This document shows, in pieces, positions 1 to 64,000 of a stretch of DNA of 64,000 bases; position 1 is the stretch's first letter, and each line of letters opens with the position of its first letter. Origin of the DNA: Blastomonas sp. SL216 (GTDB lineage Bacteria; Pseudomonadota; Alphaproteobacteria; Sphingomonadales; Sphingomonadaceae); assembly GCA_026625625.1 (NCBI GenBank), contig CP113055.1:3703001-3767000 (forward strand), given 5' to 3'. The translations under genes were made by a program, and so were the position numbers. The notes beneath the pieces were generated by a model. The model was not told where the DNA came from. It ran no database searches and worked only from the letters and a program-made list of their open reading frames with translations.

Positions 1-1968
1 ATCGAGAACGCGCGCGGCCTTGCCGAGGATTCGGCGCAGGGCAATGTCGTCACCGTCGTCAGCCGCGGCCCCGAAGCGCCGAGCCCGAAGGAATCCTTTC
101 CCACCGCGAAAGAGGCCAATGCGCTGGCGCTGCTGGCCGATCGCAATGCGGGCAAGCTTCAGATCCGCTTCGAAACCGACACCGCCAGTGTCGAGCCTGG
201 CTGGATCACCTTCAGCACCCGCGACGGCGAGGAGCGTGTCCGTTGCGACCGCATCATTGCGCGGATCGGCTCGGCTCCGCCGCGCGCCTTCATCGAGGAA
301 TGCGGCATCGCCTTCACCAGCGCCGATCGCCTGGCCTTCCCGCAACTGTCCCCGGTGTTCGAATCGACCGCACCCAATATCTTCGTCATCGGCGCGCTCG
401 CGGGCTATCCGCTGATCAAGCACTGCATGAACCAGGGCTATGACGTCATCGAGTTCATCAACGGCAATACCGATCTGAAGCCGGCGGACGAGCCGATCCT
501 GGAGGGCAAGTTCAAGGACCTGCCGGGCCGCAAGTCGGTGGCCGAATGGCTCGACCTGCTGCGCGAGAACGTCACCATCCTCAACGGCATGAACCCGCTG
601 CAGATGCGCGAGTTCATGCTTGATTCGGATGCGAAATTCTATCGCAAGGGCGATGTCATCTTTGAACGCGCCGCCCCCGGATCGTCGCTGTTCGCGATCG
701 CGCAAGGTTCTGTCGCGGTGCAGATCGACCCCAATGACCCGTCGAAGACGGTGCCGATCGGCCAGGGGTCGATCTTTGGCGAGGTCGGCCTGATCTCGGG
801 CCGCCGTCGCGGTGCCACGATCGTTGCCGCCGAGGATACGATCTGCGTCGAAATCTCGCGCAATGCCGCGTTGAAGCTGCAAAGCCAGGTGCCGACCGCC
901 AAGAAGGCTATCGAGCGTATCTCGACCGAGCGTCTGTTGCTGCAGATGTTCGGATCGGGGCTCAAGCCAGCCGACATTGCCGAGGTCGTCGAAACCAGCC
1001 GCATCCGCCAGGTCAAGCCGGGCGAGGCGATCCTGAAGGAAGGTGACGAAGGCAACGAGATCTATGTGATCCGCGTCGGATCGATGATCGTCGAGAAGGA
1101 AATCGGCGGCAAGCCGGTGTTCCTCTCCTATTTGCCCGCCGGCTCTTACGTAGGCGAAATGGCGCTGATCGCGGGCGGACGCCGCACCGCGACGGTGAAG
1201 GCGGCGATCAAGTCCGAGGTCATCCAGATCGATGGCGATGCCTTCAAGAAGGTGCTGGAGGCCAATCCCGAGCTGCTCAAGCGCGCCAAGCGCGACATGG
1301 CCAGCCGCCAGGATATCAACGCCTTTATCGAGGCGAAGAAGGACAGCTTCTCCGGCGTCGTCGACATGTATTCGGGCGTCGCCAACTTCCTTGTCGAAAA
1401 CGGCATCGGCGAGGCAACCGACGTGCTGCTGATCGACGAGACGCTGTGCGTGGGCTGCGACAATTGCGAAAAGGCGTGCGCCGACAGCCATGACGGCCTG
1501 TCGCGGCTCGACCGCGAGGCGGGGCGCACCTATGCGCACCTGCACGTGCCGACCAGCTGCCGCCATTGCGAGCACCCGCACTGCATGGCCGATTGCCCGC
1601 CCAACGCGATCAATCGCGGTCCCGATGGCGAGGTCTATATCAATGATACGTGCATCGGCTGCGGCAACTGCCAGCGCAACTGCCCCTATGGCGTGATCCG
1701 CATGGACAAGGTGCCGCCGAAAAAGCCGAGCCTGTTGTCGTGGCTGTTCTTCGGCTTTGGCCCGGGCCCGGGCGAGCCGAGCAAGAAATGGGCCTATGCC
1801 AATAGCGACCACAGCGTCGAAAAGCCCAAGAAAGCGATCAAGTGCGACATGTGCGCCGGCATCGAGGGCGGGCCGAGCTGCGTGCGTGCCTGCCCGACGG
1901 GAGCGGCAATCCGCGTCGCGCCGGACGAGTTCCTCACCGTCGCCCGGCTTGAGCAGGAGGAGGCTTGA
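1..1968 (+). CDS. Flavoprotein reductase fused to two cNMP-binding domains and a four-cluster ferredoxin domain (5' partial)
   Basis: The frame is open from the first base, so the start lies upstream. The first ~150 residues end like a thioredoxin-reductase/YpdA-type pyridine nucleotide-disulphide oxidoreductase (the APNIFVIGALAGYPLIKHC segment near base 376). Two cyclic-nucleotide-binding domains follow, with phosphate-binding cassettes FGEVGLISGRRRGATI (about 775-825) and VGEMALIAGGRRTATV (about 1150-1197); both keep the cassette Glu and Arg. The C-terminal third has four cysteine groups, CVGCDNCEKAC (from 1447), CRHCEHPHCMADC (from 1558), CIGCGNCQRNC (from 1651) and CDMCAGIEGGPSCVRAC (from 1846). 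These match the 4 x [4Fe-4S] electron-transfer subunits of the HybA/DmsB type. No signal peptide is visible in the part present, so it is probably cytoplasmic. It is inferred to pass electrons from NAD(P)H via FAD and Fe-S to the membrane partner encoded 2 bases downstream, perhaps under cAMP control. Confidence 0.85.
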   Translation: MENARGLAEDSAQGNVVTVVSRGPEAPSPKESFPTAKEANALALLADRNAGKLQIRFETDTASVEPGWITFSTRDGEERVRCDRIIARIGSAPPRAFIEECGIAFTSADRLAFPQLSPVFESTAPNIFVIGALAGYPLIKHCMNQGYDVIEFINGNTDLKPADEPILEGKFKDLPGRKSVAEWLDLLRENVTILNGMNPLQMREFMLDSDAKFYRKGDVIFERAAPGSSLFAIAQGSVAVQIDPNDPSKTVPIGQGSIFGEVGLISGRRRGATIVAAEDTICVEISRNAALKLQSQVPTAKKAIERISTERLLLQMFGSGLKPADIAEVVETSRIRQVKPGEAILKEGDEGNEIYVIRVGSMIVEKEIGGKPVFLSYLPAGSYVGEMALIAGGRRTATVKAAIKSEVIQIDGDAFKKVLEANPELLKRAKRDMASRQDINAFIEAKKDSFSGVVDMYSGVANFLVENGIGEATDVLLIDETLCVGCDNCEKACADSHDGLSRLDREAGRTYAHLHVPTSCRHCEHPHCMADCPPNAINRGPDGEVYINDTCIGCGNCQRNCPYGVIRMDKVPPKKPSLLSWLFFGFGPGPGEPSKKWAYANSDHSVEKPKKAIKCDMCAGIEGGPSCVRACPTGAAIRVAPDEFLTVARLEQEEA

Positions 1969-1970
1969 CC

Positions 1971-2882
1971 ATGGCCAGCCAGGCTCAAGGCGCAGCGCCG
2001 CCAGCACGCAAGAAGACCACCGGCCGTCAGCGCAATTCGATGCATGACGGCTTTCTGAAGCACAAGAATTTCCGCTGGATGAAGATCGCCACGGTGCTCA
2101 GCATCGTGTGCCTGGTCAGCTATTTCCTCATCGATGTGCAGCCACGCCACAATGGCGGCTCGTGGTATGGCTATACGCTGGGTACCATCGGGGCGGCGCT
2201 GATTCTGTGGCTGACGTGCCTGGGCCTGCGCAAGCGCGCGATCACGCCGGGGGGCTGGTCGCTCAAGGCCTGGACCAGCGCGCATGTCTATCTCGGGCTC
2301 AGCCTGATCGTCATCGGCACGCTGCACACCGGTTTCCAGTTGGGCTGGAACGTGCACACGCTGGCCTGGTCGCTGATGATGATCGTGATCATCTCGGGCA
2401 TTGTCGGCATCTATTTCTACGCGACCCTGCCCGACAATCTGTCGAGCAACCGCGCCGATTCCGACGGTGCGGTGACCGAGAAGATGATGATCGAGCAGCT
2501 CCGCTCGCTCGACCGTCAGCTGCACGATGCCGCCCAGCCGCTCGATCCTGCGCAGGCCGCGCTGGTTCAGGCATCGCTGGAGCAGGACCCGTTCGACGGC
2601 AATTTCTTCCAGCGCATCACTAACAGCTATTCGGGCTGCGAAACCCGCGCGGCGATTGCCGAGCTGCGCCGGATGCGCGCCTATCAGCCGCGCATGGGCG
2701 ATGACCCGCTCGACAAGGTCGACGGGCTTTTGCAGCGCAAGGAATCGACTCTGGCACGGCTGCGCAAGCATCTGCAGATCAAGTCAATGCTGCAGGTGTG
2801 GCTCTATGTCCATGTGCCGATGACGTTCGCGCTGCTCGCGGCGCTGTCCGCGCATATTGTCAGCGTGTTTTTCTACTGGTGA
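1971..2882 (+). CDS. Five-helix membrane protein, candidate di-heme b-type cytochrome
   Basis: This 303-residue protein has predicted membrane helices near 36-54, 66-86, 102-121, 129-151 and 277-301, with a long soluble helical insert (about 155-270) before the last one. Helix 3 carries H105 and H119, and helix 5 carries H281 and H295. Both pairs are 14 residues apart, the spacing used in cytochrome b proteins to hold two stacked b haems between two helices. I chose ATG 1971 because an AGGAGG-like site lies about 8 bases upstream; a TTG at 1965 is also in frame. The gene starts 2 bases after the Fe-S flavoprotein stop and precedes a decahaem cytochrome, so it is the natural membrane link between them. 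I do not recognise a named family; the haem assignment is inferred from histidine spacing. Confidence 0.7.
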   Translation: MASQAQGAAPPARKKTTGRQRNSMHDGFLKHKNFRWMKIATVLSIVCLVSYFLIDVQPRHNGGSWYGYTLGTIGAALILWLTCLGLRKRAITPGGWSLKAWTSAHVYLGLSLIVIGTLHTGFQLGWNVHTLAWSLMMIVIISGIVGIYFYATLPDNLSSNRADSDGAVTEKMMIEQLRSLDRQLHDAAQPLDPAQAALVQASLEQDPFDGNFFQRITNSYSGCETRAAIAELRRMRAYQPRMGDDPLDKVDGLLQRKESTLARLRKHLQIKSMLQVWLYVHVPMTFALLAALSAHIVSVFFYW

Positions 2883-2928
2883 TCGAAAGTCCCGGGGGCG
2901 GGTGTCGGCAAGTGTTGGGGGCAGTTGA

Positions 2929-4797
2929 ATGATGTTTATCGTCCGCCAGGTGGCCTTGAAGGCAGATGGCAGCGAGATCGTCCGCCAGACCGAGGTGGCG
3001 GGCGAGGAGATTTTCATCGGCCGCAACGCCAGCAACGGCGTGCATCTGCCCGACCTTGCGGTGAACCCGGTTCACGCGCAAATGGTCCGCCGAGGCGGCG
3101 AGCTGGTCATCACCGCGCAATCGCAGCAACCATTCGATGTCGATGGCCGCAGTGTCGAATCGACGACGATCGACATCGCGCGCGGCGCGGAATTGCGTTT
3201 TGGTGGCCATATCATCGCGCTGGGCAGCGAAGGCGATGCCGTCACCCTGACCGTGCGCCGCGTCGAGGCGGTGTCGGACAGCGCCGAGGACAAGGACGAG
3301 GCGGCGATCTATTCGCTCAAGGGCCTGCTGCCCGGCAAGCGGATGAGCGCCTGGGGCTTTGCGCTGCTGGTGCTGATCGCGTGCCTCGCCTGGCCGATCT
3401 ACACCTGGTCGAACTACAAGGACCTGGCTTACAAGGAAAAAGTCTCGCGGCCCGAGGGCTTCCATGCCGATACGATGTGGTCATCGGGCAAGCTCAGCCT
3501 GGCGCACAAGACGCTGAAGAATGACTGCCAGTCCTGCCATGTCGATGCGTTCGTGTCGGTGCGCGACAATGCCTGCATGACCTGCCACCAGAAGGATGCC
3601 GGGCCGCATGCACCGATGGCGCGCCAGCTGGATGCCCGCGGCGAACCCACCGGATTTGCCGCCTTTACCCGATTCGTTGCGGCCAGTTTCAACAAACCCG
3701 CAGGACGCTGTGTCGAATGTCACACCGAGCACGAGGGTGCGGGTGCTATGGAACCGACACAGCAGCGATTCTGTGCTGAATGCCATGACGGGATGAACAC
3801 GCGCTTGACCGACACCAAACTCGGAAACGCCGCCGACTTCGGCAAGGCACACCCGCAATTCCAGGCGGCGGTGCTGGTGCGTCCGCTGGTGGGGGATGAT
3901 GCCAAGGCACCGCGCAAGCGCATCTCGCTCGACAAGAAGCCGCGCGAGAATAACGGCCTGAAGTTCCCGCACGATCTTCATCTCAACAAGACCGGCGGCG
4001 TCGCGCAGATGGGGCGCCGGCTCAGCGGCAAATACGATTTTGGCGACGCGCTCGAGTGCAAGGATTGTCACGAGCCGGACAAGAACAATGTCGGCTTTGT
4101 AGCGGTCGACATGGAGAAGAGCTGTGCGATGTGCCACAGCCTGGCCTTTGACAAGATCGGCGGCACCTATCGCACGCTGCGACACGGCCAGCCCGAACAG
4201 GTCAAGGCCGATCTGCGCGCCTTCTACCGCTCGACCCCGCCTGCGCGGCCGATCAATCTGGGCAGCCTGGCGCGCCAGCGGCCAGGGGTCGTGAACTCGC
4301 GGCGGACGGCAGCGGATTATGCCCGTGCGGTGAATTTCCGCGGTGGCCGTGCCGATCAGGCGATCCGCCAGGTCTTCAGCCGTGGCGGCGCTTGCTATGA
4401 CTGCCACGTCGTGGTGCCGCCTGCTTCGGGCGGGCTCGATTTCCGCATTGCACCGGTCGCGCAGACCAGCCGTTACATGCAAAAGGGCTGGTTCACCCAT
4501 GATGCGCACGACAAGGAAGAGTGCACCAGCTGCCATCTGGCCGAAAAATCCAGAGACGCGTCCGACCTGTTACTGCCCGGAATCAAGGATTGTCGCACCT
4601 GCCATGTTGGCGAGACTGGCGAATCCTTGATCAAGGTTAAGAAACCGGTCGAATCTACCTGTGCAATGTGCCACGATTACCATGCCGATAAGGGGGCGCC
4701 ATGGCTGCTTCGCGAGCAAGACAAGAAGAAAAAGCGGCCAGAGATTACGGCCTCCATGGCGCATCCGGGGGGGGCAGCGGCGCGATTGCGACGATAG
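2929..4797 (+). CDS. FHA-domain membrane-anchored decahaem c-type cytochrome
   Basis: This 622-residue protein has three parts. Residues 1-115 look like an FHA domain, with GRNASN and a later NPVHAQM; the Ser usual in the FHA SxxH motif is replaced by Asn, so phosphothreonine binding is uncertain. One membrane helix follows at about 142-160 and leaves the N-terminus in the cytoplasm. Residues 200-582 contain ten CXXCH haem c sites: CQSCH, CMTCH, CVECH, CAECH, CKDCH, CAMCH, CYDCH, CTSCH, CRTCH and CAMCH. The haem part should be periplasmic, since haem c is attached there. The gene is 46 bases downstream of the membrane cytochrome and belongs to the same transcription unit. Its inferred role is a periplasmic electron conduit or terminal reductase; the substrate is unknown. 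Confidence 0.85.
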   Translation: MMFIVRQVALKADGSEIVRQTEVAGEEIFIGRNASNGVHLPDLAVNPVHAQMVRRGGELVITAQSQQPFDVDGRSVESTTIDIARGAELRFGGHIIALGSEGDAVTLTVRRVEAVSDSAEDKDEAAIYSLKGLLPGKRMSAWGFALLVLIACLAWPIYTWSNYKDLAYKEKVSRPEGFHADTMWSSGKLSLAHKTLKNDCQSCHVDAFVSVRDNACMTCHQKDAGPHAPMARQLDARGEPTGFAAFTRFVAASFNKPAGRCVECHTEHEGAGAMEPTQQRFCAECHDGMNTRLTDTKLGNAADFGKAHPQFQAAVLVRPLVGDDAKAPRKRISLDKKPRENNGLKFPHDLHLNKTGGVAQMGRRLSGKYDFGDALECKDCHEPDKNNVGFVAVDMEKSCAMCHSLAFDKIGGTYRTLRHGQPEQVKADLRAFYRSTPPARPINLGSLARQRPGVVNSRRTAADYARAVNFRGGRADQAIRQVFSRGGACYDCHVVVPPASGGLDFRIAPVAQTSRYMQKGWFTHDAHDKEECTSCHLAEKSRDASDLLLPGIKDCRTCHVGETGESLIKVKKPVESTCAMCHDYHADKGAPWLLREQDKKKKRPEITASMAHPGGAAARLRR

Positions 4798-4841
4798 CTT
4801 CCACCCCTGAGCACACGAACAATAAGGGACCGGGTCGCGGA

Positions 4842-5690
4842 ATGCTTATAGCTCAGATCACCGATATTCATCTGGGCTTCGATCCCGATAACCCCGCCGA
4901 GTTCAATCGCAAGCGGCTCGATCAGGTTATTGCCATGCTGCGCGATCTCGATCCGGTGCCCGATCTGCTGCTCGCCACGGGCGATCTGATCGATCGGGGC
5001 GATGAGGACAGCTATCGCCGCCTCAAGAATGCGCTCTCGGTCTGCCCGTTCCCTGTCTATATGTGCATGGGCAATCACGACCAGCGCGATACTTTTCAGG
5101 CGCAATTTCCCGACGTTCCGACCGCCGACGGCTTTGTGCAATATGAGGTCGATGCAGGGCCGATCCGGCTGCTGGTGCTCGATACGCTGGAAGAGGGGCG
5201 CCATGGCGGTGCGTTCTGCGAGGTCCGCGCCGAATGGCTGCGCGCGCGGCTGACCGAGCACACCGACCGTCCGACGCTGATCGTCCAGCACCACCCGCCG
5301 ATCGAGGTGGGCATCGAGTGGATGAACACGCATCCCGAAGAGCCCTGGGTGGAGCGGCTGCGCGACTGCCTGGCGAACCGGCCGAACGTGATCGGCATGG
5401 TCTGCGGCCATGTCCATCGCGCGATCGTCAGCCAGTGGAACGGGTTTCCGGTTGCCATCTGCCCGTCAAGCGCGCCGCAGGTGGCGCTGGAGCTGGCCCC
5501 GATCGATCCCGACAGGCCCGATGGCCGCAACATGATCATCGCCGATCCGCCCGCCTTCGCGCTGCACTGGTGGAACGGGCGCGAACTCATCACCCATTAC
5601 GAGACCGCCGACGAGCATGTGATGCTGGCGCGCTTCGACGAAAAGATGCAGCCGCTGGTGCGCAGCCTGCTGGCGGAAAGGCCGGCCTGA
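4842..5690 (+). CDS. cpdA: Class III cyclic-nucleotide phosphodiesterase (CpdA-like metallophosphoesterase)
   Basis: This 282-residue calcineurin-like phosphoesterase has the full metal-binding set in order: D8-x-H10, G47-D48, G77-N-H-D80, the VQHHPP block at 148-153 and G189-H-V-H192. This pattern and length match the 3',5'-cAMP phosphodiesterase CpdA group. The reading frame extends upstream, but the conserved fold begins at MLIAQITDIH, so ATG 4842 is chosen. It lies 44 bases after the decahaem cytochrome, on the same strand. Because the first gene of the locus has two cAMP-type binding domains, this enzyme may remove the signal they sense. CpdA-like proteins can also act on other phosphodiesters, so the substrate is inferred. 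Confidence 0.78.
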   Translation: MLIAQITDIHLGFDPDNPAEFNRKRLDQVIAMLRDLDPVPDLLLATGDLIDRGDEDSYRRLKNALSVCPFPVYMCMGNHDQRDTFQAQFPDVPTADGFVQYEVDAGPIRLLVLDTLEEGRHGGAFCEVRAEWLRARLTEHTDRPTLIVQHHPPIEVGIEWMNTHPEEPWVERLRDCLANRPNVIGMVCGHVHRAIVSQWNGFPVAICPSSAPQVALELAPIDPDRPDGRNMIIADPPAFALHWWNGRELITHYETADEHVMLARFDEKMQPLVRSLLAERPA

Positions 5691-5760
5691 TCGCCATCTC
5701 GCGATGGCCGATGGGCAGCCGCACCTTGCCGCCCGCGTGACCGGTGGCTATCTAGCCGCC

Positions 5761-6750
5761 ATGACCATTGCACCGACCACGCTCGACCTGATTGGCAACA
5801 CCCCGCTGGTGCGGCTCCATGGCCCCAGCGAGGCTGCGGGCTGCGACATCTTTGGCAAGTGCGAATATGCCAATCCCGGCGCATCGGTGAAGGACCGCGC
5901 GGCGCTGTATATCGTGCGCGATGCCGAGGAGCGCGGGACGCTGCAGCCCGGCGGGACGATCGTCGAGGGCACGGCGGGCAATACCGGCATCGGCCTCGCG
6001 CTGGTCGCCAATGCCAAGGGCTACAAGACCATCATCGTCATGCCCGAAACCCAGTCCAAGGAGAAGATGGACACGCTGCGCGCGCTGGGTGCCGAACTGG
6101 TGCTGGTGCCGGCCGCGCCTTATGCCAATCCCGGCCATTTCGTGCACACCTCGCGCCGCCTGGCCGAAGAAACGCCGGGCGCGATCTGGGCGCAGCAGTT
6201 CGACAATATCGCCAACCGTCGCGCGCATATCGAGGGCACGGCAGAAGAGATCTGGGCGCAGATGGATGGCCGGATCGACGGTTTCACCTGCGCTGCGGGC
6301 ACCGGCGGCACGATCGCCGGCGTGGGCATGGGCCTCAAGGCGCACAACCCCGATGTCACCATCGCGCTGACCGATCCGCACGGCGCTGCCCTGTTCAACT
6401 ATTACGCCAATGGCGAGCTGAAGGCGGAAGGATCGTCGGTCGCCGAAGGCATCGGCCAGGGGCGCATCACCGGCAATCTGGAAGATGCGCCGATCGATAC
6501 GCAGTTCCGCATTTCCGATGAGGTCGGGCTCTATTGGGTGCAGCGGCTGCTCAAGGAAGAGGGGCTGTGTCTGGGCCTGTCCTCGGGCATCAATGTCGCA
6601 GGCGCGGTCGAGCTGGGGCGGACACTGGGCCAGGGCTCGCGCGTCGTGACCATCCTGTGCGATACGGGCTTCCGCTATCTGTCGACGCTGTACAATCCCG
6701 AATGGCTGCGCGCCAAGGGATTGCCCGTCTTCCCCTGGCTGGCCGATTGA
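5761..6750 (+). CDS. cysK: Cysteine synthase family, PLP-dependent
   Basis: This is a 329-residue fold-type II PLP enzyme. K44 in the GASVKDRA motif is the expected Schiff-base lysine, TAGNTG at 71-76 is the substrate-loop motif, and a GTGGT phosphate-binding loop lies near residue 180. The family makes L-cysteine from O-acetylserine and sulfide. The C-terminal part (ILCDTGFRYLSTLYN) is the form common to alphaproteobacterial CysK-like enzymes. A cystathionine beta-synthase-like or O-phosphoserine-using variant cannot be excluded from sequence alone. It begins 70 bases after the phosphodiesterase gene and may share its transcript. Confidence 0.85.
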   Translation: MTIAPTTLDLIGNTPLVRLHGPSEAAGCDIFGKCEYANPGASVKDRAALYIVRDAEERGTLQPGGTIVEGTAGNTGIGLALVANAKGYKTIIVMPETQSKEKMDTLRALGAELVLVPAAPYANPGHFVHTSRRLAEETPGAIWAQQFDNIANRRAHIEGTAEEIWAQMDGRIDGFTCAAGTGGTIAGVGMGLKAHNPDVTIALTDPHGAALFNYYANGELKAEGSSVAEGIGQGRITGNLEDAPIDTQFRISDEVGLYWVQRLLKEEGLCLGLSSGINVAGAVELGRTLGQGSRVVTILCDTGFRYLSTLYNPEWLRAKGLPVFPWLAD

Positions 6751-6765
6751 CCTATACTCACGGTC

Positions 6766-7122
6766 ATGGTCGCTGAAAAAGCCCGCAACGCTGGGGGCAA
6801 TCCCCTTATGCACCGGCTGCAGATCGGCATCGGCGGTATCTTTGCGGTACTGGTGATGGTCGCGCTGGCCGACATGCTGCTGCAGCGCGCCGCGACCGAG
6901 GCTCCGGCAGAGACGGCCATCGCCGCCGAACCCGGCACGACCAATCCCGCATCGCCGCCGGTGGTGCAGGCACCAGCCGCAAGCGAGCCGCTGGTCGATC
7001 TGGGCGTGGTGCCCGATCTTCCGGCAGAAGGCGCGCAGCACAGCGCAGGCGGGCAGACTCCGGTGGTCGGCGAATTGCAGCCCGCCCCGCAAACGGGCAC
7101 TCCCAGCCAGCCCCAGCAATGA
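6766..7122 (+). CDS. Small single-pass membrane protein with Ala/Pro-rich tail, unknown function
   Basis: The 118-residue protein has one hydrophobic helix at about 18-40 (IGGIFAVLVMVALADMLL) and then a low-complexity Ala/Pro/Glu/Gln-rich tail that should lie in the periplasm. I recognise no domain. The stop overlaps the next start by 4 bases (ATGA), so the two are probably translated together. Tail composition matches other exported proteins of this genome. It may accompany the GldG-like protein downstream; that is inferred only from coupling. Confidence 0.6.
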   Translation: MVAEKARNAGGNPLMHRLQIGIGGIFAVLVMVALADMLLQRAATEAPAETAIAAEPGTTNPASPPVVQAPAASEPLVDLGVVPDLPAEGAQHSAGGQTPVVGELQPAPQTGTPSQPQQ

Positions 7123-7907
7123 TGCGCCTGGGCGTCGCGCTCGCGGCGGCAGGCCTGGCAGCGACGGCCTGCGCTCCCGCCTCGTCGGGCCAGGCCGGCG
7201 AGACCGCCCATGCCGAGCCTCCAGCCCCGATCCTCCCCAGCCTGCCGCGCCAGCGTATCGTGCTGATGAGCAGCCTTCCGCTCGTCTATGGCGCAGGCGT
7301 GGACATGGCGGGCGTCATCGCGGGCAAGGCCGATCCGCATCCCCTGCACCGCGCGCTGGCTGAGGCGCACGATCTGGTCGTGCCCGATATTCTCGATGCG
7401 GCAGCGTTCGAAGGCGCGCGCCTGGCGATCCTGGTCCAGCCGCGCGGCTTGAGCCCGCAGGAGCTGGTCGCGCTCGATGGCTATGTGCGCCAGGGCGGCA
7501 GGCTGTTGCTGTTTGCCGATCCGATGCTCGAATGGCCGCATGGGGCAGGGCTGGCCGATCCGGCAGGGCCGGTGCGGACATCCTTGCTCTCGCCGCTGCT
7601 CAGCCATTGGGGATTGGAGCTGCTGGATCCGGCGATCGAATCGGTCCGGTTGGGGAAATCGGGCGCCGTTCTGGTTCATCCCGGGCAATTCGGGGTCCTG
7701 CGCGGGAGAATTGGGGACGCGGCATGCACGCTGGAATCGTCCGCACATCTGGCGCGCTGCCGGGTGGGCAGGGGGCATGCGGTGCTGGTCGCCGATGCCG
7801 ATCTGCTCGATCCGGCAATCCTCGAAAAACCGGGCCAGACCGCCCGCGCCAACCGCCTGCTGGTGCACGATCTGATCACCGGATTGGTGGCGGAGGACAC
7901 GTCGTGA
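7119..7907 (+). CDS. Exported GldG-like (ABC-type uncharacterised transport) protein
   Basis: This 262-residue protein starts with a signal-like segment and an Ala-Thr-Ala-Cys sequence at Cys18 that could be a weak lipobox. The middle part, with the blocks RGLSPQELVALDGYVRQGG and RLLLFADPMLEWP, resembles the GIFT/GldG-like domain of uncharacterised ABC-associated periplasmic proteins. No ABC ATPase or permease gene is nearby. It is the last gene before the mraZ promoter region and is coupled to the small membrane protein upstream. The family assignment is from pattern memory and moderate. Confidence 0.55.
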   Translation: MMRLGVALAAAGLAATACAPASSGQAGETAHAEPPAPILPSLPRQRIVLMSSLPLVYGAGVDMAGVIAGKADPHPLHRALAEAHDLVVPDILDAAAFEGARLAILVQPRGLSPQELVALDGYVRQGGRLLLFADPMLEWPHGAGLADPAGPVRTSLLSPLLSHWGLELLDPAIESVRLGKSGAVLVHPGQFGVLRGRIGDAACTLESSAHLARCRVGRGHAVLVADADLLDPAILEKPGQTARANRLLVHDLITGLVAEDTS

Positions 7908-7935
7908 CGCGGCTCAGGCAAGGACGTTCGGTTCA

Positions 7936-8023
7936 CCCCGATTCTGGCGCGCTCGCCCCAATATTGCCGTTCTAGACCCAAAAAACCCCTTTCCTCCCCA
8001 AGTTTCCCTTGGTATGGACTCCC
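7936..8023. promoter_or_regulatory. Phased CCC(C) array upstream of mraZ, possible reverse-strand MraZ boxes
   Basis: CCC or CCCC runs begin at 7936, 7956, 7977, 7986, 7996, 8006 and 8021. Most fall on a ten-base register. Read on the minus strand these are GGG boxes with 5-6 base spacers, the layout known for MraZ binding sites (TGGGN repeats in E. coli). The array starts 29 bases after the preceding gene and ends about 180 bases before mraZ. MraZ binding is an inference. Confidence 0.4.
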
Positions 8024-8079
8024 TTAATCGGGGTTCAACCATCTGTGATTCCTTGCCGACCTGCGGTGCCGACGCGCCG

Positions 8080-8169
8080 TGGGAGCCTCAGGGCTTTATC
8101 CGCGATCCGGCGGATGCGGGCCGTGTGCGGGGCAGTCAGGGTCATGGAGGCACCCCCGGACAGTCAGGG
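8080..8169 (+). promoter_or_regulatory. Candidate MraZ operator: GGG boxes on the coding strand ahead of mraZ
   Basis: GGG triplets begin at 8081 and 8091 (TGGGA, then AGGGC), at 8118, 8129 and 8139 (spacing 11 and 10), and at 8167. The nine-base word CAGTCAGGG occurs twice, 28 bases apart (8133 and 8161). Repeated NGGGN boxes spaced by one helical turn are what MraZ is known to bind when it represses its own operon. The last box is about 40 bases from the mraZ start. No clear -35/-10 pair was recognised. Confidence 0.45.
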
Positions 8170-8206
8170 ATACGCAACGGCGCGGCATAAGGGGTGAATC
8201 GACCAA

Positions 8207-8701
8207 GTGGCGGAAATCAGTGCCTTTCTTGGTTCTGCATTGACCACCATCGACCCTAAGGGGCGGATGGCCATCCCGGCTGCCTTCCGCAATCCCATCA
8301 TCGCTAACTCGAATGGCGAAAGCTCGGTCGTCTTCTCGTTCAATGCCCAGGCCCAGTGCCTGCAGGGCCATGGCACCGAACGTCTCGCAGCCTTGCTGGA
8401 GCAGATGCGCCGCCGTGAGCAGCTGGCGAGCGAGGCGGGCGAGGAATTCCGCACCGAGCTGTTCGGCGGCCCGCGCTTCAACTCCACCGCCACGATCAGC
8501 TTCGACAGCAGCGGACGTCTCATCCTGCCAAGGATGCTGGTCGCGATGGCCCGAATCGAAAAGCACGTGTTCTTCAGCGGCAACGGCACCGATTTCAGCG
8601 TCTGGGGCGTTGAGCATCTGCTGGCGATGGACGACCCGCGTCTCGCCTCGCAGCAGTTCAATGCGCGTTTCCTGATGGAAGAGCTGGGGGGCAAGCGCTG
8701 A
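8207..8701 (+). CDS. mraZ: Transcriptional regulator MraZ
   Basis: This 164-residue protein has the two AbrB-like swapped-hairpin repeats of Mra[19 protein letters not shown] near the N-terminus and [18 protein letters not shown] in the second half. The start is GTG, about 12 bases after GGGG at 8191-8194. MraZ is a nucleoid-associated autorepressor at the head of dcw operons that binds GGG-box repeats. The stop shares one base with the rsmH start (TGATG), so the two are coupled. Confidence 0.95.
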
Positions 8702-9696
8702 TGGCCCGCCCTGAAACCCGCGACATCGCCCGCAGCGACGCCCCGCACGTTCCGGTGCTGCTCGCCGAGGTGCTCGAAGGCCTGGCGATTGCGCCGGGCG
8801 AGGTGCATGTCGATGCAACCTTTGGTGCTGGTGGATACAGCCGCGCCATGCTGGACGCCGGTGCATCGGTCCATGGTTTCGACCGCGATCCCGATGCCGC
8901 AGCGACCGGCAAGGCGCTGGTGGAGGAAGCGAACGGCCGCTTCACCTTCCATGCAGCCCGCTTCTCGCAACTCGCGCAGGTGCTGCAGGCTGCGGGCGTC
9001 ACCCAGGTGGATGGCATCGTGTTCGATATCGGCGTCTCGTCGATGCAGCTCGATCAGGCGGATCGTGGCTTCTCGTTCCAGTCCGATGGCCCGCTCGACA
9101 TGCGCATGGGCCAGGACGGGCTGAGCGCGGCAGAGTTCGTCAACACCGCCGAAGAAGCCGATATCGCCGATATCCTCTACTTGTATGGCGAAGAGCGCCA
9201 GTCGCGCCGCATCGCCCGCGCCATCGTCGCCGCCCGTCCGTTGCAGAGGACGCTCGAGCTGGCGGCGGTGGTGCGCAAGGCTCTGGGCTATCGCCCCGGC
9301 GCGCCCAAGGACCCGGCCACGCGCACCTTCCAGGCGATCCGCATTCATGTGAACGGCGAGCTGGACGAGCTGCGCGAGGGGCTGGTTGCCGCAGAGGCGA
9401 TGCTCGCCCCCGGCGGGCGTCTGGCCGTGGTCAGCTTCCACAGCCTGGAAGACCGCATCGTCAAGCGGTTCCTGAAGGTGCGCAGCGGCAGCGAGGGTGC
9501 CGGATCGCGTCACCTGCCCGACATGTCCGGCCAGCGCCGTACCCCCAGTTTCGAGAAACCCGCCAGACCGACCCGGGCGGGCGAGGCCGAATGCGCGCGT
9601 AACCCCCGCGCGCGTTCGGCCACCTTGCGGGTCGCAGTCCGTAGCGATGCCCCCGGCTTGGGCACGCACGATGATGCGGAAAGGCGGGCGGCATGA
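8701..9696 (+). CDS. rsmH: 16S rRNA (cytosine1402-N4)-methyltransferase RsmH
   Basis: This 331-residue protein (formerly MraW) has the opening [13 protein letters not shown], the SAM-binding [14 protein letters not shown] motif, [10 protein letters not shown], the [14 protein letters not shown] block and [13 protein letters not shown]. It methylates C1402 of 16S rRNA with SAM. The C-terminal tail is richer in basic residues than the core. It is coupled to mraZ by a one-base overlap and to ftsL by a four-base overlap. Confidence 0.96.
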
Positions 9697-10289
9697 TCCT
9701 GGCAGTCAAGCGGCTCAAGACCATCGGCTGGATCGCGCTGATCTTCATCGTGGCGATCGCGCTCTATCCGCTCTCGCTCAGCGTTGCGACGCTGCGCAGC
9801 GATCTCACGCGCACCGAGCGCGACATCCTGCGCACCCGCGCCGAAATCCGCTATCTCGAGACCGAATTCGCCACGCGCGCCAGCCTGGCCCAGCTCGCGA
9901 TGTGGAACGACTTGGAATATGGTTATGAAGCGCCCAGCGCGGCGCAATATCTGGATGGCGAGCGCGAGCTCGCCAATCTGGGCGATGCCACCAAGCCGCT
10001 CGACCAGCCGGTGCGCGTCGCGGCGATGACCATCAAGCCGCAGGCCGAGCCCGCCGCGATCAAGCCCGCGCAGCTCGCCGCGAACACCGCCAAGACGCCC
10101 GAGCCGCTTTCGGTCTCGGCGAGCGTCGCGATCATCAGCCCGGCGCGCGCCGCGACATCGGCCACCGCGCCCAAGTCGGCCAAGGCGGGCGAGGATAAAG
10201 GCGCTGGCCGCAGGCTGCTCGACGACAGGCTGCTCGATCGGATCAACAAACAGGCTGATGCCGAACTGAAGAAGACGGGGGGTCAATGA
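9693..10289 (+). CDS. ftsL: Cell division protein FtsL-like
   Basis: A short cytoplasmic N-terminus, one membrane helix at about 11-33 ([19 protein letters not shown]) and a following coiled-coil stretch with [13 protein letters not shown] fit the bitopic FtsL fold. The 198-residue length exceeds typical FtsL because of an Ala/Pro/Lys-rich C-terminal extension. FtsL, with FtsB and FtsQ, activates the septal synthase FtsWI. Position between rsmH and ftsI, with ATGA overlaps on both sides, supports the call more than sequence similarity, which is low in this family. Confidence 0.82.
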
Positions 10290-11995
10290 CCGCGCTTGCA
10301 TCCGGTAGCCACAGGGTCCGTCTGGCCAGCAAGCGCCAGCATCTCACGCTCACCGCGCAGGTCCGCCTGGTTGCGGTGCTTGCGCTATTTGGCCTGGGCG
10401 TCGGCGCGATCCTGCTGCGCCTGACCTTTATCGGCGTGTTCGGCGAGCAGGCGCAGGCTGCGACACGCTCCGCATTGGTCGATCCGGGCCGCGGCGATAT
10501 CGTCGATCGCAACGGCGTGCCGCTGGCGCGCACCATCGACGGCTATGCCATCCGCGTGGTGCCCGACAAGCTGATCGGTGACCGCAAGGTGCTGGCCGGC
10601 AAGCTGGCGGCGATCTTCCCCGATACTTCGGAAGCCCGGTTCCTCGATCTGCTTAGCCGCAAGAAGCCCACCTATCTGCGCCACCGCGCCATTCCGGAAG
10701 AGGTCAACCGGGTCCATGCGCTGGGCGAAGTCGGCATCGAATTTCCGCGCGAAAAGGAGCGTTTCTACCCGCAGCTGCAACTGGCGGCGCATGTGCTGGG
10801 CTATGTCCATCCCGATGGCCATGGCGTCTCCGGCATGGAGCGGGCGATGGACAGCGATCTGATCGACCCGAAAAAGCGCCTGACCCCGTCTGCGCTGTCG
10901 GTCGACATCCGCGTGCAGGCCGCGCTCGAGGACGAACTGGGCAAGGGCATGAAGGCCTATGATGCCAAGGCGGCTGCCGGGATCGTGCTCGACGTGGAAA
11001 CGGGCGAGGTGATGGCGATGACCTCGCTGCCCAGCTTCAACCCCAATCATTTCGACGCCAGCAGCGCCGCCTTTGAGGCGAACCAGGTCACCTATCGCTT
11101 CTTCGAGCTGGGATCGACCTTCAAGCCGCTGACCGTCGCTGCCGCGATCGATGCCGGAACCGTGACCGACCTGTCGCGGCGTTACGATGCCAGCCGTCCG
11201 CTCAAGGTGGCGGGCTTCCAGATCCGCGATTCCCACTCGTCGGGCCGCTGGCTGAACGTGCCCGAGACACTGGTCCACAGCTCCAACATCGTCACCGCGC
11301 AGATTGCCGACGAGCTGGGCCCCGAGCGGCTGCAGGCAGTGATGCGCAAGCTCCACTTCGATCGCCAGGCCGATATCAACCTGCGCGAGCGCGCCAAGCC
11401 GCTCTGGCCCGCGCAATGGGGCCGGCTGACCAACATGACCGTCGCCTATGGCCATGGCATCGCGGTGACGCCGCTGCACCTCGCCTCTGCCTATGCGGCG
11501 ATGGTCAATGGCGGGCTGTACCGGCCGGCGACGCTGATGAAGCTGAACCCGGCCGATGTGCCGCGCGGCGAGCGGGTGTTCAAGGCGTCGACCAGCGCAC
11601 GGATGAACCAGCTGCTGCGCATGATCGTGCGCGACGGTACCGGCCGCAAGGCCGAGGCGCCCGGTTTCCGCGTCGGCGGCAAGACGGGCTCGGCCGAAAA
11701 GCCGGGCGCGGGCGGCTACAAGCGCAGTTCGGTGGTCGCGACCTTTGCGGCGGCCTTCCCGATGGACAAGCCGCGCTATGTGGTGATCGTGATGATCGAC
11801 GAGCCCTCGGGCAATTCGGCATCGTCGTTCCAGCGGACCGCTGGCTGGACCGCCGCACCGGTGGTTGCCAAGCTGGTGCCGCGGATCGGCCCGATGCTGG
11901 GCGTCATCCCCGATGACCGCCGCGATGTCGACGTGTCGGAACTGATGCCGCTGCTGTGGAAGGCACCAGGCAAGAAATCGGACGATCCGGTATAG
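10286..11995 (+). CDS. ftsI: Septal peptidoglycan transpeptidase FtsI (PBP3)
   Basis: This 569-residue class B penicillin-binding protein has one N-terminal membrane helix (about 30-52), a PBP dimerisation domain starting at RGDIVDRNGVPLA, and a transpeptidase domain. The catalytic motifs are S277-T-F-K280, S332-S-N334 and K466-T-G-S469. It cross-links septal peptidoglycan with FtsW in the periplasm. The start overlaps ftsL by four bases. A 97-base gap follows, the only sizeable one between mraZ and ftsA. Confidence 0.96.
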   Translation: MTALASGSHRVRLASKRQHLTLTAQVRLVAVLALFGLGVGAILLRLTFIGVFGEQAQAATRSALVDPGRGDIVDRNGVPLARTIDGYAIRVVPDKLIGDRKVLAGKLAAIFPDTSEARFLDLLSRKKPTYLRHRAIPEEVNRVHALGEVGIEFPREKERFYPQLQLAAHVLGYVHPDGHGVSGMERAMDSDLIDPKKRLTPSALSVDIRVQAALEDELGKGMKAYDAKAAAGIVLDVETGEVMAMTSLPSFNPNHFDASSAAFEANQVTYRFFELGSTFKPLTVAAAIDAGTVTDLSRRYDASRPLKVAGFQIRDSHSSGRWLNVPETLVHSSNIVTAQIADELGPERLQAVMRKLHFDRQADINLRERAKPLWPAQWGRLTNMTVAYGHGIAVTPLHLASAYAAMVNGGLYRPATLMKLNPADVPRGERVFKASTSARMNQLLRMIVRDGTGRKAEAPGFRVGGKTGSAEKPGAGGYKRSSVVATFAAAFPMDKPRYVVIVMIDEPSGNSASSFQRTAGWTAAPVVAKLVPRIGPMLGVIPDDRRDVDVSELMPLLWKAPGKKSDDPV

Positions 11996-12016
11996 GCAAT
12001 TATACACAGGCACCGC

Positions 12017-12034
12017 GATGCAGGGGGTTGCATC
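12017..12034. other. Small inverted repeat between ftsI and murE
   Basis: GATGCA and TGCATC form a perfect 6-bp stem around the loop GGGGGT. It sits in the only real gap of the mraZ-to-ftsA run, with no T-tract, so it is not a standard terminator. It could be an operator or a processing site; nothing further can be said. Confidence 0.3.
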
Positions 12035-12092
12035 TGATGCGGTCAGACATAGAGGAGGCGGGAATTTACAGGGTCGGTAAAAGGGACGTGCA

Positions 12093-13532
12093 ATGAAATT
12101 GGGTGAACTGGCTTCGGGCCTTTCCAGCGACGATGCCGCGCGGATTGTGACCGGATTTGCCATCGATCACCGCAAGGTTGCGCCTGGCACCGTTTTCGGT
12201 GCCTTTCCCGGTGCCCGCTTCAATGGCGAGGATTTCATCGCCGATGCCGTCGCTTCCGGTGCGATTGCGATTGTCGCCGCGCCTGATGCCAAAGTCGAAG
12301 GCGCACTCCACATTGCCGATGCGACGCCCCGCCGGGCCTTTGCCCAGCTCGCCGCCCGCTTCTTCACGCCCGTCCCCGCGCATGTCGCCGCCGTCACCGG
12401 CACCAATGGCAAGACCTCCACGGCCGAAATGACCCGCCAGCTCTGGCGGATGGCGGGGCACAATGCCGCCTCGATCGGCACATTGGGCGTCACAACCTCG
12501 GTCGATCAGGCCTCCACCGGGCTGACCACCCCCGATATCGTGACCTTCCTCGGCAATATGTCGGGCCTGGCGCGCGAGGGCGTGACCCATGCCATTTTCG
12601 AGGCATCGAGCCACGGCCTGTCGCAGTTCCGCACCGAAGGCCTGCCGGTGCAGGTCGGTGCATTCACCAATCTGAGCCGCGATCATCTCGACTATCACGG
12701 CACGATGGAGGCCTATTTCGAGGCCAAGATGCGGCTGGTCGACGAAGTGGTCGTCGATGGCGGGCATTTCGTGGCCTGGGCCGATGACGAATGGTCGCAG
12801 CCGGTTATCGAACGTGCCAGGGCACGCGGGCTCAAGCTGCTGACCGTGGGCAGCGCCGGGGAGGCGATCAAGCTGGTCAGCCGCACACCGACCCAGCTCG
12901 GCCAGCAGCTGGTACTCGAGCATGACGGCAAGCAGGTGAAGGTCAACCTGCCGCTGATCGGTGCCTATCAGGCGGCCAATGCGCTGGTCTCCGCCGGCAT
13001 CGTCATCGCGGCAGGCGGCGCGCCGGCCCAGGTGTTCGATCATGTCGCCCGGCTGCAGCCGGTGCGCGGACGGCTGGAGCGTGCCGTGATCACCCGCGCA
13101 GGCGCGCCGGTCTATGTCGACTATGCGCATACCCCCGATGGCCTGCAGGCGGCGATCGAGGCGCTGCGCCCGCATGTCAGCGGCAAGCTGATCACGCTGT
13201 TCGGCGCAGGCGGCGACCGCGATACCGGCAAGCGCCCGCAAATGGGCAAGGTCGCCAGCGACCTGTCCGATGTCGTGATCGTCACCGATGACAATCCGCG
13301 CTCCGAGGACCCGGCCGCCATCCGCGCCGCGATCATGGCCGCTGCGCCGCAGGCGACCGAAATCGGCGGACGGCGCGAGGCGATTGCCGCAGCCATAGCC
13401 ATGGCGGGCAAGGACGACATCGTGCTGCTGGCGGGCAAGGGCCATGAACAGGGCCAGATCGTCGGTGCAGGCGATAACATGCGCGTCCTTCCGTTCGACG
13501 ACGTTCAGGTCGCACGCGAGTGCGCGGCATGA
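12093..13532 (+). CDS. murE: UDP-MurNAc-L-Ala-D-Glu:meso-diaminopimelate ligase
   Basis: This 479-residue Mur ligase has the ATP-binding TGTNGKTS motif at 102-109, the central-domain FEASSHGLSQFR block and the meso-DAP selectivity motif D400-N-P-R403. DNPR marks ligases that add meso-diaminopimelate rather than lysine, so the peptidoglycan is DAP type. It acts in the cytoplasm as the third amino-acid addition step. The start has AAAAGGGA just upstream and is the only dcw start here preceded by a real leader. Confidence 0.96.
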   Translation: MKLGELASGLSSDDAARIVTGFAIDHRKVAPGTVFGAFPGARFNGEDFIADAVASGAIAIVAAPDAKVEGALHIADATPRRAFAQLAARFFTPVPAHVAAVTGTNGKTSTAEMTRQLWRMAGHNAASIGTLGVTTSVDQASTGLTTPDIVTFLGNMSGLAREGVTHAIFEASSHGLSQFRTEGLPVQVGAFTNLSRDHLDYHGTMEAYFEAKMRLVDEVVVDGGHFVAWADDEWSQPVIERARARGLKLLTVGSAGEAIKLVSRTPTQLGQQLVLEHDGKQVKVNLPLIGAYQAANALVSAGIVIAAGGAPAQVFDHVARLQPVRGRLERAVITRAGAPVYVDYAHTPDGLQAAIEALRPHVSGKLITLFGAGGDRDTGKRPQMGKVASDLSDVVIVTDDNPRSEDPAAIRAAIMAAAPQATEIGGRREAIAAAIAMAGKDDIVLLAGKGHEQGQIVGAGDNMRVLPFDDVQVARECAA

Positions 13533-14947
13533 GCCTGTGGACGTCCTTAGAGCTCGCAGAAGCGACCGGCGGCACGGCTTCGGCCGACTTTGCCGTCCAT
13601 GGCGTCGCGTTCGACTCCCGCGAGATCCAGCCGGGCGACCTGTTTATCGCGATGCGCGGCGAGGCGACCGACGGACATCTGTTCATCGACCGCGCGATGG
13701 CGGCCGGCGCAGCGGGCGTGATCTGCGAAAGCCCTGTCGATCACCCGCATGTCCTGGTGGCCGACAGCGCAGCGGCGCTCACCGCTTTGGGCCATGCGGC
13801 GCGCGCGCGCAGCAGCGCCACCATTTTCGGCGTGACCGGTTCGGCCGGCAAGACCAGCACCAAGGAGGCGCTGTTCCACGCGCTCGACCGCATGGCCCCG
13901 GGCGCGGTGCATCGTTCGGTCAAGAGCTACAACAACCATGTCGGCGTGCCGCTGAGCCTGGCGCGGATGCCGCGCGATGCCCGCTATGGCGTGTTCGAGA
14001 TGGGGATGAACCATGCCGGCGAACTGGCCGAGCTGACCCGCATCGTCCGGCCGCATATCGCGATGATCACCACCATCGCACCGGCGCATATCGGCAATTT
14101 CAGCAATGGTGAAGAGGGCATTGCCGATGCCAAGGCCGAGATTTTCGAGGGGCTGGAGCCCGGCGGCACTGCGATCGTGCCGCACAACAACCGGCATTAC
14201 CCGCGCCTTTATGCCGCCGCCCAAGCCTGTGCCCATGGCATCCGCCGCTTCGGCAGCCAGGAGGACAGCGAAACCCGGCTGATCGATGCGATCCGCGCGC
14301 CCGAGGGCGGCTCGCTGGTCACGGCCCAGATTGGCGAGGCGCGGCTGTGCTTCCGTGTCAGCGCACCGGGCGAACATTGGGTGATGAATGCGCTGGCGGT
14401 GATGAGCGCGGTCGATGCGGCAGGCGGCGACCTGGCCGTGGCGGGCCTGGCGCTGGCCGATCTTCCCGGCATGTCGGGCCGCGGCGAGCGGATGCAGGTG
14501 GTGACGCCCGATGGCGGCAGCGCGCTGCTGATCGACGAGGCCTATAACGCCAACCCCGCTTCCATGGCAGCCACGCTTGCGCTGCTGGGTCAGGAACAGG
14601 CCAAGCGCCGCATTGCGGTGCTGGGCGCGATGAAGGAACTGGGCGAGACCTCGGACGGCTATCATGGCGGCCTTGCTGCCCCTGTCATCGCGGCGGGCGT
14701 GCACCATGTCATTCTGGTCGGCGATGAAATGGCACCCTTGGCCGATGCGCTCGCCAAATCGCTTGAGTGGCAGGGCACAATCGCGCATGTGCCCGCCGCC
14801 GACGCCGCGCTCACCGCGCTGCAGGCCGTTTTGGGCGATGGCGACGCTTTGCTCGTCAAGGGGTCCAATTCCGTGGGATTGTCCGCACTGGTGCGTGCGC
14901 TGGCCAAGCCGCCGGCTGCATCTGCCCTGGCGCGGGAGGGGGTTTGA
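13529..14947 (+). CDS. murF: UDP-MurNAc-tripeptide:D-Ala-D-Ala ligase
   Basis: This 472-residue Mur ligase has the P-loop GSAGKT at 104-109, the [13 protein letters not shown] and [10 protein letters not shown] blocks and the [11 protein letters not shown] motif typical of MurF. It adds D-Ala-D-Ala, made by the ddl product of this operon, to UDP-MurNAc-tripeptide. I placed the start at ATG 13529, which overlaps the murE stop as ATGA; an in-frame GTG lies nine bases upstream. Confidence 0.96.
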
Positions 14948-16017
14948 TGCTGTATCTGCTGGCGCAATATCTGGATTTTGAAGGTCCGCTGAACCTGATC
15001 CGCTATCTGAGCTTCCGCTCGGGCGCGGCGATCGTCACCGCGCTGTTCATCGGTCTGATCATCGGCCCCCGCTTCATCCTGATGCTGCGCATGCGCCAGG
15101 GCAAGGGCCAGCCGATCCGCACCGATGGCCCGCAGACGCACCTCGCCAAGCGCGGCACGCCGACCATGGGCGGGCTGATGATCCTCATTTCGCTCACCAT
15201 TTCGGTGCTGCTGTGGATGGACCTCAGCAATGTGTTCGTCTGGGCGTGCCTGTGCGTGACGCTCGGCTTTGGCCTGATCGGTTTCCTCGACGATTTCGAC
15301 AAGGTCCGCAAGGCGAGCCACAAGGGCGTGTCCGGCAAGGTGCGGCTGATCGGCGAGTTCCTGATCGCAGGCGTCGCCAGCTGGGTGATCCTCAGCCAGA
15401 CCGGCACGCTGCTCTATGTGCCGTTCATCAACTACCCGCCGTTCGATCTGGGGCTGTTCTACATCCCGTTCGCGGCGTTCACGATCGTCGCCTTCGGCAA
15501 TGCGGTGAACCTGACCGACGGGCTTGATGGCCTGGCCACTTTCCCGGTGATCATTGCCAGCCTCACCTTCCTGCTGATCGTCTACATGGTCGGCAACGCC
15601 AAGTTCGCCGCCTATCTCGGCATCCCGCACGTGCCGGGCGCGGGCGACCTTGCGATCTATTGCGGCTGCATCATCGGTGCGTGCCTGGCGTTCCTGTGGT
15701 TCAACGCGCCGCCTGCTGCGGTGTTCATGGGTGATACCGGATCGCTGGCGCTGGGCGGGGCGCTCGGCGCGATCGCGGTCGCCGCGCATCACGAGTTCGT
15801 GCTCGCGATTGTCGGCGGCCTGTTCGTGGTCGAGGCGATGTCGGTAATCATCCAGGTGTTCTTCTTCAAGCGCACCGGCAAGCGCGTGTTCCGCATGGCG
15901 CCCATCCACCACCATTTCGAGCAGCTGGGATGGCCGGAATCGACGGTGGTCATCCGCTTCTGGATCATCTCCCTGGTGCTGGCGCTGGCCGGTCTTGCGA
16001 CGCTGAAAATCCGGTGA
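14947..16017 (+). CDS. mraY: Phospho-MurNAc-pentapeptide translocase MraY
   Basis: This 356-residue polytopic protein of about ten helices has the MraY signatures [10 protein letters not shown], the DDFDK motif of the first cytoplasmic loop, [13 protein letters not shown] and [12 protein letters not shown]. It transfers phospho-MurNAc-pentapeptide to undecaprenyl phosphate to make lipid I. The frame is open upstream, but the family start [10 protein letters not shown] fits ATG 14947, which shares one base with the murF stop. Confidence 0.97.
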
Positions 16018-17342
16018 TCGTCTCCCCCGCCTTTGCTGCGAAACGCTATTGCATCCTGGGCCTCGCGCGTTCGGGGCTGGCGACGCTCGACGCGCTGATG
16101 GCATCGGGTGCGGAATGCACCATCTGGGACAATCGCGAAGAAGCGCGCGAGACCGCCGTCTCGCATCACCCGCAAGTGCTGATCGGCGATCCGATGGAGA
16201 TCGACCTTGCAGGGTTCGACGGCCTGATCGTTTCGCCCGGCGTGCCGCTGAACCGGCATCCGGTGGCCGATCGCGCGCGCGCCGCCGGCGTCCCGATCAT
16301 CGGCGATATCGAACTGTTCGCGCTGGCCCGCCCCAGCCTGCCGCGGCACCGCGTGATCGGCATCACCGGCACCAACGGCAAATCGACCACCACTGCGCTG
16401 ATCCACCACATCATCCGCGAGGCAGGCGTGCCGACCATCATGGGCGGCAATATCGGCCTGCCCATCCTGTCGCAGCCGCCGCTGCCTGAGGGTGGCGTAT
16501 ATGTGCTCGAACTGTCGAGCTATCAGATCGACCTGACCTTCAGCCTCGATTGCGATGTCGCGGTGCTGCTCAACATCACCCCCGACCATCTCGACCGCTA
16601 TGATGGCTTTGCTGGCTATTGTGCGGCCAAGGCGCGGTTGTTTGCGATGCAGTTGGATGCGGCTCATGTCGCGGTGATCGCCACCGATGACGAACCGACG
16701 CGCGCCATCGCCGTGACGCTGGCCAACCCGGTCGAGGTGCACGCGGCCGATATTTCCGGCGAGGAGCAGCTCGCTTGGCCGGCGCTGCAAGGCCCGCACA
16801 ATGCGCAGAATGTCGCGGTGGCGCTGGCTGCGGTCGACGCGCTGGGTCTCGACAAGGCGCGCAGCCGCGCTTCGCTCGCCACCTATTCCAGCCTGCCGCA
16901 CCGCATGGAACGCACCGCCGAGCATCTCGGCGTGCTCTATGTCAACGACAGCAAGGCGACCAATCCCGCCTCTACCGCGCCCGCGCTTGCCGCCTATCCC
17001 CGCATCCACTGGATCGTCGGCGGGCTGCCCAAGGGGGACAGCCTCGACGAATGCGCCGCGCATTTCGGCCATGTCGTCCATGCCTATACCATCGGCGAGG
17101 CCGGGCCGATCTTTGCCGACCAGCTTGAACAGGTCATGCCGGTCACCCGCGCCGAGCTGCTCGCCAACGCGGTGCGCAGCGCGATGGCGAATGCCCAAGC
17201 GGGCGAGGTGGTTCTGCTGTCGCCCGCCTGCGCCTCGTTCGACCAGTTCCGCGATTTCGAGGCGCGCGGCGATTGCTTCCGCAAGATCGTCGACGCGCTG
17301 ATCGCAGAGGATCTGAACCAGCAGGAGGATGCCAAGGCATGA
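16014..17342 (+). CDS. murD: UDP-MurNAc-L-alanine:D-glutamate ligase
   Basis: This 442-residue protein has an N-terminal UDP-binding Rossmann part ([13 protein letters not shown]), the ATP loop TGTNGKST at 118-125, the LELSSYQID and [13 protein letters not shown] blocks and [12 protein letters not shown]. It adds D-Glu to UDP-MurNAc-L-Ala. The start is GTG 16014, giving a GTGA overlap with the mraY stop; a longer upstream extension would be antiparallel to MraY conservation and is rejected. Confidence 0.95.
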
Positions 17343-18568
17343 GTGATCTGGCTGCCGCCGCCCCCGCCACCGGCTATTCCGGCAAGCGCGCCTACAAGCT
17401 GCCCCGCAATCTCGGGCGCAGGCTGGGGCGCAGCGACCGATCGCAGCTGGCGATCTGGTTCTGGGAACTGGACCGCGTGCTGCTGGCGATGATCCTGATG
17501 CTGATCGCCATCGGCCTGATCGCGGTGCAGGCAGCATCGCCCGCCACGGCGCGGCGGCTTTCGACCGCGACCGAGACGCTTAGCCCGCTCTATTTCTTCT
17601 ATCGTCAGCTCGGCTGGGTGATTGTCAGCCTGGGCTTCATGTTCATCGTCTCGATGCTGCCCAAGCGCGAGGCGCGGCGGCTGGCGATCATCATGGCATG
17701 CGTGTGCTTCGTGCTGCTGATGCTGGTGCCGATCCTGGGCAACACGGTGAACGGATCGAAGCGCTGGATCGGCTATGGCATCGGCATCCAGCCGTCCGAA
17801 TTCCTCAAGCCCGCTTATGCGGTGACCATGGGCTGGATCATCTCGCTGCGGGTCAAGGACCCCAGCCTGCCGGTGCTGAAGCTGACGGCGGCGATCACCG
17901 CATGCATCGCCTTTCTGCTGATGCGCCAGCCGGACCTTGGCCAGACGATCATGTTCATCGGCATCTGGTTCACGCTGATGCTGCTTGCCGGCCTGCCGAT
18001 GCAGGTTGTGGCAGCCGGCGTCGGCGCAGGCGCCGTGGGCATGACGCTCGCCTATTTCTTCTATCCCGTCGCGACGCAGCGGATCAACGGCTGGCTGTTC
18101 GGTGCAGGCGAATATGACCATGTGATGTTCGCGCACAAGACGCTGACCGGCGGCGGCCTGATCGGCACCGGCCCGGGGCTGGGCACGCACAAGTTCAACC
18201 TGCCCGAGGCGCATACCGACTATATCTTCTCGGTGATCGGCGAGGAATTCGGCCTGCTCGCCTGCGCGGCGATCGCCCTGGTCTATTTCGCGATCATCGT
18301 GCGCATCTGCATGCGCCTGCTCGACGAGCGCGACCTGTTCACCATTCTGGCGGTGACGGGCCTCACCGCGCAGCTGGGCGGCCAGGCGTTCATCAACATT
18401 GCGGTCAACCTGCAGCTTTTCCCCTCCAAGGGCATGACGCTGCCGTTCATCAGCTATGGCGGTTCGTCGATGATCGCGCTGGGCATCGGCGCGGGCTTGC
18501 TGCTGTCGCTGACCCGGCGTAACCCGTTCGAGGACCGCAGCCTGCTGGGACAGGACTGGAAGAACTGA
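17339..18568 (+). CDS. ftsW: Septal peptidoglycan polymerase FtsW (SEDS)
   Basis: This 409-residue SEDS protein has about ten membrane helices and the family blocks GSKRWIGYGIGIQPSEFLK, RQPDLGQTIMF, AHTDYIFSVIGEEFG and FPSKGMTLPFISYGGSSM. The Asp of RQPDLG is the catalytic residue known for SEDS glycosyltransferases. It polymerises lipid II at the septum with FtsI. The N-terminal cytoplasmic tail of about 45 residues is basic. The start overlaps murD by ATGA. Confidence 0.96.
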   Translation: MSDLAAAAPATGYSGKRAYKLPRNLGRRLGRSDRSQLAIWFWELDRVLLAMILMLIAIGLIAVQAASPATARRLSTATETLSPLYFFYRQLGWVIVSLGFMFIVSMLPKREARRLAIIMACVCFVLLMLVPILGNTVNGSKRWIGYGIGIQPSEFLKPAYAVTMGWIISLRVKDPSLPVLKLTAAITACIAFLLMRQPDLGQTIMFIGIWFTLMLLAGLPMQVVAAGVGAGAVGMTLAYFFYPVATQRINGWLFGAGEYDHVMFAHKTLTGGGLIGTGPGLGTHKFNLPEAHTDYIFSVIGEEFGLLACAAIALVYFAIIVRICMRLLDERDLFTILAVTGLTAQLGGQAFINIAVNLQLFPSKGMTLPFISYGGSSMIALGIGAGLLLSLTRRNPFEDRSLLGQDWKN

Positions 18569-19758
18569 TGACCATTTCACGCCATTACGTGCTGGCCGCA
18601 GGCGGCACCGGCGGCCACCTGATCCCGGCCTATGCGCTCGCGCGCGAACTGCAGCAGCGCGGGCACCATATCGCGCTGGTGACCGATGAGCGCGGCGCGA
18701 AGATCCCGGGCATTTTCGAGGGCGATCAGGTGCACATCCTGCCGCCCGGACGGATTGCCGGCGGGCCGATCGGCTGGCTCAAGGGTATGAAGGGCATCTG
18801 GGCGGGGCGGACCATGGCGCTCAACCTGTTCGAGAATTTCCAGCCCAGCGCGGTGATCGGCTTTGGCGGATATCCCGCACTGCCGACGCTGCTGGCGGCG
18901 CAAAAGGCGCAAATCCCGACGATCATCCACGAACAGAATGCGGTGCTGGGCCGCGTCAACCGCTTCATGGCGGGCCGGGTCAACGCGATTGCCACGGCCT
19001 ATAAGCAGGTCGATCGGCTCAACCCCCGATATGCCGACCGCACCCATGTTGTCGGCAATCCGGTGCGCGACGAGGTGCTGTCGCTGCGCGGGGAGAATTA
19101 TCCGCCGCTGCTCGAGGACGGGGTATTTCGCGTGCTGGTCACCGGCGGCAGCCAGGGCGCGCGCGTGCTGTCCGAGGTCGTGCCCGATGGGCTGGCGATG
19201 CTGCCGGTCAATCTGCGTCGCCGCCTGCAGGTGGTGCAGCAGTGCCGCGAGGAAGACATTGAAGGCGTGCGCGCCAAATATGCCGAGCACGGCATTCCGG
19301 CGGAACTGGCGACCTATATGAACGACCTGCCCGAAAAGCTTGGATGGTCGCATCTGTTCATCGGCCGTGCGGGCGCATCGACCATTGCCGAGCTGACCGT
19401 TGCCGGCCGCCCCGCGATCCTGGTGCCGCTGCCCATCGCCACCGACGACCACCAGACCGCCAATGCGCGCGAGATGGTCAAGGCCGGCGGTGCCCGCTCG
19501 ATCCGGCAGGAGGCGTTCACGCCCAAGGAGCTCGCCAAGCAGATCCAGAAGATGGCGCTTGACCCGCAGGCGTTGGAGAACGCGGCGCTTGCCGCGCACA
19601 AATGCGGTTACCCCAATGCGGTGCGCGACCTCGCCGATCTGGTCGAGAGCTTTGGAGCAGCGCCGCTCGCAGACATTATTCGCGTGGCCCCGGCCGCCAA
19701 GGGACAGACCCGTGGCGGTGAGGCCCTGGCCCGCGAAGCTGAAGGACAGGAAGCATGA
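18568..19758 (+). CDS. murG: UDP-GlcNAc:lipid I N-acetylglucosaminyltransferase MurG
   Basis: This 396-residue GT-B glycosyltransferase has the N-terminal [10 protein letters not shown] loop at 12-21, [25 protein letters not shown], the [12 protein letters not shown] loop and the [11 protein letters not shown] donor site. It makes lipid II at the inner membrane face. The C-terminus has an extra ~25-residue Ala/Gly/Glu-rich tail. It shares one base with ftsW and four with murC. Confidence 0.96.
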
Positions 19759-21167
19759 AGGGCGTCGGAATCGACATTGGCACCATCCATTTCATCGGCA
19801 TCGGCGGCATCGGCATGTCCGGTATCGCCGAGGTGATGCACAATCTGGGTTACAAGGTGCAAGGGTCGGACATTGCCGAAAGCTATGTCGTCGAGGGCCT
19901 GCGCAAGCGCGGTATCAAGGTGATGATCGGCCACAAGGCGGAAAATCTGGGCGATGCCGCGGTGGTCGTCACCTCCACCGCGATCAAGCGCGGCAATCCG
20001 GAGGTCGATCTGGCGCTGGAAACCCGCGTGCCCGTCGTCCGCCGCGCTGAAATGCTGGCCGAGCTGATGCGCCTCAAGTCCACCGTGGCGGTGGCCGGCA
20101 CGCACGGCAAGACCACGACCACCTCGATGATCGCCGCGATGCTCGATGCAGGCGGCATTGATCCCACCGTGATCAACGGCGGCATCATCAACAATTACGG
20201 GTCCAATGCGCGCCTGGGTGCCAGCGAATGGATGGTGGTCGAAGCCGACGAGAGCGACGGCAGCTTCCTCAGGCTCGATGGCACGATCGCGGTCGTCACC
20301 AATATCGACCCCGAACATCTCGACCATTATGGCAGCTTCGACAAGGTGAAGGACGCCTTTGTCGAGTTCGTCCAGAACGTGCCCTTTTATGGCGCGGCGA
20401 TCCTGTGTCTCGACCATCCCGAGGTTCAGGCGATCCTGCCGCGCGTCAAGGACCGGCGCGTGGTCACCTATGGCTTTTCCGCCCAGGCCGATGTGCGCGG
20501 CGACAATGTCGTCTCGATCCCCGGTGGCAACCGCTTCGACGTCACGGTGCGCGAGCGCGACGGTTCGGTGCGCCAGATTTCGGGGATCGAGCTGCCCATG
20601 CCCGGCCGTCACAATGTGCAGAACGCGATCGCGGCGATCGCGGTCGGCCTGCAGATGGGCATGGCGGACAGCGACATCGTCACCGGCTTTGCCAAGTTCG
20701 GCGGGGTCAAGCGTCGCTTCACCAAGGTGGGCGAGGTGGATGGCGTCACGATCATCGACGATTACGGCCATCACCCGGTGGAAATCCGCGCTGTGCTGGC
20801 GGCGGCGCGCGAGGGCGTCAAGAACCGCATCATCGCCGTGGTCCAGCCGCACCGCTATTCGCGCCTCGGCGACCTGATGGACGAGTTCCAGCAGGCGTTC
20901 AACGATGCCGATATCGTTTATGTCGCGCCGGTCTATGCCGCAGGCGAGGACCCGATCGAGGGCGTGAGCGCCGAGGCGCTCGCCAGCGGCCTCAAGGCGC
21001 GCGGCCATCGCCAGGCGCGCACGATCACCGGACCCGACGAGCTGTCCGAACTGCTGGCTGCCGAGGCGCAGGACGGCGACATGGTCATCTGCCTGGGTGC
21101 GGGCGACATTACGAAGTGGGCGGCGGGCCTGGCCGACGCCATCGCGCAGCGGAGGCTGAGCGCATGA
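19755..21167 (+). CDS. murC: UDP-MurNAc:L-alanine ligase
   Basis: This 470-residue protein has [20 protein letters not shown] at the start, the P-loop GTHGKTTT at 115-122, the [10 protein letters not shown] block, [11 protein letters not shown] and the [10 protein letters not shown] motif. It catalyses the first amino-acid addition to UDP-MurNAc. It is followed without a gap by a small ORF, then murB. Confidence 0.97.
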
Positions 21168-21358
21168 ACACGCCCTTTGACTGGATGATCGATCTGCAGA
21201 AGCAGATGATCGATGCGCAGCGCCAGCAGATGCAGGCCGGCCAGAAGATGCTCGAGGCCTGGCAGAAATCCGTCGATGGCGCGTCTGCGCTGCGCGACGC
21301 GGCGACGGCCCAGCAGAAGGCGGTGAAGGGCTGGATGGGGTTGTGGGGCATCAAATGA
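21164..21358 (+). CDS. 64-residue helical protein of unknown function inside the dcw operon
   Basis: The ORF starts with an ATGA overlap on the murC stop and ends with an ATGA overlap on the murB start, so it is translationally coupled on both sides. The product is a single predicted amphipathic helix rich in Gln, Met and Lys ([20 protein letters not shown]), then a Trp-containing tail ending WMGLWGIK. The pattern recalls phasin-like or PHA-synthase-helper helices, but I do not recognise a family. No signal peptide or membrane helix is seen. The perfect fit between two essential genes argues that it is a real gene. Confidence 0.75.
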
Positions 21359-22269
21359 CGTCCGCCGCCACCCTTGCCTCCACCATGCCGCCGGTCTCCG
21401 GCAAGCTGACGACGCATGCGCCGCTGGCCCCTTTGGTGTGGTTCAAGGCCGGTGGTGAAGCCGAATGGCTGTTCGAGCCGAAGGACGCCGACGACCTCGC
21501 GCAGTTCCTTGGCGCGCTCGACCCCTCGGTCCCAGTGATGGCGCTGGGGCTGGGGTCGAACCTGATCGTCCGCGATGGCGGGGTGCCCGGTGTCGTAGTG
21601 CGGCTGGGCAAGGCCTTTGCCAAGGTCGAGCGGATCGATGATGTGACTCTGGCCTGCGGGGCAGGGGCCTCGGGCATTCTCGTGTCCTCGACTGCGCGCG
21701 ATGCGGGCATCGGCGGACTGGAGTTCCTGCGCTCGATCCCGGGCACGGTCGGCGGTTTCGTGCGGATGAATGGCGGCGCCTATGGCCGCGAGGTCAAGGA
21801 CGTGCTGATCGATTGCGATGTGTTGCTGCGCGATGGTTCGCGGCAGACGCTCCAGCTTTCCGATCTGCATTACACCTATCGCCATTCCGAACTGCCCGAA
21901 GGCGCGATCGTCATTGCCGCCACCTTTCGCGGTCACCCCGAAGCGCCCGAGGCGATCCAGGCCGAGATGGACCGCATCGCCGCCTCGCGCGAGACGAGCC
22001 AGCCGCTGCGCAGCAAGACCGGCGGATCGACCTTCAAGAATCCCGATGGGCACAAGGCCTGGGCGCTGGTCGATGCGGCGGGCTGTCGCGGCCTGATGCT
22101 CGGCGGCGCGCAGGTCAGCGAGAAGCACACCAACTTCCTGATCAACACCGGCACCGCCACCAGCGCCGATATCGAAGCGCTGGGCGAAGAAGTCCGCGCC
22201 CGCGTCAAGGCCCAGTCGGGCGTCGAGCTGGAATGGGAAATCCAGCGGATAGGAAAAGCCAAGCCATGA
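21355..22269 (+). CDS. murB: UDP-N-acetylenolpyruvoylglucosamine reductase
   Basis: This 304-residue FAD enzyme (type I/IIa MurB) has the FAD-binding GLGSNLIVRDGGVPGVV block, GLEFLRSIPGTVGGFVRMNGG, YRHSELP and the C-terminal GGSTFKNP motif. It reduces enolpyruvyl-UDP-GlcNAc to UDP-MurNAc with NADPH. ATG 21355 overlaps the small upstream ORF by four bases; an in-frame ATG at 21343 is less likely. Confidence 0.96.
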   Translation: MTSAATLASTMPPVSGKLTTHAPLAPLVWFKAGGEAEWLFEPKDADDLAQFLGALDPSVPVMALGLGSNLIVRDGGVPGVVVRLGKAFAKVERIDDVTLACGAGASGILVSSTARDAGIGGLEFLRSIPGTVGGFVRMNGGAYGREVKDVLIDCDVLLRDGSRQTLQLSDLHYTYRHSELPEGAIVIAATFRGHPEAPEAIQAEMDRIAASRETSQPLRSKTGGSTFKNPDGHKAWALVDAAGCRGLMLGGAQVSEKHTNFLINTGTATSADIEALGEEVRARVKAQSGVELEWEIQRIGKAKP

Positions 22270-23216
22270 CTCTCCCCAAGCTCCATATTGCGGTCCTGAT
22301 GGGCGGCTGGTCGGCCGAGCGCGAGGTCTCGCTGATGAGCGGCGAGGGCGTCGCCAAGGCGCTGGAATCGCGCGGGCACACCGTCACGCGGGTCGACATG
22401 GACCGCAATGTTGCTGCCGTGCTGGCCGGCATCCGTCCCGATGTGGTGTTCAACGCGCTGCACGGCACGCCGGGCGAGGATGGCAGCGTGCAGGGCATGC
22501 TCGATCTGATGCAGATCCCGTACACGCACTCGGGGCTCACCACTTCGGTGATCGCGATCGACAAGGTGCTGACCAAGCAGGCACTGGTGCCGCACGGCAT
22601 CCCGATGCCCGGCGGGCATATCGTCCATAGCGAAAGCCTGTACGCAGGCGATCCGCTGCCGCGCCCCTATGTGCTCAAGCCTGTCAACGAAGGCTCGTCG
22701 GTGGGCGTCGCCATCGTCAAGGCGGAGAGCAATTATGGCGATCCGATTGCCCGCGATGCCATCGGGCCCTGGCAGGAATTCGACGAGCTGCTCGCCGAAC
22801 CCTTCATCAAGGGCCGTGAACTCACCACCGCCGTGCTGGGCGACCGCGCGCTGGGCGTTACCGAATTGCAGACCAAGTCGGGCTTTTACGACTATGAAGC
22901 CAAATATACCGACGGGCTGACGCTGCACATCTGCCCGGCCGAAATCCCGGCAGAGATTGCCGAGCGCTGCCTGGAGCTGGCGCTCAAGGCGCACACTATT
23001 CTCGGCTGCAAGGGCGCATCGCGCTCCGATTTCCGCTGGGATGACGAAAAGGGGCTGGACGGGCTGTATTTGCTGGAGGTCAATACCCAGCCGGGCATGA
23101 CCCCGCTCAGCCTTGTGCCGGAACAGGCGGCTGCAATCGGCATCAGCTATGCCGATCTGGTTGAAATCATCGTTGAACAGGCATTGGGGGGCACCCGGCA
23201 TGGCGACACGAATTAA
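22266..23216 (+). CDS. ddl: D-alanine--D-alanine ligase
   Basis: This 316-residue ATP-grasp enzyme has the N-terminal VLMGGWSAEREVSLMSG, HGTPGEDGSVQGML, KPVNEGSSVGV and the metal-binding LLEVNTQPGMTPLSL motifs. It supplies D-Ala-D-Ala for MurF. The start overlaps the murB stop by ATGA. Its last 17 bases overlap the ftsQ start in another frame. Confidence 0.96.
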   Translation: MTLPKLHIAVLMGGWSAEREVSLMSGEGVAKALESRGHTVTRVDMDRNVAAVLAGIRPDVVFNALHGTPGEDGSVQGMLDLMQIPYTHSGLTTSVIAIDKVLTKQALVPHGIPMPGGHIVHSESLYAGDPLPRPYVLKPVNEGSSVGVAIVKAESNYGDPIARDAIGPWQEFDELLAEPFIKGRELTTAVLGDRALGVTELQTKSGFYDYEAKYTDGLTLHICPAEIPAEIAERCLELALKAHTILGCKGASRSDFRWDDEKGLDGLYLLEVNTQPGMTPLSLVPEQAAAIGISYADLVEIIVEQALGGTRHGDTN

Positions 23217-24093
23217 GCGCGGCACATCGGCCAAGCGGGGGGCGACACGCGCCAAGCCGCGCACCGCGCAGCGATCGCGGACCAACGCGTTCCTGGCGCG
23301 GCTGCCGTTCAGCGAAGAGCAGATGCAGAAGGCCGCGACCATCACGGTGCTGGGCATCCTGGCGCTGGGCGGCGTGATCACCGCGCAGTTCATGGGGCTG
23401 CCGGGAATGGTGCAGGAAGAAATGGCGCTGGCCGCCGGACGCGCCGGGTTCGAGGTGAAGAAGGTCGAGGTCCGCAACGTCGACAAGATGAACGAGCTCA
23501 AGGTCTATGAGATCGTGCTCGCCCAGAAGGACCGGTCGATGCCGCAGGTCGACCTGGAAGAGCTGCGCCGCGAACTGACACGGTTCAGCTGGATCGCCGA
23601 TGCCCGCATCTCGCGCCAGCTGCCCGATACGCTGATCGTCGACATCGTCGAGCGCGAGCCGCTGGCGGTGTGGGAAGATCGCGGTAAGGTGATGCTGGTC
23701 GATGCCGAGGGCGTCGCGCTGGAGCCTAGCCCCGGCCAGATCGACCCCAAGATGCTGCGTATCGTCGGCAAGCGCGCCAATACGCGGATCGGGGATCTCA
23801 CCGAGCTGCTCGATGCCGCCCCTGCGCTCACGCCGCAGGTCAAGGAAGCCGAATGGGTCGGCAACCGCCGCTGGAACCTGACCTTCCACACAGGTGAAGT
23901 GCTGGCGCTGCCCGAAGGTGACGACCTGTCGCAGGCCGCGCTGGTCAACTTTGCTCGGATGGACGGGGTCAACCGGCTGCTCGGCAAGGGCGTGACCTAT
24001 TTCGACCTGCGTGATCCCGAGCGCGCCTATCTGCGCCGACCGCGCGATCCCAAAAAGCCGGAGGGCGATGCCATGGCATCGGCGGCGCAATGA
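23200..24093 (+). CDS. ftsQ: Cell division protein FtsQ
   Basis: This 297-residue bitopic protein has a basic cytoplasmic N-terminus (about 1-45), one membrane helix (about 47-66) and a periplasmic POTRA domain beginning near GFEVKKVEVRN, with DARISRQLPDTLIVDIVEREP in its beta domain. FtsQ recruits FtsL/FtsB and late division proteins. The start chosen, MATRIKRG, gives a 17-base overlap with ddl, longer than other junctions in the cluster. Confidence 0.93.
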   Translation: MATRIKRGTSAKRGATRAKPRTAQRSRTNAFLARLPFSEEQMQKAATITVLGILALGGVITAQFMGLPGMVQEEMALAAGRAGFEVKKVEVRNVDKMNELKVYEIVLAQKDRSMPQVDLEELRRELTRFSWIADARISRQLPDTLIVDIVEREPLAVWEDRGKVMLVDAEGVALEPSPGQIDPKMLRIVGKRANTRIGDLTELLDAAPALTPQVKEAEWVGNRRWNLTFHTGEVLALPEGDDLSQAALVNFARMDGVNRLLGKGVTYFDLRDPERAYLRRPRDPKKPEGDAMASAAQ

Positions 24094-25403
24094 GCGGCGG
24101 CAAGGGACGCAAGGGCGGCGCGGCCGTCCCCCGGATCGAAAAGACCTTTGGCGCGCTCGATATCGGTTCGTCCAAGGTCTGCGCGATGATCATCGGGCGT
24201 ACCGATGCGGGCGAGCTGCTGGTGCTGGGCACCGGCCAGCGCGCCAGCGATGGGGTGAAGCGCGGCTATATCACCGACATGCAGGCGACCGAGCTGGCCG
24301 TGCGCGAGGCGGTGGAACAGGCCGAGCGGATCGCGGGCCTCAACATTGACCATGTCCATGTCGGCTGCACCTCGGGCGGGCTGACCAGCACGATCGCGCG
24401 GGTCGAGATCGATCTGGGCGGCGGGCGCATCGACGAGGATGATGTCGACCATCTGCTGGCGGCAGGACGCGAGACGATCCAGCCCGGCGGGCGGATGGTG
24501 CTGCACGCGCAGCCTGCGCTCTACACGCTCGATGGCGCGACCGGGGTCAAGAAACCCATCGGCCTGCATGCCGAACGGCTGGGCGTCGATATTCACGTTG
24601 TATTCGCCGATGGCGCGCCGGTGCGCAATATCGACCAGACCGTCGCCGCCGCCTATCTGGGCGTCAGCGGCATCGTCGCCGCCCCGATCGCGGCAGGCAC
24701 CGCGTGCCTGGGCGAGGAAGAGCGCGAACTGGGCGTCGCGCTGGTCGAAATGGGCGCTGCGGTGACCAATATCTCGCTCTATGCAGGCGGCATGCTGGTG
24801 GGGCTGTTCACCATTCCGTTCGGCGGCGCGGACATTACCGACGCCATCGCGTCTGCCTTTGGCCTGCGCCGGGCCGAGGCGGAGCGGATCAAGTGCTTCC
24901 ATGGCGCTGCGACGTCTTCGCCACGCGACAATCATGACATGATCGACTTGCGGCTGCCCGAAGAGGACAGCAAGCTGGTCGGCGCAGGCGGACGCACCGA
25001 CGACAAGCATTCGATCAGCCGCGCGCAGCTGGTCTCGGTCATCCGCCAGCCGCTCGACTATCTGATCGGGGAAATCACCAAGGGGCTGAAAGAGCTGGGC
25101 TTTACCGGCGCGCAGGGCCAGCGCATCGTGCTGACCGGCGGCTGCGCGGAATTGCGCGGCCTGGCCGATCACATGCAGGTGGCGCTGGGCCGCACCGTGC
25201 GGATCGGTCGTCCCAACGGGCTGGCGGGGCTGCCCGATGCGCATGCGGGGCCGGCTTTCTCGACCCTGGCCGGACTGGCCTTGTTCGCGGCGGACGAACC
25301 CGTCGATATCCGCAGCATTGCATCGAGCTATCAGCAGGTCCATCGCCATTCTGGCGCGGCTGTTTTGCAGCGTCTGTGGCGTGCTCTGGTCGGGAATTTC
25401 TGA
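24090..25403 (+). CDS. ftsA: Cell division protein FtsA
   Basis: This 437-residue actin-like ATPase has the phosphate-1 loop FGALDIGSSKVCAMI, the 1C domain, the GAAVTNISLYAGGM phosphate-2 block and VLTGGCAELRGL. The last residues (VLQRLWRALVGNF) form the amphipathic membrane-targeting helix. FtsA tethers FtsZ to the inner membrane. It overlaps ftsQ by ATGA and is separated from ftsZ by 137 bases. Confidence 0.96.
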   Translation: MSGGKGRKGGAAVPRIEKTFGALDIGSSKVCAMIIGRTDAGELLVLGTGQRASDGVKRGYITDMQATELAVREAVEQAERIAGLNIDHVHVGCTSGGLTSTIARVEIDLGGGRIDEDDVDHLLAAGRETIQPGGRMVLHAQPALYTLDGATGVKKPIGLHAERLGVDIHVVFADGAPVRNIDQTVAAAYLGVSGIVAAPIAAGTACLGEEERELGVALVEMGAAVTNISLYAGGMLVGLFTIPFGGADITDAIASAFGLRRAEAERIKCFHGAATSSPRDNHDMIDLRLPEEDSKLVGAGGRTDDKHSISRAQLVSVIRQPLDYLIGEITKGLKELGFTGAQGQRIVLTGGCAELRGLADHMQVALGRTVRIGRPNGLAGLPDAHAGPAFSTLAGLALFAADEPVDIRSIASSYQQVHRHSGAAVLQRLWRALVGNF

Positions 25404-25464
25404 CGATGAGCCTCGGTTCGTCGCCCGCTGTGCAGGAAGTGGTGGAAAAACCCGATTTTTTGCG

Positions 25465-25479
25465 TGAATTCGCGAATCA
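25465..25479. promoter_or_regulatory. Near-palindrome with a GANTC methylation site in the ftsZ leader
   Basis: TGAATTCGCGAATCA is a near-perfect inverted repeat around TTCGCGAA. It contains GAATC at 25474-25478, a recognition site for CcrM, the cell-cycle DNA methylase of alphaproteobacteria. Methylation-dependent ftsZ transcription is known in Caulobacter. Control here is inferred from one site only. Confidence 0.35.
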
Positions 25480-25505
25480 ATCTGTGCAATGTGATTATTG
25501 GTATT

Positions 25506-25531
25506 TGCTTCAGAATAATGAAGCAGGGGAG
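25506..25531 (+). promoter_or_regulatory. Hairpin abutting the ftsZ ribosome binding site
   Basis: TGCTTCA and TGAAGCA form a perfect 7-bp stem with loop GAATAA (25506-25525). The Shine-Dalgarno sequence AGGGGAG starts at the last base of the stem, and ATG follows at 25541. The placement could affect ribosome access or mRNA stability of ftsZ. Leader base composition is AT-rich compared with neighbours. Confidence 0.5.
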
Positions 25532-25540
25532 AATTAAGGC

Positions 25541-26959
25541 ATGAGCATCACCATCGGACCGCCGACCGTCGACGAACTGCGCCCGCGCATTGCTGTGATC
25601 GGGATCGGCGGAGCTGGCGGCAACGCCATCGCCAACATGATCGCGGCGAGCGTCGAAGGCGTCGATTTCATCGTCGCCAATACCGACGCGCAGGCACTCA
25701 ACAGCTCGACCGCCGAACAGCGCATCCAGCTCGGTCCTGAAGTGACCCAGGGGCTGGGCGCAGGCTCGCGGCCCGAAGTTGGCCGCGCGGCAGCAGAAGA
25801 GACGGTTGGCGATATCGAGGCGATCCTGGACGGCACGCACATGTGCTTCATCGCAGCCGGCATGGGCGGCGGTACCGGCACCGGTGCAGCGCCCGTCATC
25901 GCCAAGGCCGCGCGCGACCGCGGCATCCTGACCGTCGGCGTCGTCACCAAGCCCTTCACCTTTGAAGGCACGCGCCGCATGCGCGCTGCAGAAGCCGGCA
26001 TTGCCGAGCTGCAGAAGAATGTCGACACGTTGATCGTCATTCCCAACCAGAACCTGTTCCTGGTCGCCAACCCGAACACCACCTTCAAGGAAGCCTTCCA
26101 GCTGGCCGACGAAGTACTGCAACAGGGTGTCCGCTCGATCACCGACCTGATCGTCAATCCCGGCCTGATCAACCTCGACTTTGCCGATATCCGTTCGGTG
26201 ATGCGCGAAATGGGCAAGGCGATGATGGGCACCGGCGAAGCCGAAGGCGATGGCCGTGCACTGGAAGCGGCCGAGCGCGCCATTGCCAACCCGCTGCTCG
26301 ACGGCGTGTCGATGAAGGGTGCCAAGGGCGTCATCGTCTCGATCACCGGCGGCGACGACATGCGCCTGATGGAAGTCGACGAGGCGGCCAACCATATCAA
26401 GGAACTGGTCGATCCCGATGCCAACATCATCTGGGGCAGCGCCTTCAATCCCGATCTGGAAGGCAAGATCCGCGTGTCGGTGGTCGCCACCGGTATCGAT
26501 GGCGATGCCATGCAGCAGCCGGGTGAAGAAGCGCGTCCGTTCTCGCTGAACCAGGCCGCGCCGCGCGCCTTTGCTGCGCCGACGCCCGCGCCGAGCTATG
26601 CTGCTGCACCGCGTCCGGCCCCTGCGCCCGTCGCCGCTGAAGAACCCGAAGCGCTCGACCTGGGCGTCGCCGCCCAGTCGCTTGACGATGATGCAGGCGC
26701 AGACGAACTGCTGCTTGATCCAGCCAGCGTCCAGGCCGCCGACGAACCGGCTCCTGCCGCATTCGTCGCGCCGCCGGCGCAGACCGCAGATCCCGTCGCC
26801 AAGGCTCCGCGCGTGACCACCGGTGGTGGCACCCTGTTCGAGCGGATGTCCAGCCTGTCGCGCGGCGGTGCCCGCAGCGAGGACGAGGGTGAAGACGACA
26901 GCGCCGATGCGCCGCCGCTCAACATCCCGCGCTTCCTGGGCCGCCAGAACAACCAGTAA
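25541..26959 (+). CDS. ftsZ: Cell division GTPase FtsZ
   Basis: This 472-residue tubulin-like protein has the GTP-binding signature GGGTGTG at 109-115, the synergy-loop block [12 protein letters not shown], and a long Ala/Pro/Glu linker (about residues 325-455). The conserved C-terminal peptide [10 protein letters not shown] binds FtsA and other partners. It forms the Z-ring. It has its own leader and is probably transcribed both from the dcw operon and from a local promoter. Confidence 0.98.
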
Positions 26960-26966
26960 ATCGCTC

Positions 26967-26995
26967 GCCCGCCGCCTGCATTTGCGGCGGCGGGC
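26967..26995 (+). terminator. GC-rich hairpin after ftsZ
   Basis: GCCCGCCGC pairs perfectly with GCGGCGGGC nine bases each, starting seven bases after the ftsZ stop. There is no U-tract after the stem, so it would be a weak intrinsic terminator or an mRNA 3' end stabiliser closing the dcw operon. Confidence 0.5.
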
Positions 26996-27095
26996 AAAGG
27001 TTCCGGCAAGCCATCGAATACCGCACACGCCCTGCCGTGCGAGACGCGCCTGCGTGCTTGCAATCACCCCTGTAACACGCGACTGACAGGGGCAT

Positions 27096-29405
27096 ATGGC
27101 TTTGACCCCGTTTATGCGTAACCGGCCCATGCGCCTTGCCGCCTGGCTCTGCGCCGCCGCCAGCCTTTCGCTTTGTCCGGCCCATGCGCAGGAAGAGGGG
27201 CCGGACGCGCCCGATACCGGCTATTCCTCGCTGGAAGTCGCGCAGCCCAAGGGCACGCGCGAACTGCAGAACGCGCTGCAGCGGCTGGCGGTCTATCCCG
27301 GGGATATTGACGCGCTGATCGATGCAGGAAACGCCGCACTGCTGCTCGGCGATCCGCAGGCCGCAATCGGCTTTTTCGCGCGCGCCGAAGAGATGTCACC
27401 GGGCAATGGCCGGGTGAAGGCGGGGCTTGGGTCGGCGCTACTGCTCAACGAAAATCCCTATGAGGCCTTGCGCCTGTTCGACGAGGCCAAGAAGCTGGGC
27501 GTGCCCGAGACGGTCTATGCTGCCGATCGCGGGCTGGCGTACGATCTCGTCGGCAATTTCGACGCGGCGCAGAGCGATTACGAGCTGGCGCTGCGGCGTG
27601 GCAGCGATGATGAGACGATCCGCCGTTATGCTCTGTCGCTCGGCATTTCGGGTGACCGGGTCGGGGCAGAAGCGCAGCTCGACCCGCTGCTCCGCAAGCG
27701 CGACGCTGCCGCCTGGCGCACGCGTGCCTTCGTGCTGGCGATTTCGGGCGATGCCGAAGGCGCGATCGCGATTGCCGATGCGACCATGCCCAAGCGCATG
27801 GCCGCTTCGATCGAGCCGTTCTTTCGCTTCATGGGCAGGTTGACCCCTGCGCAACAGGCCGCCGCTGCGCATTTCGGGCATTTTCCCCAGGCCGCGGCGG
27901 TGGGCAAGGATGATCCGCGCAACCGCCAATATGCATCCGCCGGAACGCCGCGTGTGCGCTCCAATCGTGCCGATGCCGGGCTGATTCCGGCGGGCGAGCC
28001 ACTGGGTCCGGCGGCCGACAGCAAGGGCCGCAAGGTCGCCAAGGTCGACAAGTCGCAGCGGCGCAGGCCCGGCAAACTTTCCCGGAAGGAACGTGAAGCG
28101 ATCGCGCTGGCGCAAGCCGAAGCTGCGGCCAAGCCGGTGCCGGTGCAGGCCCGCGCGCCCGGACCGGTGCCGCCGCCCGACCTGCTCATTCCGGGCCGCG
28201 GCACGGCGTCATCGCCCGGCCAGCAAAGCATGCAGACGGTGCAGACCGTCCAGACTGTCCAGACGGTGCAGTCCATTCCCGCCAGCCGCGCCATGGCCCA
28301 GCCGCTGCCGGGCAGCTCTGCCGCCAGCAGTGTGTCTAGGTCAGCGCCACCAGCCAACAGTCTGCCAGCCGTTGCGGGCACGCAAAATGGTCAGGGCCAG
28401 CTTCCCCCGATCGGGTCGGCGTCTTCGGTCGCACTGACCGGCCTCAAGGTACTGCCCGCGCCGTCAGCGGCTCAGGACCGGTCAGCATCGGTCGCAACGA
28501 TTGCGCCGGGCGAGAAGGTGGTGGTGCTTTCGGGCATGACCGAGCTGCCGCGCCCCGGTTTCGCTTCGGTCCCCGCCGCCACGCAGCCTGCTCCCGCCAT
28601 GGCGGCGGGGGCCGGTCAGCAGGCGTCCGCCGCGCCGGCTGGCAATGCTCCGGCTCCGGCGCGCGGCTTTGATCTGGCGCAGGTCGGCGGCACAGCCGCT
28701 GTGCCCCCTCCACCGTCACCCTCTCCGCGACCCGCCACCAGCAGCATCTCGCCTGCGCAGGGTGGACCGCTTGCCTCTTCGCCCAGCGCCGCCCTGCCGC
28801 CTGCGGCCACCGTTGCAGCGGCATCCACCCCTGCGGCCGTGCAGCCGATCCCATCCGCGCCTGCGCCCACCCGGGTGAGCCTGGCCTCGGTGATCGCCAG
28901 CATCCAGGTCCCGCCTCAGGAGCTGGCGCTGGCCGGGGATGCGGTGGACGTGACCAAACTGCCGCCTGCGCCCAAAAAGCCTGATGAAAAGGAATTGGCG
29001 GCGAAAAAGGCAGCCGAAGACAAGAAGCTGGCGGACAAGAAGCTTGCTGACAAGAAGCTGGCCGACAAGAAGGCGGCGGACAAGCTGGCCGCCGAGAAAA
29101 AGGCCGCAGCGGCCAAAAAGGCCGAGCCCAAGCATCCCAAGCGCTATTGGGTTCAGGTGGCAGGCGGAGCGAACCGTGCCGATCTTTCCAAGGAATGGAA
29201 GCGGCTGACCACCACGTCGCCCGCCCTGTTCAAGGGCAAGCAGGGCTGGTGGACGCCGCTCAACGCGACCAATCGGCTGCTGACCGGTCCGTTCAAGAGC
29301 GCCGACGAAGCTCAGGCGTTCGTCAACACGCTGTCCAAGAACAAGCTTTCGGGCTTCACCTTCACCAGCTCGGCTGGCCAGGAAGTGACTGCGCTGGGTA
29401 AATGA
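27096..29405 (+). CDS. Exported TPR and SPOR-domain protein downstream of ftsZ
   Basis: This 769-residue protein starts with a signal peptide (LAAWLCAAASLSLCPAHA, cleavage after about residue 29). Residues 45-250 are TPR-like helices with A-x-x-x-G-N and R-x-A spacing. A very long Ala/Pro/Ser/Gln-rich linker follows, then a Lys/Ala stretch, then a C-terminal SPOR domain (about 690-769; KRYWVQVAGGANR at its start). SPOR domains bind denuded septal glycan, so a role in division or septal peptidoglycan remodelling fits its place next to ftsZ. ATG 27096 has CAGGGG upstream; ATG 27129 is an alternative start. Confidence 0.82.
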   Translation: MALTPFMRNRPMRLAAWLCAAASLSLCPAHAQEEGPDAPDTGYSSLEVAQPKGTRELQNALQRLAVYPGDIDALIDAGNAALLLGDPQAAIGFFARAEEMSPGNGRVKAGLGSALLLNENPYEALRLFDEAKKLGVPETVYAADRGLAYDLVGNFDAAQSDYELALRRGSDDETIRRYALSLGISGDRVGAEAQLDPLLRKRDAAAWRTRAFVLAISGDAEGAIAIADATMPKRMAASIEPFFRFMGRLTPAQQAAAAHFGHFPQAAAVGKDDPRNRQYASAGTPRVRSNRADAGLIPAGEPLGPAADSKGRKVAKVDKSQRRRPGKLSRKEREAIALAQAEAAAKPVPVQARAPGPVPPPDLLIPGRGTASSPGQQSMQTVQTVQTVQTVQSIPASRAMAQPLPGSSAASSVSRSAPPANSLPAVAGTQNGQGQLPPIGSASSVALTGLKVLPAPSAAQDRSASVATIAPGEKVVVLSGMTELPRPGFASVPAATQPAPAMAAGAGQQASAAPAGNAPAPARGFDLAQVGGTAAVPPPPSPSPRPATSSISPAQGGPLASSPSAALPPAATVAAASTPAAVQPIPSAPAPTRVSLASVIASIQVPPQELALAGDAVDVTKLPPAPKKPDEKELAAKKAAEDKKLADKKLADKKLADKKAADKLAAEKKAAAAKKAEPKHPKRYWVQVAGGANRADLSKEWKRLTTTSPALFKGKQGWWTPLNATNRLLTGPFKSADEAQAFVNTLSKNKLSGFTFTSSAGQEVTALGK
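28233..28268 (+). repeat. Four 9-base tandem units within the SPOR protein gene
   Basis: Units cagacggtg, cagaccgtc, cagactgtc and cagacggtg encode QTV four times. The differences are all at third positions, so the peptide repeat is kept while the DNA has diverged. It lies in the disordered linker. Confidence 0.75.
29019..29078 (+). repeat. Four 15-base tandem units encoding DKKLA-type repeats
   Basis: Units of the form gacaagaagctggcg repeat four times with small changes, encoding DKKLA x3 and DKKAA. They extend the charged Lys/Ala helix just before the SPOR domain. Copy number is likely to vary between strains. Confidence 0.75.
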
Positions 29406-29414
29406 ACGCTCGGC

Positions 29415-30740
29415 TCAGGTCACCGCCGCGTGGATCAGCCGGTGGACATTGGTGTTGGCTTTCAACCGGCTGCCCAGCAGGAACACGCCACCGATCTTGC
29501 GCTGGATGAACAGGGTTTCGATAGGGGGAACCTGCCAGAACGTGCGTTCCTTGGCAAAGGCCATCCCCTCGTCGCGCAATTCGGTCGTCATCTCGTTGGA
29601 GGAGAAGTCGAAGGGTCCGTCAATGCGAAGCGGTTCGAACGCCGTGTCGAACATGCCCAGCACCGCCACCTTGTGGCTCTCGGGCGCATCGGGGTGCAGC
29701 ATTCCGAGTGTCAGCCCTGCCTCGCGCATGCTGGCGATATCACGTTCCAGCCCGCCACGCAGCAGCGTACGATAGGCGTTGGACACCCGGTCCTGGACGA
29801 CGCGCGTTGCACCGAAATCGAGCAGCACCAGCTTTCCGCTGGCCGGATCGAACCGGTAGTTGGCGAAATTGGGGTCGGTCTGCATCAGCTGGAAGTCGAA
29901 CAGCTCGCGCAATAGCAGGTCGACCAGCCGCAGCACGATGCCGTCACGCGTCGCCTGGTCCATGGTGACCGTTTCCTCGATCGCGATGCTTTCGATATAG
30001 TCCATCGCCAGGATGTCGGGCGTGGTGAAGTCGGCATGGAGCGCAGGCACCCGGAAGTCGGCACTGTCTGCCAGCAATTCGCCGAAGCGCGCGAGATGTG
30101 CGGCTTCGTGCGCATAGTCCGCCTCTTCGTGCAGCTGCGCCTTGGCCTCGGCCAGCATCGGGTCGATATCGAGCCCCTGCGGCAACAGCCCGGTCAGCTT
30201 GACCAGCGAGGCGACATTGTCGACATCGCTGTCGATGCTCTGGCGCACGCCGGGATATTGCACCTTGATCGCCAGATCGCGTCCGTCGAGCGTGCGGGCC
30301 CGGTGCACCTGGCCGATCGAGGCGGCGGCGATCGGCTTGAAGCCAAAACTGGCAAAGCGCTTTTCCCAGCCGCGCCCCCAATTCTGGTTGAGCACGTTGC
30401 GCAGCTGGCCTTGCGGCATGTGCTGCGCATCGGCGCGCAGGCGGCCTAATATGTCGGCGAGCTCGGGCGGCAGAAAGTCACCCGTATCCATCGACATCAG
30501 CTGGCCGAGCTTCATCGCCGCGCCGCGCATCGTTGCCAGCCGGTCGGCAATCTTGCGCGCATTGGCTGGGGTCAGCAGCAGTTCACCGAGCGAAGGGCGG
30601 CGGCCCTGCGCCAGCTGCTTGGTGCCATCGACCAGCATGGAGCCTGCAACGCCGCCAACCATGGTACCGAAGCTGGCAAAGCGGGAGAGGCGGCCGCTGG
30701 GGACGGCCTGACCGGAGGATCGCGATCGGGGGGGAAGCAT
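29415..30740 (-). CDS. ABC1/ADCK/UbiB-family atypical kinase
   Basis: This 441-residue protein has the family-specific KLGQLMSMD motif (KxGQ helix), the Ala-rich loop AAASIGQVHRA in place of a Gly-rich loop, the catalytic-lysine segment LAIKVQYPGV, the QTDPNFANYRF catalytic loop and LLDFGATR (DFG). ADCK/UbiB proteins are ATPases/kinases linked to ubiquinone biosynthesis. This gene is more like the stand-alone AarF group than UbiB, which has C-terminal membrane helices not clear here. It is convergent with the SPOR gene, with nine bases between the stops. Confidence 0.85.
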   Translation of the reverse strand: MLPPRSRSSGQAVPSGRLSRFASFGTMVGGVAGSMLVDGTKQLAQGRRPSLGELLLTPANARKIADRLATMRGAAMKLGQLMSMDTGDFLPPELADILGRLRADAQHMPQGQLRNVLNQNWGRGWEKRFASFGFKPIAAASIGQVHRARTLDGRDLAIKVQYPGVRQSIDSDVDNVASLVKLTGLLPQGLDIDPMLAEAKAQLHEEADYAHEAAHLARFGELLADSADFRVPALHADFTTPDILAMDYIESIAIEETVTMDQATRDGIVLRLVDLLLRELFDFQLMQTDPNFANYRFDPASGKLVLLDFGATRVVQDRVSNAYRTLLRGGLERDIASMREAGLTLGMLHPDAPESHKVAVLGMFDTAFEPLRIDGPFDFSSNEMTTELRDEGMAFAKERTFWQVPPIETLFIQRKIGGVFLLGSRLKANTNVHRLIHAAVT

Positions 30741-30816
30741 GCGGGGGCGTCAACCTGTCAGCATGGCGGCACCGGAATAGGTGGCGCGTACTGCCGCTAT
30801 GTAGGTGCGCCGCCGC

Positions 30817-31785
30817 TCAGCTGCAACTTGCCCCGCCCAGAACGCAGAAGCGCGCGCAATGGGGATGGTTCAGCGAGACCGCGCGCGACGCCTCGGTGAG
30901 CGTCGCCCCCATGTCGAAGCCCGGATCATAAGGCAGCAGCGTGCACGCCGCGACGGTGGGCCGCTCTGCCCCCTTGTGCTTCACCACCATGCGGCTGGTC
31001 GCGCACATCATCGCATCGGGGCTCTTGCCCAATATGTCCCAGCAGCCGGTGCTGATCTCGGCAATATCGGCATGGGCGTCCATTTCCGGGAACATCACGA
31101 ACTGCTGCGGGTCGCTGGTATCGATGTTGAGGTCCAGGTCCTGGAAGAGTGCGGCAAAGCCGGCGCGCGCCTCGGCGTCGCTTTCATGCGCCAGATGACG
31201 CCCCGCGACCGCGATGCGAAAGCCGTGCCGCGCCAGCCAGCGCAGGCCCGACAGCGCCTTGTCCCAGCTGTTCGCGCCGCGCTCGGCCTCGTGCACGGCC
31301 TTGGTGTAATGGTCCAGGCTGACGCGGATGGTGAGCCTGTCGCCAAAGCGTGCGTTCAGGTCGAGCAGCGCCGCCTCGTGCCGCCGCATCGGGCGCATCG
31401 CGTTGGACAGCACCAGCATCTCGAAGCCGCGCGACAGGCTCAGCTCCAGGATCGCGATGATATCCGGGTTCATGAACGGCTCGCCCCCGGTCAGCCCGAT
31501 CTCGCGCGTGGGGATGGCGGCCGATGCGATCTCGTCGAGATAGACCGCAACCTCGGCGAGCGACAGATAGACCAGGGCATCGTTGCGCGGCGAGCTCTCG
31601 ATATAGCAGCTCTTGCAGGCCAGGTTGCACAAAGTGCCGGTGTTGAACCACAAGGTATCCAGCCGCGTCAGGCGCACGCTGGCGCGCGGTTCACCCTTGG
31701 CGGTGATCAGGGGATCGCGGAATTTCGCAGGGTCCAGCGGCGGGGCATTGTCGATCGCGAACGGGCTGGCGGTGATGGAGTCCAT
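30817..31785 (-). CDS. Radical SAM protein
   Basis: This 322-residue protein has the [4Fe-4S]/SAM motif C53-x3-C57-x2-C60, GGEPFMNPD near residue 98, and further cysteines at the C-terminus (CARFCVLGGASC) that could hold an auxiliary cluster, as in SPASM/twitch proteins. The substrate is unknown. It lies between an SBF-like transporter and an ABC1 kinase, all on the minus strand with gaps of 48 and 76 bases, so the three may be co-transcribed. No peptide substrate gene is seen next to it. Confidence 0.82.
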   Translation of the reverse strand: MDSITASPFAIDNAPPLDPAKFRDPLITAKGEPRASVRLTRLDTLWFNTGTLCNLACKSCYIESSPRNDALVYLSLAEVAVYLDEIASAAIPTREIGLTGGEPFMNPDIIAILELSLSRGFEMLVLSNAMRPMRRHEAALLDLNARFGDRLTIRVSLDHYTKAVHEAERGANSWDKALSGLRWLARHGFRIAVAGRHLAHESDAEARAGFAALFQDLDLNIDTSDPQQFVMFPEMDAHADIAEISTGCWDILGKSPDAMMCATSRMVVKHKGAERPTVAACTLLPYDPGFDMGATLTEASRAVSLNHPHCARFCVLGGASCS

Positions 31786-31833
31786 GGCCGTGATGTATCG
31801 CCGGGCGCGGGGCTGTGGCCAAGCAAAAAAGCG

Positions 31834-32802
31834 TCAGTCCTGCGCGTTCCTCGCCAATCTGGACGCCAGTGGCGCGGACAGCACGAGCTGAAGCTGGTGA
31901 TAGATCAGCGCGGGCAGGATGACGATGCCCGCCTGCGGTCCCGCAAACAGGATGGCGGCGAGCGGCGCGCCGGTGGCGATGCTCTTGTGCGATCCTGCAA
32001 ACAACAGGCTGATCCGGTCGGCGCGCGGCAGGCCGATCAGCCCGCCCAGGCCCCATGCCGCCAGCATGGCCAGCACCAGCATCACCAGGATGATCAGGCA
32101 CAACAGCCCCAGCGCGGCCCAGCCCAGCGTCTGCATCTGGCCGCCGGCGACCGCCGAACTGAACGCGACATAGACGGCGAGCGCAATCGCGGTGCGATCA
32201 AGCAGCGTCAGCAGCGGCTTGTTGCGCTGGGCCCAGGGCCCTAGCCAGCCCTGCGCCGCCTGACCCAGCGCAAAGGGCAGCAGCAGGATGGACAGGATCT
32301 TGATGACCGTATCGCTGCTGATCGCAGCGCCGCCATCCGCACCGATCAGCAGCGCGACGAGCAGCGGCGTCATGATGATGCCGGCCAGGTTCAGCAGCGC
32401 GGAGGCCATCACCGATGCGGCGATATTGCCGCCCGCCAGCGAGGAATAGCTGATCGCTGACTGCACGGTGGAGGGCAGGATGCCCAGGAACATCAGACCG
32501 ATCACCAGTCCGTGCGGCAGACCCGCAGGCGCATGGGCAGCCGCCAGCCCCAGCACCGGCATGAAGGCAAAGGTGAAGGCGAAGATCACCCCCTGCAGCC
32601 GCCAGTTCTTCATCGCAACGATGACCTCGGCGCGCGGCAGGCGCAGGCCGTGCAGGAAGAACAGCAGGAAGATCGCCACCGATACGCCATGGCCCGCATA
32701 GACCGCCGCCTGGCCGGTCACCGGCAGCAAGGCCGCGACCAAGACGGTCAGCAGCAGCATCAGCACGAACCTGTCGGGGATGAGACGCGTAAGAATCGAC
32801 AT
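31834..32802 (-). CDS. SBF-like (YfeH-type) bile acid:sodium symporter family transporter
   Basis: This 322-residue protein has about nine or ten membrane helices and opens with MSILTRLIPDRFVLMLL, typical of the SBF_like/YfeH group. The blocks FLLFFLHGLRLPR and LGILPSTVQSAISYSSLAGGN match that family. The start is set at the ATG preceded by GGGGGAAG; a longer in-frame extension lacks hydrophobic pattern. The family name is historical and does not show that bile acid is the substrate. Confidence 0.82.
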   Translation of the reverse strand: MSILTRLIPDRFVLMLLLTVLVAALLPVTGQAAVYAGHGVSVAIFLLFFLHGLRLPRAEVIVAMKNWRLQGVIFAFTFAFMPVLGLAAAHAPAGLPHGLVIGLMFLGILPSTVQSAISYSSLAGGNIAASVMASALLNLAGIIMTPLLVALLIGADGGAAISSDTVIKILSILLLPFALGQAAQGWLGPWAQRNKPLLTLLDRTAIALAVYVAFSSAVAGGQMQTLGWAALGLLCLIILVMLVLAMLAAWGLGGLIGLPRADRISLLFAGSHKSIATGAPLAAILFAGPQAGIVILPALIYHQLQLVLSAPLASRLARNAQD

Positions 32803-32885
32803 GCCGCTTCCCCCTGCTATGTTTCGGTAGGCAGCGCAACGGCTTGCGCGACCAGGCTGCGTGATAAATGCAAGGGGGGCAGGGG

Positions 32886-33809
32886 ATGGACTGGCAGGCA
32901 ATCACGCAGCACATCGTGGCGACGACCGCCCCGCATATCGGCACCGGCAAGGTCGCCGATTATATCCCCGCGCTCGCCCGGGTTGATCCGACCAAGTTCG
33001 GCATGGCGATCGTGCTGGGCGATGGCACGATGGTGACGCTGGGCGACAGCCATGAGGAATTCTCGATCCAGTCGATCTCTAAGGTGTTCACCCTGTCCAT
33101 GGCGCTGCGCCATTACGGCGAGGATGTGTGGCACCGGGTGGGGCGCGAACCCTCTGGCAGCGCATTCAATTCGATCGTGCAGCTGGAGAATGAAAAGGGC
33201 ATCCCGCGCAACCCGCTGATCAACGCCGGCGCGATCGTAGTCACCGACATGCTGGTGGCCCAGAGCGGCGCGGCTGCCTTCGAGGCCGAACTGCTGGGGC
33301 GCTTTCACCGGCTTTCGGGCGACGACAGCATCGCCATCGACGAAGAGGTGGCGGAATCGGAATCCGCGACCGGATCGCGCAACCGGGCGCTCGCGCATTT
33401 CATGGCGGCGTTCGGCAACATGGCCAATCCGGTCGAGGAAAGCCTGAACGCCTATTTCCGCCAGTGCGCGGTTCGGATGAGCTGCCGCCAGCTCGCGCGC
33501 GCGGCCCTTTTCCTGGCGTTCGACGGCTGCGACCCGATCAACCGCGAGCAGTTGGTCAGCCGCGAGAATTGCCGCCGTATCAACGCGGTGATGATGAGCT
33601 GCGGCCATTACGACAATAGCGGCGACTTTGCCTATCGCATCGGCCTGCCCGGCAAGAGCGGCGTCGGCGGCGGCATATTGTGCATCGCGCCCGGCCATGG
33701 CGCGATCGCGGTCTGGTCCCCCGGCCTCAATGCCTCTGGCACCTCGATGGTCGGCGCGATCGCGCTCGAGGAACTGGTCGAGGCGACCGGGTGGAGCGTG
33801 TTTGTTTGA
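32886..33809 (+). CDS. glsA: Glutaminase A
   Basis: This 307-residue serine-dependent glutaminase of the beta-lactamase-like fold has the catalytic motif in FSIQSISKVFTLS (Ser-x-x-Lys), EPSGSAFNSI, NPLINAGAI and the C-terminal GKSGVGGGI and SPGLNASGTS blocks. It hydrolyses glutamine to glutamate and ammonia in the cytoplasm. ATG 32886 follows a strong GGGGGCAGGGG site. The gene is divergent from the transporter, with 83 bases between. Confidence 0.93.
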   Translation: MDWQAITQHIVATTAPHIGTGKVADYIPALARVDPTKFGMAIVLGDGTMVTLGDSHEEFSIQSISKVFTLSMALRHYGEDVWHRVGREPSGSAFNSIVQLENEKGIPRNPLINAGAIVVTDMLVAQSGAAAFEAELLGRFHRLSGDDSIAIDEEVAESESATGSRNRALAHFMAAFGNMANPVEESLNAYFRQCAVRMSCRQLARAALFLAFDGCDPINREQLVSRENCRRINAVMMSCGHYDNSGDFAYRIGLPGKSGVGGGILCIAPGHGAIAVWSPGLNASGTSMVGAIALEELVEATGWSVFV

Positions 33810-33815
33810 AACAGG

Positions 33816-34148
33816 CTAGATGCCGAGTAGAGCCCTTAGCTTGGCCTTGACCTCCGTCACCGCGGTTGCGCTTGCCTTGCCCTTCAAACTGGCCTTGCGG
33901 GCCCGCCAATCGACACTCTTGACCTGGTCGGCCAGAATGACGCTGTCGCTCCCCTCATTGGCTAGCACTTCAAAGACATAGCCCTTGGCCTTGCTTGTCA
34001 TCGGGCAACAGATCATCATTCCGCGTCGGCGATTATAGCTTGCCGGCGTCAGCACCAGAGCGGGCCGGTGGCCTGCCTGCTCGTGCCCTGCCTGTGGAGA
34101 GAAATGCAGCCAGACTATGTCGCCGGTATCCGGGACATAGCCTGCCAT
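33816..34148 (-). CDS. mazF: MazF/PemK-family endoribonuclease toxin
   Basis: The 110-residue protein matches MazF: VPDTGDIVWLHFSPQAGHEQ, the RPALVLTPASYN block, CPMTSKAKGY and the VILADQVKSVDWRAR strand. MazF toxins cut mRNA or tRNA at short motifs. The start shares one base with the mazE stop (TAATG on the minus strand), the usual coupled layout. Its stop is six bases from the convergent glutaminase stop. Confidence 0.93.
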   Translation of the reverse strand: MAGYVPDTGDIVWLHFSPQAGHEQAGHRPALVLTPASYNRRRGMMICCPMTSKAKGYVFEVLANEGSDSVILADQVKSVDWRARKASLKGKASATAVTEVKAKLRALLGI

Positions 34149-34390
34149 TAAAGCAATTCCTTGCCCATCGGTTCACCGAAATCGAGATCGTCGGGAAAGG
34201 TGTCTGGCGTCATTGCGGCGAGCAGTTCGTCCAGCTCATATTTCGGGGCCTTGACCGGCTCGATGATGATCCGACCGTCCTCGGCGCGCAATTCTATTTC
34301 CTGGTCGATGTGCATATGGGCCGCAGCGAGCACACGCGCGGGAATACGCACGGAGGCGCTGTTGCCCCATTTCTTCACCTGCACACCCAT
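34148..34390 (-). CDS. mazE: MazE-family AbrB-type antitoxin
   Basis: This 80-residue protein has the swapped-hairpin DNA-binding domain VKKWGNSASVRIPARVL typical of MazE, then an acidic C-terminal tail that would wrap MazF. I set the start at the ATG preceded by AAAAGGAG eight bases upstream, rather than at an in-frame ATG 24 bases earlier or the far upstream start. MazE neutralises MazF and represses the pair. Confidence 0.92.
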   Translation of the reverse strand: MGVQVKKWGNSASVRIPARVLAAAHMHIDQEIELRAEDGRIIIEPVKAPKYELDELLAAMTPDTFPDDLDFGEPMGKELL

Positions 34391-34444
34391 GGTCTTGCTC
34401 CTTTTGACCCCCATTGGTCTATCAGAGAGCGAAGCGTGTTTCAA

Positions 34445-34457
34445 CAATTGTATATAC
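34445..34457 (-). promoter_or_regulatory. Possible mazEF promoter/operator palindromes
   Basis: Two palindromes overlap by one base, CAATTG and GTATATAC, in an otherwise GC-rich region 55-67 bases ahead of mazE. The AT-rich TATAC core could serve as a -10 element, and the palindromes as MazE sites. This is inferred from position and symmetry. Confidence 0.35.
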
Positions 34458-34462
34458 GGCTG

Positions 34463-35512
34463 TTACCCCATCCGCACCGGCGGAGCAGGCGTCTCGCTGA
34501 ACTTGGGTGCAGGGGCGGGCTGCAGGATGCCGTCGACTTCGATGAACGTGCCGCGTTCCTTGTTGTGCGGGTGCTCGGGCGCTTCCTTCAGGCTCAGCAC
34601 CGGGGCGAAGCAGATGTCGGTATGCTCCATGATCGCACACCATTCGTCGCGGGTCTTTGTCAGGAACAGGGCGGTGAGCTTTTCCTTGAGCGGGCCCCAT
34701 TGGCGCGGGTCCATCTGCAGGTCGAAGGCGGGATCGGTGAGGCCGGCCTTTTCGCGCAGCAACGCATAGAATTGCGGTTCGATCGAGCCGAGCGAGACAT
34801 ATTTGCCGTCGGCGCATTCATAGGTGTCATAGAAATGCGCGCCGGTATCGAGCAGGTTGACGCCGCGCTCGTCGCGCCACTGGCCATTGGCGAGGAAGGT
34901 ATAGGTCATCGCCGAGAGCACGGCGGCGCCGTCGGTCATCGCGCAATCGATCACCTGGCCCTTGCCGGTGCTGCGCGCCGACAGGATGCCCGCAACCATG
35001 CCGAACGCCATCATCATGCCGCCGCCGCCGAAATCACCCACCGCATTGACCGGCGGAGTCGGCTTTTCGCCCGCGCGGCCATAGCTGTGCAGCGCGCCGG
35101 ACAGCGCGATATAGTTGATGTCATGCCCGGCGAGCGGCGCATAGGATCCGGTCTGGCCCCAGCCGGTCATGCGGCCGTAGACCAGGGCCGGGTTGTCTGC
35201 GAGCAGCACATCGGGCCCCAGGCCCAGCCGCTCCATCACGCCGGGGCGGAAGCCCTCGATCAGGCCGTCGGCGGTGCGCACAAGCTCGCGCACCTGGGCG
35301 ATGCCGTCGGCGGTCTTGAGGTCCACCGCGATCACCTCGCGGTTGCGGTTGAGGATGTCGCGGTTGCCGGCATCGCCGACCGTGGACCGGCCGGAGGCGC
35401 GTTCGACCCGGACGACTCGCGCGCCGTGATCGGCCAGCATCATCGCGGCAAACGGGCCGGGACCGATTCCCGCCAGCTCGATAATGGTCACTCCTGCCAA
35501 TGCACCCGCCAT
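34463..35512 (-). CDS. CaiB/BaiF CoA-transferase family protein, alpha-methylacyl-CoA racemase-like
   Basis: This 349-residue family III CoA-transferase fold opens with LAGVTIIELAGIGPGPFAAM and has RMTGWGQTG, the AGHDINYIALSGAL block, NAVGDFGGGGMM and CAMTDGAAVL. The AGHDINY and VGDFGGGGM segments are characteristic of alpha-methylacyl-CoA racemase (Amacr), which uses His and Asp for C2 epimerisation of 2-methylacyl-CoAs. Such enzymes act in branched-chain, isoprenoid or steroid side-chain beta-oxidation. A true CoA transferase is possible. A palindrome lies just ahead of the start. Confidence 0.85.
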   Translation of the reverse strand: MAGALAGVTIIELAGIGPGPFAAMMLADHGARVVRVERASGRSTVGDAGNRDILNRNREVIAVDLKTADGIAQVRELVRTADGLIEGFRPGVMERLGLGPDVLLADNPALVYGRMTGWGQTGSYAPLAGHDINYIALSGALHSYGRAGEKPTPPVNAVGDFGGGGMMMAFGMVAGILSARSTGKGQVIDCAMTDGAAVLSAMTYTFLANGQWRDERGVNLLDTGAHFYDTYECADGKYVSLGSIEPQFYALLREKAGLTDPAFDLQMDPRQWGPLKEKLTALFLTKTRDEWCAIMEHTDICFAPVLSLKEAPEHPHNKERGTFIEVDGILQPAPAPKFSETPAPPVRMG

Positions 35513-35528
35513 GCTGTCCTCACCTGAT

Positions 35529-35544
35529 TTAATTGATCGATTAA
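35529..35544. promoter_or_regulatory. 16-bp near-perfect palindrome upstream of the racemase-like gene
   Basis: TTAATTGATCGATTAA is symmetric except for one base pair. It lies 16 bases before the start codon of the minus-strand gene, where a TetR- or MarR-type repressor site would block transcription. No regulator gene is adjacent. Confidence 0.45.
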
Positions 35545-35587
35545 GCGGCGCACGCTAGCGGCGATGGCGTCCAATGCAAGCCTGATT

Positions 35588-35806
35588 TCACCGATCCGGG
35601 CCAAGGTGCTTGGCCAGGGCCATCGCCGCGATGCAATAAAGCGCCAGCAATGTCCCCCAGTGATCCGACTTTCCCGTAACGGCATGTCCTTGTTGCGTCG
35701 CAATAAACAAAAAGGTCAGGATTTGCGCCGTTTGTGCCGCACTGCAAAAGATTAATCGAAGGATTAAAACGAATTGCAATCCGACAGCCATTGTGACAGC
35801 TTTCAT
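35588..35806 (-). CDS. Possible 72-residue two-helix membrane protein
   Basis: In a 367-base gap, a frame starting MKAVTMAVGLQF encodes two hydrophobic stretches (about 8-36 and 49-63) joined by a polar loop. It is divergent from the TonB receptor gene and has no strong Shine-Dalgarno. The hydrophobic pattern is better than expected by chance in noncoding DNA, but I recognise no family. The rest of the gap shows only the palindrome near 35529 and no other gene. Confidence 0.35.
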   Translation of the reverse strand: MKAVTMAVGLQFVLILRLIFCSAAQTAQILTFLFIATQQGHAVTGKSDHWGTLLALYCIAAMALAKHLGPDR

Positions 35807-35879
35807 CTCGCACCAGACATCGCCTGAAGAGTGATGGGGGGCAAAAGCACGACCAAAAGGTTGCTTGTGGGAGAAGAGG

Positions 35880-38420
35880 ATGCGCACTTTGTGGAAGCCC
35901 GTTCTGGGCTTGCTTTGCACTGTCTCAATGACATCGATGGCTCAAGCGCAGGACGCGCAGAAGGACGACAGCGCGCCTGAGCGCGATGTCATCATCGTGA
36001 CCGCGACGCTTCGCGCCGCCGATGTTCAGGACATTCCGATCGCGGTGACCGCCGTCAGCCCGGACCAGCTGGACCGGCAGAACGTGCAGGACATCAAGTC
36101 GCTGACGTCGATCTCCCCCAGCTTCAACGTCCAGTCCTCGCAGACTGAAAGCCAGGGTACCTCGATCCGCATTCGCGGTGTCGGCACCACCGGCAACAAC
36201 ACGGGCCTCGAAAGCTCGGTCGGCGTCTTCATCGATGGCGTCTATCAGTCGCGCCCCGGCATCGCGCTGGGCGACCTTCTCGACCTTGAACGGCTGGAAA
36301 TCCTGCGCGGCCCGCAGGGCACGCTGTTCGGCCGCAACACCTCGGCAGGCGCGCTCAACATTACCACCCAGCGTCCCGACCTCACCGAGGTCAAGGCGTT
36401 CGGCAATTTCACCTATGGCAACTACGACTTCTTCAACGTTCAGGCGGGCGTCAGCGTCCCGCTGGTCACCGACCAGCTCGGCCTGCGCATCTCGGGTGCC
36501 TATCGCAAGCGCGACGGCTATCTGCGCAGCGCCACCGTTCCCGGAGCGGAGAGCGGCAACCGTGACCGCTATATCGTCCGCGCACAGCTGCTCTGGGAGC
36601 CTTCGCCCGATGTCAGCGTCCGGCTGATCGGCGATTATGCCAAGGCGAATGAAAACTGCTGCGACGCGGTGATCGTGCGCGAGACCGAACTGGTGCCGTT
36701 CTTTGCGTTCCACGGCCTGCCCAATAGCGGTGTCGTGGCCTCTGGCCCGCAGGCACTCGAGCAGCTGCGGACCAACAGCCAGCAGTTCAACAACGATACC
36801 GAGCAATATGGTTTCTCGGGCGAGTTGAAATGGGACATCGGCCCTGTGCAGATGACCTATATCGGCTCGTATCGCCATTTCGAGGCTTCGTCGGATCAGG
36901 AATCCGATTTCATCGGCCTCAACGTGTTCAGCTCGGGTGCCGGCCAGGCGGCTGCACCGACCACGCCGAGCAATGGTGGCCCGATCCGCACCATGACGCA
37001 TGAGCTCCGCTTCCAGGGCAGCGCGTTTGACGATGCGCTCGATTTCCTGGTCGGCGCCTATTATTCGGACGAGAAGATCCGCGAAATCCAGACGTTGACG
37101 CTGGGGCCCGATTATCAGCGGGCGGTCAGCGCCGGCAACTTCGCCAATGCCGCAGGGGTCAACCCGCTGTTTGCGCTCACCGCGCTGGGCAATGGCGGCG
37201 TGCCGGTCAACGCGGCGGGCAATTTCGCGATCAACCAGTTCCGCCAGGATGCGGAAAGCTTCTCGATCTTCACCCACAATGTCATCAACTTCACCGATAA
37301 TCTCAGCCTCACGCTGGGTGCTCGCTATGTCGATGAAAAGAAGCAGGGCAGCTTCGTCCAACTCGCGGCCAATTCGCCCGCGTGTCAGGCGATCGTCAAT
37401 GGCGTGATCACCGGTGCGATCCCGGCAGCGCTGCGGGCAGGGGCCCTGGGCCTCACCTGCTTCCCGTTCGCCACATCGACCCGCATCACCGTGCCCGGCA
37501 CGGGTGGTACGGTCCTGGCAAGCTCGATCCCGGGCCTGCCCTTGCCGCGCGAATACAATCTGGTCTTCAAGGACGACGAGCTGACCTATACCGCGCAGGT
37601 CGCCTATAACAGCAACAACGGCTTCCTTGCCTATGCCGGCTTCAGCCATGGCTTCAAGTCGGGCGGCTTCAACCTCGACCCGGCTGCGGCCGCGCTGGGG
37701 GCCGATCCGCGCTTCAACTCGGAAAAGGTCGACGCCTACGAGGCGGGGATCAAGACCGAGTTCGCCAATGGCCGGATCCGCGCCAACCTGGCCGTGTTCC
37801 ACATGGACATGAAGGACTTCCAGGTCCTCGAATTCACCGGGGTGCAGTTCCAGACCTTCAACGTCGGCGCTGCCAAATCGACCGGTGTCGAGCTAGAAAT
37901 GTTCGGTCAGTTCGAATCGGGCATCTCGGTCAACGCTGCAGTGACCTATGCCGATGCCCGCTATCCGCGCAATTGCGCGGCAGGCGTGGTCGGTACGGCA
38001 CAGACGCTGGCGACGATCCGCAGCCTGTGCGGTGCGGACCTGACCAACGCGCCGAAGTTCACCGGCGTGTTCGGCATCACCTATGACAAGGAGATCACCG
38101 ACTCCGGATGGAAGATGCTGGCCAACTTCAACATCAACTATTCGGATGACCGCCGCACCAGCACCTCGCCGCTGGACACCAACGGCCTGCCGATCCCGCT
38201 CGACATCCAGGAAAGCTATTTCAAGATGAACGCACGGCTTGGCTTCACCACGCCGGACGACCGTTTCTCGTTTGAACTGTGGGGCACCAACCTGAACAAC
38301 GAAATCACGCGCGGCATCACCGCCAACACCCCGCTGCGCGGCGGTGCGGGCACCCGTTCGCGCATCGGCTTTGTCGAAGAGCCGCGCATGTACGGCATCA
38401 CCGTGCGTGCGAAATATTGA
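35880..38420 (+). CDS. TonB-dependent outer-membrane receptor
   Basis: This 846-residue protein has a signal peptide ending SMAQAQ, a TonB-box-like segment (RDVIIVTATLR), a plug domain with PQGTLFGRNTSAGALNI, and a 22-strand barrel pattern. The C-terminal strand ends in an aromatic/hydrophobic run before Tyr. It imports a ligand through the outer membrane using TonB energy. The ligand is not predictable; the group with the AADVQDIPIAVTAVS opening is greatly expanded in sphingomonads. The start at ATG 35880 has GAAGAGG directly upstream. A strong terminator follows. Confidence 0.9.
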   Translation: MRTLWKPVLGLLCTVSMTSMAQAQDAQKDDSAPERDVIIVTATLRAADVQDIPIAVTAVSPDQLDRQNVQDIKSLTSISPSFNVQSSQTESQGTSIRIRGVGTTGNNTGLESSVGVFIDGVYQSRPGIALGDLLDLERLEILRGPQGTLFGRNTSAGALNITTQRPDLTEVKAFGNFTYGNYDFFNVQAGVSVPLVTDQLGLRISGAYRKRDGYLRSATVPGAESGNRDRYIVRAQLLWEPSPDVSVRLIGDYAKANENCCDAVIVRETELVPFFAFHGLPNSGVVASGPQALEQLRTNSQQFNNDTEQYGFSGELKWDIGPVQMTYIGSYRHFEASSDQESDFIGLNVFSSGAGQAAAPTTPSNGGPIRTMTHELRFQGSAFDDALDFLVGAYYSDEKIREIQTLTLGPDYQRAVSAGNFANAAGVNPLFALTALGNGGVPVNAAGNFAINQFRQDAESFSIFTHNVINFTDNLSLTLGARYVDEKKQGSFVQLAANSPACQAIVNGVITGAIPAALRAGALGLTCFPFATSTRITVPGTGGTVLASSIPGLPLPREYNLVFKDDELTYTAQVAYNSNNGFLAYAGFSHGFKSGGFNLDPAAAALGADPRFNSEKVDAYEAGIKTEFANGRIRANLAVFHMDMKDFQVLEFTGVQFQTFNVGAAKSTGVELEMFGQFESGISVNAAVTYADARYPRNCAAGVVGTAQTLATIRSLCGADLTNAPKFTGVFGITYDKEITDSGWKMLANFNINYSDDRRTSTSPLDTNGLPIPLDIQESYFKMNARLGFTTPDDRFSFELWGTNLNNEITRGITANTPLRGGAGTRSRIGFVEEPRMYGITVRAKY

Positions 38421-38440
38421 GATCGAGAATTGATGGGGGA

Positions 38441-38479
38441 CACCGCCTGATCGCCTAGTGCGACACCCATCAGGCGGTG
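38441..38479. other. 11-bp stem inverted repeat after the TonB receptor gene
   Basis: CACCGCCTGAT and ATCAGGCGGTG pair perfectly across a 17-base loop. It lies 20 bases after the receptor stop and just before the intrinsic terminator. It may be an mRNA-end structure or a mobile palindrome. Confidence 0.6.
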
Positions 38480-38493
38480 AACATCAGTGACCT

Positions 38494-38528
38494 GGGGCGG
38501 CTCCGGCAACGGCAGCCGCCCCTTTTTT
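38494..38528 (+). terminator. Intrinsic terminator of the TonB receptor transcript
   Basis: GGGGCGGCT and AGCCGCCCC form a perfect 9-bp stem with an 11-base loop, followed directly by six T. This is the clearest rho-independent terminator on the plus strand in the window. Confidence 0.9.
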
Positions 38529-38558
38529 GTCAGCTGTGTCGGCGGGTGGCCGGGGTGC

Positions 38559-39557
38559 TTATTGCTTGCCGAAGGCGTCGGCGATCGAACAGGCCGCAGG
38601 GCCAAGAATCACGACGAACAGCGTCGGCAGGATGAACAGGATCAGCGGCACAGTCATGATCGCGGGCAGGCGCGCGGCCTTTTCCTCGGCGCGCATCATG
38701 CGCTCGTTGCGGAATTCGGCCGAAAGCACGCGCAGCGCAGAGGCGAGCGGCGTACCGTATTTCTCGGTCTGGATCATCGTCGTCACCACGCCGCGCACCG
38801 AATCGAGCGCGACGCGATAGGCGAGATTCTCGAAGGCCTGGCGCCGCTCGGTGAGAAAGGCGAGCTCGATCGCGGTGAGCGCGAATTCATCGCCCAGTTC
38901 GGGATAGGCCCGGCCCAGTTCCTTGGCGACGCGGTTGAACGCCGCATCGACGGTGAGGCCGGCCTCGGCGCAGATCACCAGCAGATCGAGCGCGTCGGGC
39001 AGACCCTTGCGGATCGCATCGGTACGCTTGGTGATCATGTTCTGCACGAACAGGTCAGGCGCCTTGTAGCTGCCGATCAGGATCGTCGCGAACAGGCCAA
39101 ATTTCTTCATCGGCGTCCAGTCGGGCACCAGCACCCCCAGGCCATAGATCAGCAATGCTGCAAGCCCGCCCAGGGCGATCGGCAGCACCATGCGGCCGAA
39201 GATGATCGCGACCGCAACGTCCTTGGACCGGATGCCTGCCTGGGCCAGCTTCTGCTGCGCGGCCTTGAGCTGCTCGTCCTGCAGCACGCGCAGCGACTGC
39301 AGCGTGCTGCGCATCTTGTCGGTGGTATCGTTCTTGTGGACGATCTTGGCGCGCTTCTTGGCGGTAGAAGCGGTGATCCCGGCCTTGAGCTGCTCGCGCC
39401 GCTCGTTCAGCGCCTTGACGCGCTTGGCCATCGGGTCGCGCACCGTGGTGGCGGCATAGATGGCAATCAGCACGGCGAGCGTCGCCACCGCGGCGAGCAG
39501 CGTCGCCACGAAGATCACGTCGAACCCCATCAGGGTAGGATTGGCTGCGTCTTGCAC
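38559..39557 (-). CDS. tadC: Tad pilus inner-membrane platform protein TadC
   Basis: This 332-residue type II/IV secretion F-domain protein has a membrane helix near 18-36 and helices in the second half, with the family blocks LPDALDLLVICAEAGLT and VTTMIQTEKYGTPLA. It forms the membrane platform with TadB for Flp pilus assembly. It is last in the operon, 17 bases after tadB. Confidence 0.92.
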   Translation of the reverse strand: MQDAANPTLMGFDVIFVATLLAAVATLAVLIAIYAATTVRDPMAKRVKALNERREQLKAGITASTAKKRAKIVHKNDTTDKMRSTLQSLRVLQDEQLKAAQQKLAQAGIRSKDVAVAIIFGRMVLPIALGGLAALLIYGLGVLVPDWTPMKKFGLFATILIGSYKAPDLFVQNMITKRTDAIRKGLPDALDLLVICAEAGLTVDAAFNRVAKELGRAYPELGDEFALTAIELAFLTERRQAFENLAYRVALDSVRGVVTTMIQTEKYGTPLASALRVLSAEFRNERMMRAEEKAARLPAIMTVPLILFILPTLFVVILGPAACSIADAFGKQ

Positions 39558-39574
39558 TGTCCCTTATCCCCCGA

Positions 39575-40546
39575 TCAGATTTCGAAGCTGACCATCTTGG
39601 CCATGATGAACACGCCGATGCCCATCCAGACCAAGCCGCCCAGACCGGCGATCATCAGCCGTTCCTCGACGAAGAAGCCGGCAAGATAGGCAGGGTTGAC
39701 CCACCAGATCATCATGAACACCAGAAACGGCAACGAGCCGACGATATAGGCCGATGCCTTGGATTCAGACGACAGCGCTCGGATCTTCAGCTTCATCTGC
39801 GCGCGCGAACGCAGCACGGCTCCCAGGTTGGAGAGCGTCTCGGCAAGGTTGCCGCCCGTCTCGCGCTGGATCGCCAGGGTGATGCAGAAGAAGTTGAACT
39901 CGGGCGTCTGCAGCCGGTTGGCGCTTTCCTGCAGCGCATCTTCCATCGACCGGCCGATCTTGATCCGCTCGGTCACCAGCTTGAATTCCTCGCCGACCGG
40001 GCCCGGGATTTCCTTGGCCACGACCTGCAGCGTTTCGGTGACCGGAAGGCCGGAGCGCAGGCCGCGCACCAGCAGGTCGATCGCATCGGGGAAACGCGCG
40101 GTGAACTGGTTCAGGCGGCGCTTGATGAAATGGCCGACGACCATGTGCGGCAGGCCAAAGCCCAGGGCAGAGCCGATGAACAGGCTCATCAGCACCTGGC
40201 CCGAGCGAAAATACACGGCCGTTGCGACCAGCAGGCCAAGGCCGATCACCACCTGGCCGAACTGCATGACGGTCCAGCTCTTGCCGGTCATCGCCAGGCG
40301 GCGCGCCAGCATCTGGACCTTGGTCAGCTCCTCGCCATCCTGATTGAAGCGCGGCTTGCGGTTGGCAATCGCCTTGCGCATCTGCGCTTCGACCTTGGCG
40401 CTGGCATTCTCGCTATAGCGCTCACGTACCGCCAGGATGCGGCGCTGCAGCTCCTTGCGCTCGGACGGGCCGGACAAGGCCATGGCAAGCAGGCCGAACA
40501 CGCTCGCAAGGCCCGCCGCCAACAGCAATGTCTGCACCATATCCAT
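39575..40546 (-). CDS. tadB: Tad pilus inner-membrane platform protein TadB
   Basis: This 323-residue F-domain protein has an N-terminal helix (LLLAAGLASVFGLLAMAL), the block FPDAIDLLVRGLRSGLPV and TLSNLGAVLRSRAQMKLK, and C-terminal helices. It pairs with TadC. The gene normally just upstream, cpaF/tadA, is absent: only 57 bases separate it from cpaE. Confidence 0.92.
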   Translation of the reverse strand: MDMVQTLLLAAGLASVFGLLAMALSGPSERKELQRRILAVRERYSENASAKVEAQMRKAIANRKPRFNQDGEELTKVQMLARRLAMTGKSWTVMQFGQVVIGLGLLVATAVYFRSGQVLMSLFIGSALGFGLPHMVVGHFIKRRLNQFTARFPDAIDLLVRGLRSGLPVTETLQVVAKEIPGPVGEEFKLVTERIKIGRSMEDALQESANRLQTPEFNFFCITLAIQRETGGNLAETLSNLGAVLRSRAQMKLKIRALSSESKASAYIVGSLPFLVFMMIWWVNPAYLAGFFVEERLMIAGLGGLVWMGIGVFIMAKMVSFEI

Positions 40547-40573
40547 GCGCTCTTCACCCGCAATGTCGGCTGC

Positions 40574-40594
40574 CCACCTCCAAGGCGGAGGCGG
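40574..40594 (-). other. Hairpin in the cpaE-tadB junction
   Basis: On the minus strand CCGCCTCC pairs with GGAGGTGG (one G-U pair) around a five-base loop. It sits where cpaF is usually found. It may be an mRNA processing site or a deletion scar. Confidence 0.45.
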
Positions 40595-40603
40595 CGGTTC
40601 CGG

Positions 40604-41899
40604 TTACTTCTTGGCAGTCTTGGCCAGCTTGGCCGGTTTGCTTGGCAGCAGCGATTTGAAATCACCGAACTTGCCGAGCAGCGATTTCTTCGCGCCGCCA
40701 GCATCCTTTTCCGCCGCAGCCTCTTCCTCGACCAGGCCCAGGCAGCGATCGGTCAGCGTCTTCATCACCGCGCCGGCCTTGGTCGACTTGCCTGCCTCAC
40801 AGAACGGCTGGCCAAGCTTGGCAGCCTGCGCCGCCGTCTTGGGATCGGCCGGGATCAGGAAATCGATCTTGCGTTCGATCGTGGTCTCGAAGTCCGCACG
40901 GCTGATTTCCAGCGCGGCAGGCTGAACCTTGTTGGCCACCACCAGCACCCGGGCCGCAGGCGCATTCGACTTGAGCCAGGCCAGAAGCCGGATCGCATCG
41001 CGCGCCGAAGCCAGCGTCAGTTCGGTGACCAGCACCGCGATGTTCGTTTCGGCGACCAGATGCGGATAATCGATCAGCATCTGGCGCGGCAGATCGACCA
41101 CGGTGTTCTCAAAGGCGTGGCGGAACTCTTCCTGCAACTGGAAGAAGGCCGTGCCATCGGTGATCAACGGCGAGCTGATCGGCGCTTCGGCCGACAGGAT
41201 CGACAGCTTGTCATTGGCCTTGATCATCGCGCGTTCGATGAACAGACCGTCGATGCGGCTGGGATTGTCGATTGCATCGGTCAGGCCGCGACCAGGCTCC
41301 AGGTCCATGGTCAGCGCGCCGGTGCCGAAATGCAGGTCAAGGTCGAGCAGCGCGGTCATCCGCCCGGCATTCTTGCTCAGCTGCCAGGCGAGCGAGGTGG
41401 CCACGGTGGAGGCGCCCACGCCGCCACGCGTGCCGATCACCATGATGCCGACATGCGCACGCTCGGTGACCACTTCGCCCGGCTTGGGGGCATTCAGCAT
41501 CGCTTGCGCGTTCAGAATGGTGTCGCGGATCTGGTCGGGCCCGACGGGCTTGAGCAGATAGTCGTGCAGGCCGCTGGCGATGAGATCGCGGTACAGCCGT
41601 ACGTCATTGACCTGGCCCATCGCGATCACGACGGTGCCCGGCTCGCACACTTCGGCCAGCGCGTTGATATCGTTGAGCGGATCGCCCGATTCCGACAGGT
41701 CGACCAGCAGGATGTTGGGGCTTGCGGTGATCGAGAGCGATTGCACCGCGTTGCGCAGGCCGCCCTTGCTGCACTTTTCCGGCGGCCAGCCCATGTTGAT
41801 GGCCATGGCGCGCACGATGTCCAGCGTCGGTTCGTCACAGATGAACGCCGCGAACGGATCGCGGGTGGCAGTCATGCCAGGCTTCCAGGGCGCGTTCAC
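40604..41899 (-). CDS. cpaE: Pilus assembly ATPase-like protein CpaE/TadZ
   Basis: This 431-residue protein has an N-terminal receiver-like domain (about 20-130, without a clear phosphoacceptor pattern) and a MinD/ParA-like domain with the deviant P-loop GTRGGVGASTVATS and ALLDLDLHFG. TadZ/CpaE proteins localise the Tad machinery to a pole. The C-terminal tail is Lys/Ala-rich. The start overlaps the cpaD stop by four bases. Confidence 0.92.
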   Translation of the reverse strand: MNAPWKPGMTATRDPFAAFICDEPTLDIVRAMAINMGWPPEKCSKGGLRNAVQSLSITASPNILLVDLSESGDPLNDINALAEVCEPGTVVIAMGQVNDVRLYRDLIASGLHDYLLKPVGPDQIRDTILNAQAMLNAPKPGEVVTERAHVGIMVIGTRGGVGASTVATSLAWQLSKNAGRMTALLDLDLHFGTGALTMDLEPGRGLTDAIDNPSRIDGLFIERAMIKANDKLSILSAEAPISSPLITDGTAFFQLQEEFRHAFENTVVDLPRQMLIDYPHLVAETNIAVLVTELTLASARDAIRLLAWLKSNAPAARVLVVANKVQPAALEISRADFETTIERKIDFLIPADPKTAAQAAKLGQPFCEAGKSTKAGAVMKTLTDRCLGLVEEEAAAEKDAGGAKKSLLGKFGDFKSLLPSKPAKLAKTAKK

Positions 41900-42537
41900 T
41901 GCGATCCTCCTGACTGCAGGCCGCTCTGCTTGAGGCCACCCGAACCGGAGGGCGGGGCTTCGCGATACTGCTTGATGACGGTGTTGGACCGCTGGGTCGG
42001 ATCGGTCGGCGCGCCGGGCTCGCCGCGCACCAGATCTTCCTTGTTGGCGACCATCGCCGCAACATTGGAGTTCACCGCGCAGCCGTAATTGCTGCTGGTG
42101 GCGTTGCGATAGTTCATTTCCAGCTTGGACTTCCAGTCGGGGCAGCCGGGCACTTCGGCAAGGCTGCGGGTTACCACCACGCGAACCGTGCCGGGGGCGA
42201 TCTCGCCATTTGTCACCGGGGCAATCTCGTTCACCAGCAGGCCGTGGCGCGAGGCTGCGGCCTCGATCGCCGATTTGACCACGACGTTGCGACCGCTGGG
42301 GTCATCGATCGACACGCGGTCACCATAGCCCAGGTCCATCGCCTGGAACCATTCGGCCAGACGGCGCTGTTCCTGCGTGGGCAGCGATCCGCCCTGCGCG
42401 TTGAGGTCCAGCGTGTAGTTGCTCCGCGATACCACCGGCTGGTGGACGCTTTCCAGGCTGCGGTTGCTGGCCATGTTGCCACAACCCGACAAGGTCAGGA
42501 CGGCCGCTGCTGCGATTGCTGCATGATAGGCGCGCAT
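41896..42537 (-). CDS. cpaD: Pilus assembly lipoprotein CpaD
   Basis: This 213-residue protein has a signal peptide with lipobox LSGC and the CpaD blocks RLAEWFQAMDLGYGDRV and VPGCPDWKSKLEMNYRNA, ending in a Gly/Ser-rich tail. It is an outer-membrane lipoprotein of the Tad secretin complex. I chose the ATG preceded by GAGGAGA rather than one five codons upstream. Confidence 0.9.
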   Translation of the reverse strand: MRAYHAAIAAAAVLTLSGCGNMASNRSLESVHQPVVSRSNYTLDLNAQGGSLPTQEQRRLAEWFQAMDLGYGDRVSIDDPSGRNVVVKSAIEAAASRHGLLVNEIAPVTNGEIAPGTVRVVVTRSLAEVPGCPDWKSKLEMNYRNATSSNYGCAVNSNVAAMVANKEDLVRGEPGAPTDPTQRSNTVIKQYREAPPSGSGGLKQSGLQSGGSQ

Positions 42538-42567
42538 GGATATTCTCCTCAAAGCGGGTGGCTGGCC

Positions 42568-44238
42568 TCAGTCGAACGAAAAGCCCGGGGCGGCGGCGAT
42601 ATCGGCAGGCTTGCCGCTGTCCTTGGTCTTGCCCTTGCGCGCATCACGCTGCGGCTTGGCAGCAGAAGGCGGCAGGGCGCGCGGCTGGGCGGGCAGGGCA
42701 CCGAATTCGGGGGCATTGCCGCCCTCGGCAGGCGCGACGCTCGGCATGGGCCGTTCGCCGCCGGAAACGCCATCGGACTGCTGATTGTTGATCAGCCGCT
42801 GCGCCTCATCGGGGGTGCGGAAGCCATCGGTCGGCAGCTTGATCTCGTTGGCATTGACCGGCTTCACCAGATACGGTGTCACCACGATCACAAGCTCGGT
42901 CTCGCCCTTGCGGAAGTTCGACGACTTGAACAGATTGCCCAGCACCGGCATGTCGCCCAGGCCCGGGGCCTTGTCGACCAGATCCTGCGAGTTGTTGCTG
43001 AGCAGCCCGGCAATCATGAAGCTCTCGCCCGACCCCAGCTCGACCGTGGTTTCGGCCCGGCGGGTGGTGAGCGCAGGCACCTGGAAGCCGCCCAGCGTGA
43101 CCGAGCCTGCCGAAGACAGTTCGGACACCTCGGGGCGGACGCGCATCGAGATGCGGCCATTGGCGAGCACGGTCGGCGTATAGGCCAGGCTCACACCGAA
43201 CCGGCGATATTCGATGGTGGTGGCACCAAAGCCCTGGTTAATCGGGATCGGAAATTCGCCGCCCGCCAGAAAGTCTGCGGTCTCGCCCGACAACGCGGTG
43301 AGGTTGGGCTGCGACAGCGTGGTCACCAGGCCGACCTGTTCCGCCAGATCGAACGCGCTGGCGATATCGAGGCCGAACAGGCGGCCCGCTGCCTGGATCG
43401 CGGTCTTGCCGTCAATCCCGTTCAGGAACGAGGTGGTGGTGCCGCCAGTGACGAACTGGCCGGTGGCTGGATTGAACGGCAGCGACAGCGATCCGGCGGG
43501 CAGGCCGAACTGCGCCGATGCGTCAAGGCGCGGCAGCGTGGTCACATCCAGCGTGTCGCGGATCGTCGCAAAGTTGCGCGAGGCACGGCCGACGCCGAAC
43601 TGGAAGCCGCCGGTCACATCGCGGGTCAAGAGGTTCGCGCCGATTTCCTTGACCAGCGAGCGGCTGACCTCGGCGATGCGCACCTGCAGGTTGACCTGCA
43701 TCGGGGTGGCGGTCTGCAGGCGGCTGATGACCTTGACGTTATCACCGACAAAGGCCTGCACCAGGCGCTCGGCCTCGGCGCTGTCCTCGGGCGCGCCCAC
43801 GGTGCCGGTCAGCAGCACCACGCCGTTCAGCGTGCTGACGCGCACCTTGGCGTCGGGCATGGCGAGCGTCAGCATCTGGTCGATCGAATCGATGTTCGAT
43901 CCGACCCGGATCGTCGCGGAATAGACCACCTGGCCTGCTGCATTGCTGGCGTAAAGCGTCGTCTCGCCGCCGGCCTTGCCGAAGACATAGAGCTGCTTGG
44001 ACGACTTCACCTGCACGTCGGCGACGCTGGTATCCGCGACGAAGAGGTCCGTCATCGTGCCGGGCAGCTGGATCAGCTGGCCACGACCGATCGACAGCAC
44101 CAGCGTTTCCGCCGGGCGCTGGGTGGCCGACTGGGCATTGGCGGCGCCACCGATAAACGGTGCAGGTCCCGCCAGCGATGCGGTCGCAGCGACGACGCCC
44201 GACAGCAGCGCACCCTTGATGAAACTGGAACAACGCAT
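42568..44238 (-). CDS. cpaC: Tad/Flp pilus secretin CpaC (RcpA)
   Basis: This 556-residue protein has a signal peptide, the pilus-retraction/BON-like N-domain (GQLIQLPGTMTDLFVADTS, VLLTGTVGAPEDSAEAERL) and a secretin C-domain with VTTLSQPNLTALSGETADF and GDMPVLGNLFKSSNFRKGE. It forms the outer-membrane channel for the pilus. A Pro/Ala-rich tail of about 70 residues follows the secretin domain. It begins two bases after cpaB ends. Confidence 0.93.
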   Translation of the reverse strand: MRCSSFIKGALLSGVVAATASLAGPAPFIGGAANAQSATQRPAETLVLSIGRGQLIQLPGTMTDLFVADTSVADVQVKSSKQLYVFGKAGGETTLYASNAAGQVVYSATIRVGSNIDSIDQMLTLAMPDAKVRVSTLNGVVLLTGTVGAPEDSAEAERLVQAFVGDNVKVISRLQTATPMQVNLQVRIAEVSRSLVKEIGANLLTRDVTGGFQFGVGRASRNFATIRDTLDVTTLPRLDASAQFGLPAGSLSLPFNPATGQFVTGGTTTSFLNGIDGKTAIQAAGRLFGLDIASAFDLAEQVGLVTTLSQPNLTALSGETADFLAGGEFPIPINQGFGATTIEYRRFGVSLAYTPTVLANGRISMRVRPEVSELSSAGSVTLGGFQVPALTTRRAETTVELGSGESFMIAGLLSNNSQDLVDKAPGLGDMPVLGNLFKSSNFRKGETELVIVVTPYLVKPVNANEIKLPTDGFRTPDEAQRLINNQQSDGVSGGERPMPSVAPAEGGNAPEFGALPAQPRALPPSAAKPQRDARKGKTKDSGKPADIAAAPGFSFD

Positions 44239-44240
44239 GG

Positions 44241-45284
44241 TTATTTCCCTCCGACCGGAACTTCGGTCACTGTGTTTCCGCGTGCGACGCGCACGACCGG
44301 TCCGCTCGGCACCGGCGGTGCGGCGGGGGCGATGACCTGTTGCGGTGCTCCGCCGGGAGCTGCAGGTCCGTTATATTCGCTCTGGCGACGGCTGCCGCCC
44401 ATGCTGGGCACAGACCGGCGCTGGAAGCGCGACACATCGCCGCCGGTGACATAGGTCGGGTCGGTATCGACCGGGCGCGTGGCAAAGGCCTTGAGCAGCT
44501 TGTCCTCGGTCTTGCGGTCAGCGCCCTCGGGCAGCTTGATGTCGCCGGCGGCCATCGAGCGTTCCAGCTCCGCCTCGTTATCGGCGATCGAACGCAGCGA
44601 CAGGCTCAGCGTGCCGATGGTCTGGGCCACCGCGATCTTCTCCGCCAGCTTGGGGGTGGCTTCGACCGTCACGGTGGTAAAGGCGATGACTTCGGGCTTG
44701 CCCTCAGCATTTTCGGCCGTCACGCGCTGGTCGGTGGCGAGCACGCGCAGGTTGCGGATGATGGTTTCGGACGCATTGAGCGCCGGGCCTTCGCCATCGC
44801 CGCCCACGGTCTGGGTCAGCACCAGGTCGACCCGGTCGCCGGGAAAGACAAAGCCGGCAACGCCGGTGCGTGCCGAAACGGGCACGGTGACCGCGCGCAT
44901 GCCGGGGCCGAGCGCTGCTGCCAGGAAGCCGCGGTCGCCGGGCTTGACCAGCGACCCTTGCGTGACCGGCTGGCCAGCGGTGACGGCGTTGCGCACCACG
45001 GTGCCAAGCAGGGAATCGATCTTGGAGTCGGCTTCAAGGAAATAGGCGTTGCTCACCAGCTCGCTGGGCCAGGGCTGAAAGGCGACACTGTCGGGCGTGA
45101 TGATGGTGCCGACGGGCAGCGAGCGGTTGGCCACAAGCACGCGCGGCCCCGTGGGAACCGCCTGTTGCGGCGCTGCCGTCACTTCGGGCGCGGCCGATCC
45201 TGTGAAGAGGCTTCTGGCGAGAAACGCCGTGCAGAGCGCGATCACGAGCGCCCCTACAAGCAGGATGACTTTTCGTTTATCCAT
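44241..45284 (-). CDS. cpaB: Pilus assembly protein CpaB (RcpC)
   Basis: This 347-residue protein has an N-terminal membrane anchor (VILLVGALVIALCTAFLA), a SAF/beta-clip domain (RVLVANRSLPVGTIITPDSV) and the VSARTGVAGFVFPGDRVDLVL block of CpaB/RcpC. It is a periplasmic component linked to the secretin. ATG 45284 begins the anchor; six more codons are open upstream. Confidence 0.9.
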   Translation of the reverse strand: MDKRKVILLVGALVIALCTAFLARSLFTGSAAPEVTAAPQQAVPTGPRVLVANRSLPVGTIITPDSVAFQPWPSELVSNAYFLEADSKIDSLLGTVVRNAVTAGQPVTQGSLVKPGDRGFLAAALGPGMRAVTVPVSARTGVAGFVFPGDRVDLVLTQTVGGDGEGPALNASETIIRNLRVLATDQRVTAENAEGKPEVIAFTTVTVEATPKLAEKIAVAQTIGTLSLSLRSIADNEAELERSMAAGDIKLPEGADRKTEDKLLKAFATRPVDTDPTYVTGGDVSRFQRRSVPSMGGSRRQSEYNGPAAPGGAPQQVIAPAAPPVPSGPVVRVARGNTVTEVPVGGK

Positions 45285-45325
45285 GGCGTTTGAAGCCCCC
45301 AAAGTCCTTCAGAATGTTCATCTTT

Positions 45326-45799
45326 TCAGGCAAAATGGTTAAAAAACCGTTCGCCAACGGGCCAAAGCGCCGCAATTGCGATGGCAACGCCATAAGGCAC
45401 CTCGGGCTGGCCGGGTCTTCGCTTCCATTTGTGTTCGGCCAGGACGATCAGCGTCAGCGCTGCACCGATCAGCGACATGATGATCGTGATCCGCGCCATA
45501 TCGACCCAGGGGAACCACAGCGCGATCGCGCCCAGCAGCTTCACATCGCCGCCGCCCATTGCCCCGATGGCGAACATCAGTGCAAAGAACACGAACACGC
45601 CAGCGCCCAGTGCCAGCTGTAATGCCATGTCCGGCCATAGCGAAAGCCCGCACGCCCACCAGAAAACAGGCGCTGCCAGCGCGATCCCGGCATTCAGCCA
45701 ATCCTCGATCTCGCGGCGCTGAATATCGGTATAGGCCGCGCGCAACAGCGCGATTGCCAAGCCAGCCAGCAGACCGTAGACGAGAGGACCGTTTTCCAT
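45326..45799 (-). CDS. cpaA: Prepilin peptidase CpaA/TadV
   Basis: This 157-residue A24-family aspartic peptidase has about five membrane helices. The catalytic Asp residues are in AAYTDIQRREI and in the GGGDVKLLGA motif (GxGD-like). It processes Flp prepilin and pseudopilins. It is the first gene of the operon. Its start is 21 bases from the divergent hydrolase start, so the promoters must overlap the two coding regions. Confidence 0.9.
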   Translation of the reverse strand: MENGPLVYGLLAGLAIALLRAAYTDIQRREIEDWLNAGIALAAPVFWWACGLSLWPDMALQLALGAGVFVFFALMFAIGAMGGGDVKLLGAIALWFPWVDMARITIIMSLIGAALTLIVLAEHKWKRRPGQPEVPYGVAIAIAALWPVGERFFNHFA

Positions 45800-45820
45800 G
45801 GGGTCTGGCGTATAGCGGGC

Positions 45821-46804
45821 ATGACTTACCAAAAAGTAACCATTGACCGGCGCGCCATCCCGGCGGGCGCGGTGGAAAGTCGCTGGACGGCCGCCGATGG
45901 CTGGCCGCTGCGCCGCATCGACTGGAAGGCCGAAGGACACCCGCGCGGTTCGATCCTGTTCATGCCGGGCCGCGGCGACATTTACGAAAAATATCTGGAA
46001 ACGCTGGCGCACTGGCAGGCGAGCGGCTGGAACGTGACCTCGGCCGACTGGCGCGGGCAGGGCGGCAGCGGCCGGATGACCGAGCATCAATATGTCGGCC
46101 ATATCCAGGATTTCAGCCAGTGGATTGACGATATCGGCGGTTTCTGGGCCGAATGGGCGGTGGCCAATCCCGGCCCGCACGTCGTCGTCGGCCATTCGAT
46201 GGGCGGGCATCTGATCGCACGCGCCATTCAGGAAAAGCGGATCACGCCCGATGCTGCGGTGCTGAGCGCGCCGATGCTGGGCCTCAAGGGGCTGGGCCTG
46301 CCGATGTCGGTCGGCCATATGGTCACGCGGATGATGCGCGGCCTGGGCAAGCCGGAACGCCCTGCCTGGAAGGTCAGCGAAAAGCCCGCATCGCCGCTGG
46401 CGATCCGCCAGACGCTGCTGACGCATGATGACGACCGCTATCAGGACGAACTGTGGTGGTGGGCCGAGCGGCCCGAGGTCGTGATGGGCCCAGCAAGCTG
46501 GCACTGGGTCGAGCGTGCCTATGAATCGAACATGCGGCTGAACGCGCCTGGCCAGTGGGAAAAGATGACCGTGCCGATGATGCTGATCGGCACCAGCGCC
46601 GACCAGCTGGTCGACAACAAGGCGACCATCGCCGCCGCCGCGCGCATTCCGGGCGCCGAGCTGCTGAGCTTCGGGCGCGAGGCGCGGCACGAGGTATTGC
46701 GCGAGGTCGATCCGATCCGCGACCGGATCCTCGCGGCGATCGACGATTTCCTGGCGCGCAAGCTGTTCGCCGCGCAGACCGAAAAGGCCGGGGCCGCCGC
46801 CTGA
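45821..46804 (+). CDS. Alpha/beta hydrolase (serine aminopeptidase S33/monoglyceride lipase-like)
   Basis: This 327-residue hydrolase has the nucleophile elbow GHSMGG, the oxyanion strand ILFMPGRGD, DWRGQGGSGR and a late His in EARHEVLREVD. It resembles lysophospholipase/monoacylglycerol lipase PldB-like enzymes. The substrate is unknown. The stop shares one base with the next start, so it is coupled to the FAD oxidoreductase. Confidence 0.85.
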   Translation: MTYQKVTIDRRAIPAGAVESRWTAADGWPLRRIDWKAEGHPRGSILFMPGRGDIYEKYLETLAHWQASGWNVTSADWRGQGGSGRMTEHQYVGHIQDFSQWIDDIGGFWAEWAVANPGPHVVVGHSMGGHLIARAIQEKRITPDAAVLSAPMLGLKGLGLPMSVGHMVTRMMRGLGKPERPAWKVSEKPASPLAIRQTLLTHDDDRYQDELWWWAERPEVVMGPASWHWVERAYESNMRLNAPGQWEKMTVPMMLIGTSADQLVDNKATIAAAARIPGAELLSFGREARHEVLREVDPIRDRILAAIDDFLARKLFAAQTEKAGAAA

Positions 46805-47916
46805 TGGCCGATTACGACGTCGTCATCATCGGCGCAGGGATTGCAGGCGCCAGCCTGGCGGCCGAAGTTGCGCCGCATGCCCGTGTGCTGGTGGCCGAGG
46901 CCGAGGAGCGGCCGGGCTATCACTCGACGGGACGCTCAGCCGCCTTCTGGGCGGAAAGCTATGGCGGGCCGAAGGTGCAGCCGCTGACCACCGCGTCGGG
47001 CCCCTGGCTGCACAGCCCGCCGGCCGGCTATGGCGACCGCAGCTTTCTCGCCCCGCGCGGCGCGCTGACGCTGGCACGGGCCGGCGAAGAGAAGCTGCTC
47101 GATGCGTTCGAGGCGGAATTTGCCGATACCGGCGTCAGCATGGAGCGATGGGACCGCGCCCGGATCGCGGCGCTGCTGCCGGGGCTCGCGGCGGATATTG
47201 TTGCTGCGGTCTATGAGCCCGATTGCCAGGACATCGATGTCGGCGGGCTGCACCAGGCATTTCTCTCGGTCGCGCGTCGCGCAGGGGCACAGATTGCGCT
47301 CAAGGCACCGCTCGAGCGGGCTGACCATCGCGACGGGCAATGGACGATGATGCTGGGCGGGCAGACGGTGACCGCCAACCGGCTGGTCAATGCCGCCGGG
47401 GCCTGGGCTGACCTGGTGGCGGAGCGCGCGGGCGTGCGGGCGCTGGGCGTGCAGCCCTATCGCCGCACCGTGGTCCAGCTGCGCACCAACCCTCCGCCAT
47501 CGCCCGATCTGCCGCTGACGCTCGGCGTTCGGGGCGACTATTATTTCAAGCCCGAAGCCGGAAGGCTGTGGCTGAGCCCGCATGACGAGACGCCAGAGCC
47601 GCCCAGCGATACCGCGCCGGACGAGATGGACATGGCCATCGCCATCGATCGCTTTACGCAGGTGGTCGACTGGCAGATCGAGGCGGTCGAGCATCGCTGG
47701 GCAGGCCAGCGCAGCTTCGCGCCCGACCGCTTGCCGGTGATCGGCTATGCGGCCGACAATCCGGCGTTCTTCTGGTTCGCAGGCCAGGGCGGTTTCGGGA
47801 TTCAGACCGCGCCCGCCGCCGCGCGCCTGGCCGCCACCGTGCTGCTCGGCCTCACCCCCGATGCGATGCTGAACGGCGTGGCTGGACAGATGTATAATCC
47901 GGCGCGTTTCGGCTGA
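46804..47916 (+). CDS. FAD-dependent oxidoreductase (DadA/glycine oxidase family)
   Basis: This 370-residue protein has the dinucleotide-binding VVIIGAGIAGASLA loop at the start, HSTGRSAAFW, NAAGAWADLVAERAG and a C-terminal WFAGQGGFGIQTAP block, all usual in DAO-fold amine oxidases. It probably oxidises an amino acid or small amine with FAD. Longer upstream reading is antiparallel to the hydrolase and rejected; ATG 46804 is coupled to it. Confidence 0.87.
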   Translation: MADYDVVIIGAGIAGASLAAEVAPHARVLVAEAEERPGYHSTGRSAAFWAESYGGPKVQPLTTASGPWLHSPPAGYGDRSFLAPRGALTLARAGEEKLLDAFEAEFADTGVSMERWDRARIAALLPGLAADIVAAVYEPDCQDIDVGGLHQAFLSVARRAGAQIALKAPLERADHRDGQWTMMLGGQTVTANRLVNAAGAWADLVAERAGVRALGVQPYRRTVVQLRTNPPPSPDLPLTLGVRGDYYFKPEAGRLWLSPHDETPEPPSDTAPDEMDMAIAIDRFTQVVDWQIEAVEHRWAGQRSFAPDRLPVIGYAADNPAFFWFAGQGGFGIQTAPAAARLAATVLLGLTPDAMLNGVAGQMYNPARFG

Positions 47917-47979
47917 CTCCGCTGGCTAGGGCCGACCATATTTTATATCCTTCCCCCAGTTTTGGAGGGAGTCGATTCG

Positions 47980-48165
47980 ATGGCGCACAATTTTGAAATC
48001 TACAAGGACAAGGCCGGCGAGTTTCGCGTGCGGTTCAAGTACAATTCGGAAGTGATGTTCTCGACCGAAGGCTATTCGAGCAAGGCATCGGCCAAGAACG
48101 CGATCGAATCGATCAAGAAGAATGGCCCCGAAGCGCCGATCGTGGACACCACGACCGAGGGCTGA
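47980..48165 (+). CDS. YegP-family DUF1508 protein
   Basis: This 61-residue protein is one DUF1508 repeat: FEIYKDKAGEFRVRFK, then SSKASAKNAIESIKKN. It has good TGGAGGG ten bases upstream. YegP proteins are small, often duplicated and of unknown function. A palindromic repeat follows. Confidence 0.88.
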   Translation: MAHNFEIYKDKAGEFRVRFKYNSEVMFSTEGYSSKASAKNAIESIKKNGPEAPIVDTTTEG

Positions 48166-48183
48166 GAGCTGATGCCAGGTCCG

Positions 48184-48203
48184 CCCTCCCCATAAGGGGA
48201 GGG
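48184..48203. repeat. Short palindrome, CCCTCCCC type
   Basis: CCCTCCCC and GGGGAGGG form a perfect 8-bp stem with loop ATAA. It resembles the CCTTCTCCC and CCCTCTCC palindromes near 57.6-57.9 kb and is likely one copy of a dispersed intergenic repeat; there is no T-tract. Confidence 0.6.
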
Positions 48204-48234
48204 TGCGACCCTTGAGCGCTCGCCTGGCGCCCCA

Positions 48235-48672
48235 TCACTTCGGGGGCATCGACCCGCTGGCCGGCGGGTTTGGATCCGGCCTGATTTCGCCTTTCACGGT
48301 GAAGACCACCGATGGTTCGGTCCCCGCATTGCTGGCGATCGTCATCGTCTTGCGGAACACACCGGGCCGCTTCGTATCATATTTGAACCTGATCTCGCCT
48401 GTAGCCCCTGGGGCGAGCGGGGCCTTGGGGATTTCTGCCGTCAGGCACCCGCAACTGGACTGGATCGAGGTGATGACGAGCGGACGTTTGCCGGTATTCC
48501 TGAACTTCACCATGCGCGAACCAGAGGCTCCGAAATCGAGCACGCCGTAGTTGAACTCGCTCGCCTCCATCATGATTTGCGCCGCACCGGGGTCCTGCAT
48601 CTGTGCCTGGGCAACGGATGGCCCGATGGACAGAATAGCGGCGAACAGGGCGGCTGAGGCGCGAAGGGTCAT
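48235..48672 (-). CDS. Exported DUF1573 protein
   Basis: This 145-residue protein has a signal peptide (to about AQAQ at residue 24) and one Ig-like DUF1573 domain: FNYGVLDFGASGSRMVKFRN, SCGCLTAEIP and PGATGEIRFKYDT. The SCGC motif is typical of the family. It is probably periplasmic, with function unknown. It is convergent with the DUF1508 gene. Confidence 0.85.
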   Translation of the reverse strand: MTLRASAALFAAILSIGPSVAQAQMQDPGAAQIMMEASEFNYGVLDFGASGSRMVKFRNTGKRPLVITSIQSSCGCLTAEIPKAPLAPGATGEIRFKYDTKRPGVFRKTMTIASNAGTEPSVVFTVKGEIRPDPNPPASGSMPPK

Positions 48673-48890
48673 GGAAGCAAACTCCTAACCGATAGGGTGC
48701 CAAGGCTGGTGGTCCTGATGATCCCAACATTGGCTCCAGCGCCGGCCGAAATGGGGATGCAAATGTCACAATCCAACCACTAAGGGGGTAAGAGGCTGGA
48801 ACGAACTGGCCAGATGTACAGTTCTGCGTGCCTCGCACCGCAGCATCGTTTACCGAGCCTGAAACTTTTCGAGGCTAAGCGGAGGGCGAA

Positions 48891-49787
48891 ATGGCGGCTG
48901 AAACTGGCAAGGGTCGCGATCAGGCAAGGGGGCTCGGCAAGATGGGCAAGGTTGCTGCAGGATTTCGCGTGGCGGCGGTGCTGGCCCTGGTCGTATCGGC
49001 CAGCGGAGCCCTGGCGCAGAGCGTGCCGTTATCACCTCAGGCAGCGAATACGATCGGCGATGACCCGATCTGCACCGACCGCCCGACCAAGGCGAACAAT
49101 GCGTGCAGCGTGCCCAAAGGCGTGGTGCAGATCGAGGCGGAGGCGCTGAACTGGTCGCGGCTGAATGCGGGCGGCGCGCGCAGCGATGTGTTCGCCTATG
49201 CCAGCCCGACGATCAAGCTGGGCCTCAGCGACAGCAGCGACGTGCAGCTCACGCTCACTCCGCTGGTCGAACTGCGCAACCGCGTTGCCGGACGCACCGC
49301 CAGCCATACCGGCTTCGGCGACATGTTCCTGCGCTACAAGCAGCGCATCACGGCGAAGGACGCGCGGTTCGAGCTCGCCCTCATCCCCTATATCAAGGCA
49401 CCGACCGCGAAGACCGGCATCGGCAATGGCGAATGGGAAGGCGGGATCAGCGTGCCGGTCCAATATGCGCTGACCGATCGCTGGTCGCTGACCGTGAACC
49501 CGCAGCTCAGCCTGCTCGCGGGCGCGGCCGATCCCGACGAGCGCCATCTGGAGCTGCAGACCGTGCTCAACCTGGGCTATCAGCTGACGACACGCACCAG
49601 TTTCGCCGCGGAAGTGTGGACCTCGCAGAACTGGGACCCCTCCGGCACCGTCCGCCAATATTCCGCAGACCTCGCCATCGCGCACCTGCTCGGCGACGAG
49701 TTGCAACTCGACGGCGGCGTGAATTTCGGGCTTAATCAGGCGACGGCTGATGTGCAGGTGTACGCGGGGGTGTCGGCGCGGTTTTGA
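48891..49787 (+). CDS. Outer-membrane transporter-like protein (MetA-pathway phenol degradation family)
   Basis: This 298-residue protein has a signal peptide ending SGALAQ and a beta-rich body with CTDRPTKANNACSVPKG, SPTIKLGLSDSSDVQL, GFGDMFLRYKQR and GGISVPVQYALTDRWSL, which fits the PF13557 barrel family. Members are found near aromatic degradation genes, but none is here. ATG 48891 has GGAGGG five bases upstream; ATG 48942 is an alternative. The 218 bases before it show no gene. Confidence 0.75.
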   Translation: MAAETGKGRDQARGLGKMGKVAAGFRVAAVLALVVSASGALAQSVPLSPQAANTIGDDPICTDRPTKANNACSVPKGVVQIEAEALNWSRLNAGGARSDVFAYASPTIKLGLSDSSDVQLTLTPLVELRNRVAGRTASHTGFGDMFLRYKQRITAKDARFELALIPYIKAPTAKTGIGNGEWEGGISVPVQYALTDRWSLTVNPQLSLLAGAADPDERHLELQTVLNLGYQLTTRTSFAAEVWTSQNWDPSGTVRQYSADLAIAHLLGDELQLDGGVNFGLNQATADVQVYAGVSARF

Positions 49788-49856
49788 GGGGGGCAAATTT
49801 AGCTTCATGTTCTCGGAACTCGATGACCTACGCCGCCTCGGCAGCGGCCCCGCGAC

Positions 49857-49973
49857 TCGCTGAGTGCAGCGAACCGGGAGAAGGCCGAGGCCGAGTTCGA
49901 CGAGCGCAAGATGCTGGAACGATACGCCGCGCTGTATGGGCGAGCGATGGGGCGGCCGGAGTTTGGGCGGTAA
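49857..49973 (+). pseudogene. C-terminal remnant of a glycosyltransferase
   Basis: A stretch of about 38 codons ending at a TAA reads SLSAANREKAEAEFDERKM and then LERYAALYGRAMGRPEFGR. This is the usual C-terminal helix of GT-B (family 1/4) glycosyltransferases, where E-x-x-F-x-x-x-x-M is followed by Y-x-x-L-Y. No start codon or upstream body exists: the frame is closed at 49824, 33 bases before. It is GC-rich like the host, so it looks like the leftover end of a host gene. The rest of the 386-base gap up to the AT-rich gene shows nothing recognisable. Confidence 0.55.
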
Positions 49974-50173
49974 GACTCTATCCCAATAAAATTCTGATAC
50001 AGGCATGTTAGTCTAAGGATTTAACCGCCGACGAAATTGATAGCCAATGCTGGAAATTGGGATTTTGCATTATATCAAATTACGTTCGTAGTCAGGGTGT
50101 TCGGCACACATTCATCATTGACTGCTGTTAGGGATATCAGCATCGTTCATAAGGAAAGCTATGGGGGGCGTGC

Positions 50174-51562
50174 ATGCCGCAGACTAACTTAACAAAAGGA
50201 AATAGGGCCCTTGAGAGTCTTGCGGGTGAAGCCGTGGCTTTGCCAAATGATCTTCCTTTTGATCTTTTGCTCCGCCCCGGGAATAAGACAACACGTTTGG
50301 TCGCCAATTCAGGGGTTGGAGATCCAATAAAAAGTCAAAGCCGATGGTACGACTTTGAATTCTCTAGTTTTGTATTTTTGAACAGATTAGAAATCTCGGT
50401 AAAAGAATTTCCAAATTCAAGTGAATTTGAAATTAAATTCATCACGGTTGATGGTAAAGAAATTTTTATTAAATCTACTGTTTTAGATGGTTTAGTAGTC
50501 AGGTCAATTAATTTTGCAATTAAATCAGTTTCCTTCAAGCCGCCTTCGAGCTGGTTGGTCGATAGGTGGCTGAATTCAATTAGATTGATCGGCTTCACTA
50601 ATTCAGACGTTGATAATTTTATTGGTGCAGTAGAAAGAATTGACTCGTATCGCGATGTTGCATTGTCGACTGCGCAAGCAGCTTTGGAAAATGCTCAAGC
50701 GGAAAATGATCGCTACATCGGCCTTCAGTCGTTGATCGAGAATTCAAATCATGAAATTGCTAAAATTAAATCAGATATATCTACAAAAAAATCCGAGAGT
50801 ACGAGGATTTCCGAAAAAATAAACAGTCTGAAGCTAGAAAAATCGAACATTGAAAATTCAATTAAATCCTCTAGAAATAATCTTTCAACAATTGAGTCTG
50901 AAATCGAAACGGCTACTTCTACGCGAAATACTATAAATAGTGAAATTGCAGAAAGGGAAGCAAAGCTTAAATCGCTAAAAGAAGATGTCAACATGTTCCC
51001 ATCGGAAATCTCGGAATTTTTTGGTCAGGGTACGAGAACGATGTGGCTTTACGCGGGATTGTCATTTGTTCCATTGTCTATAATTATAACAATGTTTGCC
51101 TTGCTCGTTGCCGGTGCGGCAGACTTGACAACAGTATTGAAAGAAATGCCTAAGGCATCGATTTATTCAATATTTTTGACAAGAATACCATATGTCGTAA
51201 TTTCTGGTACAATAATTGCAGCGAGCTACAAACTATGTCGTCTTTTGCTTAGCGAAGTTATTAAAATAAACCAGCAGAAACTGAATTTAACAAAAATCAG
51301 CATAATTGCTAAAGATGTTTCGTTCTCTGCTGAGCACGATCTGGACATTGAGGACGAAGAAATTTATCAACTTCGCACAAAACTAAAGATGGAGCTGCTT
51401 AGGGAGCACTTGAAAGAGTATCTTTCGAAAGATTTTAATCTGTCTTTGACGAAATTTAATCGTAACGATAATGCTGACCTTGATAAATCTGAGGCATCAG
51501 CCAAGTATCAGGGTAACATAGACGGAGACGAGAATTTCGGGGGCGCGATAGGTAATTCCTAG
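50174..51562 (+). CDS. AT-rich orphan: coiled-coil protein with two membrane helices
   Basis: The 462-residue protein has four parts: a beta-rich N-terminal region (about 1-155), a long coiled coil (about 162-275, rich in Ser/Glu/Lys/Ile), two membrane helices (about 292-315 and 332-356) and an acidic helical C-terminus. I recognise no family. GC is far below the genome: I counted 35% and 27% in two 60-base lines, against well above 60% around it, and codon use follows (AAA, ATT, TTA common). The upstream ~190 bases are also AT-rich and may hold its promoter. It was probably acquired by transfer. It could be a stand-alone membrane effector; that is speculation. Confidence 0.85.
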   Translation: MPQTNLTKGNRALESLAGEAVALPNDLPFDLLLRPGNKTTRLVANSGVGDPIKSQSRWYDFEFSSFVFLNRLEISVKEFPNSSEFEIKFITVDGKEIFIKSTVLDGLVVRSINFAIKSVSFKPPSSWLVDRWLNSIRLIGFTNSDVDNFIGAVERIDSYRDVALSTAQAALENAQAENDRYIGLQSLIENSNHEIAKIKSDISTKKSESTRISEKINSLKLEKSNIENSIKSSRNNLSTIESEIETATSTRNTINSEIAEREAKLKSLKEDVNMFPSEISEFFGQGTRTMWLYAGLSFVPLSIIITMFALLVAGAADLTTVLKEMPKASIYSIFLTRIPYVVISGTIIAASYKLCRLLLSEVIKINQQKLNLTKISIIAKDVSFSAEHDLDIEDEEIYQLRTKLKMELLREHLKEYLSKDFNLSLTKFNRNDNADLDKSEASAKYQGNIDGDENFGGAIGNS

Positions 51563-51567
51563 CCCCC
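51539..51567. terminator. Hairpin between convergent orphan and LysR genes
   Basis: GGGGGC pairs with GCCCCC, and TAGG with CCTA inside, leaving a four-base bulge. It covers both stop codons. No T-tract is present, so termination is uncertain. Confidence 0.35.
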
Positions 51568-52443
51568 ATCCCCCCAAACCCCACCAATCCTTCCCCGCAA
51601 AACCCCGCGCACCCGCTCCACGCACGCCTCCGGCACCGCCCCCTCCTTGCGCACCAGCAGGCCCAGCGTGCGTACATGCGCGAAATCCTCCATCGGCACG
51701 CGCGCCACGCCCGGCGCGGTGAAGCAATCCGGCATCACCGTCACGCCCACGCCTGCCGCGACCAGCGCCAGGATGCGGTCGTCGCTTCTTGAGCGGGCGG
51801 CGAAGAAGGGGCGGACGCCGCGTGCGGTGAAGTGCTGGCTGGTTGCGGCGAGCAATTCGCAATGGCGACGGACCAGCATCACATTGTCGGCGAGCTCCTG
51901 CGCGGCGATGCTCTGGCGCTGGGCGAGGGGGTGCGCGGCGGGCAGGGCGAGCGCATAGCCTTCGCTCGCCACCGGCTCGAACTGCGCGCGGTGGCGGCCC
52001 TGCGGCTCCATCGTCACAGCGAGGTCGATCCGCGCCGCGTCCAGGCGGTCGATCAGCTCGCTCGCGCGGCCCTCGACGAACTCGGTGCGCAGGCCATCGA
52101 TCTCGGCCAGCGCCTCGGCCATCGCCGCGACGATCGCCGTGGGCAGCGTCGAGAGCACGCCCAGCCGCACGATCGCATCGGGCCGGTGCTGCTTCATCGC
52201 CTCTTCGGCCAGGTTGAACTGCGCCTCGATCCGCCGCGCATGTTCGGCGAACTGTGCGCCCGTCGGTGTCAGGTCGACCCGCCGGTTGGAGCGGTGGAAT
52301 AGCCGTTGCCCCACGCTCTCCTCCAGCCGCGCGATGCCCACCGACAGCGTCGGCTGGGTGACGTTGCAGCTTTCCGCCGCACGGGTGAAATTGCCATGTT
52401 CGACCACGGCGAGGAAGTAGCGCAGCAGATAGCGTTCGATCAT
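51559..52443 (-). CDS. LysR-family transcriptional regulator
   Basis: This 294-residue protein has an N-terminal winged helix (YFLAVVEHGNFTRAAESCNV, TQPTLSVGIARLEES) and a periplasmic-binding-like effector domain starting near VRLGVLSTLPTAIV. It is divergent from the isovaleryl-CoA dehydrogenase gene, the usual LysR-target layout, although leucine catabolism regulators known in Pseudomonas are MerR type. The C-terminal end runs into the AT-rich islet and overlaps the orphan stop by four bases, so its last residues may have been altered by the insertion. Confidence 0.9.
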   Translation of the reverse strand: MIERYLLRYFLAVVEHGNFTRAAESCNVTQPTLSVGIARLEESVGQRLFHRSNRRVDLTPTGAQFAEHARRIEAQFNLAEEAMKQHRPDAIVRLGVLSTLPTAIVAAMAEALAEIDGLRTEFVEGRASELIDRLDAARIDLAVTMEPQGRHRAQFEPVASEGYALALPAAHPLAQRQSIAAQELADNVMLVRRHCELLAATSQHFTARGVRPFFAARSRSDDRILALVAAGVGVTVMPDCFTAPGVARVPMEDFAHVRTLGLLVRKEGAVPEACVERVRGVLRGRIGGVWGDGG

Positions 52444-52455
52444 AGACGACGTCTA
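52443..52455. promoter_or_regulatory. LysR-type T-N11-A palindrome at the regulator start codon
   Basis: TAGACGACGTCTA is a perfect interrupted palindrome (6+1+6) and an exact T-N11-A box. Its first base is also the first base of the LysR start codon, so it may serve autorepression and control of the divergent catabolic operon 88 bases away. Confidence 0.55.
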
Positions 52456-52542
52456 GGATAAACCCCTTTCAATATCAATTTTCCTTTGTTGACTTGGAGG
52501 CCTAGAACCGGCGGATTAAGAGCTCCAGGAGAGGATGCCTTC

Positions 52543-53700
52543 ATGTCCATGATGCCCGATTTCGACTTCGCCCTGGGCGAAGCCGCCGAGATGATCCGCG
52601 ACACCACGCGGCGCTTTGCCACCGACAAGATCGCGCCGATCGCCGCCAGAATCGATGCCGAGGACTGGTTCCCGATCGATCTGTGGCCGCAGATGGGCGA
52701 GCTCGGGCTGCACGGCATCACGGTGAGCGAAGAAGATGGCGGGCTGGGCCTCGGCTATCTGGAACATGTCATAGCGATGGAAGAGGTGAGCCGCGCGAGC
52801 GCCTCGCTGGGCCTCAGCTATGGCGCGCACTCCAACCTGTGCGTCAACCAGCTGCGCCGCTGGGGCAATGCCGAGCAGAAGGCGAAATACCTGCCCGGCC
52901 TGATCTCGGGCGAGCATGTCGGGTCGCTGGCGATGTCCGAAGTCGGCGCGGGGTCGGACGTGGTCTCGATGAAGCTCAAGGCCGACGCGGTCTCGGGTGG
53001 ATACCGGCTCAACGGCACCAAGTTCTGGATCACCAACTCGGCTTATGCTGAGACGCTGATCGTCTATGCCAAGACGGGTGAGGGGTCGGGCGGGATCACC
53101 GCGTTCATCATCGAAAAGGACATGCCGTGTTTCAGCATCGGCCAGAAGATCCAGAAGATGGGGATGCGCGGCAGCCCCACGGCGGAGCTGGTGTTCAACG
53201 ATTGCTTCGTGCCTGACGAAAATGTCATGGGGCCGCTGAACGGCGGCGTCGGGGTGCTGATGAGCGGGCTGGATTACGAGCGCGCGGTGCTGGCCGCAGG
53301 GCCGCTGGGCATCATGCAGGCCTGCCTCGACGTGGTGCTCCCCTATGTGCGCGAGCGCAAGCAGTTCGGCCAGCCGATCGGGGCGTTCCAGATGGTGCAG
53401 GCCAAGGTGGCGGACATGTATGTCGCGCTCAACAGCGCGCGCGCCTATGTCTATGCGGTGGCGCGGGCGTGCGATGCGGGCAAGACGACGCGCTTTGATG
53501 CTGCGGGTGCTATCCTGCTGGCGAGCGAGAATGCGGTGAAATGCTCGCTCGAGGCTATCCAGGCGCTGGGCGGGGCGGGCTACACCACCGACTGGCCGGT
53601 CGAACGCTTCCTGCGCGATGCCAAGCTGTACGATATCGGCGCAGGCACCAACGAGATCCGCCGCTTCCTGATCGCGCGCGAACTGATCGGAACGCGGTGA
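52543..53700 (+). CDS. ivd: Isovaleryl-CoA dehydrogenase
   Basis: This 385-residue acyl-CoA dehydrogenase has [15 protein letters not shown], the FAD block [34 protein letters not shown] and the C-terminal [20 protein letters not shown]. The residue pattern [16 protein letters not shown] carries the glutamate position typical of isovaleryl-CoA dehydrogenases, which use a Glu in helix G rather than near the C-terminus. It catalyses the third step of leucine degradation. ATG 52543 has GGAGAGGA upstream. Confidence 0.9.
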
Positions 53701-55301
53701 TGACCGCGCCCACGCTCGACACCAAGATCGACACCGGCTCGGACAGCTTCCGCGCCACGCATGCCCATAATGTCGCGCTGCGCGATGAGCTTTGGGCCAA
53801 GGTCGCCGAGGCGGCGCTGGGCGGCAATGCCAAGTCGCGTGAGCGGCATACGTCGCGGGGCAAGCTGCTGCCGCGCGATCGTGTCGAACGGCTGCTCGAT
53901 CCGGGATCGCCGTTCCTCGAGATCGGCCAGCTTGCGGCCAACGACCTGTACGATGGCGAAATCCCCGGCGCGGGGATGATCGCGGGCATCGGCCGAGTCT
54001 CGGGCCGCCAGTGCATGATCGTGTGCAACGACGCCACGGTAAAGGGCGGCACCTATTATCCGATGACGGTGAAGAAGCACTTGCGCGCGCAGGAGATTGC
54101 CGAGGCCAACCGGCTGCCGTGCATCTACCTTGTCGACAGCGGCGGCGCGAACCTGCCGCACCAGGCCGAGGTCTTTCCCGATCGCGAGCATTTCGGCCGC
54201 ATCTTCTTCAACCAGGCGAACATGAGCGCCAAGGGCATTCCGCAGATCGCCTGTGTGATGGGCAGTTGCACCGCGGGTGGCGCCTATGTCCCCGCCATGT
54301 CGGACGAGACGGTGATCGTGCGCAACCAGGGCACGATCTTCCTCGCAGGCCCGCCGCTGGTGAAAGCGGCAACCGGCGAGGAGATCAGCGCCGAGGATCT
54401 GGGCGGCGGCGATCTGCATGGGCGGAAATCCGGCGTGGTCGATCATGTCGCGGAGAATGACGAGCACGCGCTGACCATCGTGCGCGATATCGTCTCGCAC
54501 CTCGGGCCGATCCCCAAGCCGAACATCGACCTGCGCGATCCGCGCCCGCCGAAATTCGACGCGGAAGAGCTGTACGGCATCATCCCGTCGGATGTCCGCG
54601 CGCCCTATGACGTGCACGAGGTGATCGCGCGGCTGGTCGATGGCAGCGAGTTTCACGAGTTCAAGGCGCTGTACGGCAGCTCATTGGTGTGCGGTTTCGC
54701 GCGTATCTGGGGGATGCCGGTTGCGATCCTGGCGAACAATGGCGTGCTGTTCAGCGAGAGCGCGGTCAAGGGCGCGCATTTCATCGAGCTCGCCTGCCAG
54801 CGGCGCATCCCGCTGCTTTTCCTGCAGAATATCAGCGGCTTCATGGTCGGCGGCAAGTATGAGGCGGAGGGCATCGCCAAGCATGGCGCCAAGCTGGTGA
54901 CGGCGGTGGCGACGGCGAGCGTGCCCAAGGTCACCGTGCTGATCGGCGGCAGCTTCGGTGCGGGCAATTACGGCATGTGTGGGCGGGCCTATGCGCCCCG
55001 CTTCCTGTTCAGCTGGCCGAACAGCCGTATCAGCGTGATGGGCGGCGAGCAGGCGGCATCGGTGCTGGCGACGGTCCACCGCGACGCCGACAAATGGGAC
55101 GAGCGCGAGGCCGAAGCCTTCAAGGCCCCGATCCGCCAGAAATACGAGGACGAGGGCAACCCCTATTACGCGACGTCGCGGCTGTGGGACGATGGCATCA
55201 TCGACCCCGCGCAGACGCGCGACGTGCTGGGCCTGGCCTTCGCGGCATGTCTCAATGCGCCGGTGGAGGAGGCACCCCGGTTCGGGGTGTTCCGGATGTG
55301 A
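53700..55301 (+). CDS. mccB: Methylcrotonyl-CoA carboxylase, carboxyltransferase (beta) subunit
   Basis: This 533-residue carboxyltransferase has [24 protein letters not shown] split over its N-terminal half, [18 protein letters not shown], the [18 protein letters not shown] block and [16 protein letters not shown]. These are typical of MccB rather than propionyl-CoA carboxylase. It transfers carboxyl from biotin to 3-methylcrotonyl-CoA. It shares one base with the ivd stop. The biotin subunit gene is 436 bases downstream because a GIY-YIG unit lies between. Confidence 0.92.
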
Positions 55302-55322
55302 GGGGGGGCAACACCCAACCCC

Positions 55323-55720
55323 GTCACCCTGAACTTGTTTCAGGGCCCATTGCGCCTGCCGCGCGCTGGGACGGGATCGAAGCCAAGCGGAACCGCCAGG
55401 TCCACCCAATGCGGGTTGTTGCTCTCGATCAGGTTGATCTTCCATTGCCGGTGCCAGCGCTTGAGCTGCTTTTCCCGCTCGATCGCGCCTTCCATGGTGT
55501 CGAACGGCTCGTAACGCATCAGACGATAGACCTGATATTGCGACGTGAAGCCTTTGATAGTTCCGCTGCGATGCTCGCCAAGGCGCGCAATCAGGTCGGA
55601 AGTGACGCCGATGTACAGCGTACCATAAGCGGCGCTGGCAAGGATATAGACGCACGGCTGGCGGTCGATCATCGTTCGAAAAATGCCGCGAAATGGGCCC
55701 TGAAACAAGTTCAGGGTGAC
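55323..55720. mobile_element. GIY-YIG unit bounded by perfect 29-bp inverted repeats
   Basis: Left (55323-55351) and right (55692-55720) ends are exact inverted copies of 29 bases. Each end contains CCCTGAA-CTTGT-TTCAGGG, a 7-bp hairpin, plus GGGCCC. The only gene inside is a small GIY-YIG nuclease. The unit separates mccB from mccA, which are usually contiguous or split only by a hydratase gene. No target-site duplication was recognised. Mobility is inferred. Confidence 0.6.
55340..55672 (-). CDS. GIY-YIG superfamily nuclease
   Basis: This 110-residue protein has CVYILASAAYGTLYIGVTSD at the start (the two-strand GIY-YIG core), RLGEHRSGTIKGFT with the catalytic Arg region, and AIEREKQLKRWHRQWK with the metal-binding Glu. 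This is the short UPF0213/YhbQ-like type common in sphingomonads. I start it at the ATG just before IDRQPC. The frame continues upstream 12 codons to a TTG inside the right repeat, and the stop lies inside the left repeat. No clear Shine-Dalgarno is seen. Confidence 0.85.
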   Translation of the reverse strand: MIDRQPCVYILASAAYGTLYIGVTSDLIARLGEHRSGTIKGFTSQYQVYRLMRYEPFDTMEGAIEREKQLKRWHRQWKINLIESNNPHWVDLAVPLGFDPVPARGRRNGP

Positions 55721-55737
55721 GAAGAAAGAGACGCCGC

Positions 55738-57630
55738 ATGATCAGCTCCCTCCTCATCGCCAACCGGGGCGAAATTGCCTGCCGGATCATCCGCACCGCG
55801 CGGGCCATGGGTATCCGCACGGTTGCGGTCTACTCCGACGCCGACGCCAAGGCGCTGCATGTGCGCTCTGCCGATGAGGCGGTGCATATCGGGCCGTCGC
55901 CGTCGCGCGAGAGCTATCTGGTGGGCGAAAAGATCATCGCCGCGGCCAAGGCGACCGGCGCGGAGGCGATCCATCCGGGCTATGGGTTCCTGTCCGAAAA
56001 CGCCGAATTCGCTGAGGCCGTGATTGATGCCGGGCTGATCTGGGTGGGCCCCAAGCCGGATTCGATCCGCGCCATGGGCCTCAAGGACGCGGCGAAGAAG
56101 CTGATGGACGCGGCGGGCGTGCCCACCACGCCGGGCTATCTGGGGGACAATCAGGACCCCGATTTCCTCGCCGAGCAGGCTGCCACTATCGGCTATCCGG
56201 TGCTGATCAAGGCGGTCGCGGGCGGCGGCGGCAAGGGGATGCGCAAGGTCGATGCGGCGGCGGATTTTGCCGATGCGCTCATCAGCTGCAAGCGCGAGGC
56301 GGCGGCGAGCTTTGGCAATGATGTCGTGCTGCTCGAAAAGTGGATCGAAAGCCCGCGCCATATCGAGGTGCAGGTGTTCGGCGATGCCCTTGGCAATGTC
56401 GTGCACCTGTTCGAGCGCGATTGCTCGCTGCAACGCCGCCACCAGAAGGTGATCGAGGAAGCGCCCGCGCCCGGCATGGACGAAGCGACGCGCGAGGCGG
56501 TGTGCGGGGCTGCGGTGCGCGCGGCCAAGGCGGTGGATTATCAGGGCGCAGGCACCATCGAGTTCATCGCTGACGGCTCGGAAGGCCTGCGCGCGGACCG
56601 CATCTGGTTCATGGAAATGAACACGCGGTTGCAGGTCGAGCATCCGGTGACCGAGGAGATTACCGGGGTCGATCTGGTCGAATGGCAGCTGCGCGTGGCG
56701 AGCGGCGAGCCGATCCCGCTCAAGCAGGAGGAGCTCAGCATCAACGGTTGGGCGATGGAAGCGCGGTTGTATGCGGAGGATCCGGCGAAGGGGTTCTTGC
56801 CGAGCCCTGGTTTGGTTGAGCACCTTTTGTTTGATTACGATGCCCGAATAGACAGTGCAGTGGTTGAGGGCGATCGGGTCAGCACCTTCTATGACCCGAT
56901 GATTGCTAAGCTCATTGCCAGGGGCGACACCCGCGAAGAAGCCCGTCAGTCATTGATGGATACACTGAATAGCGGATATGTTGGAAGGCTGCGAACCAAC
57001 AAAGGCTTTCTGTTCCGATGTTTGGCTCTCGATGCTTTTGCATCAGGAGAGATTGACACAGGTTTGATCGGGCGATGTGGCGAAGAACTGGCGGCACGCC
57101 CTGTACCAAACGATCTGGTGCTTCAGACAGCCGGAAGGCGTTTTCGCCAGGAGCAGCTTGAGTGGTACAACTTCGTCGATTCAACCCATAATGAGGAAAA
57201 CTTTGGTTTCCGGCTGAACGCTCCAGCCCAAAACACGCTCTCCTTTTATGAAGATGGTGTCCGATACGATTGCCTCGCGAAGAACGCGGATACGAGCACA
57301 GGTTTATCATCTAATCTTAAAGGTGATCTGGTGATCGTCACCGATCAAGGAGAAAGCTATTTCTTCTCGCAGCGCTCTACAGTTGGGGCAGGGGCAGGCG
57401 CCGCCTCTTCCGGCTCCATCCTCTCCCCCATGCCGGGCAAGGTGATCGCGGTGGATGTGGCGGCAGGTCAGGCGGTGACCAAGGGGCAGAAATTGCTGAC
57501 GCTCGAGGCGATGAAGATGGAGCATTCGCTCGTCGCGCCGTTCGATGGCGTGGTGGCGGAGCTGAACGCCAGCGAGGGCGCGCAGGTGCAGGTCGAGGCG
57601 CTGCTGGTGCGGATCGAGGCGGCGGAATGA
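55738..57630 (+). CDS. mccA: Methylcrotonyl-CoA carboxylase, biotin-containing (alpha) subunit
   Basis: This 630-residue protein has a biotin carboxylase domain (LIANRGEIACRIIRTA, AIHPGYGFLSENAEF, GGGGKGMRKV, FMEMNTRLQVEHPVTE), a BT linker domain and a C-terminal biotinyl domain with LEAMKMEHSL (biotin on the Lys). Context makes 3-methylcrotonyl-CoA the likely substrate. Bases about 56810-57390, covering the end of the carboxylase domain and the BT domain, have GC near 51% by my count, against 63-70% in adjacent lines, so the gene looks mosaic. The frame is intact. Confidence 0.9.
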   Translation: MISSLLIANRGEIACRIIRTARAMGIRTVAVYSDADAKALHVRSADEAVHIGPSPSRESYLVGEKIIAAAKATGAEAIHPGYGFLSENAEFAEAVIDAGLIWVGPKPDSIRAMGLKDAAKKLMDAAGVPTTPGYLGDNQDPDFLAEQAATIGYPVLIKAVAGGGGKGMRKVDAAADFADALISCKREAAASFGNDVVLLEKWIESPRHIEVQVFGDALGNVVHLFERDCSLQRRHQKVIEEAPAPGMDEATREAVCGAAVRAAKAVDYQGAGTIEFIADGSEGLRADRIWFMEMNTRLQVEHPVTEEITGVDLVEWQLRVASGEPIPLKQEELSINGWAMEARLYAEDPAKGFLPSPGLVEHLLFDYDARIDSAVVEGDRVSTFYDPMIAKLIARGDTREEARQSLMDTLNSGYVGRLRTNKGFLFRCLALDAFASGEIDTGLIGRCGEELAARPVPNDLVLQTAGRRFRQEQLEWYNFVDSTHNEENFGFRLNAPAQNTLSFYEDGVRYDCLAKNADTSTGLSSNLKGDLVIVTDQGESYFFSQRSTVGAGAGAASSGSILSPMPGKVIAVDVAAGQAVTKGQKLLTLEAMKMEHSLVAPFDGVVAELNASEGAQVQVEALLVRIEAAE

Positions 57631-57640
57631 TGCAGAAATG

Positions 57641-57663
57641 CCTTCTCCCTTGATGGGAGAAGG
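57641..57663. repeat. Palindromic repeat CCTTCTCCC type
   Basis: CCTTCTCCC and GGGAGAAGG form a perfect 9-bp stem with loop TTGAT, ten bases after the mccA stop. It is the first of three related palindromes in a 243-base gap that holds no gene. Confidence 0.65.
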
Positions 57664-57794
57664 ATACGAAGCCTTGCTGACGCAGTCAGCTAGCCGCAGT
57701 TGGATGAGGGTGATGGGGCGGGGCGCACGAACGTCAACGTTGCTGCCCCCTCTCCCAGCTTCGACTAATTCGCTTCGCTCATAAGTCTTCGCAA

Positions 57795-57818
57795 CCCTCT
57801 CCCTCGGAGGGGAGAGGG
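57795..57818. repeat. Palindromic repeat CCCTCTCC type
   Basis: CCCTCTCC and GGAGAGGG form an 8-bp stem around CCTCGGAG. It is the second copy in the mccA-MaoC gap. Confidence 0.55.
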
Positions 57819-57832
57819 GTAAGGTGGCGCAG

Positions 57833-57855
57833 CCCTTTCCCATCGAGGGAGAGGG
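57833..57855. repeat. Degenerate palindromic repeat before the MaoC gene
   Basis: CCCTTTCCC and GGGAGAGGG pair with one mismatch around ATCGA. It is the third related palindrome and lies 18 bases before the next start codon. Confidence 0.45.
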
Positions 57856-57873
57856 GTATTTAGGGACAACACG

Positions 57874-58326
57874 ATGGCAGGACGATATTTCGACGAGTGG
57901 AACATCGGCGACCGGATCGAGCATGAGATTCGCCGCACGGTGACCGAGACCGACAATCTGCTGTTCAGCACGATGACGCACAATCCGCAGCCGCTGCACC
58001 TTGATGTCGAGGCGGCGAAGGCGAGCGAGTTCGGGCAGATCCTCGTCAACGGCACCTTCACCTTCAGCCTGATGGTCGGGCTGTCGGTGGGCGACACGAC
58101 GCTTGGCACGCTGGTGGCGAACCTGGGCTATGACAAGCTGGTCATGCCCAAGCCGGTGTTCATCGGCGACACGATGCGCGCGACCAGCGAGGTGACCGAG
58201 CTGAAAGAATCGAAATCGCGGCCCAATGCGGGGATCGTCACCTTCACGCACGAACTGATCAACCAGCGCGATGAGGTCGTCTGCCGGTGTTTGCGATCGG
58301 CCCTTTTGAAGAAGCGGGATGCCTGA
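57874..58326 (+). CDS. MaoC-family hot-dog dehydratase
   Basis: This 150-residue single hot-dog domain protein opens with [17 protein letters not shown], with [15 protein letters not shown] (the hydratase motif with conserved Asn/His region) and the [15 protein letters not shown] helix. MaoC enzymes hydrate enoyl-CoAs. Its place after mccA suggests a role in the same branched-chain pathway, but methylglutaconyl-CoA hydratases are normally of the crotonase fold, so the reaction is open. Confidence 0.82.
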
Positions 58327-58405
58327 CCGTTCTCCGGCGAAAGCCGGAGCCCAGGAGTCAGATCGTGCTGCATCGCTCTGGACTCCGGCTTTCGCCGGAG
58401 AACGG
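58327..58405. repeat. Paired inverted REP-like element
   Basis: Two perfect 23-bp inverted arms (58327-58349 and 58383-58405) each contain TCCGGC-GAAA-GCCGGA, itself a hairpin. A 33-base spacer separates them. The element starts on the base after the MaoC stop. It has the structure of a bacterial interspersed mosaic element (two REPs head to head). Confidence 0.8.
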
Positions 58406-58521
58406 CAATGGCCATGAATTTCAATCGCCTGCCGCATTTCGTATACTGACAACTTGACCTGCCGGACCGCCCAAAGTCTAATGCCGTGCATTCCAGTCCG
58501 GCTGTCCAAGGGGGCCAATTC

Positions 58522-60300
58522 ATGCGCGCAACCGTTTTCCTCGCATCGTTGCTGTTCGGCGCGGCAAGCGTCCCCGCCATGGCGCAGGATGCCGCACCCG
58601 TCGCCCCCGCCGCCAAGCCCTCCGCAGGCCCAATGGATGCCAGGCTGCGCGCGCTCTATGATGCCGAATGGGACTGGCGGCAGAAGGAATATGCGCAGGT
58701 CAAGGAGGGCGGCCGCTGGGTGCAGGGCGATCGTTTCTCGGACGAGACAGCAGAGGCACAGGCGCGGCGGCTGGCCTATTGGAAGGACGTGCTGAAACAG
58801 CTGGATGCCATCCCGATGGACCAGCTCTCGCCCGAGGAGCAGGTCAACGCCGCCGTGTTCCGCCAGTCGGTCTGGGAAAATGCCAACAGCCTCGAATACA
58901 AGACCTATGAAGCGCCGTTCAACAGCGACACCTTTTTCTGGGGTGGGCTGAACCCGCGCCAGGGCTTTGGCAATGTCACCGGCTACAAGCGCTATCTGGG
59001 GCGGATGCGGGATATTCCGCGCTTCTTCGACGAGAATATCGTCAACATGCGCGCCGGGCTGGCACGCGGCTATACCGTGCCGCGCGTCGGCATCGAGGGG
59101 CGCGACAAGACGATCGAGGCCTATACGGTCGCGGGCGAGGCCAATCCGTTCTACGACGCGTTCCGCGTAATGCCGCAGAGCATATCGCCCGCCGAACAGG
59201 CCGCGCTGCGCGCCGAGGCGCTCAAGGCGATCGAGACTTCGGTGGTGCCGGCTTATGCCAGGCTGCTCAGCTTCATGCGGGCTGAATACATGCCCAAGGC
59301 GCGCACGCGGATCGACGCCTATGCGCTGCCCGATGGCAAACGCTTCTATCAGGACCAGATCAGGATCTACGCCACGCTCGACCTGACGCCGGAGGAGATC
59401 CACGAGATCGGCCTGAAGGAAGTCGCGCGGATCGATGCCGATATGCAGAAGACGATGCGCGAGACCGGGTTCAAGGGCACGTTCCCCGAATTCCTGACGT
59501 TCCTGCGCACCGATCCGCAATTCTATGCCAAGACCCCGCGCGAGCTGCTGGGGGCGGCGGCCTATACGGTCAAGAAGATGGACGGGAAGCTGAAAGACAC
59601 GTTCAATTTCCTGCCGCGCTATCGCTTCACCGTGCTGCCGGTGCCCGATGTCATCGCGCCGATCTACACCTCGGGGCGCGGCGGGCTCGATGCGTGCCTG
59701 TTCAACACCTATGACCTGCCGCAGAGGCCGCTGTACAATATCCCCGCGCTGGCGCTGCACGAGTGCAATCCGGGGCACAGCTTTCAGGCGGCGGTCGCGC
59801 TGGAAGCGCCCGACCGGCCCGAATTCCGCCGCCAGACCTATTTCTCCGGCTATGGCGAGGGCTGGGGGCTGTACACCGAATGGCTGGGCTCCAAGATCGG
59901 CATCTACGAAACCCCCTATGAGGAATTCGGCCGCCAGACCTTCGAAATGTGGCGCGCGGTGCGGCTGGTGATCGATACCGGCATCCATACCAAGGGCTGG
60001 ACCCGGCAACAGGCGATCGATTATCTCGCCAGCCATACCGCACTGGCCCCGCGCGATATCGAGACCGAGGTGGACCGCTATATCTCCTGGCCCGCCCAAG
60101 CGCTGGCGTACAAGCTGGGTGAACTGAGCTTGCGCAAGATGCGCGCCAAGGCCGAAGCCGAGCTGGGATCGGCCTTCGACCAGCGGCCGTTCCACGACAC
60201 CTTCCTGATGCTGGGTTCGGTGCCGCTGCCCGTGATGGAGCAGAAGATGGAAGAGTTCATCGCTGCGGAAAAGGCAAAGCTCGCCAAGGCGGGCAAGTGA
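58522..60300 (+). CDS. Exported DUF885 protein, probable zinc metallopeptidase-like
   Basis: This 592-residue protein has a signal peptide ending VPAMAQ. The DUF885 body contains H413-E-C-N-P-G-H419 (HExxxGH), followed by a downstream FSGYGEGWGLYTEWL block with further Glu residues. DUF885 proteins resemble M32/M2-like gluzincins. It should be periplasmic or a lipid-free exported enzyme. ATG 58522 follows CAAGGGGG; a start 12 codons earlier lacks this. It is coupled to the next gene by a GTGA overlap. Confidence 0.87.
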   Translation: MRATVFLASLLFGAASVPAMAQDAAPVAPAAKPSAGPMDARLRALYDAEWDWRQKEYAQVKEGGRWVQGDRFSDETAEAQARRLAYWKDVLKQLDAIPMDQLSPEEQVNAAVFRQSVWENANSLEYKTYEAPFNSDTFFWGGLNPRQGFGNVTGYKRYLGRMRDIPRFFDENIVNMRAGLARGYTVPRVGIEGRDKTIEAYTVAGEANPFYDAFRVMPQSISPAEQAALRAEALKAIETSVVPAYARLLSFMRAEYMPKARTRIDAYALPDGKRFYQDQIRIYATLDLTPEEIHEIGLKEVARIDADMQKTMRETGFKGTFPEFLTFLRTDPQFYAKTPRELLGAAAYTVKKMDGKLKDTFNFLPRYRFTVLPVPDVIAPIYTSGRGGLDACLFNTYDLPQRPLYNIPALALHECNPGHSFQAAVALEAPDRPEFRRQTYFSGYGEGWGLYTEWLGSKIGIYETPYEEFGRQTFEMWRAVRLVIDTGIHTKGWTRQQAIDYLASHTALAPRDIETEVDRYISWPAQALAYKLGELSLRKMRAKAEAELGSAFDQRPFHDTFLMLGSVPLPVMEQKMEEFIAAEKAKLAKAGK

Positions 60301-60887
60301 GTTTCCGCGCTCTCCCCAATTCCGTCACCCCCGCGAAGGCGGGGGTCCCGCTTCCGGTTCTAAGTTTCGCGCACAAGCGGGATTCCCGCGTTCGCGGGAA
60401 TGACGGGGGAGGGCGATTTTCGTTATTCGCGGCATTTGCGCTCTGCTTGGCCGCCGCGCCCGTGCATGCCGAGACGCCGGCACCCGAAGCGGAAATCCGC
60501 GCCGTCATCGCCGATATGGAGGCGGCCTGGAATCGCGGGGATTTTGAAGGCTATATGCGCGGCTTCCTCAATCCCGGCGTGGTGTTTGTCTCGCGCGGGC
60601 GGTTCCAGCAGGGGTGGCAGGGCACGCTCGACCATTATGTCCGCGATTATGGCGGCGCACCGGAAAAGCGCGGCACCCTGCATTTCTACGATATCAAGGT
60701 GGAAATGCTGGCCGACGATGCTGCGCAGCTGATCAGCCGCTATCATCTCGACCGGGCAGAAAGCCCGCAATATGGCATCAACACCCGGTTGATGCGCAAA
60801 GTGGAAGGGCGCTGGGTGATCGCGCTCAACCATGTGTCATCGGTGGAAACCCCCGATCCGAACGATCCGGAGCTCCGGGCCAAATAA
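60297..60887 (+). CDS. SnoaL-like/DUF4440 protein with repeat-derived N-terminus
   Basis: The 196-residue frame starts at GTG on the DUF885 stop. Residues about 60-190 are a SnoaL-like alpha+beta barrel: IRAVIADMEAAWNRGDFEGY, FVSRGRFQQGWQGTLDHY, and a C-terminal WVIALNHVSS. A signal-peptide-like core (LFAAFALCLAAAPVHA) lies at about 43-58. The first ~38 residues are a translated palindromic repeat (SVTPAKAG and DSRVRGND). No ATG, GTG or TTG fits directly before the signal core, so the original start was probably displaced by the insertion. Confidence 0.7.
   Translation: MSFRALPNSVTPAKAGVPLPVLSFAHKRDSRVRGNDGGGRFSLFAAFALCLAAAPVHAETPAPEAEIRAVIADMEAAWNRGDFEGYMRGFLNPGVVFVSRGRFQQGWQGTLDHYVRDYGGAPEKRGTLHFYDIKVEMLADDAAQLISRYHLDRAESPQYGINTRLMRKVEGRWVIALNHVSSVETPDPNDPELRAK
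60322..60406. repeat. Paired inverted REP-like element within a reading frame
   Basis: Two 32-base arms (60322-60353 and 60375-60406) are inverted copies with five differences. Each forms its own hairpin: CCCCCGC-GAAG-GCGGGGG on the left, ATTCCCGCG-TT-CGCGGGAAT on the right. Two of the changed bases are matched by compensating changes on the other side of the stem. Confidence 0.85.
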
Positions 60888-60890
60888 AAA

Positions 60891-60921
60891 CCCTCCCTGC
60901 GCATGCACAGGGAGGGTTTTT
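60891..60921. terminator. Bidirectional intrinsic terminator
   Basis: CCCTCCCTG and CAGGGAGGG form a perfect 9-bp stem flanked by A5 and T5. It separates the plus-strand SnoaL-like gene from the minus-strand 99-residue gene and can serve both. Confidence 0.92.
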
Positions 60922-60937
60922 ATTGTTCAGCATAAGC

Positions 60938-61237
60938 TTACGCCTTGCGGGTGCCGCTCATCGCCATGGTGCCGAAGGCGCCTGCCTTGATCTGGCCGGT
61001 GATGGTGTCGCCATCGACGGTGGCGGTGCCTTCCAGCTTCATCGGCATCGGCACCTTCATGTCCATCGTCCAGGTCAGCGTGTTGCCGTCGACCTTGCCG
61101 TCGGTGATGTCGAGCGAGCCCATCTGGCCGGCGTTCGATCCGGTCCAGCTGTCGCCATCGACCGTGACGGTCAGCACCGACTTCTGGTCGCCCATCGGCG
61201 ACTTGGTCACGCAATCATATTGTCCAGCAACTGACAT
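60938..61237 (-). CDS. 99-residue beta-rich protein, unknown function
   Basis: The product starts MSVAGQYDCVTKSPMGDQKS and continues with alternating strands rich in Asp/Gly/Thr (TVTVDGDSWTGS, TATVDGDTITGQIKAGAFG). No signal peptide, membrane helix or catalytic motif is seen. The pattern suggests a small beta-barrel. I have no family name. The start has AGAGGACG upstream; a longer upstream frame overlaps the peptidase gene and is unlikely. Confidence 0.75.
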   Translation of the reverse strand: MSVAGQYDCVTKSPMGDQKSVLTVTVDGDSWTGSNAGQMGSLDITDGKVDGNTLTWTMDMKVPMPMKLEGTATVDGDTITGQIKAGAFGTMAMSGTRKA

Positions 61238-61280
61238 ATTATTCGTCCTCTCTTTGGTGGTGGGTTGAACGTTAACGGAC

Positions 61281-64000
61281 TTATTTGTCTCCGGCGGCAG
61301 GTGCCGCACGGCGAACCTCGATGGGCATGCCCAAAGGCTTGAGCTGCTCTTCAACCTTGGCGGCATCGCCGACGATGACCCAGGTCAGCGTCTTGGGGTT
61401 GAGCGCGCTGCGCATCGCCCCGTTGAGCTTCTCGGCATCCATGCTGCGATATTGCGCGGCCAGGCTTTCGGCATAGTTGGTCGGGCGGCCATAAAGCGCG
61501 TCCGACTGCATCTGCGACAGCACCGCGGCAGAGCGCTCATAGGTGCCCGCCAGCTCCAGGCTGTTGCCCTTGACAGTGCGGTCCAGCTCTTCCGGCGTCA
61601 CGCCCTTGGTGCCGATGAAATCGTCCATCTGCTGGATGATCGCGGCGACCGAGGGGCCGGTCTGGTTGGTCTGCACCGGTGCAAAGGCCAGGAACGGCAC
61701 GTCGTTCTTGGGCCGCTGGATCAGCGTGCGGGTGCCGTAGGACCAGCCCTTGGTCTCGCGCAGGTCCATGTTGATGCGCGAGAGGAAATCGCCGCCAAGG
61801 ATGTCGTTGGCGGTTTCCAGCGCCAGCAGATTGTCGGTGCCCTTGGCCTTCAGCACCTGACCCGCCAGGATCAGCGACTGCGGCGAGTTGGGTCGGTCGA
61901 TCAGGATGATGCGACCCTGGCCCTGGGGAATCGCCGCGCTGAAATCCTTTTCCATCAGCGCCATGCGGTTCGACGGCCATTTGCCGAAACGCTCCTCCAG
62001 CATCGGCATGATGTCCTTCAGGCTGGTGTCGCCGACGACGAAGATCGAGGCGCGCTCGGGCCGCATCCACTGGCTGTGATAGGCAGCGATCTGGTCGCGG
62101 CTGAGCTTGGCGACCACGGCCGGATCACCGGTGCCGGTCAGCGGCACGCCATAGGGGTGCGCCGGTCCGTAGAGCAGCGGCGGCAGGTTGCGCAGCGCGA
62201 TGCCCTGGGGCTGGGTGAACTCGGCCTGGATGCGGGTAAGCTGCTGCACGCGCACGCGCTCCAGCTCCTTGGCATCAAAGGCGGGGGCGCGGATGACATC
62301 GGCCAGCAGGTCGAGCGATGCGCCGAGGTTCGGCTTCATCGCGCTCATCGAGACGATGGTGCGGTCGAGATCGGACGACGCGCTGACACTGGTGCCCAGA
62401 CGCTCCTGCGCTTCGGCGAGCTGCACCGAATTGAGCTTCTGCGTGCCTTCCTGCAGCAGCGCGATCATCAGGCTGTTGGTGCCGAGCGCGTCCTTGGGAT
62501 CGCTGGCATAGCCGGCATCAAAGCTGACCGCGACGCGCACCACCGGAACCGCGGTCCGCTTGGCAAAGCGCACCTTGATGCCGTTCGACAGCGTCGCTTC
62601 CTCGACATCGGGGAAGTCGAGATCGGGCACTGCGCCGGCTTCGGGGAAGGTCGAACGATCGACGGCGGCAAGCGGCTGCTTGCTGGCAGCACCTGCGGCC
62701 ATCGCATCTTCGGCCATGCTCGAATAGAATGCCGGTGCAGCGAGCACGCCGGTACGCATGGCCGGACCGCTGCCGGTCACCTGACCGGTGCCGCCTGCGA
62801 CTTCCTGATAGGCATCGCGCTCACCGGGCAGCACGTGCAGCTTGGCGACGGGACGCGTCAGCCATTTCTGCATCGCAGCGGTCACCTTGGCAGGCGTCAT
62901 CGCGGCCAGCATGTCGAGCTGCTTCTTGTAGAAGGCCGGATCGTCGGAATAGAGCGCACCTTCCGCCAGCGTCACCGCCTTGCCGGAAAAGCCGCCAACC
63001 TGTTCCAGGCCGTTGATGCGCTGCGCAGCTTCGCGCGTGGCGACGCGCTGCACCTCGTCGGCGGTCGGACCCTTGGCGATGAAATCGGCCAGGATCTCGT
63101 CGAGCCGCTTGGACACGGCGGCAACATCTGCGCCGGGCTTCACATCGACATAGGCTTCGAACACGCTGCCATGCACGAAAGGCTGGGCCGATGCGGTGAC
63201 CGCGACGGCGGTCTGTTCGTCACGGACCAGGATGTTGTCGAGCCGCGAACTGGCAAGCCCGCCCAGCACCGTGGCTGCGACGTCGAGCGCGGCATAATCG
63301 GGATCGTTGAGGCCCGGCACGCTCCAGAAGCGATAGAGGCGCGCGGTCGGCACCTTGTCCTTCATCTCCGCGACCTTCTCCTTGTCCAGGGTCGGCAGCG
63401 GCGGGTTCAGCTTGGCGACTTCAGGCCCCTTGGCGATATCGCCGAAATATTTCTCCACCAGCGGCTTGGCTTCGGCGACATTGATGTCACCGGCGAGCAC
63501 CAGGATCGCGTTGTTCGGGCCGTAATGGTCGGTGAACCACTTCTTCATGTCGGCAAGCGAGGCGGCCTGCAAGTCCTCCATCGATCCGATGGTCGAATGG
63601 CCATAGGGATGCTCGGGCGGGGTCAGCATCTCGATCTGCTTGTATTCGACCAGGCCATAAGGCTGGTTGTCGCCCTGGCGCTTTTCATTCTGCACCACGC
63701 CGATCTGGTTGGTCAGCTTTTCCTGCGTGATGCCGTTGAGCAGATGGCCCATGCGGTCGCTTTCCAGGAACAGCGCGCCTTCCAGGCCTGCCTTGGGCAC
63801 GGTCTGGAAATAGTTGGTGCGGTCAAACCAGGTGGTGCCGTTATAGTCGGTCGCGCCCAGCTTCTTCAGATATTCGAAATAGTCGCCAGTCGCGTTTTCC
63901 GAACCGTTGAACATGATGTGTTCGAACAGGTGCGCATAGCCGGTCTTGCCCTTGGGCTCGTGCTTGGAACCGACATCATACCAGATCGAAACCGCGACGA
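61281..64000 (-). CDS. Two-domain M16 (pitrilysin-like) metallopeptidase, 5' partial
   Basis: The frame is open to the right edge. The inverted zinc motif HxxEH (HLFEH) is encoded at 63918-63932, just inside the edge, preceded by IWYDVGSKHEPKGKTGYA. The N-terminal M16 domain is followed by a linker near 62.7 kb and a second, inactive-type M16 domain (TLSNGIKVRFAKRTAVPVVR). About 905 codons are present; only the signal peptide and first residues should be missing. It is probably a periplasmic or membrane-associated peptidase, as in other exported M16 proteins of this group. Confidence 0.92.
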   Translation of the reverse strand, partial: VAVSIWYDVGSKHEPKGKTGYAHLFEHIMFNGSENATGDYFEYLKKLGATDYNGTTWFDRTNYFQTVPKAGLEGALFLESDRMGHLLNGITQEKLTNQIGVVQNEKRQGDNQPYGLVEYKQIEMLTPPEHPYGHSTIGSMEDLQAASLADMKKWFTDHYGPNNAILVLAGDINVAEAKPLVEKYFGDIAKGPEVAKLNPPLPTLDKEKVAEMKDKVPTARLYRFWSVPGLNDPDYAALDVAATVLGGLASSRLDNILVRDEQTAVAVTASAQPFVHGSVFEAYVDVKPGADVAAVSKRLDEILADFIAKGPTADEVQRVATREAAQRINGLEQVGGFSGKAVTLAEGALYSDDPAFYKKQLDMLAAMTPAKVTAAMQKWLTRPVAKLHVLPGERDAYQEVAGGTGQVTGSGPAMRTGVLAAPAFYSSMAEDAMAAGAASKQPLAAVDRSTFPEAGAVPDLDFPDVEEATLSNGIKVRFAKRTAVPVVRVAVSFDAGYASDPKDALGTNSLMIALLQEGTQKLNSVQLAEAQERLGTSVSASSDLDRTIVSMSAMKPNLGASLDLLADVIRAPAFDAKELERVRVQQLTRIQAEFTQPQGIALRNLPPLLYGPAHPYGVPLTGTGDPAVVAKLSRDQIAAYHSQWMRPERASIFVVGDTSLKDIMPMLEERFGKWPSNRMALMEKDFSAAIPQGQGRIILIDRPNSPQSLILAGQVLKAKGTDNLLALETANDILGGDFLSRINMDLRETKGWSYGTRTLIQRPKNDVPFLAFAPVQTNQTGPSVAAIIQQMDDFIGTKGVTPEELDRTVKGNSLELAGTYERSAAVLSQMQSDALYGRPTNYAESLAAQYRSMDAEKLNGAMRSALNPKTLTWVIVGDAAKVEEQLKPLGMPIEVRRAAPAAGDK

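Follow-up and report, generated by a model that had tools for sequence, protein, structure and literature searches.

A conserved flavoprotein, membrane protein and decahaem cytochrome locus in Blastomonas sp. SL216 as a candidate inner-membrane gateway of a porin-cytochrome conduit

The window analysed here is a 64,000-nucleotide stretch of contig CP113055.1 from Blastomonas sp. SL216, and its first 5,690 positions hold four genes in the order A-B-C-D, all on the + strand, with intergenic gaps of 71, 46, and 44 nt. A, B, and C form a unit that is conserved across Proteobacteria. On balance, we favour a role for this unit as inner-membrane gateway to a porin-cytochrome conduit across the envelope, with outward electron flow and with A switched by cyclic nucleotides. 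Directly observed, and described below, are the domains, cofactor sites, conserved gene order, A-B fusion, and co-occurrence with a distant outer module.

Organization and conservation of the locus

The window contains only the 3' part of gene A (positions 1 to 1968, residues 197 to 851), whose 5' end is open at the window edge; the complete gene (L025:9413-11968) encodes 851 residues and starts 588 bases (196 codons) upstream. Gene B (2040 to 2882) encodes a 280-residue membrane protein, and gene C (2929 to 4797) a protein of 622 residues with an FHA-fold domain, one transmembrane helix, and ten CxxCH motifs with ten conserved distal histidines. Gene D (4842 to 5690; 282 residues) encodes a metallophosphoesterase resembling class III cyclic-nucleotide phosphodiesterases (CpdA/SpdA-like) and is a lineage-specific addition. 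Gene coordinates, motifs, and Pfam matches thus bear out the four products and their order as given in the first-pass annotation.

The same annotation had proposed conservation of gene order as a check, which we ran on 40 fetched regions, our own selection from the matches rather than all of them, several of which share a genus. Strong B (over 150 bits) is present in 34, and the counts leave out the other 6, in which B is weak or missing; neighbouring genes were called by a simple script and named mostly by eye, apart from those scanned with Pfam. C lies beside B in 34/34 of these loci and A in 31/34; in the other three, B-C has no A next to it. The gene order and the motifs reappear where C is 47 to 63% identical, and in more distant loci too, which is more than chance would give. 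Two genomes from the same genus (L091, L092) even have A and B merged in one continuous reading frame. Plasmid and phage origins were rejected: C was matched in the plasmid collection by 12 Sphingobium replicons with sizes of 0.88 to 1.28 Mb, and a viral-contig scan with B found no relative.

Within the window, A covers the NAD(P)-binding portion of a flavoprotein of the YpdA/TrxR-like type, followed by a tandem pair of cNMP domains and four [4Fe-4S] motifs, and Pfam matches of the complete protein include Pyr_redox_3/2, two cNMP_binding stretches (E = 2.5e-34), and several Fer4 families. The best solved relatives of the flavin part are YpdA/Bdr and TrxR-like proteins, and the tandem PKA/PKG domains are among those of the cNMP part; among the best 60 of 206 matches, no solved sequence spans the whole domain order. 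The earlier label "flavin reductase" was therefore corrected to a YpdA/thioredoxin-reductase-like FAD/NAD(P) domain. Unlike these relatives as set out, A is without a CxxC redox pair; none is found among its own cysteines before the Fe-S region, and "thioredoxin reductase" was also dropped. Both predicted cNMP domains stand up to closer inspection. The first (622 to 888, + strand, limits approximate) was placed by the cassette FGEVGLISGRRRGAT with E457 and R466, and the second (1006 to 1266, + strand) has the cassette VGEMALIAGGRRTAT with E582 and R591; the Glu and Arg characteristic of cAMP/cGMP binding are intact in both domains of 41/41 A proteins. A cNMP domain may keep its cassette and yet be unoccupied or have a structural part only. 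The sixteen cysteines of the four Fe-S motifs (1447 to 1893, + strand) are likewise invariant in 41/41 aligned A proteins, in agreement with the first reading.

B contains the WxxxHx13H motif twice (H82/H96 and H258/H272), kept in 45/45 aligned sequences, as is [S/T]GxxG, in which S119 is replaced by Thr in two. By these motifs B is a di-haem b protein, and the conserved histidine pairs strengthen its earlier description as a probable one. Its structure model has five long helices (pLDDT 65.7), and a fold search with the model gave no match with E ≤ 0.001. With the window copy of B, Pfam gives no match at E ≤ 0.1; one of three distant homologues scanned matches Ni_hydr_CYTB at E 0.0019, which is below the family cut-off.

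The decahaem region of C (3526 to 4674, + strand) has CxxCH motifs at residues 200, 216, 261, 282, 377, 399, 489, 532, 555, and 578, all kept in 43/43 aligned sequences (two truncated C, L117 and L119, are left out), and ten further histidines are kept in at least 42/43. A single transmembrane anchor (3343 to 3411, + strand) is placed at about residues 139 to 161 by hydropathy and corresponds to helix 141 to 172 of the structure model, whose haem part is unreliable (mean pLDDT 42). Residues 1 to 111 (2929 to 3261, + strand) match the FHA family at 21.2 bits against a cut-off of 20.7; residues 1 to 110 are modelled with pLDDT 68 to 90 by blocks of ten, and FHA domains lead the 50 PDB matches listed by Foldseek, 41 of them with E ≤ 0.001. 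The FHA fold itself is genuine. The canonical phosphothreonine-reading set (GR, SxxH, NG) is incomplete, with GR kept in 43/43, Ser in 4/43, His in 31/43, and Asn in 19/43. The membrane-anchored decahaem cytochrome with an FHA-like domain thus stands as first described in its haems, anchor, and fold, whereas the "sensing" ascribed to the domain is doubtful because the phosphothreonine-contact Ser is mostly lost.

D carries metallophosphoesterase motifs, as expected of the CpdA-like phosphodiesterase it had been called, but falls below the NCBIfam equivalog cut-offs of both SpdA (143 bits against 400) and CpdA (89 bits against 225). The best-scoring family is SpdA, whose name refers to 2',3'-cyclic nucleotides, and D is confined to close relatives, with only 4 of the 34 distant strong-B regions containing it. 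Its proposed role as the enzyme degrading the cyclic nucleotide of A is accordingly unproven. The genome itself has three class III cyclase matches.

In the own genome, A and a TPR gene of the CcmH/CycH type (Pfam) diverge from each other, and ccm-like genes, assigned by eye, lie near A in several loci. A CRP-like box, AGTGG-N6-TCACA, is located between the ccmI-like gene and A in Blastomonas-type loci and, in opposite orientation, in ten Sphingorhabdus-type loci. It occurs in 21/144 loci, some of them duplicates of one place and one (L134) with the box elsewhere; it is absent or only weak upstream of the outer module and in L019, L020, L027, and L028. Since two-mismatch matches to the CRP consensus also arise in 11 to 27 of 300 shuffles, the box upstream of A is suggestive only; no FNR box was found there at two mismatches.

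A distant, probable outer module

An outer module lies at about 1.491 to 1.501 Mb, 2.2 Mb from A-B-C, and encodes a tetrahaem cytochrome (L129:15647-17065), an HbpS-like protein (of haem-degrading/binding type by its Pfam name), a candidate barrel, and a large decahaem cytochrome with LVIVD repeats. The barrel candidate has a signal-like N terminus (by eye) and a C-terminal Tyr or Phe in 10/10 sequences; it has no useful Pfam or PDB match, and in an amphipathicity test the 10 sequences did not beat shuffles (z = –0.1 to 1.7). Shewanella SO1659, followed through published descriptions alone, was dropped as a relative of the large decahaem.

Full-length C (over 440 bits; C is matched in 44 genomes, in five of them over short stretches only) and the large decahaem are found in the same 39 of 196 Sphingomonadales genomes, with none discordant, indicating that A-B-C is half of a larger system; a stand-alone four-gene respiratory module was rejected on this ground. 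The control family Photo_RC (25 genomes) overlaps with the carriers in only 11. Phototrophy was dropped as a function, its association being weak (11/39 carriers versus 14/157 others; Fisher p = 0.003, ignoring kinship). The two halves lie within 10 kb of each other in only 20 of the 39 carriers; they are 16 and 28 kb apart in two, 0.39 to 2.2 Mb apart on one contig in seven, and on different contigs in ten, at least one of these probably through an assembly break. At least one of the HbpS-like, barrel, and large-decahaem genes adjoins A-B-C in 19 of the 34 strong-B loci.

In a class-wide draw of 289 genomes, the large decahaem was detected in 20 (one a partial match), always together with strong B (here over 200 bits, 27 of the 34 listed), and was absent from 7 of the 27 strong-B genomes; three of these seven have PCC4-type genes, and one has an HbpS-like gene at a contig end. 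A second set of seven genomes with A-B-C or B-C includes four without the large decahaem, one of which, G345, has HbpS-like and barrel genes at a contig end.

Relation to described conduits

The first-pass annotation knew of no described module with this domain set, but PCC4, as predicted by He et al. 2017 (PMC5566968), includes a protein of the inner membrane in which WX3HX13H occurs twice, together with SGXXG. Its gene is preceded by a pfam13247 Fe-S gene (the two annotated as one gene in one genome), and 10-haem and 4-haem cytochromes complete the comparison. The sources of PCC4 are a pyrite-oxidising enrichment, Zetaproteobacteria, and water filters, Alphaproteobacteria are among the carriers, and flow is drawn inward, from an extracellular donor to quinone (PMC5566968). 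B has both motifs and five predicted transmembrane helices, so that this kind of system had already been predicted in PCC3/PCC4, and A matches PF13247 (E = 5e-10), the Fe-S family of PCC4 Subgroup II. The 10-haem and 4-haem cytochromes correspond to C and the distant tetrahaem, whose location explains why the two genes are not in one cluster. Compared with PCC4, there is no barrel candidate beside A-B-C in this genome, and the own system adds the large decahaem and the HbpS-like protein. PCC4-like loci (L111, L118, L122) combine B-C with 4-haem, 5-haem, and porin-like genes, and L111 and L118 also have A. The PCC4 5-haem cytochrome has no match in the own genome and short partial matches in 8/196 genomes (two-sequence profile), and the distant barrel candidate has no match to the L111/L118 porin-like protein in an equally shallow two-sequence profile.

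PCC3 has an inner-membrane protein with the motifs of B, a porin, and periplasmic and surface cytochromes (PMC5566968), the periplasmic one with 21 to 27 haems (PMC10734462); the PCC3-like loci L095, L096, and L099 contain 24-haem genes, with B weak in L095 and L096 (48 bits). "Group 1" PCCs from a Sterkfontein karst metagenome (PMC13264449, 2026) pair a large decahaem, encoded by a 4- to 5-kb gene, with an adjacent porin of the outer membrane that has some 20 strands; in 7/11, a ferredoxin-NADP reductase gene is found in the vicinity. Likened by description alone, they resemble our large decahaem, barrel, and perhaps A; the portions of that account available to us are silent on cNMP or FHA domains, an HbpS protein, and a long-distance split. 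The terms "cyclic nucleotide," "cNMP," and "FHA" are absent from the main text of He et al. 2017 (PMC5566968), and no mention of such parts was found in the literature on PCC3/PCC4-type conduits as far as it was accessible. The Thioclava electron-uptake genes (PMC9226611) were dropped from the comparison, there being no multihaem cytochromes among the genes found in the accessible part of that report. The general scheme of a porin with multihaem cytochromes is shared with MtrCAB/MtoAB. Those systems use CymA-type quinol entry rather than an NAD(P)H flavoprotein with di-haem b, and we know of no cNMP domain in them.

Electron flow and gating

In the favoured model, A, B, and C would form a complex in which NAD(P)H gives electrons to the FAD of cytoplasmic A, and these move on over four [4Fe-4S] clusters to the b-haem pair of B. 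From there, B would carry them across the inner membrane to C, with its haems in the periplasm and its FHA domain probably in the cytoplasm, where it may dock C to A or B. C would then feed the outer module of tetrahaem, HbpS-like protein, probable outer-membrane barrel, and large decahaem. The tandem cNMP domains, between the flavin and Fe-S parts, would serve as the switch. The path from NAD(P)H to ten c haems that was first proposed holds as a unit by gene order, A-B fusion, and invariant cofactor sites, whereas NAD(P)H as donor and the direction are presumptive. Outward flow is suggested by the fusion of the flavoprotein to B and by the membrane potential, which favours the movement of electrons out of the cell.

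In an inward conduit, the outer module would accept electrons from an external donor such as Fe(II) or Mn(II), and C-B would hand them to the quinones or, with A as the last step, to NAD(P)+. This would suit the settings of PCC4 and its proposed flow (PMC5566968), and B may have a quinone site. We regard an inward conduit as unlikely: A has the build of an NAD(P)-flavoprotein, and NAD(P)+ reduction from c haems would run against the membrane potential and, for such donors, the redox potential. The Sphingomonadaceae that carry the system here are mostly aerobic heterotrophs, which also counts against inward flow. In the 2026 survey, as far as its account was accessible, electron export is considered possible for the majority of the PCC carriers sampled (PMC13264449). 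It is very unlikely that A-B-C has a periplasmic role only, feeding low-potential electrons to peroxide, a soluble acceptor, or the thiol/haem reduction that cytochrome maturation needs, with the outer module a separate user of C. The ccm-like neighbours, the genomes having A-B-C without the large decahaem, and the HbpS-like protein of the outer module would fit such a role, but C and the large decahaem are identically distributed in Sphingomonadales, and genomes with ccm genes and no A-B-C are probably common.

A further alternative differs from the favoured outward conduit in the gating alone: the cNMP and FHA domains would serve for docking or be structural relics, second messengers would exert no control, and regulation would be by transcription only. 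Loss of the FHA Ser, with His only partly kept, absence of D from 30/34 distant regions, and the CRP-like box are in line with this; invariance of Glu and Arg in both cassettes would be unexpected without ligand binding, and we consider this alternative rather doubtful. We only tentatively propose, in turn, a widespread Proteobacterial system of extracellular electron transfer in which a cyclic nucleotide switches the NAD(P)H entry enzyme post-translationally via two tandem PKA-like domains and the cytoplasmic FHA domain locks the exit cytochrome to the flavoprotein.

Because the halves are split between distant loci, surveys requiring a porin in the same cluster would miss this system. If the proposal is true, an electron wire would be gated by a second messenger independently of gene expression, joining cAMP-type signalling directly to trans-envelope electron flow. 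Such conduits would gain a concrete entry point for NAD(P)H, not quinol, and the PCC4 and "group 1" PCC sightings would be tied to one testable system in aerobic sphingomonads.

Architecture and conservation of the A-B-C unit

The genome is a single contig of 3,863,332 bases; the window covers its positions 3,703,001 to 3,767,000, and its 5' end falls within gene A, which in complete form encodes 851 residues. The A protein consists of an FAD/NAD(P) domain, most closely related among solved structures to YpdA/TrxR-type proteins, and sixteen cysteines that by motif would hold four [4Fe-4S] clusters; between these flavin and Fe-S parts are placed two tandem cyclic nucleotide-binding (cNMP) domains related to the PKA and PKG regulatory domains. 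B is a membrane protein of 280 residues, C is a decahaem cytochrome of 622 residues that has an FHA fold at its N terminus and a single transmembrane helix, and D is a metallophosphoesterase of 282 residues. A CcmH/CycH-family TPR gene lies upstream of A on the opposite strand. Downstream (window 5704 to 14947), a cysteine synthase-type gene followed by an mraZ-rsmH-ftsI-murE-murF cell-division cluster was recognized by eye. Elsewhere in the window, a 462-residue open reading frame (50174 to 51562, plus strand), coiled-coil-like by eye, looks foreign; GC content is 46% at 50001 to 52000 versus about 65% in the flanks.

The nearest relatives by C are Blastomonas and two Sphingomonas-named genomes (90 to 95% identity). 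The order A-B-C-D is kept in 22 relatives' loci as far as contigs extend (L022, without A and B, and L023, with A cut, lie at contig ends), and it is also found on two large replicons of Sphingobium, the ones whose annotation was read among 12 that match C. At E ≤ 0.001, and with weak matches counted, B was matched in 34 of 289 genomes drawn from the class and 24 of 398 drawn from the phylum. Among 40 fetched regions, 34 contain a strong B, which is adjoined by C in all 34 and by A in 31; in the remaining three (L119, L120, and L122), B and C are present but A is not adjacent. In L091 and L092, from the same genus, A and B form a single open reading frame (1,125 and 1,120 residues). Upstream of B in L119 and L122 is a gene with four CxxCH motifs, perhaps another electron entry. 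L095, L096, and L099 carry 24-haem cytochrome genes resembling those of PCC3, a predicted porin-cytochrome complex; a weak B match (48 bits) occurs in L095 and L096; in addition, L095 and L099 each encode a flavoprotein that matches a portion of A.

Cofactor residues were counted in alignments of 41 A, 45 B, and 43 C sequences. In A, all 16 Fe-S cysteines, NAD glycines 191 and 193 (position 196 is G or A), and, in each cNMP domain, the Glu and Arg of the cassette are kept in 41/41; FAD glycines 11, 13, and 16 are kept in 39/41, two sequences being gapped. In B, W78, H82, H96, H106, G120, G123, W254, H258, and H272 are invariant (45/45), and S119 is found in 43, with T in the other two. The ten CxxCH positions of C align in 43/43 sequences, with nine strict CxxCH by pattern in L091 and L092. 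Histidines 193, 227, 268, 308, 348, 351, 419, 524, 527, and 585 of C are each present in at least 42 of 43, and these ten further histidines are the number required for ten bis-His haems. In the FHA fold, GR is kept in 43/43, Ser in 4, His in 31, and Asn in 19. The first-pass annotation had described a real and unusual unit.

Association with an outer module and gene D

A second module adjoins A-B-C in 19 of the 34 strong-B loci, a tally that includes loci cut by contig ends, where only part of the module is visible. The neighboring genes encode an HbpS-like protein, a protein of about 620 residues without CxxCH, and a large decahaem cytochrome with LVIVD repeats. L111, L118, and L122 have 4-haem, 5-haem, and porin-like genes instead, and neither module type is adjacent in 12 loci. 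In our strain, the outer module lies far from A-B-C, at about 1,491,102 to 1,501,064 of the contig (L129), with genes for a tetrahaem cytochrome, the HbpS-like protein, a barrel candidate, and the large decahaem; this order is the same in 14/14 Sphingomonadales regions read, the tetrahaem gene being split over two frames in L138.

Among 196 Sphingomonadales genomes, C (over 440 bits) and the large decahaem each occur in 39, and the two sets are identical (Fisher value 5e-42, which overstates independence because the genomes are related). The control family Photo_RC overlaps with the carriers in only 11 genomes, and at least five genera contain carriers and non-carriers alike among the genomes in the match lists. 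The two genes lie within 10 kb in 20 carriers and at 16 and 28 kb in two; of the remaining 17, seven have them 0.39 to 2.2 Mb apart on one contig and ten on different contigs. Because both of its pieces stop at contig ends, the split of G159 over contigs probably reflects a break in the assembly. In the class draw of 289 genomes, the 20 with the large decahaem (partial, on a short contig, in G578) all fall within the 27 with strong B. Three of the other seven have PCC4-type genes, and G594 has an HbpS-like gene at a contig end. Three of seven further B genomes have the large decahaem; among the other four, G345 shows the genes for the HbpS-like protein and the barrel candidate where a contig ends (L088).

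D follows C in 22/22 relatives' loci; of the 34 strong-B loci, only L100, L101, and L103 have it as a neighbor (4.7 kb off in L093). G105 has A-B-C without a neighboring D; its D is next to the outer module, at a distance of 16 kb (L104, L137). From this distribution, D seems to follow the electron-transfer system within Sphingomonadales. By family score, D is closer to SpdA, whose name refers to 2',3'-cyclic nucleotides, than to CpdA, and neither score reaches the cut-off; a cAMP-degrading role is possible.

Proposed electron path and its regulation

Electrons would pass from NAD(P)H through FAD and four [4Fe-4S] clusters to the haem b pair of B and the ten c haems of C, and thence via the tetrahaem and outer module to the outside; within B, some may be exchanged with quinone. 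The A-B fusion and conserved gene order support contact between A, B, and C. We infer outward flow, since an NAD(P) flavoprotein forms the cytoplasmic end and the outward direction runs with the membrane potential, whereas the related predicted complex PCC4 was drawn inward by He et al. (PMC5566968).

The position of the cNMP domains between the flavin and Fe-S parts would be a natural site for a putative switch, and the FHA fold probably serves in docking C, not in reading phosphothreonine. Class III cyclases are matched three times in the genome, and Pkinase once. Upstream of the window, a CRP-like box, AGTGGTAAAGATCACA, lies at 3702212 to 3702227 of the contig (9212 to 9227 of the fetched region L025), in a block between the ccmI-like gene and A that is conserved in 8/8 Blastomonas-type loci; the half-sites of this box, reversed, recur in ten Sphingorhabdus-type loci. 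Beside the outer module of our strain, divergent from the tetrahaem gene, is a gene (L129, 17307 to 17984, plus strand) for a 225-residue membrane protein that carries a cNMP-binding domain (E 4.8e-13) and a weak POPDC1-3 match; L130, L134, and L135 have 225-residue genes at a similar place, alike by length and position.

Relation to published systems

PCC4 was predicted with an inner membrane protein bearing the motifs of B (He et al. 2017), and a 2026 karst metagenome study describes a group of large-decahaem and porin clusters, often near ferredoxin-NADP reductase (PMC13264449). The pathway of the first-pass annotation, from NAD(P)H to the c haems, is plausible, but the unit constitutes the inner half of a bigger kind of system that was already partly predicted. 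Cyclic-nucleotide or FHA domains joined to such a conduit were not found among the literature matches listed, which came from the main texts of open-access published papers; Supplementary Figure 4 of He et al., on domain architectures, may show them. The cyclic-nucleotide and FHA equipment, the strict coupling of the outer module to A-B-C in Sphingomonadales, and the split layout of the two halves appear to be new.
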